NCBI GenBank assembly: GCA_948471205.1
Contig: CAOKRT010000010.1
Coordinates: 1-53,219 of the forward strand
Length of the DNA: 53,219 nt
DNA from: an uncultured Oscillospiraceae bacterium
GTDB lineage: Bacteria; Bacillota; Clostridia; Oscillospirales; Acutalibacteraceae
Reading direction: 5' to 3'
Part shown: positions 1-53,219 of the stretch, piece by piece
Layout: each line of letters opens with the position of its first letter
How positions within the stretch are numbered: the stretch's first letter is position 1
The notes under the pieces: model-generated
Told to the model about the DNA's origin: nothing
The model's input: only the letters and a program-made list of their open reading frames with translations
Databases searched by the model: none
Program-made: the position numbers and the translations under genes

Positions 1-2
1 CC

Positions 3-68
3 TCTGTTTCTGAATTTATTTCCATTATTGCTTCCGATATTCAGCGTTCTGATGAGGTTGAAGATTAA
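3..68 (+). CDS. C-terminal end of an upstream gene (partial)
   Basis: The first bases are open in one plus-strand frame and give a 21-residue tail ending in a cluster of acidic residues (DIQRSDEVED) before a TAA at 66-68. The other plus frames either stop at once or read as an unlikely hydrophobic string running past the next gene start. I read it as the end of a protein that begins outside the window; its identity cannot be judged. It would lie about 70 bases before the next gene. Confidence 0.4.
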   Translation, partial: SVSEFISIIASDIQRSDEVED

Positions 69-137
69 AAAATGTATTTTTTCATTTTACATTTATAAAT
101 GGGTATACTAAATAAAAACACAGATAGGAATGATAAA

Positions 138-572
138 ATGATTGAACATGACACCATAAAACTGCTTCGCGAATGCGACGCCGGAATTAAAATGGGACTT
201 TCATCCATAAATGAAGTTTTGGAATTTGCCGGAAGCGACGATTTAAAAAACAAATTATCCGAATGCAAAGCAGAACATGAAACATTAATGAAAGAAGCCG
301 AGCATCTGCTCTGCCAATATCATGATGACGGGAAAGAACCAAATCCGTTGGCAAAGGGTATGTCCTGGATAAAAACAAACACAAAACTCGTTATAGACAA
401 ATCCGACAGCACAATTGCCGATTTAATAACGGACGGATGCCATATGGGTATTAAATCTCTTAACCGCTTTTTAAACGAATTTAAAGCTGCTGACGAGGTT
501 TCAAAGGACATTGCGAAACGGCTTATAAAACTTGAAGAGAAATTAACAGCCGATATCCGCGGATACCTTTAA
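138..572 (+). CDS. Hypothetical protein, predicted helical bundle (ferritin-like/DUF2383-like)
   Basis: A 144-residue, strongly helical, charged protein without signal peptide or membrane segment. Its pattern (MIEHDTIKLLRECDAGIKMG, then an acidic/basic helix pair, then SLNRFLNEFKAADEV) resembles the four-helix ferritin-like DUF2383 proteins, in which two repeated helical pairs pack together; this is a pattern judgement, not a search result. The GIKMGLSSINE and HMGIKSLNRFLNE segments look like an internal repeat. I chose the ATG at 138 because AGGA lies eight bases before it; an in-frame ATG at 99 has no ribosome site. A short gene follows after six bases, so the two may be co-transcribed. Function unknown. 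Confidence 0.75.
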   Translation: MIEHDTIKLLRECDAGIKMGLSSINEVLEFAGSDDLKNKLSECKAEHETLMKEAEHLLCQYHDDGKEPNPLAKGMSWIKTNTKLVIDKSDSTIADLITDGCHMGIKSLNRFLNEFKAADEVSKDIAKRLIKLEEKLTADIRGYL

Positions 573-578
573 AGCAAT

Positions 579-806
579 ATGTACCCCTATCACAACAAAA
601 TAAAGCAGCGAATCCGAAACGGAGAGCTTGTTGCATACGATTATATATCTGATTATAAAAATGACGGCGAGCGCCTGCTGCTTTATTTTAAATCTTATCC
701 GTTTATCAGGCCTATACGGCCGCACAGGTATGCTGATTATACAGAAATACTTGCACAATGGAATAAAAAACAGGCATTGGCATCTGCAGAAAAAAAGCAA
801 AACTGA
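579..806 (+). CDS. Small conserved hypothetical protein
   Basis: A 75-residue basic, tyrosine-rich soluble protein starting MYPYHNKIKQRI and containing FIRPIRPHRYADYTEI. Short proteins of this type recur in Clostridia; from memory some databases carry the name 'thermostable hemolysin delta-VPH' for them, which I would not trust as a function. There is no signal peptide, membrane span or cysteine motif. It begins six bases after the helical-bundle gene and is followed by a strong terminator, so it probably ends a two-gene transcript. The ribosome site is weak, consistent with translational coupling. Function unknown. Confidence 0.65.
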   Translation: MYPYHNKIKQRIRNGELVAYDYISDYKNDGERLLLYFKSYPFIRPIRPHRYADYTEILAQWNKKQALASAEKKQN

Positions 807-823
807 TGCACAAAACAAAAAAC

Positions 824-854
824 AAAAAGCACCTGCATAAGCAAGTGCTTTTTT
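824..854 (+). terminator. Rho-independent terminator after the small gene pair
   Basis: An inverted repeat AAAAAGCAC-TG / CA-GTGCTTTTT with one mismatch, then a T run. It ends plus-strand transcription one base before the 3' end of the oppositely oriented tRNA-Glu. The A-rich left arm would also give a U run on the minus strand, so it can serve the tRNA transcript. Confidence 0.8.
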
Positions 855-855
855 G

Positions 856-930
856 TGGTGACCCGGACGGGAATCGAACCCGTGTTACCGCCGTGAAAGG
901 GCGGTGTCTTGACCGCTTGACCACCGGGCC
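856..930 (-). tRNA. tRNA-Glu (anticodon UUC)
   Basis: On the minus strand the sequence folds as a 75-nt cloverleaf: acceptor GGCCCGG with CCGGGUC, anticodon stem CCGCC/GGCGG with loop CUUUCAC (anticodon UUC), T arm GGGUUCGAUUCCC, and an encoded CCA at 856-858. It is closely similar to the Glu tRNA of other Firmicutes. It lies two bases downstream of tRNA-Met in one transcript. Confidence 0.97.
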
Positions 931-932
931 GT

Positions 933-1009
933 TGGTGGCTTTAACTGGATTCGAACCAGTGACACTGCGGGTATGAACCGCATGCTCTAGCCAACTGAGC
1001 TATAAAGCC
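933..1009 (-). tRNA. tRNA-Met (anticodon CAU)
   Basis: A 77-nt minus-strand cloverleaf with acceptor GGCUUUA/UAAAGCC, anticodon stem UGCGG/CCGCA, loop UUCAUAC (anticodon CAU), T loop GUUCGAAUC and encoded CCA. It looks like the elongator rather than the initiator because a G-rich anticodon stem with three consecutive G-C pairs is absent. A lysidine-modified Ile tRNA also reads CAU and cannot be fully excluded by eye. It is first in a Met-Glu transcript. Confidence 0.93.
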
Positions 1010-1035
1010 ATATCCAGTTTTTTCAAGCAAGAATG

Positions 1036-1064
1036 ATTATATTATATAAATCATAGTTTGTCAA
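1036..1064 (-). promoter_or_regulatory. Promoter of the tRNA-Met/tRNA-Glu transcript
   Basis: On the minus strand TTGACA (1064-1059), 17 bases, TATAAT (1041-1036): a perfect sigma-A consensus pair. The start would fall around 1029, about 20 bases before the tRNA-Met 5' end. Confidence 0.9.
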
Positions 1065-1122
1065 CACTTTTTTTTAAACAATACAAATTTATTGAAAAAA
1101 CATCTATTCTTGGTACATTTGT

Positions 1123-1151
1123 TTGACATATTAGAATTTCAATGGTATTAT
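1123..1151 (+). promoter_or_regulatory. lexA promoter
   Basis: TTGACA (1123-1128), 17 bases, TATTAT (1146-1151). The start would be near 1158, about 45 bases before the lexA ATG. I saw no canonical GAAC-N4-GTTC SOS box around it. An imperfect palindrome ATTAGAATTTCAAT at 1129-1142, between the two hexamers, is the only operator-like element. Confidence 0.85.
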
Positions 1152-1201
1152 ATCCTTGTAAATATTATTTTCAATTTAATAAAATTATACAGGAGATAAT
1201 T

Positions 1202-1789
1202 ATGGAAAGATTAAATAAAACACAGCAAAAAATGTTTGAATATATAAAAACCATTATTTCCGAAAGAGGGATTGCGCCCTCTGTTCGTGAAATCGGCGCC
1301 GCTGTGGGCTTAAAATCAACATCTACCGTTCAGTATAACCTGAATGCGCTTGAGCTTGCCGGCTATATTGAAAGAGATTCAAACCTGAAACGAACAATAC
1401 GTATTGCAGGCGTAAATCTTAAAACAGTTCCTGTGCCGCTTATCGGCACGGTTACTGCCGGAAAACCCATTTTGGCTACAGAACAGATAGAAGAATACAT
1501 ACCTGTTGCCATGCGTAAATCCGGCAATTATTTTGCACTGCATGTGCGCGGCGATTCTATGATAAACGCACATATTATGGACGGAGATATCGTCATTGTT
1601 GAACAATCGCCGATTGCGGAAAACGGTGATATTGTTGTTGCGCTTATTGATGAAGAAGCCACTGTTAAACGGTTTTACAAAGAAGGACATCATTTCAGAC
1701 TTCAGCCCGAAAATGACAATTATGAGCCTATTATAGCGGAAAAGCTTACCGTTTTGGGCAAGGTTAAAACTGTAATACGAAACTATTGA
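1202..1789 (+). CDS. lexA: LexA repressor (SOS regulator, S24 self-cleaving)
   Basis: Represses DNA-damage genes and cleaves itself when RecA filaments form. The 195-residue product has the N-terminal winged helix (SVREIGAAVGLKSTSTVQ, about 27-44) and the C-terminal S24 protease fold. Cleavage would fall between Ala86 and Gly87 (GTVTAGKPI); the catalytic pair is Ser119 (RGDSM) and Lys156 (ATVKRF). Length is normal for Firmicutes. The start at 1202 follows AGGAGA by six bases; an upstream in-frame ATG at 1142 lies inside the promoter and is rejected. It has its own promoter, and mrp follows 60 bases later. Auto-repression is expected for the family, but no standard SOS box is visible. Confidence 0.97.
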   Translation: MERLNKTQQKMFEYIKTIISERGIAPSVREIGAAVGLKSTSTVQYNLNALELAGYIERDSNLKRTIRIAGVNLKTVPVPLIGTVTAGKPILATEQIEEYIPVAMRKSGNYFALHVRGDSMINAHIMDGDIVIVEQSPIAENGDIVVALIDEEATVKRFYKEGHHFRLQPENDNYEPIIAEKLTVLGKVKTVIRNY

Positions 1790-1849
1790 TAATATCGCTG
1801 TTTTGTGATACACTTTCTAATGATACTTATTTAATAGGAGATTTATAAA

Positions 1850-2671
1850 ATGAGTGAATGCACGCATAATTGTTCAAGCTGTTCCCAAAATTGCTCTGAC
1901 AGAGAAAAACCGCAGAGCTTTCTGAAACCAATGAACAAATATTCAAATATAAAAAAAGTAATCGGTGTTGTAAGCGGCAAAGGCGGTGTCGGAAAAAGCC
2001 TTGTTTCCTGTTTGCTTGCTTCCAAATGCGCAAAGGCGGGGCTTAAAATCGGTATTCTTGACGCTGACATCACAGGTCCCTCTGTTCCGAAATCTTTCGG
2101 CACAACTTCACGTGCAATGCAGGATGAGGAATGCCTGCTTCCGAATATCACGGACAGCGGTATAAAAATCATGAGCATCAATCTGCTGCTTGAAAATGAA
2201 AATTCCCCGGTAGTTTGGAGAGGTCCCGTTATAAGCGGCGTTATTGAACAGTTTTGGACAGATGTTCGCTGGGGTGAACTGGATTATCTTTTCGTTGATA
2301 TGCCGCCGGGAACAGGTGATGTTGCGCTTACTGTATTTCAAAGTCTGCCTATTGACGGAATTGTTATTGTATCCACGCCGCAGGATCTTGTTAAAATGAT
2401 TGTTAACAAAGCGCTTAATATGGCAAAAATGATGCATGTACCCGTGCTTGGACTTGTTGAAAATATGAGTTATTATGAATGCCCGGACTGTAAAAGAAAA
2501 ATTGAAATTTTCGGCAAATCAAGCATTGACGAAACTGCCGCAGAGCTGAATATACCTGTTTTGGCAAAACTTCCGATTAATCCCGACATCAACCGCCTGG
2601 TTGACGAAGGAAAAATCGAAAATGCCGAATGTGATGAACTGAATGATTTTATTGATGCTTTAAAACTGTAA
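1850..2671 (+). CDS. Mrp/NBP35-family Fe-S cluster carrier ATPase
   Basis: A P-loop scaffold/carrier that delivers iron-sulfur clusters to apo-proteins in the cytoplasm. The deviant Walker A is GKGGVGKS at residues 43-50, the switch region DADITGPSVP at 71-80 and Walker B LFVDMPPGTGD near 147-157. The cluster-binding pair is C211-x2-C214 (YECPDCK). Four extra cysteines in the first 15 residues (C4, C8, C11, C15) resemble the N-terminal cluster site of NBP35-type members. Length 273 is typical. An AGGAGA ribosome site fixes the start. It lies between lexA and the dCMP deaminase, 18 bases before the latter. The family assignment is firm; the client proteins are unknown. Confidence 0.93.
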   Translation: MSECTHNCSSCSQNCSDREKPQSFLKPMNKYSNIKKVIGVVSGKGGVGKSLVSCLLASKCAKAGLKIGILDADITGPSVPKSFGTTSRAMQDEECLLPNITDSGIKIMSINLLLENENSPVVWRGPVISGVIEQFWTDVRWGELDYLFVDMPPGTGDVALTVFQSLPIDGIVIVSTPQDLVKMIVNKALNMAKMMHVPVLGLVENMSYYECPDCKRKIEIFGKSSIDETAAELNIPVLAKLPINPDINRLVDEGKIENAECDELNDFIDALKL

Positions 2672-2689
2672 TAACAGAAGGAGAATTCT

Positions 2690-3187
2690 ATGGCAAAAAG
2701 AGAAGATTATATTTCTTGGGATGAATATTTTATGGGGATTGCTTTGCTTTCCGCAATGAGAAGCAAAGACCCCAGCACACAGGTTGGCGCATGCATTGTA
2801 AATTCCGACAACAGAATCGTCAGCGTTGGTTACAACGGATTTCCGAGGGGCTGTTCCGATGAGGAATTCCCATGGGAAAGAACGGCTGATAATCAGAATG
2901 ACACAAAATATCCGTTTGTGTGCCATGCCGAACTGAATGCCATTCTGAATTCGCACGGACGCGATATGAACGGATCACGTATTTACGTTGCCCTGTTCCC
3001 CTGCAATGAATGTGCAAAAGCCATTATCCAGGCAGGCATTTCCGAGGTTGTTTACATAAGCGATAAATATGCTGATACAGACGGCTGCCGTGCAAGCAGA
3101 AGAATGCTTGAAGCAGCAGGAATAAAACTTACCGGTTTTGAAAGCGGCAAAAAAATTGAAATAGATTTTGACGCCGGGAGAGTTTAA
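2690..3187 (+). CDS. Deoxycytidylate (dCMP) deaminase, ComEB type
   Basis: Zinc-dependent deamination of dCMP to dUMP, feeding thymidylate synthesis. Zinc ligands and catalytic Glu are visible as H79-A-E81 and P104-C105-x2-C108. The substrate-side [13 protein letters not shown] and GYNGFPRG segments are typical of dCMP rather than cytidine or guanine deaminases. Length 165 is normal. A strong GAAGGAG ribosome site precedes the ATG, and the next gene begins one base after the stop, showing translational coupling. The closest Gram-positive relative is ComEB of the Bacillus competence operon, but no competence genes lie nearby. Confidence 0.93.
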
Positions 3188-3188
3188 A

Positions 3189-3773
3189 ATGGAAATGGAT
3201 ATATACGACTTTGATAAAACCATTGTTCCGTTTGACAGCGGCTCCCTTTTTACGGTTTACTGTCTTCTGCACTACCCGTGGATTATTGTTTTACTTCCGG
3301 TTATTGCTTTTGCAGCACTGCTTATGCTTTTAAAAATAATAAACTTCACTTCTTTCAAAAAAACCTGTTTTATGTTTGTACCGCTTATCCCTTTAAACAC
3401 TGCTGTTAAACGCTTTTGGGATAAATATGAAAACAAAGTGCACACATGGTTTTTAAAAGACAAAAGAAATTACGTGGTTATAAGCGCTTCACCTGATTTT
3501 CTTTTAAACGAAATTGCCGAAAGACTTTCGTTTGATAATCTGATATGCACAAGACACAGCAGAAAAAGCGGAATAATAATCGGTGAAAACTGCCGTGACG
3601 GTGAAAAAGTGCGCCGTTTTAATGAAATGTTTCCAAACGCCAAGGTTATTGACGTTTATTCCGATTCCATACACCATGACAAACCAATATTCTCACTTGC
3701 CTCCGGCACTTGCTATCAGGTTGTAAAAGGTACGCTGTGTGCATTTGATTTCAAAGATATGTACGGTGTTTAA
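3189..3773 (+). CDS. HAD-superfamily (IB-type) membrane-associated phosphatase
   Basis: The 194-residue product has the four HAD motifs: nucleophile D7-F-D9-K-T, Ser in VISASPDF, Lys in the RDGEKVRRF region and acidic VIDVYSDS. A hydrophobic segment (WIIVLLPVIAFAALLMLL) follows motif I, so the enzyme should sit on the membrane. This layout recalls PgpC-type phosphatidylglycerophosphate phosphatases, and dephosphorylation of a lipid precursor is a reasonable but unproven guess. The start at 3189 is preceded by GGGAG and lies one base after the dCMP deaminase stop; an earlier in-frame ATG at 3168 would overlap that gene. Confidence 0.82.
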   Translation: MEMDIYDFDKTIVPFDSGSLFTVYCLLHYPWIIVLLPVIAFAALLMLLKIINFTSFKKTCFMFVPLIPLNTAVKRFWDKYENKVHTWFLKDKRNYVVISASPDFLLNEIAERLSFDNLICTRHSRKSGIIIGENCRDGEKVRRFNEMFPNAKVIDVYSDSIHHDKPIFSLASGTCYQVVKGTLCAFDFKDMYGV

Positions 3774-3833
3774 CGGCCGGTAAATATCATAGTATTTAAT
3801 ATATTAATTTTATATTAATTATTACAATTTCTG

Positions 3834-3863
3834 TTGATTTGTACAAGACGATTACATTATAAT
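3834..3863 (+). promoter_or_regulatory. degV promoter
   Basis: TTGATT (3834-3839), 18 bases, TATAAT (3858-3863), with the ribosome site AAGGAGG about 17 bases downstream of the -10. It shows that degV is a separate transcript from the lexA-to-HAD run. Confidence 0.75.
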
Positions 3864-3889
3864 TTAACTACTTTTTTAAGGAGGCGCAT

Positions 3890-4738
3890 ATGGAAGTTAT
3901 TATTACAGCAGATTCCACCTGCGATTTGCCGGAATATTTAATACGCGAAAATAACATTGTTATATTTCCTCTTTCCATCCTTTTAGGCGAAAATTCTTAC
4001 CTGGACGGACTGGAGATTCACCCTGCCGACATTTATGATTATGTAGGCAAAACAGGTGAACTTCCGAAAACTGCTGCCGTTACGCCACAGCAGTATATTG
4101 ATGTTTTTGAGCAGCTTACCGGCGAAGGAAAATCGGTTGTTCATATTGGTCTTTCATCTGCAATTTCATCCAGTTTTCAAAATGCCGTTGTTGCGGCATC
4201 CGAATTTGAAAATGTTTACTGTATTGATTCAAAAAGTCTGTGCACAGGAATGGGACTTCTTGTTCTCAAAGCATGTGACTTAAAAGCCAAGGGTTTTAAT
4301 GCAAAAAAAATTGCCCGCCGAATTGAAGGGCTGGTTTCAAAGGTTCACACAACATTTGTGCTTGACAGTCTTGAATATCTTCACAAAGGCGGCAGGTGCA
4401 GTTCTCTTGCCAGATTCGGCGCAAATGTTCTTGGTTTAAAACCGTCTATAGCTGTAAGCACAGATACAGGCAAACTTGATGTAGCAAAAAAATACCGCGG
4501 GAAAATTGATATTGTTTACAAACAATATATAAACGACTGCCTTGAAAACAACAAAAATGCCGATAAAACAAGAGTTGTTATTGCAAATTCGGGCGGTGTG
4601 AGCGGTGATATTATTGCTTATGCCAAAGGCATTGCCGAGGGCAGAGGCTTTAAGCAGATTATCACGGCGGATGCCGGATGCACAATTTCATCCCATTGCG
4701 GTCCCAAAACATTTGCAATATTTTATATGGAAAAATAA
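3890..4738 (+). CDS. DegV-family fatty-acid-binding protein
   Basis: DegV proteins (FakB family in staphylococci) bind a fatty acid and can present it to a kinase for phosphorylation. The 282-residue product begins with the family hallmark ITADSTCDLP (residues 4-13) and has HIGLSSAISSSFQNA, the FVLDSLEYLHKGGRCS lid/loop region and a C-terminal SSHCGPKTFAIFYM with the conserved HCGPGT-like loop. AAGGAGG precedes the ATG, and the gene has its own promoter and terminator. No FakA-like kinase gene is present in the window, so the ligand and partner are unknown. Confidence 0.93.
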   Translation: MEVIITADSTCDLPEYLIRENNIVIFPLSILLGENSYLDGLEIHPADIYDYVGKTGELPKTAAVTPQQYIDVFEQLTGEGKSVVHIGLSSAISSSFQNAVVAASEFENVYCIDSKSLCTGMGLLVLKACDLKAKGFNAKKIARRIEGLVSKVHTTFVLDSLEYLHKGGRCSSLARFGANVLGLKPSIAVSTDTGKLDVAKKYRGKIDIVYKQYINDCLENNKNADKTRVVIANSGGVSGDIIAYAKGIAEGRGFKQIITADAGCTISSHCGPKTFAIFYMEK

Positions 4739-4741
4739 TTA

Positions 4742-4772
4742 AAAAACGGACGGAGCTTTTTCGTCCGTTTTT
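4742..4772 (+). terminator. Terminator after degV
   Basis: Perfect 11-bp stem AAAAACGGACG/CGTCCGTTTTT with a nine-base loop, starting three bases after the degV stop. Confidence 0.9.
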
Positions 4773-4813
4773 AAGTATTATATTGTAAACTAAATAAAGA
4801 AAGGAAGTTAACA

Positions 4814-5758
4814 ATGAGCCTGAAAAATGATATTTTAACAATGCTGCAGCTTCATAACACTGAATACATAAGCGGACAAGCCCTGGCAGACAAATTCGGA
4901 AAAAGCCGCGCTGCCATCTGGAAAGCAATTAAATCTCTGCAAAAGGACGGTTATATTATTGAAGCAGTTACCAATAAAGGGTATTTGCTGGCAGATAACG
5001 GAGATGTTTTAAACGGAATCAGAATTGCATCTGAAATGCGGCACAAAATAAATATTATTCATTATAAAGAAACAGATTCCACAAACACACAAGCAAAACG
5101 GCTTATTAACAGCGGAGAAGCCGAAAATACACTTCTTATTGCGGCAGACCGCCAGACTGCAGGCAGGGGCAGACAGGGAAAATCGTTTTATTCTCCGGAG
5201 GGAACAGGCATTTATATGAGCCTTGTGGTGCATCCGGACGCAATGCTTCAGGATGCTGTAACATCAACAACTGCCGCCGCAGTTGCAGTTTGCCGTGCAA
5301 TTGAAAAACTGTCTGACATTAAGCCTAAAATTAAATGGGTAAACGATGTTTATGTTGAAAATAATAAAATCTGCGGCATTCTTACAGAAGCCGTTTCCGA
5401 TTTTGAACTGGGAATTGTAACAAGCGTGGTTATAGGAATCGGAATCAATATAAAAACAAATGATTTTCCCGATGAAATCAAAAATGCCGGTTCACTGAAC
5501 GCAGATATTAAAAGGGCAGATTTGATTGCTGCAGTGGCAGATGCACTGCTTGATATTATTGACGGTGGATATTCCGAATTTATTGATTATTACCGAAGCC
5601 ACAGCATGATTATAGGAAAAAGAATAAACTATATAGAAAACGGGGTAATAACCCCTGCTACCGCTGTTGCAATCAGCGAAACCGGCGGTCTGGTTGTAAA
5701 AACAGACGAAGGTGTTGAAAAAACATTAACAAGCGGAGAAATAAGCATACGCTGGTGA
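4814..5758 (+). CDS. birA: Bifunctional biotin operon repressor / biotin-protein ligase
   Basis: Activates biotin to biotinyl-AMP and transfers it to a lysine on biotin-dependent carboxylases. The N-terminal winged helix (SGQALADKFGKSRAAIWKAI, about 20-39) makes it a group II ligase that can also repress biotin genes. The ligase domain shows GRGRQGKS (117-124) and the substrate lysine region IKWVNDVYV, followed by a C-terminal SH3-like domain. Length 314 is full size. AAGGAAG precedes the ATG. No biotin synthesis or transport genes are in the window. GH25 follows about 130 bases later. Confidence 0.95.
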   Translation: MSLKNDILTMLQLHNTEYISGQALADKFGKSRAAIWKAIKSLQKDGYIIEAVTNKGYLLADNGDVLNGIRIASEMRHKINIIHYKETDSTNTQAKRLINSGEAENTLLIAADRQTAGRGRQGKSFYSPEGTGIYMSLVVHPDAMLQDAVTSTTAAAVAVCRAIEKLSDIKPKIKWVNDVYVENNKICGILTEAVSDFELGIVTSVVIGIGINIKTNDFPDEIKNAGSLNADIKRADLIAAVADALLDIIDGGYSEFIDYYRSHSMIIGKRINYIENGVITPATAVAISETGGLVVKTDEGVEKTLTSGEISIRW

Positions 5759-5887
5759 TTATAACATTTAACGGTTTTTGTTTGAAAAAAATACATATAT
5801 TTAAACATTTTGCAGAAATAGCCGTATTTATATGGCAAAATATATTCATTTATGGTATATTTTTAAAAAGATTAAAAGAGGTTGGCT

Positions 5888-6661
5888 ATGGCTGTTTCTA
5901 TAAAAATAAAAAAAATGAGTAAAAAATCTGCAATTATACTTTCTGTCTGCACAATTTTGCTTATTATTATCACGATAGCAGCAATTGTAATCGGAAACCG
6001 CAGCACCCCGGAAGCAGACTTTTTTGACACCAATGCGGCATATGTTTCGGGAATTGATGTTTCACAGCATAACGGCAAAATTGAATGGGACAAGGTTTCA
6101 GAAGCGGTAGACTTTGCAATTATACGCGCCGGTTACCGCGGTTACGGAAACGGAGCCCTGGCAGAAGACAGCAGATTTAAAGAAAATGTTGAAAATTCAA
6201 TTAAAGAAAAAATCCATACAGGCATTTATTTCTATTCCCAGGCTAACACCACTGCAGAAGCAGAGGAAGAAGCAGAATATGTGATAAATCTTTTAAAGCC
6301 ATATTCTGTTGATTTGCCGGTTTTTATTGATTATGAATATCCCTACAATGAAAACGGAAAGCATACCGGCAGACTTTATGATGCCGATTTATCCGGTAAA
6401 GAAGCTGCAGAGATCATTAATGCATTCTGCCGAAAAATGATTTCCGCCGGTTATCACGCGGGTGTGTATTCCTCGTCTTCCGTTCTCAATTTTGATATAA
6501 AAACCTCTGCACTTGATAAAAATATTTTTATCTGGGTTGCCGATTATAATTCTACTGTTACGTATCTTGGCACATACAATGTATGGCAGTATACAAAAAA
6601 CGGAAGCTGCAATGGTGTGAATAGTAAATACACGGATCTTAATTACTGGTATCTAAAATAA
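5888..6661 (+). CDS. Membrane-anchored GH25 lysozyme (muramidase)
   Basis: Cleaves the MurNAc-GlcNAc bond of peptidoglycan outside the cell. Residues 1-38 are a basic n-region plus one long hydrophobic segment without a clear signal-peptidase site, suggesting a membrane anchor. The GH25 barrel starts at GIDVSQHNGKIEW; the acidic residues of PVFIDYEYP match the family's D-x-E pair, and the chain ends in NVWQYTKNGS...TDLNYWY, also typical. The protein is 257 residues with no cell-wall-binding repeats. I chose ATG 5888, six bases after AGAGG; a TTG at 5882 and an ATG at 5915 are alternatives. The context suggests housekeeping rather than phage lysis, since the phage cluster is 10 kb away. Confidence 0.92.
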   Translation: MAVSIKIKKMSKKSAIILSVCTILLIIITIAAIVIGNRSTPEADFFDTNAAYVSGIDVSQHNGKIEWDKVSEAVDFAIIRAGYRGYGNGALAEDSRFKENVENSIKEKIHTGIYFYSQANTTAEAEEEAEYVINLLKPYSVDLPVFIDYEYPYNENGKHTGRLYDADLSGKEAAEIINAFCRKMISAGYHAGVYSSSSVLNFDIKTSALDKNIFIWVADYNSTVTYLGTYNVWQYTKNGSCNGVNSKYTDLNYWYLK

Positions 6662-6681
6662 GTTTTCTGAAATCATAGTAA

Positions 6682-6712
6682 TAACCCCCGAAGGAAAATC
6701 CTTCGGGGGTTA
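6682..6712. terminator. Hairpin between convergent GH25 and pckG
   Basis: A perfect 13-bp GC-rich stem TAACCCCCGAAGG/CCTTCGGGGGTTA with a five-base loop between two convergent genes. The following T-tract is short on both strands, but position and stability support a shared bidirectional terminator. Confidence 0.8.
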
Positions 6713-6723
6713 CGTTTTACAGA

Positions 6724-8499
6724 TTAAAGATTTGATTTAACTGTTTCAAGCTCTGTTCTGAGTTCTTCAGGAAGTGTATCGCCGAATTTAGCATAAAGCT
6801 CTTCAACGCCCTTGAATTCTTCTTCCCAGGCAGCCTTGTCAACATCAAGAATTTTTTCAAGTTCTTCTTTTGTCATATCAAGACCTTCAAGATTAATATC
6901 ATCTGCATAAGGAAGGTAACCGATAGCTGTTTCCTGAGCGTCTACCTTACCGTCGCAGCGGTCAATAATCCAGTCAAGAACACGCATATTGTCACCAAAT
7001 CCCGGCCAGAGGAAGTTGCCTTCATCATCTTTACGGAACCAGTTAACATTAAAGATTTTAGGAGCCTTTTCAGGATCAAGTGTTTCACCAATCTCAATCC
7101 AGTGCTTCCAGTAATCACCCATATTGTAGCCGCAGAACGGAAGCATAGCCATAGGATCACGGCGAACCACACCAACAGCACCTGTTGCAGCGGCAGTTGT
7201 TTCAGAACCCATAATGGAACCTACGAATACACCGTTATTCCAGCTCTTTGACTGATATACAAGCGGAGTGAGTTTTGCACGGCGACCGCCGAATACAATA
7301 GCAGAAATCGGAACACCCTGCGGATTTTCGAATTCTGATGAAATGCATGGGCAGTTTGTTGCCGGAGCAGTAAATCTTGAGTTTGGATGCGCACCTTTTT
7401 CTTCTGATTCAGCACCATTCCAAGGATTGCCCTTCCAGTCAATTGCATTTGTAGGAGGATTTTTATCAAGACCTTCCCACCAAACTGTATTGTTATCAAG
7501 GTTATGGCAAACGTTGGTAAAGATTGTGCCGCTCATTGTTGATTTAAGCGCATTTGGATTTGATTTCATATTTGTGCCCGGAGCAACGCCGAAGAAACCG
7601 TTTTCAGGATTGATGGCATAAAGACGACCGTCCGGACCTTTTCTGATCCAGGAAATATCATCGCCTACGCACCATACCTTGTAGCCCTTATTCTGATATC
7701 CTTCCGGAGGAATAAGCATTGCAAGGTTGGTTTTGCCGCATGCGCTTGGGAATGCTGCACAGATATATTTGATATCTCCGTTTGGCTTCTGAAGTCCAAG
7801 GATAAGCATATGCTCTGCCTGCCACATTTCGTTCTTGCCAAGATAAGAAGCGATACGAAGCGCAAAACATTTCTTTCCGAGAAGAACATTTCCGCCGTAA
7901 GCAGAATTAACCGAGATAATTGTATTGTCCTCAGGGAACTGGCAAATCCATCTGTTTTCAGGATCAACATTACATTTGCAGTGCATACCGCGTACCCAGT
8001 CGTTAGAATCGCCAAGTGCATCAAGAACTGCCTTGCCTACTCTTGTCATAATATTCATATTAAGAACAACATAGATAGAATCTGTAATTTCAATACCGAT
8101 TTTTGAGAAAGGTGAGCCAACAGGACCCATTGAATAAGGAATGATATACATGGTTCTGCCTTCATATGCGCCGGCAGCAATATCATAAAGCATTTTATAT
8201 GCTTTTTCAGGATCCATCCAGTGGTTTGTAGGACCTGCATCCTTTTCATTCTTTGAACAGATAAGCGTTCTGTCCTCTACACGGGCAACGTCGTTTTCTG
8301 CTGTTCTGTGAAGATAGCAGTCCGGAAGAAGCTCCTCATTAAGCTTAATCATTTCACCTGTTTCAACAGCTTCTGCCTTGAGCGCTGCAATCTGCTCTGC
8401 CGAACCGTCAATCCAAACGATTTTTGACGGCTTTAAAAGTTCTACTTTTTCATCAAGCCAGTCAAGAAGTGACTTATTGTTTGTAAGTGTTGTTTCCAT
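6724..8499 (-). CDS. pckG: Phosphoenolpyruvate carboxykinase (GTP)
   Basis: Interconverts oxaloacetate + GTP and PEP + CO2 + GDP; in fermenting anaerobes it can run toward oxaloacetate as the entry to the succinate/propionate branch. The 591-residue product has the GTP-class signatures: PYSMGPVGSPFSKIG substrate loop, kinase-1a loop with catalytic cysteine FPSACGKTNLAM, metal-site segment CVGDDISWIRKG, and FGGRRAKLTPLV. It is not the ATP-type enzyme, which lacks these. Start: AAGGAG precedes the ATG. A promoter with a stem-loop leader lies upstream (8576-8603). Confidence 0.97.
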   Translation of the reverse strand: METTLTNNKSLLDWLDEKVELLKPSKIVWIDGSAEQIAALKAEAVETGEMIKLNEELLPDCYLHRTAENDVARVEDRTLICSKNEKDAGPTNHWMDPEKAYKMLYDIAAGAYEGRTMYIIPYSMGPVGSPFSKIGIEITDSIYVVLNMNIMTRVGKAVLDALGDSNDWVRGMHCKCNVDPENRWICQFPEDNTIISVNSAYGGNVLLGKKCFALRIASYLGKNEMWQAEHMLILGLQKPNGDIKYICAAFPSACGKTNLAMLIPPEGYQNKGYKVWCVGDDISWIRKGPDGRLYAINPENGFFGVAPGTNMKSNPNALKSTMSGTIFTNVCHNLDNNTVWWEGLDKNPPTNAIDWKGNPWNGAESEEKGAHPNSRFTAPATNCPCISSEFENPQGVPISAIVFGGRRAKLTPLVYQSKSWNNGVFVGSIMGSETTAAATGAVGVVRRDPMAMLPFCGYNMGDYWKHWIEIGETLDPEKAPKIFNVNWFRKDDEGNFLWPGFGDNMRVLDWIIDRCDGKVDAQETAIGYLPYADDINLEGLDMTKEELEKILDVDKAAWEEEFKGVEELYAKFGDTLPEELRTELETVKSNL

Positions 8500-8575
8500 A
8501 TCTTTTCTCCTTTATATAGAATACAATTTTCGATGGAAATTATTGTGAAATTTGCCGCAATTTTCATCAGTTTAT

Positions 8576-8603
8576 ATTATATCAACTTTTCTGCCGATTT
8601 CAA
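8576..8603 (-). promoter_or_regulatory. Probable pckG promoter
   Basis: Minus strand: TTGAAA (8603-8598), 16 bases, TATAAT (8581-8576). It places the start near 8569 and gives a leader of about 70 bases that can fold GATGAAAATT against AATTTCCATC (one mismatch). Confidence 0.65.
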
Positions 8604-8624
8604 TAGGCATATTATATAAATCGA

Positions 8625-9638
8625 CTAAAAATTAACTATATCTATTGGCATTGTTGCATAAGCATTCAAACTTGCCTGCGCCCTTACGCCGGCTATATAT
8701 TCATAATATCCCTGTGAAGCAACCATTGCGGCATTGTCTCCGCAGTATTTAAGCTGCGGCAGAAATAAATCCCAGCCGTGCCTGCGGCAGAGTTTTTCGC
8801 TTTCGCTTCTTAAAAGTGAATTGGCTGAAACACCCCCGGCAAGTACAATTTTATTATAACCAAAATTTTCTGAAACCTTTTCAAGATTTGAAATTAAGCA
8901 GGAAACAACATTTTTCTGAAATGAAGCCGCCAAATCCGCCGTATTTATTTCATCGCCCTTCTGCACAGCATTATGAACAATATTGATTACCGATGTTTTT
9001 AATCCGCTGAAAGAAAAATCATACGGTGCTCCGTCTACCTTTGGATGCGGAAATACATAAGCATCGGGATTTCCCTGTTTGCTCAGTTTATCTATGCTGA
9101 TTCCTCCCGGATAAGCAAGACCCATTGTGCGCCCTGCCTTGTCAAGCGCTTCACCTGCCGCGTCATCACGTGTTTTTCCGATTATTTTATAATCCGTATA
9201 ACTGTTGACTGCAACAATATGCGAATGACCGCCGCTTGCAATAAGACATAAAAAAGGAGGTTTCAGATCCGACAAAAGATAATTTGACGCAATATGTGCA
9301 CGCAGATGATGAACCGGCACAAGCGGCTTTTCAGATGAGGCGGCAAGCCCCTTGGCAAAATTAACGCCGACAAGCAGCGCGCCTATAAGCCCCGGAGCAA
9401 AGGTTACCGCGATTGCGTCTATATCATCTATTGTACATCCTGCCTGTTCAAGCGCTTCTTTTACTACTCCGCTTATGGATTCAGCATGGCGGCGCGACGC
9501 AATTTCAGGCACAACACCACCGTAAAGCTTATGTTCATCCAGCGATGTGGCAATTATATTTGATTTAACAATTCTTCCGTCCTCCACAACTGCTGCCGCA
9601 GTTTCATCGCAGGAGGATTCTATTCCCAAAACCAGCAT
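8625..9638 (-). CDS. tsaD: tRNA N6-adenosine threonylcarbamoyltransferase TsaD
   Basis: Transfers the threonylcarbamoyl group to A37 of ANN-decoding tRNAs, working with TsaB and TsaE. The Kae1/Qri7 fold is seen from GIESSCDETAAAVV at the N terminus, with metal ligands H111 and H115 (HHLRAHIAS), FSGLKTSV, and VLAGGVSANSLLR near the C terminus. Length 337 is standard. The ATG at 9638 follows AAAGGA; an ATG six codons upstream has no ribosome site. rimI lies 72 bases upstream in the same direction, a normal partner, but tsaB and tsaE are not in the window. Confidence 0.96.
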   Translation of the reverse strand: MLVLGIESSCDETAAAVVEDGRIVKSNIIATSLDEHKLYGGVVPEIASRRHAESISGVVKEALEQAGCTIDDIDAIAVTFAPGLIGALLVGVNFAKGLAASSEKPLVPVHHLRAHIASNYLLSDLKPPFLCLIASGGHSHIVAVNSYTDYKIIGKTRDDAAGEALDKAGRTMGLAYPGGISIDKLSKQGNPDAYVFPHPKVDGAPYDFSFSGLKTSVINIVHNAVQKGDEINTADLAASFQKNVVSCLISNLEKVSENFGYNKIVLAGGVSANSLLRSESEKLCRRHGWDLFLPQLKYCGDNAAMVASQGYYEYIAGVRAQASLNAYATMPIDIVNF

Positions 9639-9710
9639 TGTTTTTCCTTTCCGCATTATGAATTTCCGCGTTTTAAATATTTTAAATATTATGTATCATA
9701 AATCCGTTTT

Positions 9711-10148
9711 TCAGAATTCTTTTTTCATCAGTATGGCATTTTCCGTTGGATTGCTGTAGTAATCTTTTCTGATTCCCGTATCCATAAATCCAAGCGATTT
9801 ATAAAGATGAATGGCAGGTGCATTGCTTTCACGAACATCCAGAAAAACCGAATCTGTTTTATTATTTTCAAAACTTTTTAACAGCAGACTGCGGGCTGTG
9901 CCGCTTCTTCTGAAATCAGGAAGCACGGCAACACGTATGATATCTGCTTCGCCACACACAACATAAAGCATAGCATATCCCACTGCCCTGCTGTTTTCCA
10001 CGGCAACATAAATATGTGAACATTCATTTTGAAGTTCTCCTGCCAGCACCGTTTCATTCCACGGGTTTGAAAAGCACTGCCTTTCAATTTCCGCAACATC
10101 TTTTATATATTCAGATGAAAATTCTTTTATTTCCATAATCGTTACCAT
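9711..10148 (-). CDS. rimI: Ribosomal protein S18-alanine N-acetyltransferase (RimI-like GNAT)
   Basis: A 145-residue GNAT acetyltransferase. The acetyl-CoA loop is the segment RVAVLPDFRRSGTARSLL, slightly degenerate from R-x-x-G-x-A; ERQCFSNPW and the C-terminal ESNAPAIHLYKSLGFMDTGIR-like block are typical of RimI. It lies just upstream of tsaD, the usual arrangement. Neither of two in-frame ATGs (10148, 10136) has a clear ribosome site, so the start is uncertain by four codons. Acetylation of other proteins or small molecules cannot be excluded. Confidence 0.9.
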   Translation of the reverse strand: MVTIMEIKEFSSEYIKDVAEIERQCFSNPWNETVLAGELQNECSHIYVAVENSRAVGYAMLYVVCGEADIIRVAVLPDFRRSGTARSLLLKSFENNKTDSVFLDVRESNAPAIHLYKSLGFMDTGIRKDYYSNPTENAILMKKEF

Positions 10149-10172
10149 TTATTCTATTTATTTAACAATATA

Positions 10173-10327
10173 TTTTTGACCATAACAAGCAAAACGGAAA
10201 AAGACCGTTTTAAAAATCAGTGGATTTTTGCTTTGCAAGGCTTGGTTAAAATTCTGCTGACGGGAGCTATACAAGGGTATGCGACCAAACAGAATTTTGA
10301 CCGCAACACAGCAAAACAGAAAAAGAC
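10173..10327. repeat. Structured intergenic repeat-like element
   Basis: The 187-base gap between rimI and polA holds two imperfect direct repeats, 10173-10205 and 10294-10327, both of the form TTTTGACC-N-CAA-AGCAAAAC-GAAAAAGAC. Between them is an inverted repeat GGTTAAAATTCTG (10244-10256) / CAGAATTTTGACC (10290-10302) whose loop contains a smaller stem GC-ATAC/GTATGC. A third small palindrome AAAAATC-AGTG-GATTTTT spans 10212-10229. Short spurious frames in it resemble peptides I associate with dispersed repeats in related genomes. It could be a mobile intergenic element or a structured 3' end of the polA transcript. No other copy was seen in this window. Confidence 0.6.
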
Positions 10328-10335
10328 ACGATTTT

Positions 10336-12933
10336 TCAGTGTGCATCATACCATGTTTTTCCTATCTTTCCGTCTGCCAGAAGCTTAACCTTCATTGTGC
10401 ATGCATTTTCCATTTCTTCCGTAACAATTTCAAGTGCTTTCTGTGCTTCGCTTTCAGGCGCTTCAACAATCAACTCATCATGCACCTGCAGAATAAGACG
10501 GGACTGCATATTTTCACGTTCCAACCTGTCCGCAACCTTTATCATTGCAATTTTAATTATATCTGCAGCCGTGCCCTGAATCGGCATATTTCTTGCAACA
10601 CGTTCGCCGAATGCACGAAGCATATGGTTGCTTGACGCAAGCTCCGGCAGATAACGGCGGCGTTTAAACAGTGTTTCCGAATAGCCGTTATCCCTGGCCT
10701 TTTCTATCATTCTGTTCATATAGGAAGCAACACCGCTGAAATGGTTAAGGTATCCTTCTATATATTCCTTTGCTTCCTTGTTTGAAACGCCTATGTCCTT
10801 GGCAAGGCTGAATGCGCCTATTCCGTAAACAATTCCGAAATTAACGGCCTTTGCCCTTGAACGAAGCATAGGTGTTATCATTTCTGCCGGCAAGCCGAAT
10901 ACCTGAGCCGCAGTTGTGCTGTGAATATCTTCCCCACTATTGAAAGCATCTATCATATTTTTATCATCGGCAAGATCTGCCAATACACGAAGTTCAATCT
11001 GACTGTAATCGGCATCAATAAGCACATAACCTTCCGATGCACGGAAAAACTTTCGCATTTCCCTGCCAAGCTCTGTTCTGATAGGAATATTCTGCAGATT
11101 CGGCTCAAGCGAGGAAATTCTGCCGGTTCTTGTTTCAACCTGATTAAAGGAGGTATGAATCCGTCCGTCACAAGGGGCAATGACTTTGAGCAAGCCGTCG
11201 CAATAAGTTGATTTCAGCTTTGAAAGGCTTCTGTATTCAAGAATTTTTGATACAACGGGATACATGGGAGCAAGCTCTTCCAGCACCTCTGCCTTTGTGG
11301 AATAACCGCTCTTTGTTTTCTTTTTGCACGGAATGCCCATTTCTTCAAACAGTATTGCACCAAGCTGTTTGGGAGAATTGATATTGAATTCGTGACCAAC
11401 CGTTTCATAAATTTCAGCAGTAAGCTGTTTGATTCTTTCAGAAAGTTTTTTGCCGAATTCTTCTATTCCCTCTTTATCGGCTTCAAAGCCTGCTGTTTCC
11501 ATTTTGCCCAAAACTGCTGCAAGCGGCAGTTCAATCTCTTTCAGAAGTTTCACCTGTTCTGCTTCCTCAAGCAGTGCGTCTGTTTTGTCAAACAACTGTT
11601 TCAGAACAGCCGCACAGGAAACCGTTTTATCACACACACCCAATTCATTTTCATATTCGGGAACAACAACACCGTATTCCATGCAAAGGTGTTCTATATC
11701 ATAATTTGTATCTGACGGGCGAAGAAGATAGGCCGACAGCATCAAATCACCGGAGACAGCACAGCATTTTATACCCATTCTTGCGGCAAGCCTGTGCAGT
11801 TCTTTTGTATTATAGCTGTATTTTTTTACATCACTTCTGAAAAATTCCGCAACAAAACTGCCGAATTCCTCGCAATAAGACGGCATAATAACAATTTCAT
11901 CGCCGAATGCGAAATAAAAATCCGTAATATCTCCGTCCGCACAGGCAGTGTAAAAATAAGTTTTTTCATGTCCAATTCGTGCAAGCATTTTTTCAGCAGA
12001 TGTACAGGTTGTAACCGTTATATTTCTTTCTGCTTCTTCAGCCGTATCGGCATGCGCATCCTTTGTATCCAGACCAAATTTGTCAATAAGGCTGAACAGT
12101 TCCAGTTTTGCAAATTCTGCTGCCGCAAGCGCTTTATCCCCCCCGGAAACAATATAGGACGATGGTACGCTGTCTATCGGTGCGTCTGTTCTGATTGTCC
12201 CCAAATCAAGTGAAAGATACGCCTTTTCTTTATCTCTTGCCAGTTTGTCGCGGATACCTTTTTTAATATCAATATCCTCAATATTTTCATAAATATAATC
12301 AATACTTTGAAATTTTTGAATCAAATCCAGTGCAGTTTTGGCGCCTACACCTGCAACACCCGGAATATTATCACTTGAATCGCCCTGAAGTGCTTTCACC
12401 TGAATCAGCGCCTGCGGCGAAACACCGTATTCCTCCATAATGGCAGCTTCATCATAAATATCTGTTACCGCCTGACCTGTCTTTGTTCTTGCAAGCAACA
12501 CCTTCACACCGCCGTGCGCAAGCTGAAGTGAATCCCTGTCGCCTGTGGCGATAAAGCATTCATCACCGTTTTTTCTGCAGCTTTCCGCAAGTGTGCCGAG
12601 AATATCATCTGCTTCCCAGCCTTCGCATTCAATGGTTTTATAGCCAAGCATTTTCAGAAGTTTTTTGAGAACAGGCATCTGCTGGCGAAGCTCGTCCGGC
12701 ATACCGTGGCGGCCGGCTTTATATTCCACATACATTTTATGGCGGAAGGTAGGCGCATGCATATCAAATGCAACGGCAACGGCATCTGCCCGGCTTAATT
12801 CCTGATTTTTTAAAAGAATATTCAAAAATCCGTAAATGGCATTTGTATAATATCCACTTTTGGTTGAAAGCAGTTTTATCCCGTAAAATGCACGGTTGAC
12901 AATGCTGTTTCCGTCTATAACAAGTAATCTCAT
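10336..12933 (-). CDS. polA: DNA polymerase I
   Basis: Repair and Okazaki-fragment polymerase. Residues 1 to about 290 form the 5'-3' flap nuclease (MRLLVIDGNSIVNRAFYG; DGDRDSLQ-like ATGDRDSLQL), the middle is a proofreading-like fold, and about 470-865 is the polymerase: motif A DADYSQIELR, motif B RSRAKAVNFGIVYG, motif C LQVHDELIVEAP. The middle domain lacks the D-x-E pair (TYFYTACADGDIT instead), so proofreading is probably lost, as in Bacillus-type enzymes. Length 865 is full size. AGAGG lies about eight bases before the ATG. The stop is only nine bases from the repeat element downstream. Confidence 0.97.
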   Translation of the reverse strand: MRLLVIDGNSIVNRAFYGIKLLSTKSGYYTNAIYGFLNILLKNQELSRADAVAVAFDMHAPTFRHKMYVEYKAGRHGMPDELRQQMPVLKKLLKMLGYKTIECEGWEADDILGTLAESCRKNGDECFIATGDRDSLQLAHGGVKVLLARTKTGQAVTDIYDEAAIMEEYGVSPQALIQVKALQGDSSDNIPGVAGVGAKTALDLIQKFQSIDYIYENIEDIDIKKGIRDKLARDKEKAYLSLDLGTIRTDAPIDSVPSSYIVSGGDKALAAAEFAKLELFSLIDKFGLDTKDAHADTAEEAERNITVTTCTSAEKMLARIGHEKTYFYTACADGDITDFYFAFGDEIVIMPSYCEEFGSFVAEFFRSDVKKYSYNTKELHRLAARMGIKCCAVSGDLMLSAYLLRPSDTNYDIEHLCMEYGVVVPEYENELGVCDKTVSCAAVLKQLFDKTDALLEEAEQVKLLKEIELPLAAVLGKMETAGFEADKEGIEEFGKKLSERIKQLTAEIYETVGHEFNINSPKQLGAILFEEMGIPCKKKTKSGYSTKAEVLEELAPMYPVVSKILEYRSLSKLKSTYCDGLLKVIAPCDGRIHTSFNQVETRTGRISSLEPNLQNIPIRTELGREMRKFFRASEGYVLIDADYSQIELRVLADLADDKNMIDAFNSGEDIHSTTAAQVFGLPAEMITPMLRSRAKAVNFGIVYGIGAFSLAKDIGVSNKEAKEYIEGYLNHFSGVASYMNRMIEKARDNGYSETLFKRRRYLPELASSNHMLRAFGERVARNMPIQGTAADIIKIAMIKVADRLERENMQSRLILQVHDELIVEAPESEAQKALEIVTEEMENACTMKVKLLADGKIGKTWYDAH

Positions 12934-12966
12934 GCAATAACCTCTTGATTTAAAATAATTATTAGT

Positions 12967-12975
12967 ATTTTACCA
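12967..12975 (-). promoter_or_regulatory. Possible extended -10 of polA
   Basis: On the minus strand TGGTAAAAT, an extended -10 element about 33 bases before the polA ATG, with no good -35 hexamer. Weakly supported. Confidence 0.35.
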
Positions 12976-13010
12976 TATATTTATATAAAATAAAACATTA
13001 ATTTAAAAAT

Positions 13011-13038
13011 AACCCGATGGCTTTAAATCCATCGGGTT
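13011..13038 (-). terminator. Terminator after the M28 peptidase gene
   Basis: A 10-bp perfect stem AACCCGATGG/CCATCGGGTT with an eight-base loop; read on the minus strand it is followed by TATTTTTAAAT. Confidence 0.88.
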
Positions 13039-13055
13039 AAAATTACATTTATGTA

Positions 13056-14330
13056 TTAATCGGTTACACCTTCTGCGCCGTTTTTATCAAACATGCAAAG
13101 TGCTTCCACCATAATTTCCACACCTGCCGCAATACAATCCGGACGAAGATTTTCAGGTGTATCAAGACGGGTATGATAATATCTGGGAGGTGCGGGATCC
13201 ATAGCCGCAAAACCTGTTGCAGGAATACCGCGCTGTGTAAATGCAGCAGCATCACAGCCGCCGATATAAATGGATTCATACTTAACATCATAGCCGCAGT
13301 TTGCGCAGGCATCATGCACCAGTTCCTTAACACCCTTATGATGCTTTACCGTACCTGAAAGGTCACGGTCATAAACAGCCATTGTTTCCAGATCACGGAA
13401 TGTATCAAGCGCTATAACGGCAGTCGGAATATCTTTAAGTTCCTGTTCATGTGCCTTAGCATAAGCCTTTGAACCGCGAAGACCTGCTTCTTCAGAACCT
13501 GAGCAAATCATAACAACCTCTGTATTTTCAAAACGAACATCTGCTTCATCAAGTGCTTTAACAGCCGCCATGCCTACATAACAGCCGGAAAGGTTATCTG
13601 ACGCACCCGGAACAGATTTTGTCCAGCTCTGGAAAAACAGGAATGAAATTTCAAAAGGAATAAAAACACATGAAACAACAAAGAACACAATAAACATTGT
13701 TTTAAACTGCGGAATATCTTTTGCAGCAGCAATTCCGCCGTTCATTGCACCGATGATAATGCCAGCAACAGCAATGGCTGTCTGCACAACAAGACCTACA
13801 ACAGCAGGAATTTCAACGAACAGCTTTGCTTGAAGACCGCCGATAAGATAATTGAGCGTCCATTCAAACTGAGAATCCGAATGACCAATCATAACAATAC
13901 GCTTTTTAACTTCTCCCTTAGGCTTTCTTACGGCAATCATATTATGTGATGTTTGTTTCGGAAAAAGAAAATCATCAAACTGCTTATACATAAGAAATTC
14001 AAACACAAGCGGAATAAATGCAAGAATGCAAAGAACCGCTGCCCATAAGGGACTTACAAACCAGTTAACAAAAACACTGGAAACACCGCATAAAACAGTA
14101 AACGGAATAAAGCCCATAAAACCCTGGCGGTGAAGTGTGAATTCTTCAATCTTTGTTTCTTCACAGTAGTTTTTCATATCCTTCTCAAACCACTGCTGTG
14201 CACGCAGTTCTTCCGGAGAACCGGGCTTTCTCGGACCGATTTTATTGCAGATTTTTGTAATACCTTTAACAACATATTCCGTCTGACGTTTAAAATCAAA
14301 CTTTTCACTGTATTCATTTGCTATTTTCAT
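13056..14330 (-). CDS. M28-family metallopeptidase with internal membrane segments
   Basis: A 424-residue zinc aminopeptidase-like protein. Likely metal and catalytic residues are H150 (IGHSDSQ), D245 (GASDNLSG), E280-E281 (SGSEEAGLRGS), an aspartate in ALDTFRD and H395 or nearby (YYHTRLDT). The unusual part is the layout: hydrophobic helices lie at about 71-113 and again at about 160-235, between the first His and the Asp ligand, so the catalytic domain is interrupted by membrane segments. A ribosome site GAGGAG precedes the ATG. It has its own promoter and terminator. Substrate unknown; the active-site side of the membrane cannot be assigned with certainty. Confidence 0.85.
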   Translation of the reverse strand: MKIANEYSEKFDFKRQTEYVVKGITKICNKIGPRKPGSPEELRAQQWFEKDMKNYCEETKIEEFTLHRQGFMGFIPFTVLCGVSSVFVNWFVSPLWAAVLCILAFIPLVFEFLMYKQFDDFLFPKQTSHNMIAVRKPKGEVKKRIVMIGHSDSQFEWTLNYLIGGLQAKLFVEIPAVVGLVVQTAIAVAGIIIGAMNGGIAAAKDIPQFKTMFIVFFVVSCVFIPFEISFLFFQSWTKSVPGASDNLSGCYVGMAAVKALDEADVRFENTEVVMICSGSEEAGLRGSKAYAKAHEQELKDIPTAVIALDTFRDLETMAVYDRDLSGTVKHHKGVKELVHDACANCGYDVKYESIYIGGCDAAAFTQRGIPATGFAAMDPAPPRYYHTRLDTPENLRPDCIAAGVEIMVEALCMFDKNGAEGVTD

Positions 14331-14362
14331 AAATGCTGTCTCCTCAAAAATAATGATAGTTT

Positions 14363-14391
14363 ATTGTAACATAACTAAAAAACATTTACAA
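14363..14391 (-). promoter_or_regulatory. Promoter of the M28 peptidase gene
   Basis: Minus strand: TTGTAA (14391-14386), 17 bases, TACAAT (14368-14363), placed about 30 bases before the ATG. It overlaps the region just after the DUF1015 gene. Confidence 0.65.
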
Positions 14392-14403
14392 GACTGTATT
14401 TTT

Positions 14404-15642
14404 TTATGAAAGATGATGAATAAACAGTCCTGAAAGCAGCTTTGGTTCAAACCATGTGGATTTGGGCGGCATAATCTTTCCGGCATCGGCAATCGCCATT
14501 AAATCCTCTGTTGTTGTGGGATACATTGAAAAAGCCAGCTTCATATCTGTTTTCGCACGCCGTTCCAGTTCGGCAAGCCCTCTTATACCGCCGATAAAAT
14601 CAATTCTGTCATCATTTTTGGGGTCTTTTATTCCAAGAACGGGATCTAATAGATTTTCCTGAAGAATCGAAACATCAAGCCTTGCCACGGGATCGCTTTC
14701 ATCTATGATTGTTTTCTTCGCTTTAAGCGAATACCATTCCTTATCAAGATACATGCCGAAAGTGTGGCGTTCAACAGGATGGAAAGGCTGTTCTTCCTTT
14801 TTTATTTCAAAATTTTCAAATACTCGGCTGAGAAATTCATCCGATGTCATTCCGTTTAAATCCTTTACAACACGGTTGTAATCCATAATTTCCAGTTCAT
14901 CATCCGGAAAAGCTACCGCAAGAAAGAAATTAAATTCTTCACTGCCTGTATATCCGGGATTTTCTTCTCTTCGCATCTGACCGACTTTTACCGCCGAAGC
15001 GCATCTGTGATGACCGTCTGCAATATAAAGCGAATCTATATCTTTAAAAAGGGATGACAAACGGTTAATTACCTTTATATCATCTACCACCCAAACTGTT
15101 TGCTGAACACCGTCCGACTCAAAATCATATACAGGTTCTTTTTCATTCATCCAAAGCGACACAGCCATATTAACAGCCGAATTTTTTCTGTAAGTAAGAA
15201 ATATGGGACCTGTGTTTGCATTTGTTGTGCTTACATGGTTAATGCGGTCCTTTTCTTTCTTTGCAAGCGTTTTTTCATGCTTTTTTATTACATTATTCAT
15301 ATAATCGTCAATAGACGCACAGCCTGCCAAACCAACCTGCACCCTGCCGTTCATAATCTGCCTGTAAATATAAAAACACGGCGTTTCATCCTGAATCATT
15401 GCTCCTGTGTTTTCCAGGGCCTCAAGATTTTCCTTTGCCTTCTGATAAATCTGCTTTGAATACATATCTGTTCCCTGCGGAAAGTCAATCTCCGCTCTGT
15501 CAACATGAAGAAAGGAAAGCGAATTGCCCTTAACCATCTGTCTTGCTTCCTCACTGCTCATAACATCATAAGGCAGCGCCGGAATAAGTGCCTGATTTCT
15601 TTTTGCAGGGCGGTATGCCCTGAACGCTCTGAAAATTGCCAT
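14404..15642 (-). CDS. DUF1015-family protein
   Basis: A 412-residue cytoplasmic protein with the DUF1015 landmarks: N-terminal FRAFRAYRPA and PALPYDVMS, the strongly conserved LYIADGHHRCASAV in the middle, and a late DRIDFIGG segment. The DGHHR motif looks catalytic (His/Asp-rich), and the family has been linked to SerC-neighbour and kinase-like roles in some bacteria, but no reaction can be assigned here. It starts two bases after coaX stops, so the pair is one operon read from the coaX promoter. Confidence 0.93.
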   Translation of the reverse strand: MAIFRAFRAYRPAKRNQALIPALPYDVMSSEEARQMVKGNSLSFLHVDRAEIDFPQGTDMYSKQIYQKAKENLEALENTGAMIQDETPCFYIYRQIMNGRVQVGLAGCASIDDYMNNVIKKHEKTLAKKEKDRINHVSTTNANTGPIFLTYRKNSAVNMAVSLWMNEKEPVYDFESDGVQQTVWVVDDIKVINRLSSLFKDIDSLYIADGHHRCASAVKVGQMRREENPGYTGSEEFNFFLAVAFPDDELEIMDYNRVVKDLNGMTSDEFLSRVFENFEIKKEEQPFHPVERHTFGMYLDKEWYSLKAKKTIIDESDPVARLDVSILQENLLDPVLGIKDPKNDDRIDFIGGIRGLAELERRAKTDMKLAFSMYPTTTEDLMAIADAGKIMPPKSTWFEPKLLSGLFIHHLS

Positions 15643-15644
15643 AA

Positions 15645-16415
15645 TTATTTACCCTGTACCTTGTTTTTTTCATAAATGATTCGCAAACCGTCTATCAGAA
15701 GATTTTCATCAACAATAACATCCAGTTTTGTGGTGCTTGCAACAGCCTTGCCAAGTCCGCCGGTTATAACCACGGTAGCCTTTTCTCCCAGTTCCTTTTC
15801 AAATCTGGAAACAAGACCTTCCAGCATAGCCGCCGTTCCGACAACAGAACCGCATTTCATGGCATCCACCGTATTTCTGCCTATAATTCTTGACGGAGCG
15901 GAAATATCAATCTGCGGCAGTTGCGCCGTTCCCTGTGAAAGTGCATTGATAGCCGTTTTTATACCACACATAATTGCGCCGCCGAGATGTGCGCCCGTTT
16001 TGTCTATTACAGACGCTGTGGTTGCCGTACCGAAATCAAAAATGATGGCAGGAAGAGGATATTTATTTATAACCGCAACATCTGTTACCACTATATCCGC
16101 CCCTGTTTCGGCAGGATTATCAAGCCTTATATTCAGCCCTGTTTTTATTCCCGGACCAACCACAAGCGCATCCACTGCGCACACAAGCCTTACACTTTTA
16201 ATAAGGGTTCTTACAAGCGCAGGCACAACGCTTGAAATAATTGCGCCGTCTATTTTTCCTACACCGTTTACCTCCAGAAATGTTTTGATTTTCATTGAAT
16301 ATTCAATTTCAGTTTCATTAACATTTGCCGAAAGTCTTCCTGTGCATATAATTTTTTCTCCGTCTATTACACCTAACACAATATTTGTATTTCCGACATC
16401 CATTGCAAGCAGCAT
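15645..16415 (-). CDS. coaX: Type III pantothenate kinase
   Basis: First step of coenzyme A synthesis, ATP + pantothenate to 4'-phosphopantothenate. The 256-residue ASKHA-fold protein shows LLAMDVGNTNIVLGV at the start, VVGPGIKTGL, ETGADIVV and the adenine/phosphate loop FDFGTATTASV. The type III enzyme is not inhibited by CoA and needs a monovalent cation. A GGGGAG ribosome site precedes the ATG. Its promoter lies immediately beyond the terminator of the phage cluster, so it is transcriptionally separate from that cluster although oriented the same way. Confidence 0.96.
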   Translation of the reverse strand: MLLAMDVGNTNIVLGVIDGEKIICTGRLSANVNETEIEYSMKIKTFLEVNGVGKIDGAIISSVVPALVRTLIKSVRLVCAVDALVVGPGIKTGLNIRLDNPAETGADIVVTDVAVINKYPLPAIIFDFGTATTASVIDKTGAHLGGAIMCGIKTAINALSQGTAQLPQIDISAPSRIIGRNTVDAMKCGSVVGTAAMLEGLVSRFEKELGEKATVVITGGLGKAVASTTKLDVIVDENLLIDGLRIIYEKNKVQGK

Positions 16416-16452
16416 TCTGCATTACTCCCCGCCACAAAATTTATTTCATTAT

Positions 16453-16481
16453 ATTATAGTATAAAATTTTCCTGTTGTAAA
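16453..16481 (-). promoter_or_regulatory. coaX promoter
   Basis: Minus strand: TTTACA (16481-16476), 17 bases, TATAAT (16458-16453). It starts three bases after the upstream terminator arm. Confidence 0.8.
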
Positions 16482-16484
16482 TAA

Positions 16485-16519
16485 AAAGAAAGGGCCGATT
16501 GTAAAATCCGCCCTTCTTT
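16485..16519 (-). terminator. Terminator closing the phage-derived cluster
   Basis: An imperfect 15-bp stem AAAGAA-GGGC-GATT pairing with AATC-GCCC-TTCTTT; read on the minus strand it is followed by TTTTTATTT. It separates the last phage gene from the coaX promoter. Confidence 0.85.
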
Positions 16520-16540
16520 ATTTTTAATAACCTGAAGCAA

Positions 16541-17020
16541 TTATCTGAAAAGTATATAACAATATGTTGCGCCGCTTCTGTTATATTCCACAGCTTCATC
16601 AATATCCGCCGCAATGGAAGGCGAGCTGATTACCAGATTTTTACCTGATATTGCCAGCCCTAAATTTGCCGTTCGTTTGGTGGCAAAGCCAAATCGGTTT
16701 TTATGCAGTTCGCCTTTAAAATCTGTAATACCAGGTGTTGTGGCACCGGCAAAAACAATTGCAAATGCAGGGTCAAATCCACAGCCTGTTTCAATGGTGC
16801 GTGCGGAGGAAGAACCGTTTCCTATATAAAATCCCACATAATGCGGCGTGTTCCATTTACTGCGTTCACTTGCCGAAATGTGCTTAACCGCATCACCGCT
16901 GTGTTCCTTAAATGCATTGTCTATGGTTGTATTGTCGTAATTAAAGTCTTCCCTTTTCGGAATATCTGTGCTTATCCATTTATTTAACGATAAAAAATCT
17001 GTTTTTTGCGCTGAACCCAT
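16541..17020 (-). CDS. Tail fibre-like/receptor-binding phage protein
   Basis: The last gene of the phage-derived cluster, 159 residues. It has an N-terminal collar-like part (KTDFLSLNKW, FNYDNTTIDNAFKEHSGD) and a C-terminal beta-rich, glycine-rich part (YIGNGSSSARTIETGC, SGATYCYILFR) like the tips of short tail fibres. I recognise no sequence family firmly; position after the gpI-like gene and the composition support the call. The start at 17020 follows AAAGGAG by five bases; an ATG six codons upstream would sit on that ribosome site. There is no fibre-assembly chaperone or lysis gene after it. Confidence 0.65.
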   Translation of the reverse strand: MGSAQKTDFLSLNKWISTDIPKREDFNYDNTTIDNAFKEHSGDAVKHISASERSKWNTPHYVGFYIGNGSSSARTIETGCGFDPAFAIVFAGATTPGITDFKGELHKNRFGFATKRTANLGLAISGKNLVISSPSIAADIDEAVEYNRSGATYCYILFR

Positions 17021-17040
17021 ATTTTCTCCTTTAACCAAAT

Positions 17041-17592
17041 TTATTTCATTCCGTCCAGTGTTATAAACGGAACAGAAAAGCTGTCAAGTTCAAACCATCT
17101 AAATGCTGCCTTATCCCACACTGCAAATGTACGACCGATATGATTATCAACAATCACCGTGCAGGGGTTTATATCATGAATCAGCTTTGAAAATGTTTCA
17201 AACTGCAGTCTGTCTTCTGTGCCGCCATAGCGAAAATCCATAATATTGCCGGACATGGAATAAGAGGAAGTGCCGTCTGCTTTCACAACACTGTCAAAGC
17301 GTGATTTTGAATATATGCACGGATTGTCGGACACCGCATCCGTTACAAGTTCCTTTGACAAACTTACGGAATCGGCAGGTTTTTCATTCACCATGCTCAA
17401 AAACATTGCCGTTCCTTCCTTTTCTGCCGTATCAATGAAAATATTTTTCATTATTCCTGCCATCTGATTGTGCACAAGACTTATTCCGGCCGCATACGCT
17501 TTCATTTCCGCTTTCGTTAAAGAGCCGCTGTTTACTGAAAGCCCTGTTTTTTTCATAAGATTTTCAAGTCGGAAAAAAATGTCATTATTCAT
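17041..17592 (-). CDS. Baseplate protein, gpI/YmfQ-like (putative)
   Basis: A 183-residue protein directly after the J-type baseplate gene, the place normally held by gpI/DUF2313-type proteins that help attach fibres in contractile-tailed phages. The N-terminal half is helical (LENLMKKTGLSVNSG; EMKAYAAGISLVHNQ), the C-terminal half beta-rich (PCTVIVDNHIGRTFAVWD). The sequence match to gpI is weak, and the call rests mainly on order and length. The start at 17592 overlaps the previous gene by eight bases and has GAGG eight bases upstream. Confidence 0.55.
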   Translation of the reverse strand: MNNDIFFRLENLMKKTGLSVNSGSLTKAEMKAYAAGISLVHNQMAGIMKNIFIDTAEKEGTAMFLSMVNEKPADSVSLSKELVTDAVSDNPCIYSKSRFDSVVKADGTSSYSMSGNIMDFRYGGTEDRLQFETFSKLIHDINPCTVIVDNHIGRTFAVWDKAAFRWFELDSFSVPFITLDGMK

Positions 17593-18655
17593 GTGTATAA
17601 ACCTCAACCGTATTCAGTTTTAAAAAATTAGTGCTTGCACATGCCACAGAAACCGCATTGGCAGTTCCCAGAAAAACATGAATATATTCCACACCCTCTA
17701 TACCGCTGCAATAAGCGGATATGGCAGATTCACTGTAATTCTTTCCAATTTTTTCACTGCTGCAAAATTCCGTTATGCGTGCTTTCACTTCCTGTTTGAT
17801 TACATTGGAATCATATCCGCTTAATATCTTTGCTTCCGCTGTAACGCTGAACGGCTGTTCCTTTGCCGCAGTAAATTCAAGTGCCGCCCCGCAAAGCACG
17901 GCAAATCCCATCATATCCGTAACCTGCTTTTTAAGATTATCACTTATAGCTCCGCTGTCTGTTTTAAGACACACCTTAACTGTATGGTTTTCTCCGCCGC
18001 TTACAACTGCATCGGATACATTATCCAATGTAAGCAGCATTTCTCTGACAGCGGCAGCCGAAACGGCATTTCTTCTGCTTTTATATGAGCCGAGTATGCG
18101 TTCCCGCAGTGCCTCATCGCTTTCCTCATCACAACCGCCAGAAAATTTTGTTTTGCTTACCGCCGATTCAAGATGCGCAGGCGGATTTACGGCAATCAGT
18201 TTTGCCCCGGCGGAAATATTATATTCGCTTCCTGTTTTTAAAGCCGAAACCTGCACTGCCGCAGAAAGCACATCTGCAGCTATGCTAACTGCATTTGTTG
18301 TTGAAAACTGAATAAACGGTTTCTCTGAAACAGAAAATACCGTTCCTGTCGGAATGGTAACCGCCGTTCCCAAACTGTTTTCTGTTCTGCTGACAGTAAT
18401 GCTGCCTGCAGCAAACGCAGGGCTTTTTCTTTTGATTTTTCTGAGCGCCGCATGACGGTCAAGATACGCACCGACTGCCGTCTGCGGAAAACTTTGCTTC
18501 ATAATAAAATCCCCGTACACGGAAACAGCATAAATTTCCGATGCCACAGCCTTAAATCTTGTTTCCAGGTCGGAAAGATTTTTAACAGGCTCTCCTTTTT
18601 CCTTGCAAAAAGCCGTTTTCATAGAATCAAGTATTTCATTGTATGTTAAACGCAT
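17585..18655 (-). CDS. Baseplate J-like protein (gpJ/XkdT family)
   Basis: A 356-residue baseplate wedge protein. Typical of the family are the N-terminal LTYNEILDSMK, the segment AVGAYLDRHAALRKIKRK (equivalent to GxxLDxxAxxxGxxRxxA) and then VTIPTGTVFS before a run of beta-sandwich repeats; ESDEALRERIL marks the central domain. In P2, PBSX and related contractile systems this protein forms the wedges around the hub. It overlaps the genes on both sides. No frameshift or internal stop is present, which argues against simple decay. Confidence 0.85.
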   Translation of the reverse strand: MRLTYNEILDSMKTAFCKEKGEPVKNLSDLETRFKAVASEIYAVSVYGDFIMKQSFPQTAVGAYLDRHAALRKIKRKSPAFAAGSITVSRTENSLGTAVTIPTGTVFSVSEKPFIQFSTTNAVSIAADVLSAAVQVSALKTGSEYNISAGAKLIAVNPPAHLESAVSKTKFSGGCDEESDEALRERILGSYKSRRNAVSAAAVREMLLTLDNVSDAVVSGGENHTVKVCLKTDSGAISDNLKKQVTDMMGFAVLCGAALEFTAAKEQPFSVTAEAKILSGYDSNVIKQEVKARITEFCSSEKIGKNYSESAISAYCSGIEGVEYIHVFLGTANAVSVACASTNFLKLNTVEVYTHE

Positions 18656-18954
18656 CTGTCAACAGACACCTCCCTTTCCGAATCATTGATAATCACTGTA
18701 AATTCAAATACATTCTGCTTTTGTTCAACGGATTTTATGTATACGCCGCCAATTCCATGCAACGCCTGATTTGCAAATGCAAAAGCATAATCCGCTGTAC
18801 TGAATGCCTGTGTGCCATAATTTTTATCAGGATAAAAACTTCCCCGTTCTGTTTTTAAAAGCATGGCAATGCTTGGCAAAAGTGTTTCCTGCTCTGTTTC
18901 CTTCGGTAACATTTCATCGTTAACACAGCCGATGCTGTCAGATTTTTCCGTCAT
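18646..18954 (-). CDS. gp25/XkdS-like baseplate wedge protein
   Basis: A 102-residue protein between the spike and J genes, the standard place of the gpW/gp25 (DUF2634) wedge subunit. The signature-like part is LLKTERGSFYPDKNYGTQ followed by alternating strands and VIINDSEREVSVDRCV. The ATG overlaps the stop of the spike gene (ATGA), with AAGGGAAGG as ribosome site. In contractile phages this subunit joins sheath and baseplate, which makes the absence of a sheath gene here notable. Confidence 0.68.
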   Translation of the reverse strand: MTEKSDSIGCVNDEMLPKETEQETLLPSIAMLLKTERGSFYPDKNYGTQAFSTADYAFAFANQALHGIGGVYIKSVEQKQNVFEFTVIINDSEREVSVDRCV

Positions 18955-19322
18955 AAAATAACCTTCCCTTCGGTATCTTTTATTTCTCCCTTAACGGTAA
19001 ACACAATGCCGTTTATCTCTACATTTCCGTTATTTTTTAATACAATTTTTGCACCGCCTGCCGATGTAACGGAAATTTCGCCCGCATTCAGATTGTCATT
19101 TTTCATTTTCGTTCCTGCACCGGCAGCTCCGTTTGCACTGTTTATTATAAGTATTTCTTCCCCGTCAGGTGCGTATGCCGAATAGCCGTACGGTGCGTAA
19201 TTCTGCACTTCTTCACTTTGCACGGTTGATACTGTTTTAAGCACGGAATTTCCGCCGATTGAAACAGTGCCGGATTCTGCTGCTGTTTGCTGTACATTTG
19301 CAAACCTTCTGCTAAGCCACAT
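18951..19322 (-). CDS. Baseplate spike protein (gpV/Mu gp45-like)
   Basis: A 123-residue protein with a short OB-like N-terminal region (QNYAPYGYSAYAPDGEEILI) and a repetitive beta-strand C-terminal part (GEISVTSAGGAKIVLKNNGN; VEINGIVFTVKGEI). That is the layout of the trimeric membrane-piercing spikes of Mu and P2. No PAAR or His-based iron-binding tip (HxH) is visible. It overlaps the hub gene by 11 bases and the wedge gene by four. The call combines order, size and strand pattern. Confidence 0.68.
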   Translation of the reverse strand: MWLSRRFANVQQTAAESGTVSIGGNSVLKTVSTVQSEEVQNYAPYGYSAYAPDGEEILIINSANGAAGAGTKMKNDNLNAGEISVTSAGGAKIVLKNNGNVEINGIVFTVKGEIKDTEGKVIL

Positions 19323-20259
19323 AATTTATCAACTCCCCGTTCAGCTTCTTTTTCAAAACAACAGCGGTTTTTTCGCCGCTGCGGTTTTTGCTTTTAACAA
19401 TTTCGCTTACATAAAAATCTTCATTTATTTCAAACATTTTGAATGCCGCCGCAACTCTGTCAAATATTCTGAAATCGCAGTCTCCTGCAAATTCCGCACA
19501 AACGGAATAGTAATTATCAAGTGCACTGTTCATTTTCTGCTGTACAATCATTTCGCGCTGACCGAGCGTGGCTGAGGAAAGATTGAAAAGACGTTTTCTT
19601 TGAATACCCATTCGGCAGGCAAGTTCACTTTTAAGGTGATAAGAATAATTGTCTGCCGAATTTATTTTGTAATCAATATCGCTGATCAGCACGCCCCTGT
19701 TTATGATATAGGATAAAGAAAGAATCCTGTAATCATCAAGCCTTTTTATCTCTTTACTTTGCTCATATATCCTCAGTTCGTTATCAGGCGTTGCATAAAC
19801 AGGGGCTTTGCACTGTGCAGAAATATAATCATTTATTGCGCCGTAACAGCTTGTCCCCTTTGAAACAAGATAACTGTGTTCCGAATAAATTTCCGGCAAA
19901 CAGCATTCAAAACCCAGTTCCTTTGCATTTGAAAACCAAATCTGTCTTGAAGACGGGTTGCTGTATCGGCACGGCACAGCCTCATTATCAACCAGCAGTG
20001 CGGCACTGCTTCTGGCATAAATGTAACAGTTTATTCCGTTTTTACTGAATTCTGTTTTCTGCTTATCACAAAAGCCGTTGAATACAAGCCTTTCATCACA
20101 GTATGCTTTAACAATGCATATTTCGCCGATACTGCTTTGGCTGATAAAATTAAGCCGCAGCCCGTCACAGGGTGCCTGCGCATCACTGACCAGTTCATAG
20201 GATACAATTTCGTCTGCCGCCGCAGGATTGCCGTTTACATCAAATAATTCAAATTTCAT
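19312..20259 (-). CDS. Tail hub / late-control D-like protein (XkdQ/Mu gp44 type)
   Basis: A 315-residue beta-rich protein beginning MKFELFDVNG and containing YIYARSSAALLVDNEAVPC, reminiscent of the hub-domain motif (ArsxxxLLxxxA) of gpD-like proteins, then IYSEHSYLVSKGTSCYGAI and a long C-terminal beta region. In contractile systems it forms the trimeric hub between tube and spike. The ATG overlaps the LysM gene stop (ATGA). Sequence-level recognition is moderate; the order LysM-hub-spike-wedge-J strengthens it. Confidence 0.75.
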   Translation of the reverse strand: MKFELFDVNGNPAAADEIVSYELVSDAQAPCDGLRLNFISQSSIGEICIVKAYCDERLVFNGFCDKQKTEFSKNGINCYIYARSSAALLVDNEAVPCRYSNPSSRQIWFSNAKELGFECCLPEIYSEHSYLVSKGTSCYGAINDYISAQCKAPVYATPDNELRIYEQSKEIKRLDDYRILSLSYIINRGVLISDIDYKINSADNYSYHLKSELACRMGIQRKRLFNLSSATLGQREMIVQQKMNSALDNYYSVCAEFAGDCDFRIFDRVAAAFKMFEINEDFYVSEIVKSKNRSGEKTAVVLKKKLNGELINYVA

Positions 20260-20765
20260 TCCAGCACCACCCTGTCACCGCTTTTAACACAAAACGGATT
20301 TTCAAAATGATTTATCTGCATAAGTTTTTCAATAGGGACACTGCATCTGAAAGATATATCAAACATATTTTCATTTTCCTGTGCATATGTAAAACCGAAA
20401 TTATATTCGCCGTTTTTTACACCCTGTGCTTCAATAAAAGAAACCGAATAGGAAATACAGTTTTTCTTTGCGTCATCCCTGAGTTCCAATAAGGAAAGAA
20501 ATGCATAATAACAGCTTCCGTCCGGCAGAAAAAGCCAGCCCGGCGTACCTCTGCTGCGAAGAATTTTCAGCCGCTGTGCGCTTATACTTCGTTCACTGCC
20601 CCAAAAACTGCCCTCACAGCAAATTTTTGCGGCATTGTGTGACATATTGAAAACCACACCTGCGCCCCATAATACCGGCTTCTCATTTATGTTTTCGGAA
20701 AGTTCTGTTTTTACAACAGCAGGATTTGAAGGAAATTCAAAATCCTTATATTTCATTTTAATCAT
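20256..20765 (-). CDS. LysM-containing hub adaptor (XkdP-like)
   Basis: A 169-residue protein. The last 45 residues read as a LysM fold (ENMFDISFRCSVPIEKLMQI...NHFENPFCVKSGDRVVL), and the first 110 residues are a beta-rich domain with GTPGWLFLPDGS. In PBSX-like elements a LysM protein (XkdP) sits directly before the hub gene and links hub to tail tube or tape measure. Here the gene upstream is a 36-residue ORF, not a tape measure. The start codon overlaps the stop of that small ORF. An ATG three codons later (20756) is possible. Confidence 0.72.
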   Translation of the reverse strand: MIKMKYKDFEFPSNPAVVKTELSENINEKPVLWGAGVVFNMSHNAAKICCEGSFWGSERSISAQRLKILRSRGTPGWLFLPDGSCYYAFLSLLELRDDAKKNCISYSVSFIEAQGVKNGEYNFGFTYAQENENMFDISFRCSVPIEKLMQINHFENPFCVKSGDRVVLE

Positions 20766-20872
20766 CCGCCTTCATCCTCCCCGAATCCACTATCGAACCT
20801 TTTAGAATCAAGGCGTATATATTCCGAAATTTCTTTCATTTCATCATAACTTTTTTCATTATCCGTTTTCAT
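20762..20872 (-). CDS. 36-residue phage-cluster microprotein
   Basis: A short open frame beginning MKTDNEKSYDEMKEISEYIR and ending with an acidic, glycine-rich tail. It has AGGGGTG just upstream of the ATG, its start overlaps the end of the preceding gene by 14 bases, and its TGA overlaps the ATG of the LysM gene (ATGA). These junctions match the overlap style of the rest of the operon, which is the main support. It sits exactly where sheath, tube, chaperone and tape-measure genes would normally be. No family recognised. Confidence 0.6.
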   Translation of the reverse strand: MKTDNEKSYDEMKEISEYIRLDSKRFDSGFGEDEGG

Positions 20873-21272
20873 CACCCCTGAAGCTTATTTCATTATTAAA
20901 TTTAAAAACGGCCCTCATTACATAACATTCCGATACCGTGTCTGCTTTTATTTCCGAAATACTTATGGATACAATATTGAAATCAGCCGTATTCCTGCAA
21001 ATTCTGAACACAAACTGCTCCGGCACGGTTTTGTCGTTTGAAAACGGAACAAAAATATCTGCAAACACGCTGAACGTACCGCTCTTCACATCACTTCCCA
21101 GCGAACTGTCGTCAACATCAATGCTTTTTATTCCGGCAGCAATTACAGGCTGTTTAAGCACAGTGGGCTTAACTGCTCCGGGAAAGGCCCTGGTTATCTG
21201 CACAGAGGCAAAAAAACGGTCATCCAGAATTCTGCCCAGAAATTCAGCAAGAATCTTTTCAGCTTGCATCAT
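20859..21272 (-). CDS. Phage connector/tail-completion protein (putative)
   Basis: A 137-residue protein with an N-terminal helix (AEKILAEFLGRILDDRFF) followed by beta strands; the overall shape fits tail-terminator or tail-completion proteins (gpU type) that cap the top of a tail, but no sequence motif proves it. It lies after two connector-sized genes and before the LysM protein. The start is one of two adjacent ATGs at 21272 and 21269, after GGGAAG, and overlaps the previous gene by 14 bases. It does not look like a tail tube protein. Confidence 0.6.
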   Translation of the reverse strand: MMQAEKILAEFLGRILDDRFFASVQITRAFPGAVKPTVLKQPVIAAGIKSIDVDDSSLGSDVKSGTFSVFADIFVPFSNDKTVPEQFVFRICRNTADFNIVSISISEIKADTVSECYVMRAVFKFNNEISFRGDENG

Positions 21273-21612
21273 TTTCTTCCCACACCTTTCTTAAAACGCC
21301 TGTATAATAGAGTATTTGATTTCCCGTTTTAACCGAATCTCTTTTGCGAAACAGATATTTATTTCCGTCTGCATAAACAACCGCACTGTCGGACAACGCA
21401 AGAATATTATGATCAAACGGACCGATATAGGTATAATAATCCGTACTCACCCTGCCGATTTCCGTTTCCTTTAATTCAAAATCAGATTTATTGTTTTTCC
21501 ATCTTGGCTGAATCACTGCAAAAAACGGAGGCGATATCCAGTTTCCGTCTTTAAAAAAAATCTTTTCTCCTGTTTTTTCCAGACCGTATTTGATCTTATA
21601 TGCCCTGTTCAT
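21259..21612 (-). CDS. Head-tail connector-like protein (putative)
   Basis: A 117-residue, mainly beta-strand protein with many aromatic residues (ISPPFFAVIQPRWKNNK; YYTYIGPFDHNIL). Its size and place, immediately after the gene that follows the capsid gene, suit a head-closure/connector subunit. The ATG follows the previous stop without any gap. I do not recognise a family. The reading frame is fully open and the overlap with the next gene is conserved in style, so I take it as a real coding gene. Confidence 0.6.
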   Translation of the reverse strand: MNRAYKIKYGLEKTGEKIFFKDGNWISPPFFAVIQPRWKNNKSDFELKETEIGRVSTDYYTYIGPFDHNILALSDSAVVYADGNKYLFRKRDSVKTGNQILYYTGVLRKVWEENDAS

Positions 21613-21990
21613 TCAAACACCTAAAAAAGCAAAGCAGTTGTTCAAATCCGCCTGTGCCTCAGGCTTCATAAGCTTTCTGACATTTTCCGCCGCAAAAGAC
21701 AGGCAGTTTTCAGCGCTTTCCTGCAAATTGAATTCCTGTTTAAAAGAAACATCGCCGGCTGTGAATGATGTAATATTGTCTGAACTGTCTGCACTGCAGC
21801 ATATTGCCTTATATGCCAATGCCGCGGCATATTGAATTACTCTGGGGTCATTTTCATTTACATCCTCTTTTATTGAATCGGCAGCAGACAATACTGCCGC
21901 TGAAATAAGCGAAGAATATCTTTCTGTTTCGCTGTCTGAAAACCCTCCCATCAGCGCAACGCTTTGTTTAACAAGCGCTGTATCTATCAT
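21613..21990 (-). CDS. Head-tail adaptor-like protein (putative)
   Basis: A 125-residue, mostly helical protein (SETERYSSLISAAVLSAADS; DPRVIQYAAALAYKAICC) located directly after the major capsid gene. Helical proteins of 100-130 residues in this place are usually the first head-tail adaptor (gp6/gp15-like), binding the portal ring. A ribosome site resembling GGGAAG lies about ten bases before the ATG. Function is inferred from position and predicted helical content. Confidence 0.62.
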   Translation of the reverse strand: MIDTALVKQSVALMGGFSDSETERYSSLISAAVLSAADSIKEDVNENDPRVIQYAAALAYKAICCSADSSDNITSFTAGDVSFKQEFNLQESAENCLSFAAENVRKLMKPEAQADLNNCFAFLGV

Positions 21991-22025
21991 AGCTTCACTT
22001 CCCTTCCGTTACCAAATATACATTC

Positions 22026-23012
22026 TTAGTATTTCAAAATTTTAACCGCATCACTGAATATAGTTGAAAAACCTGTGATGGTTGTAATTGCCGCACGTTC
22101 AAGCTGGCGGTCAATCAACTTGTCAAATTCTGTTAAAACACCGCCTGCCTGAACCTTTTCAAGCGCCGCGCTGTTGTCAAGGGCTATAACAGATTTTTCC
22201 TCCATTCCGTTAATTTTAAGCACTTCCGCACCGAACGGAGTAATCATTCTGCCGGTACCGTGAAAGCTCTGTCCCGCATAGGAATCCTTAAATTCGGAAA
22301 CACCCAGCATGTCTGCAAGAGCAGCAGGTGCAGCAAGAAAAGTAGTTGCGCTGTAAGGAGAAAGTGCATCCCATACTTTTACAAGATCGGCATAATTAAC
22401 GGCTGTGCCCGAGCCTGCAATTTCTTCAGGAGATGATGCAATGATAACATCAATAGCATCTTTAAGCTGTGTTCTTGCAATATACGCACCAATCTGTTTG
22501 AGTGTAACGGTAAACAAATCCAGTTTCTGAAATTTGATTGCTTCATAGGATGCAACCAGCATTCTTCCTCGTTTTTTAAGTGTTGTAAGCTTTTCTTTTG
22601 CTTTAATGTTTGTTTCCGGAATCGCATCTCCCTCCTGCACAACGGCAAGCTCCTTTTCCGCTTCGGAAGGTACACTTTCTATTGCACGGTAATCCAGTGA
22701 ATCTATATTTGTTGTTGCCGCAATAATTTTCGGAAGAATATCCTGTTCTTCAAGACCCTGCTGAACAGCACGGGAAATATATTCCGGAAAAAGGGCCGCA
22801 GAATCTGTTGTTTTAAAAAATTTTGAAACCGTATCCGAGCCCAGCCCCGAAACCTTAATATCAAATCTTTTAAGCTGGCGCTGATAGGCATCCAGACCTT
22901 CATAATCTGTGCCTACATAGTTTTCGGACGGATCCAGTTCTTCAAGTGACGCTGTAAATCCTTTTGAAGTTGTATAAAGTCCTTTTTCAAGTTTAATATT
23001 ATCAAATGCCAT
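22026..23012 (-). CDS. Major capsid protein (HK97 fold)
   Basis: A 328-residue coat protein. The C-terminal half shows typical HK97-fold features: a helix-rich region (ARTQLKDAIDVIIASSPEEI), a capsid-like ALSPYSATTFLAAPAAL spine, FGAEVLKINGMEEKSVIALD, and an end in a strand-rich domain. The N-terminal 60 residues could be the E-loop/N-arm. It follows the protease/scaffold gene with AAGGAG before the ATG. An intact capsid gene of normal length supports particle formation. Confidence 0.85.
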   Translation of the reverse strand: MAFDNIKLEKGLYTTSKGFTASLEELDPSENYVGTDYEGLDAYQRQLKRFDIKVSGLGSDTVSKFFKTTDSAALFPEYISRAVQQGLEEQDILPKIIAATTNIDSLDYRAIESVPSEAEKELAVVQEGDAIPETNIKAKEKLTTLKKRGRMLVASYEAIKFQKLDLFTVTLKQIGAYIARTQLKDAIDVIIASSPEEIAGSGTAVNYADLVKVWDALSPYSATTFLAAPAALADMLGVSEFKDSYAGQSFHGTGRMITPFGAEVLKINGMEEKSVIALDNSAALEKVQAGGVLTEFDKLIDRQLERAAITTITGFSTIFSDAVKILKY

Positions 23013-23024
23013 TTTTATTTCTCC

Positions 23025-23993
23025 TTATATTTTGAATTCATGAAAATTATTCTTCTGTCTGTTTTTGATTCCTGCAAGCTGAGGCGCAGGCATATTTTCA
23101 GTCGCCTGCTGTTTTTCGAAAGCAGATTTAAAAGCCAAAAGCTCTTTTGCAGTCATAACTGCCGCAACACCGCCGAACACTTTTAAATCCATTTTCGGAA
23201 CTGCCTTTGCACAAAGTGATACAAGGTCTTTTACAAGATTTTTCTTATATTCCTCGCCCAATGCCGCAAGTTCCTCTTTTTCTTCAATATAAGAGCGTAT
23301 CTCCTTTGCCTCTTTATTTGAAAGCGTTACCGCACTTTCATCTGTTTCAAGAAATTTTTTAATATCCTGCATATTAAAATTCCCTCTTTCTTTATTAAAT
23401 GATTTTGTAACACCGGCATCACGCTGAGCAGGCACAGCAACAAAACTCCATTCATATGCATCTGCCGCATTGCTTAAAATGCAAAAACAAATTTTCCCGC
23501 CGTATTCTCTTCCGCTGATATGACTGCATTCCCCGCTTTTTCTGCTTTTTCCGCATATGGAACAAACAGAAGACTGCATGGAACACGAAACGGAAACCTC
23601 TTTTTTTATACCTGCGTCTATATCGGTAATAAATGCTTTATTTTCATCGCTTCTTACCATATATGCCTTTGCCCTGAGTGCATAATAATCTTCGCCGTCT
23701 GCTGTTTTTCTTCCTTCGATTTTCTCAACCCACGTATCAAAAATACGTGCCGTCTGGTCGGATGATTTCATGGAATGATCCTTTATGCCCGTTTTTCCCA
23801 GAAACAGCGTTGCAAGCTCATGCAGGGCGCTGACGGCAAATTTTTCATAATCCCGGTCCACATCATTGCCGCATAAGGTAAGATTGAAGATATAAAGTTC
23901 ATCTTCTGAAAATTCTTTTCTTGTATACTGCCTTATTTTTTCATAATCACTGCTTGCCGGCACACAGCATTTTTCTATATACCCGTCCTTCAC
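23025..23993 (-). CDS. Prohead protease fused to a scaffold-like tail
   Basis: A 322-residue protein. The N-terminal 200 residues look like a prohead serine protease: candidate catalytic His in GIKDHSMKSSDQTAR and Ser in KKEVSVSCSM. After the Ser there is a Cys-rich insert, C-S-I-C-G-K followed by GECSH, which could bind zinc. The second half, from about residue 205 (MQDIKKFLETDESAV), is helical and acidic, like a scaffold that is removed on maturation. The ATG overlaps the portal stop (ATGA). An internal start near 205 could yield scaffold alone, as in some phages. Confidence 0.75.
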   Translation of the reverse strand: MKDGYIEKCCVPASSDYEKIRQYTRKEFSEDELYIFNLTLCGNDVDRDYEKFAVSALHELATLFLGKTGIKDHSMKSSDQTARIFDTWVEKIEGRKTADGEDYYALRAKAYMVRSDENKAFITDIDAGIKKEVSVSCSMQSSVCSICGKSRKSGECSHISGREYGGKICFCILSNAADAYEWSFVAVPAQRDAGVTKSFNKERGNFNMQDIKKFLETDESAVTLSNKEAKEIRSYIEEKEELAALGEEYKKNLVKDLVSLCAKAVPKMDLKVFGGVAAVMTAKELLAFKSAFEKQQATENMPAPQLAGIKNRQKNNFHEFKI

Positions 23994-25132
23994 GCATATA
24001 CCTCCCCTAATATTTTCTCAGTCTGCGCATCATAAAGCCGGGCTCTTGCCGTTTCCGTTTCATCCTGAAGCGTAATGGAATCCCACACAATTTCCGCACT
24101 TGCGGCAATGCCGTTTATCTGCAGATATTTTTTCCCTATTTTTAACAGCACAGGGTTCAGTATTCTTCTGTATGCCTCCAGTTCAGTTGTAAGCGCATCT
24201 GCCTGCTGCGAACTCATTCGTTCTGTCGTTGACCAGCTAAAACCGAACATATACGGCGGCAGACCTGTTTTTGCTATAATCTGTTCCAAAAGCTGTTTTA
24301 CGGGAATTTCGCTATCCAGCACAGTGCTGTCTGCACCGATTACCTTTACCGAAACATCCCCAACGGCAACAAAATCCTTCACTGTGTCTGTACTGCTCAT
24401 AGCTTCACGCCAAGCCTCGGCCATCTGCGCTGCCCGCTCTTTCGCATTGTTTGCGTCGGCGCCGTCGCTTTGCGGTTTATACGTAACGGAATATCTTAAA
24501 TTGCCTGCATGCTTCCAGTTTTCACCTATGGTGTTATAAATGGTAAGCAAGATATCTGAAATAAAAGGAAGTCCTCTCAGCAGACTGGTTCCGAGAATGT
24601 TTCCCGGTTCAGGATTCAATGCCGAAAACAGAATCAAATCCTGATTCACAAGCTTTTCATTTCCGTTATAAAATTCCACATCAAGGTTATTTGGCGCACG
24701 TTTTACCTCAAGTGCATTAAGTTCTCCGTTATAAAGCGCATAAAATCCGTTGTCATCCACAATCATTTCCCCAACTGCAGAACCATATGTCAGAAGTTCT
24801 GAAAGATATGTTGATACAAACGAATAAATGCCCGTCTGATTCCCGCCGACATTAAGCTGATTAAAAAAGGAATTCATTTCCCTGTCAATTTTTGCATTCC
24901 CCGTTTCAAAATGAAATCCCTCGCACAGTCTTACTATTTTGCATATTGCCGTATCAATTACAGGTATGCTTTCACGCAGATAAGAATAAATCCGGTTATT
25001 AAAACTCATTGGCATGCTTGTGTTTATCTGCCAAAAAGGGTGTTTTGAATATATACTTGTCTGCACGGCGGCTGCGCCTGTCTGCGCACTGCGCATTTTT
25101 TTACTGCTGTGAAATAAGCCCAATTGTTTCAC
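23990..25132 (-). CDS. Phage portal protein
   Basis: A 380-residue protein forming the DNA entry ring. Features: SYLRESIPVIDTAICKIVRL near the N terminus, ALYNGELNALEVKRAP, NPEPGNILGTSLLRGL, the helical-stem part, then TGLPPYMFGFSWSTTERMS, a typical late portal motif. I chose GTG at 25132: GAAAGGA precedes it and it overlaps the terminase stop in the form GTGA, indicating coupling. A longer frame open to 25171 would overlap the terminase more deeply. Slightly short for SPP1-type portals (about 500) but normal for PBSX-like and HK97-like members. Confidence 0.85.
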   Translation of the reverse strand: MKQLGLFHSSKKMRSAQTGAAAVQTSIYSKHPFWQINTSMPMSFNNRIYSYLRESIPVIDTAICKIVRLCEGFHFETGNAKIDREMNSFFNQLNVGGNQTGIYSFVSTYLSELLTYGSAVGEMIVDDNGFYALYNGELNALEVKRAPNNLDVEFYNGNEKLVNQDLILFSALNPEPGNILGTSLLRGLPFISDILLTIYNTIGENWKHAGNLRYSVTYKPQSDGADANNAKERAAQMAEAWREAMSSTDTVKDFVAVGDVSVKVIGADSTVLDSEIPVKQLLEQIIAKTGLPPYMFGFSWSTTERMSSQQADALTTELEAYRRILNPVLLKIGKKYLQINGIAASAEIVWDSITLQDETETARARLYDAQTEKILGEVYA

Positions 25133-26388
25133 ATCCTTTCCACTGCAACGGAAAACAATGCGTCTTCGCATTTTTCGTATACTACGGTTGAAACGAAATA
25201 CCGTATATCGTCCATTGCATGATCGTTTTCTTTTTTGGGAGCATCTCTTTTTATACCGTTATCCCATCGGTAAACCGAAAATTCGCGTATTGTATCCGCA
25301 CAGCAGGGATAAAAGAATAATGTATCATTTTTTAGCGCCTGGCAAACAAGATTGATTCCTTTAAGCACATCGTTATCCGCTTTTATTACCCGGTATTCCC
25401 CATGCCGCCTGATTACTTCAATAAAACTGGCTGCAGACGGGTCAATCACAACTGCTTCTATCTTTTTTCCGTTTGCAAGAGTTTTCAGATTTTCATAATA
25501 TTCTTCATCTGTAAGCTGAACGCCCGTATCCCTGCTGCTGTGATAAAATTCTTCTATGCGAAACCAACCGTTCTCTGCCTTGCCCCAAAGCCCAAGGGAA
25601 AACGGATTTACAGTGCCGTAATCACACGACAAATAATAGGAAGAGAATTTCCCGCCGCCGCTTTTTTTGATATGGCGGCTGCTGTCAAACATGGGATAAA
25701 CCAGTCCGTCAGCAACAGTCCATCTGCCGTTAATAAATCTTTCATAAAAAGCGCCGCTGTATAGGCTTTTGTATCTGTTAATAACCGCAGGAGAAAGCGA
25801 CGGATTATCTTCCATCCTGAAATGAAGGTAAAGCATATTCTTTGCATCCTTTTTCTGAATCCATTCCGTATAAAACCAATGAAACGGATGCTCAGGATTG
25901 CAGTTAAACCAGAATTTTGCGTGTTCAAGCGAACATCTGGCAAGCGCCTGTTCAACAAACGACCGCGGCATCAGCGCCGCCTCATCCAGAAACACTCCGC
26001 CCAAAGTCATTCCCTGAATCAGCGAGGCAGAAGATTCATCGCGGCCGCCGAAAACGTAAAATCTGTTTTTTACGCCGCCCTTTTCAATTTCAATCATATT
26101 CCGGCTTATTTTATAATCGCAGCTGAATCCAAGGGACAAAAGTGTCGGAAGCAGCGGTGTTACCACATTTCTTTTCAGTGATGCAATTGTTTTGCCGCAA
26201 ATGGCAAAGGAGGTGTCGCAAAAGTGGTAAAACGCCCAGCTCACAAAAGAAATACTCATACAAAGTGTTTTGCCGGAACGAACCGCCCCGTCACAGATAA
26301 CACCGTTTTTTTCTTTAAACGGGCTGGCTTCACACCACCAGGTAAGCACCGCAAGCTGTTTTTTTGAAAAAGAAATAAAATTATTCAT
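25129..26388 (-). CDS. Terminase large subunit (PBSX family)
   Basis: DNA-packaging motor with ATPase and nuclease. Walker A is D-G-A-V-R-S-G-K-T at 33-41, Walker B GGVFLDEAAL near 130-139 followed by the coupling region; the RNase H-like nuclease has SCDYGTVNP, VVIDPSAASF and late acidic DHAMDDIRYF. The 419-residue length is normal. Start 26388 has GAGG upstream and overlaps the small-subunit gene by eight bases; an earlier ATG at 26436 has no ribosome site. PBSX-type terminases usually package by headful, which matters for a possible gene-transfer role. Confidence 0.93.
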   Translation of the reverse strand: MNNFISFSKKQLAVLTWWCEASPFKEKNGVICDGAVRSGKTLCMSISFVSWAFYHFCDTSFAICGKTIASLKRNVVTPLLPTLLSLGFSCDYKISRNMIEIEKGGVKNRFYVFGGRDESSASLIQGMTLGGVFLDEAALMPRSFVEQALARCSLEHAKFWFNCNPEHPFHWFYTEWIQKKDAKNMLYLHFRMEDNPSLSPAVINRYKSLYSGAFYERFINGRWTVADGLVYPMFDSSRHIKKSGGGKFSSYYLSCDYGTVNPFSLGLWGKAENGWFRIEEFYHSSRDTGVQLTDEEYYENLKTLANGKKIEAVVIDPSAASFIEVIRRHGEYRVIKADNDVLKGINLVCQALKNDTLFFYPCCADTIREFSVYRWDNGIKRDAPKKENDHAMDDIRYFVSTVVYEKCEDALFSVAVERM

Positions 26389-26713
26389 TGCTTTCCTCAC
26401 GAAAGGAACCGAACACGCCGCGTGCGCTGTCTTCAAGCGCTTTGTAAAAGCTGATCGGCTGATTGGAGGTATCGCTTTCTGTGTCCCTTAATCTTTCAAG
26501 TGCTTTGATTCTGTCAAAAAACTTAATCTCCATTCCGCCGCCTTTTGGACGCTTGATTTCACTTATGTTAAACAAATCAAGGATCGGCAGTCTTTCCATT
26601 ATTTCATTTTCATCCGCAAAAAGAAGGGCTATTGCATCTTTTATCTCTCCGAAGGCAAGGCGCCTTAATCCGCTGCGCACCTCTTCAATTGCTGTTTTCT
26701 TTTTTCGTCCCAT
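26381..26713 (-). CDS. Terminase small subunit-like protein
   Basis: A 110-residue, charged helical protein, first gene of the phage-derived operon. The segment SEIKRPKGGGMEIKFFDRIK is a strongly conserved-looking motif in clostridial small proteins beside PBSX terminases. The N-terminal half (AIEEVRSGLRRLAF) could be DNA-binding, but a clear helix-turn-helix is not evident. AGAGGTGAAG precedes the ATG. The gene overlaps the large subunit. No regulator, integrase or replication gene lies upstream; purA, read in the opposite direction, comes next. Confidence 0.75.
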   Translation of the reverse strand: MGRKKKTAIEEVRSGLRRLAFGEIKDAIALLFADENEIMERLPILDLFNISEIKRPKGGGMEIKFFDRIKALERLRDTESDTSNQPISFYKALEDSARGVFGSFREESNE

Positions 26714-26896
26714 ATCTTCACCTCTCGATTATTGCGAAGAGAAAAGCTCTTCATAAATACTGTGTACAAACGAAAAAAATAGTGTAAAATACGCATAATC
26801 TTTCCGTTTTTCGGCTGAAAAAATTTTTTTATTCGGATTTCATCTATAAATCAAACCGATTTCCTATAGAATCCTGTAATTAAGACAAATTATTTA
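26714..26896. other. Upstream region of the phage-derived operon
   Basis: About 180 bases with no gene. It holds a small palindrome GAAGAG-AAAAG-CTCTTC (26736-26752) in the presumed leader of the phage cluster and an A6-T7 tract (26818-26830) likely to be bent. The best minus-strand promoter candidate is TTGATT-17-TAAAAA ending near 26820, which is weak. I found no repressor binding repeats and no attachment-site-like direct repeats. Confidence 0.4.
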
Positions 26897-26925
26897 TTGA
26901 CTTAATATTGCGGTTATTATATAAT
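26897..26925 (+). promoter_or_regulatory. purA promoter
   Basis: TTGACT (26897-26902), 17 bases, TATAAT (26920-26925). The start would be near 26932, exactly at the first base of the leader hairpin. Confidence 0.88.
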
Positions 26926-26931
26926 AAATCA

Positions 26932-26982
26932 AGGCACGGGAACTTATTTTGATTCCGAGCCTGTTTTGTTTTTCTAAAACAG
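26932..26982 (+). promoter_or_regulatory. purA leader with two overlapping hairpins
   Basis: Hairpin 1 pairs AGGC-CGG-GA (from 26932) with the arm ending CCG-GCCT at 26962 and is followed by GTTTTGTTTTTC, resembling an intrinsic terminator. Hairpin 2 pairs CTGTTTT (26961-26967) with AAAACAG (26976-26982) and shares two bases with hairpin 1. Overlapping alternatives just after the transcription start suggest attenuation or 5' end protection; not proven. Confidence 0.5.
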
Positions 26983-27012
26983 ACAATCTAAGAATAATTA
27001 GGAGTATTCATT

Positions 27013-28293
27013 ATGGTTAGAGCTATAGTAGGCGCCAACTGGGGTGACGAAGGCAAGGGTAAAATTACCGATATGTTTGCCGCGCAGGCAGATATTGTTA
27101 TTCGTTTTCAGGGCGGTGCCAATGCAGGCCACACAATTATTAACGAACACGGCAGATTTGCACTGCATCTTATGCCAAGCGGTGTTTGCAGTGAAAACAC
27201 CACTTGTATCATCGGCAACGGTGTGGCGCTTGATATTAACAAGTTTATCAATGAGCTTAACGATATAAAAAAAGCAGGGCTTAATCCCCAGCTTCTTGTT
27301 TCAGAACGCTGCCAGATTCTTATGCCTTATCACATTCTTCTGGATGAATACGAAGAAGAAAGGCTCGGAAAAGCTGCTTTCGGTTCAACCAAAAGCGGTA
27401 TTGCTCCGTTTTTCTCTGATAAATATGCAAAAATAGGCATTCAGGTTAACGAACTGTTTGACGAAGAAACTTTAAAGTCAAAAATCAAAAATATCTGTAC
27501 ACTGAAAAATTTAACGCTCAAACATGTATATAACAAACCGCTTCTTGATGAAGACGAGCTTTTTGCTGTTTGTATGGATTACAAAGAAAAAATTGCACCA
27601 TTTGTCTGCGATACGCATACATATATTCAGAATGCAATTAAAAGCGGAAAAGAAATTCTGCTTGAGGGTCAGCTCGGAACACTGAAAGATCCTGATTTCG
27701 GAATTTACCCTATGGTTACTTCCTCTTCCACACTTGCCGGCTACGGCTGTGTGGGCGCCGGTATTCCCGCAAATCAGATAAAAGATATTGTTGTTGTTAC
27801 AAAAGCATATTCCAGTGCAGTCGGCGCAGGTGAATTTGTTTCTGAAATTCTTGATGAAGAAGAAGCACAGGAACTTCGTATTCACGGGGGCGATAAAGGC
27901 GAATTCGGCGCAACAACCGGAAGACCGCGCCGTGTTGGCTGGTTTGACTGTGTTGCAACACGCTACGGCGTTGAATGCCAGGGTGCAACACAAGTGGTTA
28001 TGACCGCACTTGACTGCCTTTCTTATCTTGAAGAAATCAAGGTTTGTGTTGGTTATGAGCTTAACGGAGAAGTGATAGATTATTTCCCGACAACACCGAT
28101 TCTTAAAAATTGCAAGCCTGTGCTTAAAACAATGAAAGGCTGGCATTGTGATATAAGAGGCATCAGAAATTACAGCGAGCTTCCGCAGGAAACAAAGGAT
28201 TATGTGGAATTTATCGAAAAGCAGATTGGCTATCCGATTACAATGGTTTCAAACGGACCTGAAAGAGAAGCAATTATTTACAGAAACAAATAA
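27013..28293 (+). CDS. purA: Adenylosuccinate synthetase
   Basis: IMP + aspartate + GTP to adenylosuccinate, the committed step to AMP. The 426-residue protein starts with the GTP-binding GANWGDEGKGKITD and continues with GGANAGHTI, the IMP-binding TKSGIAPFFSDKYAK region, EGQLGTL and the C-terminal TTGRPRRVGWFD. Length is standard. TTAGGAG precedes the ATG. Own promoter, structured leader and strong terminator, so it is a single-gene transcript divergent from the phage cluster. Confidence 0.98.
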   Translation: MVRAIVGANWGDEGKGKITDMFAAQADIVIRFQGGANAGHTIINEHGRFALHLMPSGVCSENTTCIIGNGVALDINKFINELNDIKKAGLNPQLLVSERCQILMPYHILLDEYEEERLGKAAFGSTKSGIAPFFSDKYAKIGIQVNELFDEETLKSKIKNICTLKNLTLKHVYNKPLLDEDELFAVCMDYKEKIAPFVCDTHTYIQNAIKSGKEILLEGQLGTLKDPDFGIYPMVTSSSTLAGYGCVGAGIPANQIKDIVVVTKAYSSAVGAGEFVSEILDEEEAQELRIHGGDKGEFGATTGRPRRVGWFDCVATRYGVECQGATQVVMTALDCLSYLEEIKVCVGYELNGEVIDYFPTTPILKNCKPVLKTMKGWHCDIRGIRNYSELPQETKDYVEFIEKQIGYPITMVSNGPEREAIIYRNK

Positions 28294-28301
28294 AAGACAT
28301 A

Positions 28302-28333
28302 AAAAACCGCGGGAAGCAGTTCCTGCGGTTTTT
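28302..28333 (+). terminator. Terminator after purA
   Basis: A 14-bp stem from AAAAACCGCGGGAA to TTCCTGCGGTTTTT (one G-T wobble) with tetraloop GCAG, eight bases after the purA stop. Confidence 0.95.
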
Positions 28334-28370
28334 GTTTATTATATGATTAAAATATATTTTACTGTATCTA

Positions 28371-28399
28371 TTGATTTCATATTTGCTTTACTGTATAAT
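28371..28399 (+). promoter_or_regulatory. Promoter of the DUF1846 gene
   Basis: TTGATT (28371-28376), 17 bases, TATAAT (28394-28399). The start near 28406 lies just before a strong hairpin. Confidence 0.85.
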
Positions 28400-28411
28400 A
28401 TGTAAGTACAG

Positions 28412-28461
28412 ACGGCTGTACGCAAGTGCAGCCGTTATTTTTTGTTTTCTGCAGAGAAAAC
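28412..28461 (+). promoter_or_regulatory. Leader hairpin with U run (possible attenuator) before the DUF1846 gene
   Basis: A 10-bp stem ACGGCTGTAC/GTGCAGCCGT with a GCAA tetraloop (28412-28435) is followed by TATTTTTTG, which is a good intrinsic terminator located between the promoter and the gene. A second stem GTTTTCT-GCAG-AGAAAAC follows at 28444-28461. The layout repeats that of the purA leader. Confidence 0.65.
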
Positions 28462-28500
28462 AGTAAATTCATATTATTTTTAGCGGGATGTAAAGAGAAA

Positions 28501-29961
28501 ATGTATAAAATAGGTTTTGACAACAACAAGTATTTAAAAATGCAATCCGAAAGGATTAAAGAAAGAATTTCCGAATTCGGCGGCAAGCTGTATCTTGAAT
28601 TCGGCGGCAAGCTGTTTGATGACTACCATGCGTCACGTGTTCTGCCGGGCTTTGAGCCTGACAGCAAGCTTCAGATGCTGCTTCAGATTAAAGAACAGGC
28701 CGAAATTGTTATTGTAATCAGCACAGAGGATATTGTAAACAGCAAGCTGAGAGGGGATCTTGGTATAACATATGATGTGGATGTTATCCGCCTGATTGAT
28801 GCCTTTACACAAAGAGGATTATTTGTAGGCAGTGTTGTTTTAACAAAATATGCGCCGCATCCGAGAGTGAATGCATTTGAAGAAAGGCTGAAAGGGCTTG
28901 GATACCCTGTTTACCATCATTACGTTATCGAAGGCTATCCTTCAAACATATCACATATTGTCAGCGACGAGGGCTACGGCAAAAATGATTATATTGAAAC
29001 AAGCCGTTCGCTTGTTGTTATCACCGCGCCCGGTCCCGGAAGCGGAAAAATGGCCACTTGCCTTTCACAGCTTTATCAGGAAAACAAACGCGGAATCAAA
29101 GCCGGATATGCAAAATTTGAAACATTCCCTATTTGGAATCTGCCTCTTAACCACCCCGTAAACGCTGCTTATGAAGCAGCAACGGCAGATTTGAATGATG
29201 TGAATATGATTGACCCATGGCATCTTGCCGCATACGGTGAAACAACTGTAAATTACAACAGAGATGTTGAAATTTTCCCTGTGCTCAGAGCAATGTTTGA
29301 GGAAATTTACGGAAAATGCCCGTATAAATCGCCTACAGATATGGGCGTTAATATGGCAGGAAACTGTATTTTTGACGATGATGCCGTTTGCGAAAGTGCA
29401 CGGCAGGAAATTATAAGAAGATATTTTACTGCGCTGGATTCAGCAATTAAGGGCGCAGGAAAAAGCAATGAAATATACAAGCTTGAGCTTTTAATGAAGC
29501 AGGCTGAAATAAACGAAGAATCAAGAATGTGCGTGTCTCCGGCAAGAACAGTTGCCAAGGACACAGGTGAGCCTGCTGCTGCAATAGAACTGAACGACGG
29601 AACCGTTATAACAGGAAAAACATCTCAGCTTCTCGGCTGTGCTTCTGCGATGCTTTTAAATGCTTTAAAGCATCTTGCCGGTATAGATGAAAAGGTATTG
29701 CTTATTGTGCCTGATGTTATCATACCCATACAGGAACTTAAATTAAATCATCTGGGCAATAAAAATCCCCGTCTGCACACAGACGAGGTGCTGATTGCTC
29801 TTTCCATTTCAGCCGCCGGTGATAAAAATGCGGCACTTGCAATGGAACAGATATGCAATCTCAGAAACTGTGAAATGCATTCCTCCGTTCTGCTTTCACC
29901 GACAGATGAAACCATACTCAAAAAACTTGGTGTTCGCCTTACCTGCGATCCCAAGAAATAA
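28501..29961 (+). CDS. DUF1846 (UPF0371) family protein
   Basis: A 486-residue cytoplasmic protein of a conserved Firmicutes family of unknown function. Recognisable parts are IGFDNNKYLKMQSERI at the N terminus, HASRVLPGFEPDSK, the nucleotide-binding-like ITAPGPGSGKMATCLSQLYQ and VNMAGNCIFDDDAVCESA. The GPGSGK loop suggests a phosphate-binding site. AAAGAGAAA precedes the chosen ATG at 28501; an open frame extends upstream to 28426 through the leader hairpin and is rejected as a start. It may be co-transcribed with pyrG 30 bases downstream. The reaction is unknown. Confidence 0.93.
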   Translation: MYKIGFDNNKYLKMQSERIKERISEFGGKLYLEFGGKLFDDYHASRVLPGFEPDSKLQMLLQIKEQAEIVIVISTEDIVNSKLRGDLGITYDVDVIRLIDAFTQRGLFVGSVVLTKYAPHPRVNAFEERLKGLGYPVYHHYVIEGYPSNISHIVSDEGYGKNDYIETSRSLVVITAPGPGSGKMATCLSQLYQENKRGIKAGYAKFETFPIWNLPLNHPVNAAYEAATADLNDVNMIDPWHLAAYGETTVNYNRDVEIFPVLRAMFEEIYGKCPYKSPTDMGVNMAGNCIFDDDAVCESARQEIIRRYFTALDSAIKGAGKSNEIYKLELLMKQAEINEESRMCVSPARTVAKDTGEPAAAIELNDGTVITGKTSQLLGCASAMLLNALKHLAGIDEKVLLIVPDVIIPIQELKLNHLGNKNPRLHTDEVLIALSISAAGDKNAALAMEQICNLRNCEMHSSVLLSPTDETILKKLGVRLTCDPKK

Positions 29962-29991
29962 TATATTACAATTTAATAGGAGGGCAAAAAA

Positions 29992-31608
29992 ATGAACAGG
30001 AAAACAAAATATATTTTTGTTACAGGCGGCGTTGTCAGCGGACTTGGCAAGGGAATCACTGCGGCATCCCTTGGCAGACTTCTTAAAGCCAGAGGATTAA
30101 AGGTTACTGCCCAGAAGCTTGACCCTTATCTGAATGTTGATCCGGGAACAATGAACCCTGTTCAGCACGGCGAGGTGTTTGTTACAGACGACGGTGCTGA
30201 AACAGACCTTGATTTGGGTCACTATGAGCGTTTTATTGACGAATCACTTTCACAAAATTCAAACCTTACATCCGGCAGGGTTTTCTGGAAAGTAATTTCG
30301 GATGAACGAAAAGGTGTTTACGGCGGAAAAACCGTTCAGATTATTCCGCATGTAACCAATGAAATAAAACGGTTTATTGAAAAAAATCGGGAAAGCGACC
30401 CGGATATCTGCTTTGTGGAAATCGGCGGCACCATCGGCGATATTGAAAGTCAGCCGTTTCTTGAAGCAATACGCCAGTTTTCGGTTGAATACGGCAGGGA
30501 AAACTGCCTGTTCATTCATGTAACCCTGGTGCCATATCTTGCAGCATCTGACGAACTTAAATCAAAGCCGACACAGCACAGTGTAAAAGAACTGCTCTCT
30601 ATAGGAATACAGCCTGATATTATCGTTTGCCGAACCGAACATCCGCTTACGGCTGATATAAAAAATAAAATTGCACTCTTCTGTAATGTGGGAAAAGAAT
30701 GCGTTATTGAAAACAACAACTGTGACATTCTTTACTCTGTACCTATAATGCTCAGGAATGAAGGGCTGGATGAGGTGGTGGTAAACAAACTTCACCTTGA
30801 TTGCGCACAGCCCGATTTAACTGACTGGCAGGCAATGCTGGATTCCCTAAGAAACCCAAAGCAAACGGTTCATATTGCAATGGTGGGAAAATATGTTGAA
30901 CTGCACGACAGCTATATTTCCGTTAACGAAGCATTGAAGCACGGCGGTATACCAACCGGAACTGCTGTGGATATTCACTGGATAGATTCCGAAACACTTG
31001 AAAATGATGCCTGTCCTGATGAAATTTTCAGCGGAATGGACGGCATTATTGTACCCGGCGGTTTCGGAAGCAGGGGCATTGAAGGAAAAATCAAAGCGGC
31101 GAATTATGCGCGCACCAAAAACGTCCCTTATCTTGGAATCTGCCTTGGTATGCAGATTGCCATTATTGAATTTGCAAGAAATGTACTTGGTCTTGAAAAT
31201 GCAAATTCAGCAGAAATCAATCCGCAAACAAAGTATCCGGTTATTGATATTCTTCCCGAACAGAAAAATGTAGAAGAAATGGGCGGCACCATGCGTCTTG
31301 GAAAATATCCGTGTGTGCTTAATCCAAAATCAAAAGCGTTTTCCCTTTATAATAAGTCCATGATTTATGAACGCCACCGCCACAGATATGAAGTAAACAA
31401 TGATTACCGTGCCGAACTGGAAAAGGGCGGAATGCTTTTCGCCGGAACATCGCCCGATAATCATATTGTGGAAATGATAGAACTGCCGAATCACCCATGG
31501 TATACGGCCGGTCAGTTTCACCCCGAATTCAAAAGCAGACCGAATAAGCCGCATCCGCTTTTCGTAGGCTTCATTTCTGCCGCCGCAGAACATTTAAAAA
31601 CAAAATAA
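29992..31608 (+). CDS. pyrG: CTP synthase
   Basis: UTP + ATP + glutamine to CTP. The synthetase domain (1 to about 265) has [17 protein letters not shown] and [12 protein letters not shown]; the glutaminase domain has the oxyanion strand VPGGFGSRG, nucleophile Cys in LGICLGMQ and catalytic His/Glu in FHPEFKSRP. Length 538 is standard. TAGGAGGGC precedes the ATG. No PyrG-type 5' slippage/attenuator of the Bacillus kind is evident in the 30-base gap after the DUF1846 gene. Confidence 0.98.
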
Positions 31609-31675
31609 TATAATATTGAGGATATTTTAATATAAAAACTCTGTAAAAAAAGCATTCGCCGCCATTTTTTCAGGA

Positions 31676-32518
31676 ATGATGGCAATGGCTGTTTTCGGCG
31701 GCTGTAAAAACGCTGTTCATACACCTGACAAAAGCAAAACCATTGACCTTAGCGGCATGAAACTTGTTTTTGAAGATGATTTTAACGGTGAACTGGACCG
31801 TACAATCTGGAAAACCTCATTTGAGACACCGGAGCGCAGAGGCGGTTACTGGACAGATGAACAAACTTTTACCGAAAACGGGAATCTCATTATCCGCACG
31901 GAATATAAGGAAAACGGAACGCACGGTCCCGGCTGGTATACCGGTACATGCCTTTCACGCGGAAATCTTGATTTTAAATACGGGTATTTTGAAGTAAGAT
32001 GCAAAGCCCCGGCTGCCGAAGGCTTATGGAGCGCATTCTGGATGCAGTCTGAAACGATGGCTGAAAGCGGCAATACAAACGGCGGGCAAAACGGTGCTGA
32101 AATAGACATTATGGAATCGCCGTATTATAATGACCCGTTTACAACGGCAAAAACATACCGCAACACAACCCTGCACACTATTCATGTTGACGGATACGGA
32201 GAACAGCATAAATCAGAAAATTCAAAATTTTTCCGTGTAGATAAAAATATGTATAATGAATTTAATACTTACGGCGTTTTATGGACAGAAAACGAATACA
32301 TATTCTATATTAACGGAAAAGAAACATGGAAAACCGATTTCGGCGTTTCCCAAGTTCCGGAATTCTTGTGGCTTTCGGTTGAAATTGCAGGAGAAACAGG
32401 CAGTGCAAATCCCGATAACACAGATAATAAATTTACCTGGGCAGGCGATATACGCAATAATCCGAAGAATGCTATGCCGGCCGATTTTATAATAGACTAT
32501 GTCAGAGTCTATCAGTAA
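31676..32518 (+). CDS. GH16 beta-glucanase lipoprotein with damaged start region
   Basis: Laminarinase/lichenase-type endo-glucanase. Catalytic motif EIDIME (GAEIDIMESPY), aromatic substrate cleft GLWSAFWMQS, and a C-terminal ADFIIDYVRVYQ strand are clear. The frame stays open upstream to 31631 and reads YKNSVKKAFAAIFSGM, then MAMAVFGGC: a perfect lipoprotein signal with lipobox Cys, but without any start codon at its beginning. A GAGG ribosome site (31618-31621) points to position 31632, where AATATAAAAAC stands in place of an expected AATATGAAAAAC. The first ATG available is 31676, too late for a working signal peptide. Either one base is missing or an odd start is used. Confidence 0.85.
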   Translation: MMAMAVFGGCKNAVHTPDKSKTIDLSGMKLVFEDDFNGELDRTIWKTSFETPERRGGYWTDEQTFTENGNLIIRTEYKENGTHGPGWYTGTCLSRGNLDFKYGYFEVRCKAPAAEGLWSAFWMQSETMAESGNTNGGQNGAEIDIMESPYYNDPFTTAKTYRNTTLHTIHVDGYGEQHKSENSKFFRVDKNMYNEFNTYGVLWTENEYIFYINGKETWKTDFGVSQVPEFLWLSVEIAGETGSANPDNTDNKFTWAGDIRNNPKNAMPADFIIDYVRVYQ

Positions 32519-32531
32519 GGAGTTTAACAAT

Positions 32532-34622
32532 ATGAATAAGAAAACAATTTTGATTATTTTGATCCCTGTATTAATCGCTGCCGCTGCGGCAATCATTCTT
32601 TTCTTTGCGTTCCACAGCGGAAAAGGATATTCGGGTACTGTTACAGCAAACGGAGTGCCTATTGCCGACGTCAGCGTTTCTGACGGACGAAATGTTGTTA
32701 AAACAGATGAAAACGGCAAATTCTTTCTTAAAGGTTACAGAAAAACACATTTTATAACCGTTACCTCTCCTGCCGGCTACTGGACAGAAAATTATTATAT
32801 TTCCGCTGATAAAAACAAAGCCGACGGCTACGATTTTGATTTGCAGAAATCCGATATTGCCGCCGGACAAGCGCACAGCTTTCTTCAGATTTCAGACACG
32901 GAAGTCAATGAAAAGGGTGTTGGAGAATGGATTCATTATCTTAAAGATATTGCTGAAAAAGATAAACCCGCATTTTTAATTCACACAGGCGATATATGCT
33001 ATGAAGCAGGACTTAAAAAGCATATCGAAGATATGAACACCGAAACCATGGGCGTTCCTGTTCGCTATATTATCGGAAATCACGATTATGTGGACGGAAA
33101 ATACGGCGAAGAACTGTTTGAAAGTCTTTACGGTCCTGTATGGTATTCCTTTGAAGCAGGAAACGTGCATTATGTTGTTACACCTTTCCAGACAGGCGCA
33201 GACAGAAAATCTTTCTATAATAAAAATGACCGCTGGCGCTGGCTTGAAAACGATCTTAAAAATACAAGCCCTGATATGAAAGTTGTTATTTTCAATCATA
33301 ACACACCGCCCAATAAGGATTATGTTATTTCCTTTGACCGCAAAGAACTTGATTTAAAAGAGCACAACCTGATTGCATGGGTTTTCGGACATTATCATTA
33401 TAATTATATAGAAGAAAATAACGGTGTGCTTGGTATAAGCACAGCACGGCCGGATTGCGGCGGTATAGATTCCTCTGCAAGCGGTGCAAGAATGGTAAAT
33501 ATATCTTCCGAAGGCAAAATAACAACAAATATGACCTATTATCATTTCAGCGGCAATGCTGCTGAAATTCAAAATGCGCAATGGACAGCACAGCTTGATG
33601 ATAATATTCTGTTTACCAATACTCTGTCAGACGGAAAATTCATTTACACAGCAACGGTTGATGAGGATTATCCCCGCTCCTGTGCCGTTTACTGCTTAAA
33701 CAGCGAAGACGGCAGTATCGTCTGGAAGTTTGAAACAGAAAACTCCGTTAAAAACAATCTTATTCTTAATGAAAAAAATATCCTTGCACAGGACTGCGAG
33801 GGAAATGTTTACTGCTTAAATGCTTCCAACGGAGAAAAGATATGGCAAACTGCTGTTAATCTCGGAAGCGGACTCAGCACAAGCAGTGCACTAACTGTAT
33901 CAGACGGTATTGTTTATGCAGGCTGTGCCGCAGGCATTACGGCAATTGATGCTTCAACAGGCAAAACCGTGTGGGAAAATATCAGAAATTTCGGCGAAGG
34001 TTCACCGGCAGAATTTGTTGTTGCCGGAAACAAACTGCTGGTAAGTTCGCATTGGGATGCACTGATTGCGCTTGATAAAAAAACAGGAAAACAGCTTTGG
34101 AAAAATGACGACAGCGATTTGCGTTTCCGCAGTTCTACGCCTGCCGTTATTGATGAAAACACTATTATTGCAGCAGATTCAGGCGCAATAATGCTTATCG
34201 ATGCTAACACAGGCAAAATAACACACAAGGAAAAATTGGAAGGATATAATTTCTCATCAAGCGCCCAACCCGTAATCAACGGCAATTATGCTTATATTGC
34301 AACTGCAAACAAGGGAATTCTTGCATATGATATCTCTACAAAATCTGTTGCATGGCATACCGAAACCGGAAAAGCAATTGTTTATACAGCGCCTTATACC
34401 AGCGGTGATGCACAAACAGTTGAAGCAACCCCTGTATTAAAGGACGGATGCCTTGTATTCGGCGCATCAGACGGTGTACTTTACAAAATTTCTGCCGAAA
34501 CAGGAGAAGTTATCAAAACCGAAAACATCGGTTCTCCTATGTTTGCATCCCCTGTATTTATTGAAAACGATATAATTGTTTCCGATTTCGGCGGCAGAGT
34601 TTTCCGCATGAACGGATTTTAA
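32532..34622 (+). CDS. Membrane-anchored calcineurin-like phosphoesterase with PQQ-type beta-propeller
   Basis: A 696-residue exported protein: N-terminal anchor helix (about 3-26), a carboxypeptidase-regulatory-like beta domain (SGTVTANGVPIADVSVSDG), a metallophosphoesterase domain (ISDTEVN, HTGDICYEAG, IIGNHDY, FNHNTPP, VFGHYHY), then a seven-blade propeller whose repeats end in patterns such as LDKKTGKQLWKN. The first metal motif is D-x-E instead of D-x-H. The start at 32532 follows AAGGAG, 13 bases after GH16. It lies in an operon with a glucanase and a sugar symporter, so a phosphorylated glycan or wall polymer is a plausible target. The fusion is unusual. Confidence 0.88.
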   Translation: MNKKTILIILIPVLIAAAAAIILFFAFHSGKGYSGTVTANGVPIADVSVSDGRNVVKTDENGKFFLKGYRKTHFITVTSPAGYWTENYYISADKNKADGYDFDLQKSDIAAGQAHSFLQISDTEVNEKGVGEWIHYLKDIAEKDKPAFLIHTGDICYEAGLKKHIEDMNTETMGVPVRYIIGNHDYVDGKYGEELFESLYGPVWYSFEAGNVHYVVTPFQTGADRKSFYNKNDRWRWLENDLKNTSPDMKVVIFNHNTPPNKDYVISFDRKELDLKEHNLIAWVFGHYHYNYIEENNGVLGISTARPDCGGIDSSASGARMVNISSEGKITTNMTYYHFSGNAAEIQNAQWTAQLDDNILFTNTLSDGKFIYTATVDEDYPRSCAVYCLNSEDGSIVWKFETENSVKNNLILNEKNILAQDCEGNVYCLNASNGEKIWQTAVNLGSGLSTSSALTVSDGIVYAGCAAGITAIDASTGKTVWENIRNFGEGSPAEFVVAGNKLLVSSHWDALIALDKKTGKQLWKNDDSDLRFRSSTPAVIDENTIIAADSGAIMLIDANTGKITHKEKLEGYNFSSSAQPVINGNYAYIATANKGILAYDISTKSVAWHTETGKAIVYTAPYTSGDAQTVEATPVLKDGCLVFGASDGVLYKISAETGEVIKTENIGSPMFASPVFIENDIIVSDFGGRVFRMNGF

Positions 34623-34625
34623 AAT

Positions 34626-36092
34626 ATGAAAAAAAGAAAATCTTTGCCTATAAAATCAGCACTTATTTATGCACTCGGCATTTTCGGCGTGCAGCTTTTT
34701 ATAGGATATATAAACAGCTTTCAAACGGAATTTTACAACAAAATGTATTCCGGGTTTGACAGTAATATTTTCTATGCATCTGCCATCATAATTTTCGCCG
34801 CAAAACTTATAAGCTGTTTTTTTGATCCGCTTATAGGCGCAATGATTGACAGAAGCACGCTGAAAGGCGGAAAAATGCGCCCGTGGGTGCTTCGCAGTTC
34901 CTTTCCCTTTGCTGTATTAACAACGGTTATCTTTATTTATATACCGTTTGAAAACTTCATCTGCGGAAAATTTCTTCTGTATCTTTATATTACAGTTACG
35001 ACTGTTTTATGGAACATTGCAATGAGCTTTGCAGATATTCCTTCACAGGGTATGCTGTCACTGCTTTTTGAAGATTCGGATGAAAGAAATCTTGCCGCCA
35101 GTTTTTCAAACATTGCAAAAACGGTTGCGCTTGCTGTTCCCGGTGTATTTGTAACCGTTGTTATGATGATGCTTTCATTCATAAAAGGCGAAGGCAATTA
35201 CGACAATAAGGAATACTATATTATAACTGCGCTGTTCTTGTTTGTTATCGGAATTTACTGTATTTTGCTTATGTACCGTAAAAACACGGAAAGCATTAAA
35301 AGCGCCAAATCATCCGAAGCGGTTTCAATAAAAGAAATGTTTGCTGAACTGAAACAGAATAAAATGATTTTCATTGTTTTTCTGATTAACGTATTAGGCT
35401 TTGCACGTTCCATGGGGCTTATTGTGTGTGCTCAGGCAAACGGTGCTTTAATTGGAAAAATCAACTTCTTCGGCAGTCAGATGGATACCACCGCCGATGC
35501 AACCTGGCTTCCCGGATTGCTTGGTGCTGTTTCCGGATTTATCGGCATCTGTATTGTACCGCTGATAAACAAAAGGCTTGGTGAAAAGAAAACATATACG
35601 GCATTTTCGGTGGCTACTTTTATCTTTAATTCGGCAGTATGTATTTTCTACTGGCAGCTTCCGCAGGAAAGCATTTTGCGATACGGAAACAATGCGCTTT
35701 ATATGATTATGGTTATTCAATTTATAATAGGTTTTCTTACAGCGGCAAACACCTATATTCCGCTTGTAATGACCGCTGATATTGTTGATTACCGGCTTTA
35801 CAAAACAGGCATTCATAAAGAAGGTGTAAATTATGCAATTCTGAGCCTTTCCATAAAGCTGAGCAATGCACTGTGTGTTGCCGCAGGTCTTCTCATTATT
35901 GCAGCTTCAGGTTATACCCAGGTAATTTACGAAACAGGAAATATACCTGTAAAAATGCAGAACATAATTATGTTTGCCTATATCGGATTTGTCGGCATTT
36001 CGGCTTTGCTAAGCGCAATACCCGTATTGTTTTATAAAATAGATTTTCAAACAAAAAAGGAAATGCATAATCATCTGAAGCCGCAGTCTTAA
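34626..36092 (+). CDS. GPH-family sugar:cation symporter (MFS)
   Basis: A 488-residue, 12-helix transporter of the glycoside-pentoside-hexuronide family. Typical segments are YALGIFGVQLFIGYINSF at the N terminus, the loop-2 motif FDPLIGAMIDRS with KGGKMRPWVL and the second-half ADIVDYRLYKTG. The substrate would be an oligosaccharide or glycoside, probably a product of the GH16 enzyme; this is inference from the operon. It starts three bases after the phosphoesterase stop, showing tight coupling, and ends in a strong terminator. Confidence 0.93.
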   Translation: MKKRKSLPIKSALIYALGIFGVQLFIGYINSFQTEFYNKMYSGFDSNIFYASAIIIFAAKLISCFFDPLIGAMIDRSTLKGGKMRPWVLRSSFPFAVLTTVIFIYIPFENFICGKFLLYLYITVTTVLWNIAMSFADIPSQGMLSLLFEDSDERNLAASFSNIAKTVALAVPGVFVTVVMMMLSFIKGEGNYDNKEYYIITALFLFVIGIYCILLMYRKNTESIKSAKSSEAVSIKEMFAELKQNKMIFIVFLINVLGFARSMGLIVCAQANGALIGKINFFGSQMDTTADATWLPGLLGAVSGFIGICIVPLINKRLGEKKTYTAFSVATFIFNSAVCIFYWQLPQESILRYGNNALYMIMVIQFIIGFLTAANTYIPLVMTADIVDYRLYKTGIHKEGVNYAILSLSIKLSNALCVAAGLLIIAASGYTQVIYETGNIPVKMQNIIMFAYIGFVGISALLSAIPVLFYKIDFQTKKEMHNHLKPQS

Positions 36093-36111
36093 TACAACAA
36101 AAATAATATAA

Positions 36112-36162
36112 ATCACCCTCATTGCTTCGTTGAAATTCATGAAGCAATGAGGGTGATTTTTT
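36112..36162. terminator. Terminator between convergent GPH symporter and YhcH genes
   Basis: A 17-bp perfect stem ATCACCCTCATTGCTTC/GAAGCAATGAGGGTGAT with a 12-base loop and TTTTT on the plus strand. Can also stop minus-strand transcripts coming from YhcH. Confidence 0.95.
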
Positions 36163-36192
36163 GTCAGAAATTTTATTTTGCCGGTTTATAAA

Positions 36193-36651
36193 TTAAATTT
36201 CTATTTTAAAAACAATTTTTCTGACATTCACATCTTTATCCGCACTAAGCCCCGGCAAATGCGCATCCTGCGGATAAAGCATCAGAAAAGTTCCCTTTGT
36301 AAGTGTAAAATCAAACAGCGCATCTCCTTCGTAAAAGGCAATATCTCCGCCCTGCGAATAGCGTTCTTCAACAAGATGAACCGATGAAAGCCTTGCCCAG
36401 CGGATTTTTTCAATACCGCTCACAATATACTGCAAATCTATATATTTTTTGTGCGCTTCAAACATCATTTCATATGTCTGCGCTTTTGTTCGGTAAGACT
36501 GTATCATGGCAAAAATATGTTTGCCGTCTATTTCATAAGTACCGTCTTCTCTGCCGTTCTGATTAAAATCATCCATAAATTCCGCAACCTTTTTCAACTG
36601 CGGAATTTCATCAAAATAGCAGGATATATTTTGCATTTTATCAAAAATCAT
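36193..36651 (-). CDS. YhcH/YjgK/YiaL-family (DUF386) sugar protein
   Basis: A 152-residue cupin-like protein of the DUF386 family, whose members accompany sialic acid, N-acetylated sugar or beta-galactoside use. Landmarks: GTYEIDGKHIFAMIQSYRTK, the metal-site-like FEAHKKYIDLQYIVSG and late YPQDAHLPGL. Three His residues (H in FEAHKK, D/H in QDAHLP) probably bind a metal. I chose ATG 36651, preceded by GGTGA. It follows the ABC permease gene by 16 bases and may be co-transcribed, but its function fits the neighbouring glycan operon on the other strand better. Confidence 0.88.
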   Translation of the reverse strand: MIFDKMQNISCYFDEIPQLKKVAEFMDDFNQNGREDGTYEIDGKHIFAMIQSYRTKAQTYEMMFEAHKKYIDLQYIVSGIEKIRWARLSSVHLVEERYSQGGDIAFYEGDALFDFTLTKGTFLMLYPQDAHLPGLSADKDVNVRKIVFKIEI

Positions 36652-36667
36652 ACATTCACCGCTTTTT

Positions 36668-39172
36668 CTATTCAACAGCCTTCAAAGATTCAGCCATGGG
36701 AATTCTGTCTATCTGCCGTTTCATAAACTGATTCACAAGTACAGCAAATAAAATTGTACAAATTAATGCAATTACAAAGCTAAGCGGTTCAATATGCAGA
36801 TTAAATGAGATTCTGTCTATGGTTATAAGATTCATAACCGCATTGTGAAACAGCATTCCCAAAGGAAGCCCGATTACACTTGATATAACCGAAAGCACCA
36901 GATTTTCACGAAGAACATAACTGTTTTGCTCTTTTGGATAAAAACCAAGCACCTGAACCGTTGCTATTTCCCTTCTTCGTTCGGCTATATTAATATTGGT
37001 AAGATTAAATATAACAACAAATTCCAAAAGACCGGAGAAAATCACAATCAGCCAGATTATATAATTCAGGCTGTTCAGCGCCATATCCACTGAATTTTTT
37101 GTTGTTGATAATTGTTTTACTCCCGTAACACCCTGTATATTCATAAGTTTTTCAGCAAATTCAGAATTATCCTGTTTTGTATGAACGAGAGCTGTATTTT
37201 TGTTCCATTCTGAAAAGGCAGACGGCTGTGTCTGCGCATCGGCAATCACAAAATTATCAATATAGTTGTCAAAAATTCCGTTTACAGTTGCAATAAATGC
37301 TTTATTGTCGCTGTTTTTTATCTGAAGTTGAGAACCAACAGACAAACCAAGCTTATCGGCAATTCCGCGACTTACGATAACCATGCCTTTATACGGAAAT
37401 TCCACACGGGTTTTTCCGTTATTAAAATTCCAGAAATCGCCCAGCCTGCTTATATCATCAAAGCTGTAATAATTAACGGCGCTCATCTTGCCTGTTTCTT
37501 CTGCCGCCAGTTCCACACGCAGCACCTGGCAGGCAATATAATCCTCTATTTCCGAAGTGCCGTTTAATACTTCAAGCGTTTTTTCATCACTGAATGAAAC
37601 CTCTGTCTGATAGGTTTGAATATCATCATACTGAAGCGATGCAATATTCACCATTGAATCACGCACACCGAAAGCAGTAAGCACAAGACCTGCACAGCAG
37701 CTTACACCTATCAGCATCATAAACAGCCTTTTTTTATATCTGAACATATTGCGAAGCGTAACCTTTTTAAGAAACGAAAGCCTGTTCCAGAAAGGCTTTA
37801 TTCTTTCAAGAAGAATTCGTTTTCCGCTTGCCGCAGGAAGAGGCCGGATAAGGCTTGCCGGGTTGCTGTAAAGCTCTCTGAAGCAGGAAACAAACACACT
37901 GCCCAAAATTCCCAGCATGGCCACAGCAAATGTACCAACCGCAAGATATGGATTAAAAACATATTTTATAGGAGCAAAATCGTAAAGAGAACTGTATGCA
38001 AACCAAAAAACCTTTGGTATGCCGAATGTTCCTATAAAATAGCCGATACCCCAGCCGATTACAGTGGCAATACCCGAATAAAGCAGATATTTTCCTGTTA
38101 TCACGCCGTTTGAATTACCCATTGCTTTCAGAACACCTATCTGTGTCCGTTCTTCATCAACCATACGTGTCATTGTTGTGATGCACACAAGCATGGCAAT
38201 AATAATGAAAAATATAGGAAGAATATTGGCTATACCGCTTATAATGGAGGTATCGCTTTCAAAACTGAGATAACCCAGATTTGCATCTCTTGTAAGGATA
38301 TATGTTGTCGGATTTTCAAAATCCAGGTTTTTTGTCAGCTCTTCCTCAAGCTCGCTGGGGTCAATACCATATATGGATGCCAAAAGCGTTAAATCAGACT
38401 TGCTTATACCAAGCGTTTTATAGGCTCTGTTTTCAACAGCGGTCTGAAAAGCATCTGAAATTTCGCCTTTTGTGCTGCTGATAAGCGCTGCATGTTCACT
38501 GCTGTATGCTGCGGTCTTTTCTTTTAAGGTAATATATAATTCCGTGAAATATTCACCGGTAAAATTCTCGGGAAGAATATATATAAAGCCTTCCAAAGAA
38601 CCGCTGCCGATATTGGCAGTACCCCTGTTATTTCCAAGATAAAGCGGTGAACTTGCCGTACCGGCAATCGTATATTCCTTGTTTTTTACCGCACCGAAAA
38701 TAGCATCTGTATTTTCCTGGGAAAGAACAATTTTTTCACCTATACTGTCCGCTCCGAATATTCTGCTGTCAACAAGGCATTCCGTTTCAGAGGACGGCAT
38801 ATTGCCGGCTGTAAGCGACGGAAGATTAACAAAATCCGGCATGGAAATCAATTTATATGCGGCCGTTTTATCATTAAATGTAATCAGTGCGTCAACACTT
38901 TTACTGCCTTCTGCCCTTTCAACTGACGAAAGCTTTTCAAATTCATCTTCATCATCGCTTGTAAACCCAATTGTAGAAAGCAGTCTGTAGTCAAAGAAAT
39001 TGTTATTATTAAGATAATCACTGCAGGTTTCAGCCATGGCTGATTTTGTGATTTTCAATCCCGAAAAGAAACCTACGCTTAAAGTTACAATCAGCAGCAA
39101 GGCTGCAAATCTGCCGAAAGAAGAGCGTATGCTTCGCCGTGTAAGTTTTAAAACTGAAAAATTCATCGGCAT
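36668..39172 (-). CDS. FtsX-type ABC transporter permease with large extracellular domains
   Basis: An 834-residue permease with the duplicated MacB/YtrF-like layout: first membrane helix about 22-40 (FAALLLIVTLSVGFFSG), a large outside domain, three helices near 315-440, then a second outside domain and three more helices to the C terminus (IVIFSGLLEFVVIFNLTN; VIALICTILFAVLVNQF). The cytoplasmic LKAMGNSNGVI and VQVLGFYPKEQ helices are FtsX motifs that contact the ATPase. Start 39172 shares one base with the ATPase stop (TGATG); ATG 39166 is also possible. Probably exports a peptide or lipid, or acts as a mechanotransmission unit; no two-component sensor is adjacent. Confidence 0.88.
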   Translation of the reverse strand: MPMNFSVLKLTRRSIRSSFGRFAALLLIVTLSVGFFSGLKITKSAMAETCSDYLNNNNFFDYRLLSTIGFTSDDEDEFEKLSSVERAEGSKSVDALITFNDKTAAYKLISMPDFVNLPSLTAGNMPSSETECLVDSRIFGADSIGEKIVLSQENTDAIFGAVKNKEYTIAGTASSPLYLGNNRGTANIGSGSLEGFIYILPENFTGEYFTELYITLKEKTAAYSSEHAALISSTKGEISDAFQTAVENRAYKTLGISKSDLTLLASIYGIDPSELEEELTKNLDFENPTTYILTRDANLGYLSFESDTSIISGIANILPIFFIIIAMLVCITTMTRMVDEERTQIGVLKAMGNSNGVITGKYLLYSGIATVIGWGIGYFIGTFGIPKVFWFAYSSLYDFAPIKYVFNPYLAVGTFAVAMLGILGSVFVSCFRELYSNPASLIRPLPAASGKRILLERIKPFWNRLSFLKKVTLRNMFRYKKRLFMMLIGVSCCAGLVLTAFGVRDSMVNIASLQYDDIQTYQTEVSFSDEKTLEVLNGTSEIEDYIACQVLRVELAAEETGKMSAVNYYSFDDISRLGDFWNFNNGKTRVEFPYKGMVIVSRGIADKLGLSVGSQLQIKNSDNKAFIATVNGIFDNYIDNFVIADAQTQPSAFSEWNKNTALVHTKQDNSEFAEKLMNIQGVTGVKQLSTTKNSVDMALNSLNYIIWLIVIFSGLLEFVVIFNLTNINIAERRREIATVQVLGFYPKEQNSYVLRENLVLSVISSVIGLPLGMLFHNAVMNLITIDRISFNLHIEPLSFVIALICTILFAVLVNQFMKRQIDRIPMAESLKAVE

Positions 39173-39882
39173 CACCACTCTATTTCTTCAATCGGAATAA
39201 TTCTGCTGTTTTTCTTGTTTGATTCAATTTTTCCGCTTTTGATTCGGATAATTCTGTCCGCCATCGGAGCGATTGCCTGATTATGCGTGATAATTACAAC
39301 GGTTGTGCCCTGTTTGCGGCTTAAATCATACAGCATTTTAAGCACGGTTTTTCCTGTCACATAATCAAGTGCACCGGTGGGCTCGTCACAAAGCAGCAAA
39401 CGCGGATTTTTCGCAAGCGCTCTTGCAATTGCAACTCTCTGCTGCTCACCACCGGACAGTTCGGCAGGAAATTTATCCGCATGGGCTGTAAGATCAACCA
39501 TTTCAAGCGCCTTTTTTGCAGAAATCGGATCTTTGCAAAGCTGCGCGGCAATCTCTACATTTTCAAGTGCCGTAAGATTGGGAATAAGATTATAAAACTG
39601 AAAAACAAATCCAACATTAAAACGGCGGTATTCAATCAGTTCACGCTTTTTCAGCGAAGATATATCAATTCCGTTAAACTTAATTTTTCCACCTGAAACG
39701 GTATCCATTCCGCCGAGCAAATTAAGAAGCGTTGTTTTACCTGCACCCGATTCACCAAGGATAATACAGAATTCACCCTTGTTTATTTCAAAATTGGCAT
39801 CTGAAAGCGCATACGTTTTTGCATTGCCGCTTCCATAGCTTTTTGAAACACCCTGAAACTGAATATAGTATTTAGAAGCCAT
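39172..39882 (-). CDS. ABC transporter ATP-binding protein (MacB/LolD family)
   Basis: A 236-residue ATPase partner of the FtsX permease. Walker A LGESGAGKTT, Q-loop VFQFYNLIPNLTALENVE (the MacB/LolD 'LIPxLTxxENV' signature), ABC signature LSGGEQQRVAIARAL, Walker B LLLCDEPTGALD and H-loop THN are all intact. The ATG at 39882 follows GGAGGAAG; six codons of upstream open frame lie on that ribosome site and are rejected. Translationally coupled to the permease. Confidence 0.96.
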   Translation of the reverse strand: MASKYYIQFQGVSKSYGSGNAKTYALSDANFEINKGEFCIILGESGAGKTTLLNLLGGMDTVSGGKIKFNGIDISSLKKRELIEYRRFNVGFVFQFYNLIPNLTALENVEIAAQLCKDPISAKKALEMVDLTAHADKFPAELSGGEQQRVAIARALAKNPRLLLCDEPTGALDYVTGKTVLKMLYDLSRKQGTTVVIITHNQAIAPMADRIIRIKSGKIESNKKNSRIIPIEEIEW

Positions 39883-39952
39883 TTTATACTTCCTCCGCAA
39901 TTAAAGAATTATCTGTTACAAATTAATACATTAAAAATTTTAATCCGAATAT

Positions 39953-39967
39953 ATCAATAACGAATAT
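39953..39967. repeat. 15-bp exact repeat, copy 1 (upstream of the ABC genes)
   Basis: ATCAATAACGAATAT, identical to 41898-41912. On the minus strand it reads ATATTCGTTATTGAT and carries a TTGAT that could form the -35 part of the ABC operon promoter (TTGATA-17-TTAATG, weak). Confidence 0.6.
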
Positions 39968-39969
39968 AC

Positions 39970-39989
39970 GGGCGGGGTTAATCCCGCCC
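39970..39989 (-). terminator. GC-rich hairpin after the 611-residue protein gene
   Basis: GGGCGGG-GTTAAT-CCCGCCC, placed 14 bases beyond the stop of the upstream minus-strand gene. The T-tract after it on the minus strand is poor, so termination may be partial and allow read-through into the ABC genes. Confidence 0.65.
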
Positions 39990-40003
39990 TGAATAAATAT
40001 TTG

Positions 40004-41839
40004 TTATTTAGCAACATTTTTTGCCTGAACAAATACACCGTCCGAATGATCGCCAACGGTTACCGTAACCGTATCTCCTGTATTTACAAGAAGAACCTCC
40101 ATACATTCGGCAACTGAAATATAATAATATTTACCGTCTATTTCAAGATAGTAATACGTATTTCCGTTGTTTACGGATGTTTTGACGGATGCAACAGTGC
40201 CTTTAACTGTATCTCCGTCTGTTTCGGCAGGTGTATCCGGCTGCTGATTATTGTTGCTATCATTAACAATGTAATCATCAATATCAACATCGTTTCCGAT
40301 CATGCCCTTATCCTGAAGTGCGGAAATATAATTTTCAACAGCGGCATTTAACGCCTGCGCATCACTCTTATTTGTATTGTCAAGAAGACCTGTGCCTACA
40401 ATTGTCTTATCTTCAAGATTAACAAGTGCATATCCCTTAACGGTGTTACTGCTTCCGTAAAGACCCATAAAATAGGTGGGTCTGCCTTCAATATCAAGTA
40501 ATATCGGGAAGATAGCTCTGTAGCCGTAGTTCTGAACAGCATCCTGTGCAGACTGCTGTGCAGCATTTTCCATTGCACCGCCGTTTTGATAATACCTTGT
40601 TTCCTTTGTTCTCTGATTGCAAAGAATAAAACCAAAGTTGGATGAATCTGCTTCAGAAGAAGTTACACCGGTATACACCCACACGTCATCATCAAGTGCA
40701 ATGCTTCCCGAACCTGCCGAAGTAAGATTCACATCGTTCTGGAAAATAATGGAGTTCCAAAAACCGTTTTTAAGCTTGCCGTAATAGTTATACTGTTCAA
40801 TAACAAGGTTTTCACTGTAAACAACATCAATCCACTGAAGTTCTGCATTTGTGCGAACCTCTTCAATATCATAATAATTGCTTTCTCCGGTAAGTGCATC
40901 CGTGATTACAGCGCCTTTAACATCTGTACCGCCGAACAAACCGATTGTTTTGTCAAGCACCGGCGTAATCCAGTACGGTCTGCCGTCATCGTCTATTTCA
41001 AAATTCGGTGTATCAAGCAATGCTGTGGGATACTGAAAACGAATATGGCGGAAAAGCTTTTCATTAAACAATTCCGTTGGGCTGTATTTTATGCCCTCTC
41101 CAAACTGCTCCTTGCAGTTAACAACTGTAACCTTCTGCGTTACAAGGTCAATAATCATATAAGCAGGCAGACCCTCTTTTGTATTATTAAACCATTTAAA
41201 CATATCCGCATATTCAAGATATGCTACTCTTACGGGATTGCCGTTGTAATTTATCATTGTTGTTGTGTTGGATACAACATACTGGCTTTTGTACTCAGAA
41301 AGCGAACCAAGCTGCTGGTCTGCAAGCGTCAGCGCCCTTGACTGGTCAATTCGGGGTACACTGTCATAGCTTATAGATTTAAAATCCTCACTGAATTTGC
41401 TTTCCGTAACCGGCATAAGCTTGCTGTAAGAACCGGCGCGGAAAATGGTGGCTCCGCAAATCCAGCCGATTGCCATAACCGCAACAATTACCGCAACAAT
41501 GATTAACGGAATAACAGACTTTTTCTTAACATACTCTTTTCGTTCAATTAACTTGTTTGCACGGCAGGCAAAGGAAAAAGCCGCCATAAAAACAACAATC
41601 AGCGCTATTATAAAAATATACATCTGAGAATCTTTAAAATTCAAAGCAGGAAGCATCATATAATAGAGCACACTGCCGGCAACAGCGGTTATCACTGCCG
41701 AGATAAGCAGACGAAGTCCGATTTTACCCGGTTTCACCACAGCCTGAACCTCATTTGCCTTCGGCCATTTAAATTTTTCTTTAAAGCCGTTGATTACTTC
41801 GTCGGCATCATAATCCATATTCGGAAACTGTTCGCTCAT
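40004..41839 (-). CDS. Large membrane protein of unknown function
   Basis: A 611-residue protein with four hydrophobic helices near the N terminus (about 45-65, 72-92, 108-130, with a charged cytoplasmic head of 40 residues) and a long outside region with strand-rich repeats such as DGRPYWITPVLDKTIGLFGG and IEGRPTYFMGLYGSSNTVKG, which look like two copies of one module. The C-terminal 90 residues form an OB-like domain (VKGTVASVKTS, YYYLEIDGKYYYIS, VLLVNTGDTVTVTVGDH). Similar long proteins occur in Clostridia, but I do not know a function. ATGGAGAAA precedes the ATG, and it has its own promoter. Confidence 0.8.
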   Translation of the reverse strand: MSEQFPNMDYDADEVINGFKEKFKWPKANEVQAVVKPGKIGLRLLISAVITAVAGSVLYYMMLPALNFKDSQMYIFIIALIVVFMAAFSFACRANKLIERKEYVKKKSVIPLIIVAVIVAVMAIGWICGATIFRAGSYSKLMPVTESKFSEDFKSISYDSVPRIDQSRALTLADQQLGSLSEYKSQYVVSNTTTMINYNGNPVRVAYLEYADMFKWFNNTKEGLPAYMIIDLVTQKVTVVNCKEQFGEGIKYSPTELFNEKLFRHIRFQYPTALLDTPNFEIDDDGRPYWITPVLDKTIGLFGGTDVKGAVITDALTGESNYYDIEEVRTNAELQWIDVVYSENLVIEQYNYYGKLKNGFWNSIIFQNDVNLTSAGSGSIALDDDVWVYTGVTSSEADSSNFGFILCNQRTKETRYYQNGGAMENAAQQSAQDAVQNYGYRAIFPILLDIEGRPTYFMGLYGSSNTVKGYALVNLEDKTIVGTGLLDNTNKSDAQALNAAVENYISALQDKGMIGNDVDIDDYIVNDSNNNQQPDTPAETDGDTVKGTVASVKTSVNNGNTYYYLEIDGKYYYISVAECMEVLLVNTGDTVTVTVGDHSDGVFVQAKNVAK

Positions 41840-41873
41840 ATTTTTTCTCCATTCACATATAAATAGTATTTTA

Positions 41874-41902
41874 ATAATAGCATATTATAATATTTTAATC
41901 AA
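41874..41902 (-). promoter_or_regulatory. Promoter of the 611-residue membrane protein gene
   Basis: Minus strand: TTGATT (41902-41897), 17 bases, TATTAT (41879-41874). The -35 hexamer lies within the second copy of the 15-bp repeat. Confidence 0.75.
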
Positions 41903-41912
41903 TAACGAATAT
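41898..41912. repeat. 15-bp exact repeat, copy 2
   Basis: ATCAATAACGAATAT, identical to 39953-39967, placed over the -35 region of the membrane protein promoter and 30 bases before the divergent zinc-ribbon gene promoter. Confidence 0.6.
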
Positions 41913-41940
41913 GTTAACAATTAATTTCACATAAAAAATG

Positions 41941-41969
41941 TTGTTATTTTGTTTTTTATATGTTACAAT
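41941..41969 (+). promoter_or_regulatory. Promoter of the zinc-ribbon protein gene
   Basis: TTGTTA (41941-41946), 17 bases, TACAAT (41964-41969), about 28 bases before the ATG; divergent from the membrane protein promoter. Confidence 0.7.
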
Positions 41970-41997
41970 ACCGATAATTACAAGGAGGAATTGTTCT

Positions 41998-42693
41998 ATG
42001 AGATGTAAAAACTGCGGTTCTCAGAATGAGGACGGAAGATATATCTGCCAGAATTGCGGCTCTCCGCTTTATGATGAAAATAATGAATACCCGAATAATG
42101 AACCGTATTATGACGATGATGACAGTTATGATGATGAATATGATAAGAAAAACACAAAAAAAAGCATTATAATCATCACAGTGCTTGCAGTTATTCTTAT
42201 TGCAATAATATCCGGTATTATTTTTGCCGTTTCTCATTTCGGCTCCGTTGACACAGAGTCCGACAGTTCGGGCAGTACATTTATAACACAGGATATAACA
42301 AACAATACTACTGCCGGCACCACCCAAACCACAACGGAAAAAACGACGGAGAAAACCACAGAAAGCACCACCCAAACCACAACACAGGCAACAACTGTTA
42401 CTACTACCCAAAAGCAAACCACCGAATCAAAATACCGTGTTTCCGTTGATATAGACGGCAGCGGTTCCGTGTCCGGAGACGGCGAATACACCGCCGGAAA
42501 AAGAGTAACGCTTATTGCCAGTGCAGATGCAGGCGCACAGTTCGTAGGCTGGTATGACAACGGAACGCTTGTTGCCTCCGGCAATAAATATTCGTTTACA
42601 ATAAATTCAAACCGTAATTTAACGGCAGTATTTCAAAATACATTAGAGGTTGATACAAGCAATGAACAGCAAAAACAGCCCGAACAGCAGTAA
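41998..42693 (+). CDS. Zinc-ribbon membrane protein with Thr-rich stalk and InlB-type repeat
   Basis: A 231-residue single-pass protein. Residues 1-20 are a zinc ribbon (MRCKNCGSQNEDGRYICQNC, two CxxC pairs), followed by an acidic Asp/Tyr-rich linker, one membrane helix (IIIITVLAVILIAIISGIIF), a stalk rich in Thr (TTTEKTTEKTTESTTQTTTQ) and a C-terminal beta domain with TAGKRVTLIASADAGAQFVG-type sequence, as in InlB B-repeat/Listeria-Bacteroides repeats. The zinc ribbon is cytoplasmic, the rest outside. AAGGAGG precedes the ATG. Role unknown; the Thr stalk could be glycosylated. The next gene overlaps its end by 32 bases. Confidence 0.85.
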   Translation: MRCKNCGSQNEDGRYICQNCGSPLYDENNEYPNNEPYYDDDDSYDDEYDKKNTKKSIIIITVLAVILIAIISGIIFAVSHFGSVDTESDSSGSTFITQDITNNTTAGTTQTTTEKTTEKTTESTTQTTTQATTVTTTQKQTTESKYRVSVDIDGSGSVSGDGEYTAGKRVTLIASADAGAQFVGWYDNGTLVASGNKYSFTINSNRNLTAVFQNTLEVDTSNEQQKQPEQQ

Positions 42694-43144
42694 AGGCGAA
42701 CTGGCAGAACAGCTTTTCAGAAACGGCTATAACTGCTCGCAGGCAGTTGCCGCCGCATTCTGCAGTGAAATGAACATGACGGAGAAAGATGCCGCTAAAC
42801 TTTCCATAGGCTTCGGCGGAGGGACGGGCAGACTGCGCGAAGTATGCGGCACGGTTTCTGCAATGGCATTTGTTATTTCCGCCATTTACGGTGAAGAGGG
42901 CAGAGAAGCGGTTTATACAAAAATTCAGGCGGCGGCAAATGAATTCAGAAAAAGAAACGGTTCTGTTGTATGCCGCGAACTGCTCGGTCTGAACAAAAAC
43001 ATTCCATCAGGTCCTGTGCCGGATGCCAGAACAGCAGAATATTATAAAAAACGTCCGTGCCCTGCACTTGTGCATATGGCGGCAGATATTCTTGATGATT
43101 TTCTGAAAAAACAGAATATACAGCATATATCGGGCGGAAGTTAA
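42662..43144 (+). CDS. C-GCAxxG-C-C family redox protein
   Basis: A 160-residue protein with the family's scattered cysteines: NGYNCSQAVAAAFC near the N terminus, VCGTVSAMAFV (degenerate GCAxxG block), SVVCRELLG and RPCPALVHMA. Family members are thought to bind a metal or cluster and take part in redox chemistry, but the reaction is unknown. The ATG at 42662 overlaps the previous gene in another frame; the ribosome site AGAGG is 12 bases away, so coupling is likely. A TTG at 42650 is an alternative but too close to AGAGG. Confidence 0.85.
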   Translation: MNSKNSPNSSKGELAEQLFRNGYNCSQAVAAAFCSEMNMTEKDAAKLSIGFGGGTGRLREVCGTVSAMAFVISAIYGEEGREAVYTKIQAAANEFRKRNGSVVCRELLGLNKNIPSGPVPDARTAEYYKKRPCPALVHMAADILDDFLKKQNIQHISGGS

Positions 43145-43170
43145 TTTCCGCCCTTTTTATAAAAAAACTC

Positions 43171-43199
43171 TTGCATTTTGTAAATCAATGTGTTATAGT
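43171..43199 (+). promoter_or_regulatory. tRNA-Arg promoter
   Basis: TTGCAT (43171-43176), 17 bases, TATAGT (43194-43199), 32 bases before the tRNA 5' end. Confidence 0.75.
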
Positions 43200-43231
43200 A
43201 TTTGAGCGTAAAGAGCAAATGAAATATTTAT

Positions 43232-43308
43232 GCGCCGGTAGCTCAGTTGGATAGAGTGTTTGGCTACGAACCAAAAGGTCGGGGGTTCGAATCCCTTCCG
43301 GCGTACCA
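43232..43308 (+). tRNA. tRNA-Arg (anticodon ACG)
   Basis: A 77-nt cloverleaf: acceptor GCGCCGG/CCGGCGU (first pair G-U), D arm GCUCAGUUGGAUAGAGU, anticodon stem UUUGG/CCAAA with loop CUACGAA (anticodon ACG, probably edited to ICG), T arm GGGGGUUCGAAUCCCUU and encoded CCA. Its own promoter and terminator. Confidence 0.97.
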
Positions 43309-43352
43309 AAAAGGAACGACAATTTTTGATAAGAAAGTTGTCGTTCCTTTTT
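43308..43352 (+). terminator. Terminator after tRNA-Arg
   Basis: A 15-bp perfect stem AAAAAGGAACGACAA/TTGTCGTTCCTTTTT, beginning in the CCA end of the tRNA. Confidence 0.95.
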
Positions 43353-43455
43353 GTACTTTTCACTTTTCTTCTCTTTTCACTAAAATAAATTGCCGTTTCA
43401 GTGAAGAGATAAAAGAGAACAAATAAGAGAAAAGGCAGCTTTGCTTTGCAAAGCG

Positions 43456-43484
43456 TTGATTATAAAGATAATTTATGATACACT
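43456..43484 (+). promoter_or_regulatory. Possible promoter of the four-helix-bundle gene
   Basis: TTGATT (43456-43461), 17 bases, TACACT (43479-43484), then AGAGGTG before the ATG. The 100 bases before it hold polypurine/polypyrimidine stretches that are loosely inverted copies of each other (43360-43440). Confidence 0.6.
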
Positions 43485-43503
43485 TTATAAAGAGGTGATG
43501 CCA

Positions 43504-43849
43504 ATGAACAGCCCCCTACTTGATAAATCTCTTGATTTTTCAACTCAAGTCGTTTTATTTTATGAAGCGTTTTCAAAATCAAAAAAATACAACGATTGCT
43601 AAACAATTACTTCGTTCTGCAACAAGCATGGGTGCAAATATAAACGAAGCAGTTTACGGCAACAGCAAAGCAGACTTTATATCAAAACTTCATATTTCTC
43701 TCAAAGAAACAGGCGAGAGTATTTATTGGCTTACACTGCTTAAAAGGACAAACTTGATAGAGTATGATTTTGAAGATTTGCTTGCGTTGGCAGAAGAAAT
43801 TAAGCGTATGCTCATTGCTTCACTGAATACTGCAAAGAGAAATAAATAA
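43504..43849 (+). pseudogene. Four-helix-bundle (S23/23S-intervening-sequence-like) gene with frameshift
   Basis: The N terminus MNSPLLDKSLDFSTQVVLFY reads in one frame from an ATG with a good AGAGGTG site, then hits a stop after 32 codons. The rest, NTTIAKQLLRSATSMGANIN and onwards to KRNK, is in the next frame. The break falls in a run of seven A's at about 43579-43585 (TCAAAAAAATAC); six A's would restore one 114-residue protein of the S23/TIGR02436 family. So one base was gained in a homopolymer: mutation, sequencing error or, less likely, slippage. Such proteins often sit in variable genome regions or in rRNA intervening sequences; their function is unclear. Confidence 0.8.
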
Positions 43850-43903
43850 ACTTAGTATATTTTATGGAAATCACGAAAACATCTTTTTTCGCATCAAACA
43901 GAC

Positions 43904-43939
43904 AAAAAAGGATACAGATATCAGTCTGTATCCTTTTTT
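43904..43939. terminator. Bidirectional terminator
   Basis: AAAAAAGGATACAGA-TATCAG-TCTGTATCCTTTTTT: perfect 15-bp stem between two convergent genes, with A/T tails on both sides. Confidence 0.95.
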
Positions 43940-43961
43940 ATTATATTAAATTTGCTTCATA

Positions 43962-45812
43962 TCATTTTACAGAGCAGTATAACTTTGAAATCTCATAAAT
44001 TTTTTGTTTTACATTGCACATATCCTTCAGCATTTCTTTTTTGCCGTTTTCTGTGAGCCATTTCGCTTTGCGGCCCCAGATATCGGTTCTGGACATAGTA
44101 TAAAATTCATAATAATCCGTTTTGTCTCCTTTTATATCGGAAAACAATTTTTCAACCGCCGCAGAAACTTCAGGCATGCCTTCACGCATTGTATATAATT
44201 TATTCACATCCCTGACACCTTCATCAAGCTTTGCCAAACGCAGTGTAAACTTGCTTTCTCGATTTTTGTCATCTTTGAATGACGGATAAACAAGAAAGCA
44301 GTCTCCTGCCGGAAAGGACCAATGCGTAGATTCCTCCAAAGGATTTTCAACCCACGCATCAAATGCCCAGCGCAAAAAACCTGTTGCATTTAAAGAGCCG
44401 GAAAACATAACTGACCAATAACTTTCTGCAGGAACAGACTTTGTAAAGCTGTTCGGAACATGTTCTGTTGCTGTATACATTGTCGTTTCCTGCGCACTGT
44501 TTCTTCTTTTCTGTACCTGAATTTTAAAATCTTCCAGATTGTCTCTGATTTGGTCAAGCCCTACAGATGCATAATCAAGCCTGTTGAAAACAGAAGCATT
44601 GTGCTTAAAATCATTAAAGGATGCTGATATTTTCAGTGATTTACCGTCTTTATTTTTTACTTCGGCAATCAAATCAAGTGCTGTTTCCATATTGCGGCGT
44701 TCATCAAAGCCAATATATACAGATTCAAACCATCCCTTATCATCAAGATGCTTAATAAAATCGTTAAGAAACGGTTTCCATACTTTGCAATAGTTTTCTT
44801 TACTGGCAGGATTAACCTTTATTTTCCGTTCTTTATTCTTTGCTTCGTCATAATATCTTACAACATTTTTCCATGGCATCATACTGTAGCATATAATTTT
44901 ATCGGCAATCCCTGTATTCAGATTTAACTGCACCCATTTATCAAAATCCGAATAATTAAATTTCCATTCGCCGCCGGCAGTCTTTACCCATTTTATCATG
45001 GACGGATAGTGAACAGCTCTGTTAAATCCGTATGTCTGCCCGCCCCAGGCTTCCTCAACTATGCTTGCAGTAACTGCATGACCTCCCAGGCTTTTATAAA
45101 CTGTCATGTGCTGTTTCAAAATATGTAAGTGTTCATCTGAAAAAGGTTCAACATTATAATAATAAGCAACATTGTAAGGATGACTCCAATATTCCACATC
45201 AAATAAATAATGTTCTGTATCCGGCATAACCATATCCAATACTTCCAGCGTATAATCCAATTTAACTGTTTTAACGCTGTTTTCGGCAGAAACCATAATG
45301 CTGCCGTGATAAAGTCCTGGACGTGTATCCTTCGGTATACTGATTTCCGCCCAAACTAACTGAAACCTGCCTTTGTTAACCGACACTGGTTCTTCAGAAT
45401 AAATCACCTCCGGAAAATATTCTCTCGCTCCACGCGGCATTATACCAAACGGATTATTTGCATACCAGCCTGCATGACCTGTATATGCCTTAACATCTCT
45501 TATAAAAGAAAGCTTAACCAGTGAAGACGGAAGAACATCCTCCCCGCCGGTTAAATCCGATGACGAAACCGAAATATTGCAGATATCTTTTTCGGCACAA
45601 AAAACCGCAAACTCCGCCACGGCTTTATCATTTTTCCATGACCATAACTGTATATTTTTCTGTTTCTCCGTATTCAGCATTCTGCTATAATCTTTTTGCT
45701 GATACTGATCAAAGCTGTTAACAAATACTGCCTCAAAATCACGAAAATCATAATTTCTTACCTCGGCACATTCACTTAACACTGTATTGTTTTTTAAAAG
45801 TTTTAATTTCAT
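43962..45812 (-). CDS. DUF4091 protein, GH123-like glycoside hydrolase (putative)
   Basis: A 616-residue protein without signal peptide. It has an N-terminal beta domain (to about residue 190), then a barrel-like region with VYIGFDERRNMETALDL, in which the adjacent Asp-Glu resembles the catalytic D-E pair of GH123 beta-N-acetylgalactosaminidases; HYPSMIKWVKTAG and WAFDAWVENPLEESTHW are also DUF4091-like. The late aromatic motif GFLRWAFDAWVENP is a family feature. Lack of a signal peptide suggests action on imported sugars. GAGGGCG precedes the ATG. The GH123 link is a motif judgement; DUF4091 membership is firmer. No transporter is adjacent. Confidence 0.82.
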   Translation of the reverse strand: MKLKLLKNNTVLSECAEVRNYDFRDFEAVFVNSFDQYQQKDYSRMLNTEKQKNIQLWSWKNDKAVAEFAVFCAEKDICNISVSSSDLTGGEDVLPSSLVKLSFIRDVKAYTGHAGWYANNPFGIMPRGAREYFPEVIYSEEPVSVNKGRFQLVWAEISIPKDTRPGLYHGSIMVSAENSVKTVKLDYTLEVLDMVMPDTEHYLFDVEYWSHPYNVAYYYNVEPFSDEHLHILKQHMTVYKSLGGHAVTASIVEEAWGGQTYGFNRAVHYPSMIKWVKTAGGEWKFNYSDFDKWVQLNLNTGIADKIICYSMMPWKNVVRYYDEAKNKERKIKVNPASKENYCKVWKPFLNDFIKHLDDKGWFESVYIGFDERRNMETALDLIAEVKNKDGKSLKISASFNDFKHNASVFNRLDYASVGLDQIRDNLEDFKIQVQKRRNSAQETTMYTATEHVPNSFTKSVPAESYWSVMFSGSLNATGFLRWAFDAWVENPLEESTHWSFPAGDCFLVYPSFKDDKNRESKFTLRLAKLDEGVRDVNKLYTMREGMPEVSAAVEKLFSDIKGDKTDYYEFYTMSRTDIWGRKAKWLTENGKKEMLKDMCNVKQKIYEISKLYCSVK

Positions 45813-45926
45813 CTTTCGCCCTCATCATAAATCCTATTTTAACAGATTATGTTTATGATAAATCCAAAACCAATAATCCTATAACAGTGTAACATACGCA
45901 GGGAACATTAAGCAAGCGATAAATTC

Positions 45927-45954
45927 GGAACACTGTTGATTCATACAGTGTTCC
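45927..45954. other. Orphan hairpin in the 45813-46066 intergenic region
   Basis: GGAACACTGT-TGATTCAT-ACAGTGTTCC, a perfect 10-bp stem about 115 bases upstream of the DUF4091 gene and 140 before the redox palindrome. There is no gene ending nearby on either strand, so it is not an obvious terminator. The rest of this intergenic stretch shows only a candidate minus-strand promoter (TTGGTT-16-CATAAT, 45850-45880). Confidence 0.5.
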
Positions 45955-46066
45955 TGCCGTATTTTTATGAGCTTATCTTCTTACAGTCTCACAACTGTTT
46001 CAAGCGCAATCTTTAAAATTTTTCCCAAAGATTGTCAGGTATACATTTCAATGTATTTTAATTTAT

Positions 46067-46081
46067 TGTGACTTTGTCACA
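46067..46081 (+). promoter_or_regulatory. Crp/Fnr-type operator in front of trxA
   Basis: Perfect palindrome TGTGAC-TTT-GTCACA. Its centre (46074) lies about 42 bases before the expected transcription start set by the -10 at 46104-46109; no -35 hexamer is visible. This is the geometry of a class II activator site, and a Crp/Fnr regulator gene lies next to trxA. Confidence 0.7.
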
Positions 46082-46103
46082 GAAAAAGGCAGAGCAAATC
46101 GGA

Positions 46104-46109
46104 TATAAT
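46104..46109 (+). promoter_or_regulatory. -10 element of the trxA promoter
   Basis: TATAAT, 36 bases before the ATG. Position -35 holds AGAAAA instead of a consensus hexamer, consistent with activator dependence. Confidence 0.7.
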
Positions 46110-46139
46110 AAAGCCATAACAAAGAAAGGATTGAAAAAC

Positions 46140-46448
46140 ATGTCAGTAATCAGTATCAATAAAAACAACTTTAACGAAATCAGAAACAGCGGCAAGGCCG
46201 TTTTGTTAGACTTTTATGCCGATTGGTGCGGTCCGTGCCGCATGGTTTCCCCAATCGTTGATGAAATTGCAGAAGAAAATCCCCAGTATGTTGTAGGCAA
46301 AATCAATGTTGACTATGAACCCGAACTGGCGCAGGCCTTCGGCGTTATGAGCATTCCCACGCTTGCCGTTATAAAAAACGGAACGGTAATAAACCAGGCA
46401 GCAGGCGCCCGGGGTAAGGCTGATATTCTTGCAATGTTAGAGGGTTAA
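46140..46448 (+). CDS. trxA: Thioredoxin
   Basis: A 102-residue cytoplasmic thioredoxin with active site W-C30-G-P-C33 and the cis-proline strand VMSIPTLAVIKNG. Reduces protein disulfides, normally with thioredoxin reductase, which is not in the window. The ATG at 46140 follows GAAAGGA; an upstream in-frame non-ATG start lies inside the promoter and is rejected. Its end overlaps the convergent Crp/Fnr gene by 12 bases. Probably activated by that regulator through the palindrome at 46067-46081. Confidence 0.97.
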   Translation: MSVISINKNNFNEIRNSGKAVLLDFYADWCGPCRMVSPIVDEIAEENPQYVVGKINVDYEPELAQAFGVMSIPTLAVIKNGTVINQAAGARGKADILAMLEG

Positions 46449-47111
46449 ATTACGAAGTTTTTGCTTATCGGTTATTGTGATGCCCTTTCGTGAGGATTCC
46501 GCAATACCCTCGTTTGCAAAATATTTCATCATTCTTGAAACCACTTCACGTGCCGAACCGATATATTTTGCAATCTGCCCATGTGTAAATGGAATAAAAT
46601 CGCTGCCTGTTCTGGACGATTCATCAAGCAGAAAAACAGCCAGCCTTTTATCCATACTCATAAACAGTATTTGCTGCATCACCCACATAACATCCGAAAA
46701 CCGGCTTACGGCGGTTTCAAGAGAAAATATTTTAATATCGGGATTATCATTGCTTACTTTCATAAAAGCAGATCCGTTAATCACGTAGCATTCGCTGTCC
46801 TCTTCCGCATCAATAAACACATCAAAGGTTATGGTGCTTAAAACACAGGAGGCAGACAGCATGCACATATCTCCCTTATATAATCGGTACAGCGTAATAT
46901 CCTTGCCTTCATCAGACATCATATATACTCTGAGGCATCCGCTTCTGACAAAAATTACACCGGAGCATTCCGTGCTGTCATGAACTGTTGTGCCTTTTTT
47001 ATAAATAATATCTGTTGACTGCATGCAAATGAATTCCTTTTCATCATCGGAGATTTGATTCCAAAAAGGAAGCATATCATTATATACAGTTTTAAAATCA
47101 ATTTGTGCCAT
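46437..47111 (-). CDS. Crp/Fnr-family transcription regulator
   Basis: A 224-residue regulator with a cyclic-nucleotide-binding-like jelly roll (CSGVIFVRSGCLRVYMMSDEG, 48-68 region) and a C-terminal winged helix FTHGQIAKYIGSAREVVSRM. The glutamate and serine/arginine that bind cAMP in Crp are not evident, so another signal is likely. Cysteines are few (C29 in EFICMQS, C49, C58), not the Fnr cluster pattern, though a redox cysteine is possible. AAGGAG precedes the ATG. It is convergent with trxA and divergent, by only 30 bases, from the CoA-disulfide-reductase gene, so it may regulate both sides. Confidence 0.92.
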   Translation of the reverse strand: MAQIDFKTVYNDMLPFWNQISDDEKEFICMQSTDIIYKKGTTVHDSTECSGVIFVRSGCLRVYMMSDEGKDITLYRLYKGDMCMLSASCVLSTITFDVFIDAEEDSECYVINGSAFMKVSNDNPDIKIFSLETAVSRFSDVMWVMQQILFMSMDKRLAVFLLDESSRTGSDFIPFTHGQIAKYIGSAREVVSRMMKYFANEGIAESSRKGITITDKQKLRNLTL

Positions 47112-47141
47112 TTTAGGCTCCTTTCAGAAAGAGGTATTTTT

Positions 47142-48812
47142 ATGAAAACAATTATTATAGGCGGTGTGGCAGGCGGTGCTTCTGCCGCTGCAAGACTGCG
47201 TCGGCTTGACGAAAAAGCAGAAATTATTGTTTTGGAAAAAGGAGAATTTGTATCCTTTGCCAACTGCGGACTGCCGTATTATATCGGCGGAGAAATCACC
47301 GATAAATCAGCGCTTACTCTGCAGTCACCCGAAAGTTTCAAAGCAAGATTCAATATTGACGTCCGGATATTTAATGAAGCAGTCAATATCAACCCGAACG
47401 AAAAAACCGTAACCGTTAAAAATGTGTTAACCGGAAAAAACTATACCGAAACATATGAAACACTTATCCTGTCGCCCGGTGCCGCTCCGATTATTCCGGA
47501 TATCCCGGGAATCAGCAGCGCAAATGTGTTTACGCTCAGAAATATACCCGATACCATTAAAATAAAAAACTATATAAATACTGAAAAGCCCAAGTCTGCA
47601 GTTGTTGTCGGCGGAGGCTATATCGGCGTTGAAATGGCTGAAAATCTTGCCAAAGCAGGTCTGGACGTATCCATTGTTGAGCTTGCAGACCATCTGATTG
47701 CGCCGCTTGACTTTGATATGGCAGCAGATATGCACCGCTATATTAAAGAAAAAGGTATAAAACTGTTTCTGCATAACGGCATTACAGCTTTTGAGCATAA
47801 CAAAATCATTCTTCAAACGGGAGAGATTCATGCAGATATGGTTATCCTGTCTGTAGGCGTCCGCCCCGAAACAGCTATTGCCCGGGCATGCGGTATTAAA
47901 ACCAATTCCCGCGGAAGTATTGTAACAGACAGCAGAATGCGCACAAATATTCCTGATATTTATGCAGTAGGAGATGCTGTTGAAACAGAAAATTATATAA
48001 CAAAAACACCGTCCTTCATTCCTCTTGCAGGTCCCGCCAATAAGCAGGGCAGAATTGCAGCCGATAATATTGCCGGATATGAAAGCGAATATACCGGCAC
48101 ACAGGGTTCGGCTGTTCTTAAACTTTTTGATATGACGGTTGCAACAACCGGTCTAAATGAAAAAGACGCACAGTTAAATAAAATAGATTATGACAAAACC
48201 TACATCTATTCCTCATCCCATGCATCATATTACCCCAACGGCAACATGATGTCAATAAAAGCTTTGTGGGACAGAAAAAGTTTAAAAATTATCGGCGCAC
48301 AGATCATAGGTTTTGACGGTGCAGACAAAAGAATGGATGTTATTGCATCTGCCATTCGGTTCGGCGGTAAAATCACTGATCTTACCCGTCTTGAGCTGTG
48401 CTACGCACCGCCGTTTTCAAGTGCAAAAGATCCTGTAAATATGCTGGGATTTGCGGCTGAAAACATTGTCAGCGGTAAAATAAAGCAGTTTTTCTGGCAC
48501 GATGTTGAAGCTCTTCCGCGTGATAACAGCATTACACTATTGGATGTAAGAACGGTTACAGAATTCAAGCGCGGAAAAATAGACGGTTTTATCAATATCC
48601 CTCTTGATTCACTGCGTTCTGAATTGGATGCAATTCCAAAAAACAAACCGGTTTATGTGCACTGCCATTCCGGACTGCGCAGTTATATTGCCTGCCGGAT
48701 TTTGCAGGGTCACGGCTACAACTGTTACAACCTGGCGGGCGGCTGGCGGCTTTATGAATCCGTTATTAACGAGAAAACCGTGCCTGAATACATCTGCACA
48801 GAATGCAAATAA
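47142..48812 (+). CDS. CoA-disulfide reductase-like flavoprotein with C-terminal rhodanese domain
   Basis: A 556-residue fusion. The FAD/NAD(P)H part begins MKTIIIGGVAGGASAAARLR, has the single active cysteine C42 in FANCGLPY and a second dinucleotide site VVVGGGYIGVEMAENL. The rhodanese domain (about 455-540) has C508 in HCHSGLRS. The C terminus ends YICTECK, a CxxC pair. Enzymes of this type (CoADR-Rhd/Npsr) reduce CoA disulfide, persulfides or polysulfide. The start at 47142 has GAGG nine bases upstream; the regulator gene lies 30 bases away on the other strand. It is likely first in an operon with the second rhodanese, ccdA and tlpA. Confidence 0.93.
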   Translation: MKTIIIGGVAGGASAAARLRRLDEKAEIIVLEKGEFVSFANCGLPYYIGGEITDKSALTLQSPESFKARFNIDVRIFNEAVNINPNEKTVTVKNVLTGKNYTETYETLILSPGAAPIIPDIPGISSANVFTLRNIPDTIKIKNYINTEKPKSAVVVGGGYIGVEMAENLAKAGLDVSIVELADHLIAPLDFDMAADMHRYIKEKGIKLFLHNGITAFEHNKIILQTGEIHADMVILSVGVRPETAIARACGIKTNSRGSIVTDSRMRTNIPDIYAVGDAVETENYITKTPSFIPLAGPANKQGRIAADNIAGYESEYTGTQGSAVLKLFDMTVATTGLNEKDAQLNKIDYDKTYIYSSSHASYYPNGNMMSIKALWDRKSLKIIGAQIIGFDGADKRMDVIASAIRFGGKITDLTRLELCYAPPFSSAKDPVNMLGFAAENIVSGKIKQFFWHDVEALPRDNSITLLDVRTVTEFKRGKIDGFINIPLDSLRSELDAIPKNKPVYVHCHSGLRSYIACRILQGHGYNCYNLAGGWRLYESVINEKTVPEYICTECK

Positions 48813-48844
48813 TACATTAAATTTTCGGAAAGGATGTATAAAAT

Positions 48845-49174
48845 ATGTTTTTTAACCTTTTTAATCATAATAATATAAATACCGGAATTGCACAATGGAA
48901 AAACACAAATAATGCAATTCTTCTTGATGTTCGCACAAAAGAGGAATATAATGATTATCATATTGACGGAAGTATTAATATTCCGCTTGATAATTTAGGC
49001 ACTGTCTCGCAATATATTACAGACAAAAGCACACCTGTTTTTGTTCATTGCCTCAGCGGAGCAAGAAGCGCAGGTGCTGTAAGATATTTAAAAACAAAAG
49101 GTTACCAAAATGTAACGGATATCGGAGGAATCAGCGCCTATACAGGAGAGATGGTTTCATGCAATATTTCATAG
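48845..49174 (+). CDS. Single-domain rhodanese (sulfurtransferase)
   Basis: A 109-residue rhodanese with active-site cysteine in HCLSGARS, preceded by LLDVRTKEEYNDYHIDGSIN. It would carry a persulfide on the cysteine and pass sulfur to acceptors; with the fusion enzyme upstream it could exchange persulfide sulfur. The start is 32 bases after the reductase gene, with GAAAGGA in the gap; the ccdA gene begins inside its end (16-base overlap), showing coupling. No signal peptide. Confidence 0.93.
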   Translation: MFFNLFNHNNINTGIAQWKNTNNAILLDVRTKEEYNDYHIDGSINIPLDNLGTVSQYITDKSTPVFVHCLSGARSAGAVRYLKTKGYQNVTDIGGISAYTGEMVSCNIS

Positions 49175-49818
49175 CTTTTTTAGAAGGAATCATAACCTTT
49201 GTTTCACCCTGCCTTCTGCCTATGCTGCCCATATATATTTCATATTTTGCAGGCGGAAAGAAAAAAGATACAAAACGTGTTGTTAAAAATTCTTTGGGCT
49301 TTATTTTGGGATTTACAGTTGTTTTTGTACTTTTAGGAGCGCTTGCCGGCACGCTTGGCAGCCTGCTTAACGAATACAAAATGATTGTAAATATTGTAAC
49401 CGGACTGATTGTTATCTTTTTCGGTCTTCATTATTTAGGCATTTTTAAGCTCCGTATTTTCAAGGGCATCAAATCGGCAAAAACAGAAAATTTAGGCTTT
49501 TTATCCTCGTTTTTATTCGGCGTTGTTTTTTCAATAGGCTGGACACCGTGTGTAGGTGCATTTTTAGGCTCTGCGCTGATGCTGGCGGCAAACCGCGGAA
49601 GCATCGCCCAGGGAATAATTATGCTGCTTTTATATTCATTCGGTTTAGGCATACCGTTTTTCATCAGTGCAATACTGATTGATAAATTAAAAACCGCCTT
49701 CAATTTTATTAAAAGGCATTATAATATTATAAATACTGTCTGCGGCATTTTACTGATTGCAGTGGGCGTATTAATGGCAACAGGACTGCTTGGTAAATTT
49801 TTAAACCTGCTGTCATAG
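49159..49818 (+). CDS. ccdA: CcdA-type thiol:disulfide membrane transporter
   Basis: A 219-residue, six-helix protein moving reducing equivalents across the membrane. The two functional cysteines are visible in SPCLLPMLP (near residue 16) and GWTPCVGAF (helix 4 area). The chosen ATG at 49159 follows AGGAGAG and overlaps the rhodanese gene. Electrons would come from cytoplasmic thioredoxin (trxA in the same island) and pass to the exported TlpA-like protein encoded nine bases downstream. No cytochrome c maturation genes are near, so general extracytoplasmic thiol reduction is likely. Confidence 0.95.
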   Translation: MQYFIAFLEGIITFVSPCLLPMLPIYISYFAGGKKKDTKRVVKNSLGFILGFTVVFVLLGALAGTLGSLLNEYKMIVNIVTGLIVIFFGLHYLGIFKLRIFKGIKSAKTENLGFLSSFLFGVVFSIGWTPCVGAFLGSALMLAANRGSIAQGIIMLLLYSFGLGIPFFISAILIDKLKTAFNFIKRHYNIINTVCGILLIAVGVLMATGLLGKFLNLLS

Positions 49819-49826
49819 GAGGAACT

Positions 49827-50396
49827 ATGAAACAATCTGTTAAATGGATAATAATTGCTTTGCTGTTTGCCGGCATGCTTTCAGGCGCTTTTATTGTTTA
49901 CAATCAATTAAGCAAAAACTACAGCAATGACAGGATTGAGCAAAACACATCCAATCAAGCACAGCAAAATGACAGCACCGTTACTGCTCCTGATTTTACG
50001 GTTTTTGATACAAACGGAAACGAAGTCTCCCTTTCCGATTACAAGGGCAAGCCCGTTGTGTTGAATTTTTGGGCAACATGGTGTTATTACTGCAAGGTAG
50101 AGATGCCGGATTTCAACGAAGCATATAAAAATCATCCCGATGTGCAATTTTTGATGATTAATGCAACAGACGGCATACAGGAAACACAGGAAAAAGCAAA
50201 TTCCTATATAAAGGAACAGGGGTTTGATTTTGAAATTTTCTTTGACACAACGCAGCAGGCCGTTTATAATTACCGTGTTACCGGATTTCCCGCAACATTT
50301 TTTATTGACAAAAACGGTAACATTGCGGCAATGCGAAACGGATTGATAGATAAAGAAACGCTTGAAAAAGGAATAAATATAATTGCACAACAATAA
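49827..50396 (+). CDS. Exported TlpA/ResA-like thioredoxin
   Basis: A 189-residue membrane-anchored thiol-disulfide protein. Helix 7-27 is a signal anchor (WIIIALLFAGMLSGAFIVY), then a polar linker and an AhpC/TSA-Redoxin-type fold with active site W-C86-Y-Y-C89 (WATWCYYCKVEMP) and cis-Pro in VTGFPATFFID. It would act outside the membrane and be kept reduced by CcdA. TAGGAGG precedes the ATG. Substrates may be cysteine-containing secreted proteins; the CYYC dipeptide is uncommon compared with CxPC. Confidence 0.95.
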   Translation: MKQSVKWIIIALLFAGMLSGAFIVYNQLSKNYSNDRIEQNTSNQAQQNDSTVTAPDFTVFDTNGNEVSLSDYKGKPVVLNFWATWCYYCKVEMPDFNEAYKNHPDVQFLMINATDGIQETQEKANSYIKEQGFDFEIFFDTTQQAVYNYRVTGFPATFFIDKNGNIAAMRNGLIDKETLEKGINIIAQQ

Positions 50397-50438
50397 AACA
50401 GATGCAATATTTAACAATATAAGCAATAAAAAAAGAAA

Positions 50439-50472
50439 GGCAGGTGCGGCTGAATCAAAAGCTGCACCTGCC
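50439..50472. terminator. Hairpin after the redox operon, with T run on the minus strand
   Basis: GGCAGGTGCGGCT pairs with AGCTGCACCTGCC (one wobble). On the plus strand it is followed by TGAACG, not T's. On the minus strand it is followed by TTTCTTTTTTTATT, a good terminator tail although no minus-strand gene ends here. It may act in both directions, or end an antisense transcript. Confidence 0.55.
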
Positions 50473-50544
50473 TGAACGTTTGCAAACAATATAAAAACAC
50501 AGAATATTTAACAAAATATTCGCTTATATATCCAAGATTAAATA

Positions 50545-50573
50545 TTGCGGTTCTTTCTTTTTCGGAATATAAT
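50545..50573 (+). promoter_or_regulatory. mutY promoter
   Basis: TTGCGG (50545-50550), 17 bases, TATAAT (50568-50573), giving a leader of about 75 bases before the TTG start. Confidence 0.7.
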
Positions 50574-50653
50574 ATAAGCATTAAACAAACATTATATTTG
50601 AATAACAGCTTTAAATAATCAAACTGCTTATTTAAAAAGAAACGGAGATATCT

Positions 50654-51724
50654 TTGAAAACCAACGATTCAATTTACAGAAAACTGCCGTATGCACTCTT
50701 GCCATGGTACAAACAAAATGCCCGTATGCTTCCCTGGCGTCAGGACACACAGCCCTATCATGTCTGGCTTTCGGAAATTATGCTGCAGCAAACACGGGTA
50801 GAGGCTGTTCGGGCATATTATATCCGTTTTTTGGAACAACTGCCCGACATCTGCGCCCTTGCCGAAGCTTCAGAAGAGCAACTGTTTAAGCTGTGGGAAG
50901 GGCTGGGCTATTATAACCGTGCACGCAATTTACAAAAAGCGGCACGCATAATCAAAACACAATATAACGGATATTTTCCAAATCAATATGAAGACATCCG
51001 CGCACTGCCCGGTATCGGACCATACACCGCAGGTGCGATTGCTTCCATCTGTTTTAACCGTCCTTATGCCGCTGTAGATGGAAATGTACTGCGTATTGTT
51101 ACACGAATGACCGAAAATCATTCACCGATTGACTGTGTACAAACAAAAAATGAAATTGCTGCAAAACTGGAATCGGTCTATCCCAAAAATGATTGCGGAG
51201 CATTTACACAGGCATTAATGGAACTGGGGGCAACAGTCTGTACACCCACATCGCCAAAATGCATCGAATGTCCTGCAAACGGTTTCTGCTGTGCATATGC
51301 AAACGGCACCGTACTGAAATATCCGGTCAAACAACCGAAAAAGGATAAACGCATGGAAAAACGCACTGTATTTTTACTGCAGTGCGAAGACAGATATGCT
51401 CTGACAAAACGAACAGAAAGCGGTCTGCTTTCAGGACTGTGGCAGTTGCCGAATGTTCTCGGAGAAATGGATGTTCAGCATGCTTTGCATACTGCAGATG
51501 GGTTCGGCGTTCAGCCTGCGGAATTATATAAACAGATTCATCGTGTTCACACTTTTACGCACATAAAATGGCAAATGACCTGTTATCATATTCTGTGTTC
51601 AAAAAAAACATCGGATTTTGTTTGGGCAACAAAACCGGAAATTGAATCTGTTTATGCACTGCCTACCGCATTCCGTATATTTTTTGAATCCCATCGTGAA
51701 ACCAATAAAACAATTAATAAATAA
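50654..51724 (+). CDS. mutY: Adenine DNA glycosylase MutY
   Basis: Removes adenine mispaired with 8-oxoguanine. E41 (SEIMLQQTRVE) and D142 (AVDGNVLRIVTR) are the catalytic residues; the helix-hairpin-helix is LPGIGPYTAGAIAS; the iron-sulfur loop C196-x6-C203-x2-C206-x5-C212 is intact, and the C-terminal NUDIX-like 8-oxoG recognition domain follows (SGLLSGLWQLPNVLGE; VHTFTHIKWQM). Length 356 is normal. The start is a TTG with CGGAGA seven bases upstream; no ATG is available nearby. It has its own promoter and terminator. Confidence 0.97.
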   Translation: MKTNDSIYRKLPYALLPWYKQNARMLPWRQDTQPYHVWLSEIMLQQTRVEAVRAYYIRFLEQLPDICALAEASEEQLFKLWEGLGYYNRARNLQKAARIIKTQYNGYFPNQYEDIRALPGIGPYTAGAIASICFNRPYAAVDGNVLRIVTRMTENHSPIDCVQTKNEIAAKLESVYPKNDCGAFTQALMELGATVCTPTSPKCIECPANGFCCAYANGTVLKYPVKQPKKDKRMEKRTVFLLQCEDRYALTKRTESGLLSGLWQLPNVLGEMDVQHALHTADGFGVQPAELYKQIHRVHTFTHIKWQMTCYHILCSKKTSDFVWATKPEIESVYALPTAFRIFFESHRETNKTINK

Positions 51725-51759
51725 AAAACAAAGGGGAGAATGTATCTCCCCTTTGTTTT
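51725..51759. terminator. Bidirectional terminator between mutY and the immunity gene
   Basis: AAAACAAAGGGGAGA-ATGTA-TCTCCCCTTTGTTTT, perfect 15-bp stem placed between two convergent genes. Confidence 0.95.
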
Positions 51760-51788
51760 GCATGAACATAAGGTACTTTTCCCTGTAT

Positions 51789-52337
51789 TTATCTGTTTTT
51801 ATCCATGTCGTTTTGGTTAATTTCATCCCAATCAATATTCCAGTGAATATTGCTTAAGTCTCTTCCGTCATAAATATAATTGGGTGGAGCGGGTTCCTCT
51901 TTATATGAATATTTAATATCGTTATCATTGCACCATTTAAACAAAATATCTTTTACAATAAGATGCGTTCTATACCATTCAGAATGATTCAATACATTCC
52001 AATCTACAAAACATCTGTATCTGAAATGTGCATCCTCCTCGTCCTTCGCCTGGTCAAAAAATGCAGTAACTATTGGATTATTCAGTTCTTTTACCAAATC
52101 TTTATATTGATCTTCCGATACATACTGTGGTAACAAAACAAATCTTTTTCCGTTATTCTGATCAATTTTTGATTTTTGAAGTTTCGTTAGCCAACAGTAC
52201 ATACCAACTACTCCGCCGATACTTTTGTCATACCAATAGTAGCTGTTTTTACATTTGTATGCTTCCGGAAAACAAACAACATTACGCCAATACTTATTAA
52301 TATTAAATTTTCTTTCATTCCTTGTATTCTTTTTCAT
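51789..52337 (-). CDS. Putative immunity protein for the Rhs toxin
   Basis: A 182-residue, aromatic- and charge-rich protein (12 Trp or more; YCWLTKLQKSK, RYRCFVDWNVLNHSEWY, IHWNIDWDEINQND). No signal peptide or membrane segment, so it should be cytoplasmic. It is not a family I recognise. It starts 17 bases after the stop of the Rhs C-terminal domain, in the same direction, after GGGGTAAATAAG; a small gene in this place is normally the cognate immunity protein of a polymorphic toxin. It is A+T-rich compared with mutY, suggesting acquisition with the toxin tip. Role inferred from position only. Confidence 0.65.
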   Translation of the reverse strand: MKKNTRNERKFNINKYWRNVVCFPEAYKCKNSYYWYDKSIGGVVGMYCWLTKLQKSKIDQNNGKRFVLLPQYVSEDQYKDLVKELNNPIVTAFFDQAKDEEDAHFRYRCFVDWNVLNHSEWYRTHLIVKDILFKWCNDNDIKYSYKEEPAPPNYIYDGRDLSNIHWNIDWDEINQNDMDKNR

Positions 52338-52353
52338 AATTCTTATTTACCCC

Positions 52354-53219
52354 TTATATTCTCTCCCCATACCAAATATGTATTATATGCTTTCCATCAT
52401 GATAATGCGGATATCCTCCCGGAATATATCTTGGAGTGCCAGTATAACCAAGTGCCACGGCTAATGTTTTTGCTGCTTGTTGTGATTTTGCATAAATTCC
52501 CCAACAATTCCTATTTTGATCAATACATGTTTTCGCATTCTTATTTAAATTATTTCTATTAATACTTCTAATTTCTGTGTATTCCAAACTTGTATTAATT
52601 ATTCCTAATGCAGACATGGTTTGCTTCCAAGTCATATTAGGACCAACACTTTTTTTTATTCCTGAGTTACTCATAAAACAAAACTGATATTCAGCATGAT
52701 AAGATTTTCGTTTTTTGGGTTTTGTATCAATATCCTCTTTTTCTTTTGTAATTGTATTATTACTGGTTATAGATGATATTACAGACCCAATTATTGCACC
52801 AAATAGAGTCATTACTACACCCATTAATAAATATCCTAAGAACTCTATAAGTGCTTGAATAAGAACTGCAAAAGTCCCTGCTCCTACTAATGTTGCAGAA
52901 TGTCCATTCGTATCTAAATAATTAACAGGATTATTATTACAATAAGTGTATAAACTATTTCCATAAAACAAGTCTTTTGAAATAACAGATATTTCAATAA
53001 TATCAGAATTTATAAATCTGCATATTTCGGAATCATAATATCTGGACTGGAGATAGTAATAACCTGTTTCTGCATCATAATAATATCCGCGGTATCTTAA
53101 CGGGTTTGCTTCTGCAACAGTAAGGTGAACAGCGGTATCGTCCCTATCATCAGAATCTATGTAAAGTAGGTTTCCCCATTCATCATACAGATACTGTGCA
53201 ATGAAGTTTCCGTTCTCTT
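52354..53219 (-). CDS. Rhs/wall-associated polymorphic toxin, C-terminal part (partial)
   Basis: The frame is open from the window edge to the stop at 52354 (287 residues seen). The first 110 residues match the Rhs repeat-associated core: RYRGYYYDAETGYYYLQSRY, CRFINSD, FYGNSLYTYCNNNPVNYLDT-N-G-H. The variable tip then starts with a hydrophobic segment (two helices, about 120-155), a Lys-rich linker KPKKRKSYHAEYQF and an 85-residue C-terminal domain ending YPHYHDGKHIIHIWYG. That His cluster (HYH-x4-HIIH) looks like a metal-binding or catalytic site, but I do not recognise the domain. The shell and secretion signal lie outside the window. Confidence 0.88.
   Translation of the reverse strand, partial: ENGNFIAQYLYDEWGNLLYIDSDDRDDTAVHLTVAEANPLRYRGYYYDAETGYYYLQSRYYDSEICRFINSDIIEISVISKDLFYGNSLYTYCNNNPVNYLDTNGHSATLVGAGTFAVLIQALIEFLGYLLMGVVMTLFGAIIGSVISSITSNNTITKEKEDIDTKPKKRKSYHAEYQFCFMSNSGIKKSVGPNMTWKQTMSALGIINTSLEYTEIRSINRNNLNKNAKTCIDQNRNCWGIYAKSQQAAKTLAVALGYTGTPRYIPGGYPHYHDGKHIIHIWYGERI

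Follow-up and report, generated by a model that had tools for sequence, protein, structure and literature searches.

Known Phage-Derived Particles

PBSX, the contractile defective prophage of Bacillus, carries a sheath, a tube, a long tape measure and lysis genes, and PBSX/xkd modules follow the order terS-terL-portal-protease-capsid-connectors-(tail)-LysM-hub-gp25-J-gpI-fibre. RcGTA, an alphaproteobacterial gene transfer agent (GTA), has a tube and a tape measure. It has been reported that FpGTA of Faecalibacterium (Nat Commun 2026) consists of ~40-nm capsids without identifiable tails, containing ~9-kb DNA, and it was proposed to be a GTA, its authors allowing that the tails are very short or were lost during purification (PMC12946183). 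In the available text of this paper, particles that package random host DNA are described for Faecalibacterium and some relatives, and GTA-like packaging for other genera and families; of four MAGs searched, one yielded a strong candidate operon (PMC12946183). The FpGTA capsid/portal records are RCH50849.1 and RCH50851.1. By its description, FpGTA is the closest published system to the module presented here.

Organization of the Operon

The operon lies at 16541–26713 of the window (the whole 53,219-nt stretch of DNA analysed), and an ORF check bears out the initial annotation, which had described sixteen packed minus-strand genes from TerS to a fibre-like gene: all 16 ORFs are open and nearly all overlap or abut (Table 1). 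The operon does not differ from its flanks in GC, and its genome holds one TerL copy. As had been claimed, no integrase, lysis or replication genes were recognised among the 16 genes (PHROGs/Pfam), and no direct repeat of at least 16 nt, att-like or other, joins both flanks within 14300–28400; the integration, replication and lysis genes of a functional prophage are thus not seen at the locus, and a cluster without integrase or replication genes is what a GTA is expected to have.

Table 1. Features of the operon and its surroundings, with positions in the window.
Feature	Length (aa)	Position	Strand	Basis
TerS-like small terminase	110	26381..26713	-	position before TerL; weak phrog_2606 (0.02)
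TerL large terminase	435	25129..26436	-	phrog_2 2.5e-48; Terminase_6N 2e-14; ATPase and nuclease motifs intact
Portal protein	393	23990..25171	-	phrog_30703 1.2e-115
Head protease/scaffold-position protein	322	23025..23993	-	phrog_16951 4.7e-89 (family without function)
Major capsid protein	328	22026..23012	-	phrog_3922 3.1e-82; Phage_capsid_4
Head-tail adaptor-position protein	125	21613..21990	-	position; HMM present in 108/113 loci
Stopper-position protein	117	21259..21612	-	position; HMM present in 93/113 loci
Tail terminator (predicted), last neck ring	137	20859..21272	-	predicted fold; fusions in relatives
Tape-measure C-terminus remnant	37	20762..20875	-	reciprocal disjoint HMM searches
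LysM/gp53-like baseplate adaptor	169	20256..20765	-	LysM E 0.0014, below cut-off
Baseplate hub	315	19312..20259	-	phrog_177 0.0074, weak
Spike-like protein	123	18951..19322	-	phrog_25991 1.2e-12 (function-less family); Mu gp45 0.075
gp25/W-position baseplate protein	102	18646..18954	-	position between spike and J; conserved; without family match
Baseplate J protein	356	17585..18655	-	PF04865 7.4e-36; phrog_6 1.1e-53
gpI-like tail protein	188	17041..17607	-	position after J; phrog_521 0.0092, weak
Fibre-like protein	165	16541..17038	-	phrog_33092 3.9e-6 (function-less family); weak tail matches
Intrinsic-terminator-like hairpin and T run		16478..16520 (approximate)	-	just after last gene; -20.7 kcal/mol, z -2.8
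coaX and DUF1015, conserved downstream neighbours		14404..16415	-	Pfam

The hairpin with its T run agrees with the single terminator proposed for the operon end; a simple terminator scan gave 20 sites against 11.2 expected, this hairpin not being on its list, and a promoter scan was uninformative (29 sites against 24.9 expected). Four flanking genes were put through Pfam. Downstream, on the same strand, coaX and/or DUF1015 occur in 23 of 29 genus loci, so that of the coaX/purA flanks suggested for comparison the coaX/DUF1015 side is conserved, whereas purA was not seen beside other copies among the matches listed.

The head and packaging genes, which a GTA should keep, are intact according to PHROGs/Pfam matches and TerL residues: Walker A/B are invariant in 108/108 rows reaching them and the three nuclease Asp in 110/110, motifs which we take to have their usual ATPase and nuclease roles. 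The protease/scaffold-position gene occupies the place of the XkdF-like protease gene in a Tepidibacter plasmid-prophage. The TerS-like, gp25-position, 125-aa and 117-aa products gave no or weak family matches and are named from position and relatives; TerS-like identity within the genus is 52–76% among the matches listed. A contractile-type baseplate is also recognised, strongly for J, the only one found in its genome, and weakly or via homologues for the hub and LysM adaptor; for instance, in homologue L060 the adaptor matches LysM (2.7e-17) and DNA_circ_N (1.6e-7), and the hub matches Gp44-like at 1.4e-5, just below the cut-off. The fibre-like protein is the probable receptor-binding end. 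Among the matches listed, baseplate genes share 20–70% identity within the genus, compared with 48–84% for TerL, portal, protease and capsid.

Neck and Tape-Measure Remnant

The gap noted initially is real, with no sheath, tube or chaperone between the last connector gene and the LysM gene; it does hold only a small ORF, but this has 37 residues and a GTG start rather than 36 residues. The HMM searches identify this ORF as the C-terminal remnant (~30–40 residues) of a tape measure protein. A short ORF bearing the tape-measure motif is present in 32 of 32 genus loci with a LysM gene. The ORFs of L094 and L106 are <30 aa long and hence absent from the HMM table. Six of the 22 sheath-plus loci (L168, L186, L214, L218, L219, L071) were dropped from the training set because the longest ORF before LysM was in another frame or unsure; in L168 and L186 the motif sits in a different ORF, and in the f26 sheath-plus loci L214, L218 and L219 no clear motif was seen. 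Short pre-LysM ORFs were also compared in 18 cases from f1 loci that are tube-only or lack the terminator: the tape-measure HMM matches 6 of them at E < 0.001, and the remaining 12 are weaker, alike only by eye, or give nothing.

The 137-residue product, for which a structure check had been proposed in case it was a tube protein, is instead predicted to fold like a tail terminator. Terminators head its match lists, by which a cryptic tube is ruled out; a first single-sequence model had no match at E ≤ 1e-3, and lambda terminator chains nonetheless ranked top. In relatives, the terminator is fused to a fibre C-terminal domain (L182, L184, L043) or to a LysM-type protein, and these fusions suggest direct contact of the terminator with distal parts.

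Tail Loss among Relatives

Homologous loci with a sheath include L060, L156–L164, L166–L168, L170, L172 and others, and their comparison shows an ancestor with a short contractile tail comprising sheath, tube, a chaperone-like gene and a short tape measure. The gene after the sheath in these relatives is likely the tube, an identity that rests on its position, on phrog_985 (2.2e-5 in L060) and on a best PDB match to the 8q01 tail tube (E 0.042). On the tree, the sheath was lost 7 times, the tube 8 and baseplate J 7, and the most reduced versions consist of heads only. Portal and capsid were kept throughout and terminase with few exceptions; head-only versions (genus g38) are under purifying selection. 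In the present genus, sheath, tube, chaperone-like gene and tape measure are gone, save the C-terminus of the last. Such stepwise loss suggests that the particle belongs to the host and shuttles genes, and is not a dead virus.

The missing parts were also sought elsewhere in the genomes. Profile A2, which recovered 5 of 5 sheath-plus controls, found the tail sheath that marks contractile prophages, tailocins and eCIS in none of 41 genus genomes, and two profiles, PF04984 among them, found none in the genome of the operon itself; PF04984 matched 3 of 36 genomes, one within the genus (G011, an unrelated gene). A related strain with the full prophage, which would have spoken against domestication, is therefore not among the 41; full-tail versions were confined to other genera across the sampled genomes. 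For the tube, profile A3 gave nothing convincing in the 41 genomes, including this one, but it also failed to detect the tube in 2 of 6 control genomes, and a divergent tube may have escaped it. A second baseplate was not detected by PF04865 in 19 of 20 genomes of the reduced classes; the other, G308, has a two-piece match on a contig other than the module's. G015, which belongs to the genus, carries an additional J on a different contig; in G208 there are four J. Supply of a sheath from elsewhere was rejected on the sheath search with its working controls, the tube search being weaker.

Distribution, Inheritance and Selection

Of 37 genus genomes, 34 carry the operon (it was undetected in G001, G002 and G007), and as far as the contigs extend it has no sheath, tube or chaperone. 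The comparison across related genomes proposed earlier thus returned the same gene set and the same gap, at 58–81% portal identity. The portal profile was positive in 70 of 394 genomes sampled in the order, with exactly one copy in each, and found none in the other 324 or in 373 genomes from other orders in a class sample. The tree of the module follows host families. For the 15 genes measured, dN/dS is 0.03–0.42, well below 1 as the domestication reading had predicted, and it is 0.02–0.56 in relatives, head-only ones included, although single ratios are rough because many dS values exceed 1. Single copy, tree and dN/dS together show the vertical inheritance and purifying selection expected of a GTA. 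In-frame stops deep inside a gene occur in two loci (L035 terL, L038 portal). In genus g33, terminase is not adjacent to portal, and a clear TerL elsewhere was seen in only one of three genomes (G374), on another contig. Judged by its relatives, the host is probably one of the Clostridia. Gut MAGs and human faecal records include members of the order; from country and source, our guess is that MT835508/MT835769 belong to the VLP virome paper PMC8361208, the available text of which does not list these accessions.

Proposed Mechanism and Alternatives

The locus is probably a domesticated, host-owned, vertically inherited phage structural operon, with a GTA-like particle as its most likely product; the genus-wide gene set and gap, dN/dS, single copy and host-family tree support the earlier suggestion of a domesticated particle over debris. 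Weighing against this reading are the lack of a recognised lysis gene, the 3 genus genomes and 324 order genomes in which the module was undetected, the stops in L035 and L038, the displaced terminase of g33, the faster divergence of the baseplate genes and the roughness of single dN/dS ratios. Judging from its genes, the module may package DNA or move genes. TerL would fill a small capsid with host DNA, and the baseplate (LysM protein, hub, spike, gp25-position protein, J, gpI) would attach to the neck (portal, adaptor, stopper, terminator) with no tail between them; in the hub, the tape-measure peptide may seed assembly or act as a plug. The fibre would bind a sibling cell, and the short neck could serve as the exit for DNA with no contraction step, in the manner of short-tailed phages. 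Functions for release and regulation were not found and would be placed outside the operon. Somewhat short of an even chance is given to a broader reading, an ancient order-wide GTA lineage, once short contractile-tailed, that repeatedly shed sheath, then tube, then baseplate. The tail would have been discarded because DNA delivery to close kin needs only head, neck and binding domain; the tape-measure peptide, since it outlasts the tube, must on this account have its own job, as a seed or plug for the hub; and gene fusion would have turned the terminator into a receptor- or baseplate-bearing ring.

A recently deleted or decaying prophage, the first part of which had been the alternative in the initial annotation, fits the unrecognised integrase, lysis and replication genes and the internal stops of L035 and L038, but gap, gene order and flank are the same across the genus at the portal divergence given above, dN/dS is far below 1, and the single copies follow the host families. 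Recent deletion is ruled out by the conserved gap and dN/dS, and decay is extremely improbable. A bacteriocin- or PBSX-like killing particle, whose head carries DNA and whose selected function is attack on competitors, is unlikely, though the least so of the alternatives: it shares its gene order with PBSX/xkd-type contractile modules (compare the Tepidibacter prophage), but the killing engine of sheath, tube and J is what was repeatedly lost. Reduction in tailocins runs the other way, with the tail retained and the head lost.

A complete particle with tube or other tail parts from a second locus is a rather improbable reading. By the tape-measure rule, a tape measure cut to ~37 aa leaves no space for a tube; the sheath searches, the baseplate already within the operon and the terminator fusions likewise argue against a split operon, whereas the TerL of G374 on another contig and the controls missed by the tube profile speak for one. 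So does FpGTA, whose second operon holds baseplate, fibre and lysis genes in the available text (PMC12946183). A capsid kept for phage interference (capsid piracy or decoy) or as a storage compartment would suit the selected head-only versions, but the invariant TerL catalytic residues would be superfluous in a decoy or store, and the fibre domain is retained in several reduced versions; this is slightly less probable still than the split operon. The relatives offer a natural tail-reduction series in which the parts kept show which phage-tail parts are needed, and the ~37-residue peptide separates hub-side function from length measurement for testing.

Comparison with Known Systems

Compared with RcGTA and other alphaproteobacterial GTAs, the operon differs in the absence of the RcGTA tube and tape measure. 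It shares the order of gene types with PBSX and differs in that neither the PBSX tail parts (sheath, tube, long tape measure) nor its lysis genes were seen in it. Within the plasmid collection, the capsid is matched best by the prophage on Tepidibacter hydrothermalis plasmid NZ_CP120734 (41.5% identity), which has the same gene order but is plasmid-borne and has its own gene resembling a sheath (28.3 bits with PF04984, under the cut-off of 31.4), a 796-aa tape measure, a holin and a peptidase. FpGTA, as far as the available text describes it, is alike in coming from gut Clostridia and in having a single 10.5-kb operon that encodes TerS, TerL, portal, scaffold and capsid, and unlike in its second operon (PMC12946183). 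In the present locus, the baseplate genes sit with the head genes in one operon, and no lysis gene was recognised there. For FpGTA, that text does not describe a family spread across an order, an ancestor with a contractile tail, loss of the tail in steps or a remnant of the tape measure. GTA-like gut packaging was reported in 2026 with one candidate set, from Faecalibacterium (PMC12946183); the present module is a candidate GTA gene set for much of an order.

Organization and conservation of the operon

The window corresponds to contig C10; the genome it comes from has 1.85 Mb in 28 contigs and is 98.9% complete. The initial annotation had described sixteen minus-strand genes running from TerS to a fibre-like protein and no att-like flanking repeat; the ORF layout bears out the former, and a direct-repeat search of the flanks found none. 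Family searches strongly support terminase, portal, capsid and baseplate J and weakly support hub, spike, gpI and LysM; the operon is closed by a terminator-like hairpin, and its GC content does not differ from that of the flanks. Coordinates are collected in the table, together with two features at the contig end.

Coordinates of the operon and of features in the window and in related sequences
Feature	Sequence	Position	Strand
Phage-derived structural operon	window	16541-26713	minus
Tail-terminator protein, 137 aa	window	20859..21272	minus
Small ORF, 37 aa, before the LysM gene	window	20762..20875	minus
Small ORF adjoining the contig-end fragment	window	51789-52337	
Contig-end fragment with RHS-core-like motif	window	52354-52971	
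Cut sheath gene running closely into second half of tape measure	L071 (metagenomic relative)	6440-7419	
Additional decoration-like gene, ~117 aa	L089 (genus locus)	9173-9558	
Unrelated phage sheath gene	L226 (G011:C1)	12765-13229	
Head-only form of the module	L221 (MT835508.1)	~18629-24272	

Of the 37 genomes of the genus, 33 have the portal, the window's own among them, and one more, G020, has the operon's distal genes on a contig that is cut; in G002 and G007 the DUF1015 neighbour is present with no phage gene adjoining, and in G001 neither DUF1015 nor phage genes were found. Four more genus genomes (G800-G803) entered the sheath and tube searches only. The initial annotation had suggested comparing the locus across related genomes; the same gene order, strand and gap recur, wherever contigs reach, in 38 loci compared by tblastn (L119, L043 and 36 that belong to the genus or to closely related named MAGs), with a few genes overlooked by tblastn recovered by HMM. 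Among the genus matches listed by tblastn, TerL is 71-83% identical to the window copy and the baseplate proteins 20-70%. The dN/dS check suggested in the initial annotation gave values well below 1, at 0.03-0.42 wherever both rates were computable (Nei-Gojobori; 15 genes, 11 different pairs), many dS exceeding 1 and the ratios thus being rough. In-alignment stops occur in 14 gene-locus cases, 12 of them confined to the first 16 or last 8 codons; the only others are terL of L035 (two stops) and portal of L038 (one). Of the coaX/purA flanks, whose conservation was another of its suggested checks, one side is conserved: coaX and/or DUF1015 lies downstream on the same strand in 23 of the 29 loci that hold the fibre gene with 1.6 kb or more of sequence past it, and purA has no good match in the stretches fetched around other copies. 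Many genus loci carry, between protease and capsid, the additional decoration-like gene that the window lacks. The sheath gene found elsewhere in the genus member G011 likely belongs to a separate prophage.

Distribution and inheritance

A portal profile built from 8 rows matches, exactly once each, 70 of the 394 genomes sampled from the order (E 1e-108 to 1e-190), and 35 of 43 genomes in the window's family have a match; in a sample of the class, 8 of 391 genomes match, all 8 in the same order, with 0 of 373 from other orders. In an 81-row tree built by a quick method from TerL, portal and capsid, host family f26 forms one clade (11 rows, support 92), as does f15 (2 rows, support 100); all 42 f1 rows fall in one clade joined by three unlabelled rows (support 98), and the f14 rows group with L060 and the sole f2 row (support 87). 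Every genus with several rows forms a clade but g38, whose placement stays unresolved at an open fork. Taken together, the labels need 9 changes, where the minimum possible is 6 and shuffled labels average 35.4. This pattern is one of vertical inheritance rather than repeated infection.

Reduction of the tail

Layout classes, defined from HMM presence in 113 loci, are almost uniform inside each genus. Class A has a sheath, usually a tube, and often a chaperone-like gene and tape measure; it comprises 16 of 20 f14 loci, 3 of 11 f26 loci, one locus each of f2 and f7, one f1 genus (L167) and three IMG/VR contigs, and the sheath of L060 lies above the cut-off for both Pfam sheath models. Class B keeps the tube but has no sheath; nine f1 genera contribute 14 loci to it and g137 of f14 another three, which are without hub and J as well, and the tube is named by position with weak support. 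Class C, the window type, also seen in L204, L045 and L047, lacks sheath and tube, and class D (L185, L188, L198-L200, L209) lacks the terminator as well. In class E (f26), capsid, adaptor, LysM-like gene and hub are followed by host genes, and in class F (f1 g38; L177 and L203 inspected) head and terminator alone precede host genes. No baseplate J (PF04865) was found in 19 of 20 genomes of reduced classes. With one ancestral presence assumed and the tree rooted on the long L220 branch, losses number 7 for the sheath, 8 for the tube (a count that depends on the weak tube profile), 7 for J and 4 for LysM. Measurable dN/dS among relatives is 0.02-0.56 (nine pairs, seven from reduced classes), by which the relatives, reduced classes included, remain under purifying selection. 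The layout of L071 is either an independent and perhaps recent tail deletion or an assembly artefact.

In TerL, the Walker A lysine and the Walker B Asp-Glu do not vary in any of the 108 rows that reach them, nor do three nuclease aspartates in any of 110 rows. The counts leave out L206, L215 and L216 (genus g33) of the 113 loci, where the terminase genes, TerL included, do not adjoin the portal; among the three genomes of that genus, a TerL (44%) lies on another contig in G374, G224 gives a weak match alone, and a genome search of G344 gave no TerL match. That the motor is almost always kept while the tail is repeatedly lost suggests that the head is selected for packaging DNA.

Neck and tape-measure remnant

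Structure prediction for the 137-aa product, a check proposed in the initial annotation, gave a model (17 sequences, pLDDT 83.6) matching tail terminators by fold. In L182, L184 and L043 the terminator ORF runs on into the fibre domain (E 5e-31 to 5e-28), in L173 terminator and LysM-protein matches share a single ORF, and in L183 the terminator ORF extends into a stretch matching the LysM-protein HMM; these fusions suggest that, with the tube gone, the terminator directly contacts distal parts.

In 16 sheath-bearing loci, the ORF before LysM ends in 40 residues with a common motif, e.g. ELDRLFQRDARRYDGGF. When an HMM from these 16 C-termini alone was run against 4748 ORFs of genus-type loci, the short ORF immediately before LysM took the top 17 of 17 places (E 0.0014 for the window copy, 2.6e-8 for the best and 0.83 for the best reversed decoy). 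In reverse, when an HMM from 32 genus ORFs was run against 3357 ORFs of 22 sheath-bearing loci, its 15 best matches were all C-termini of tape measures (best 4.1e-6, only two below 0.01). Position and motif combined identify the 37-aa ORF as the remainder of the tape measure protein.

Comparison with known systems

No description of the order-wide module or the tail series was found, judging by titles and abstract starts, in open-access literature on gene-transfer agents, tail loss and domesticated Clostridia prophages. The record L221, listed as 'Bacteriophage sp.' and originating from human faeces in Mexico, is a piece of bacterial chromosome with rnf, ribosomal protein, rpoA, secY and adk genes recognized by eye; in L223 housekeeping genes likewise adjoin the module, making 2 of 5 such records inspected. 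L221 could be packaged host DNA, if it derives from purified virus particles. For Faecalibacterium, PMC12946183 reports a gene-transfer-agent system, FpGTA. The tape measures of sheath-bearing module members are short already, at 100-289 aa, whereas that of the Tepidibacter plasmid prophage, which bears a sheath-like gene, has 796 aa.
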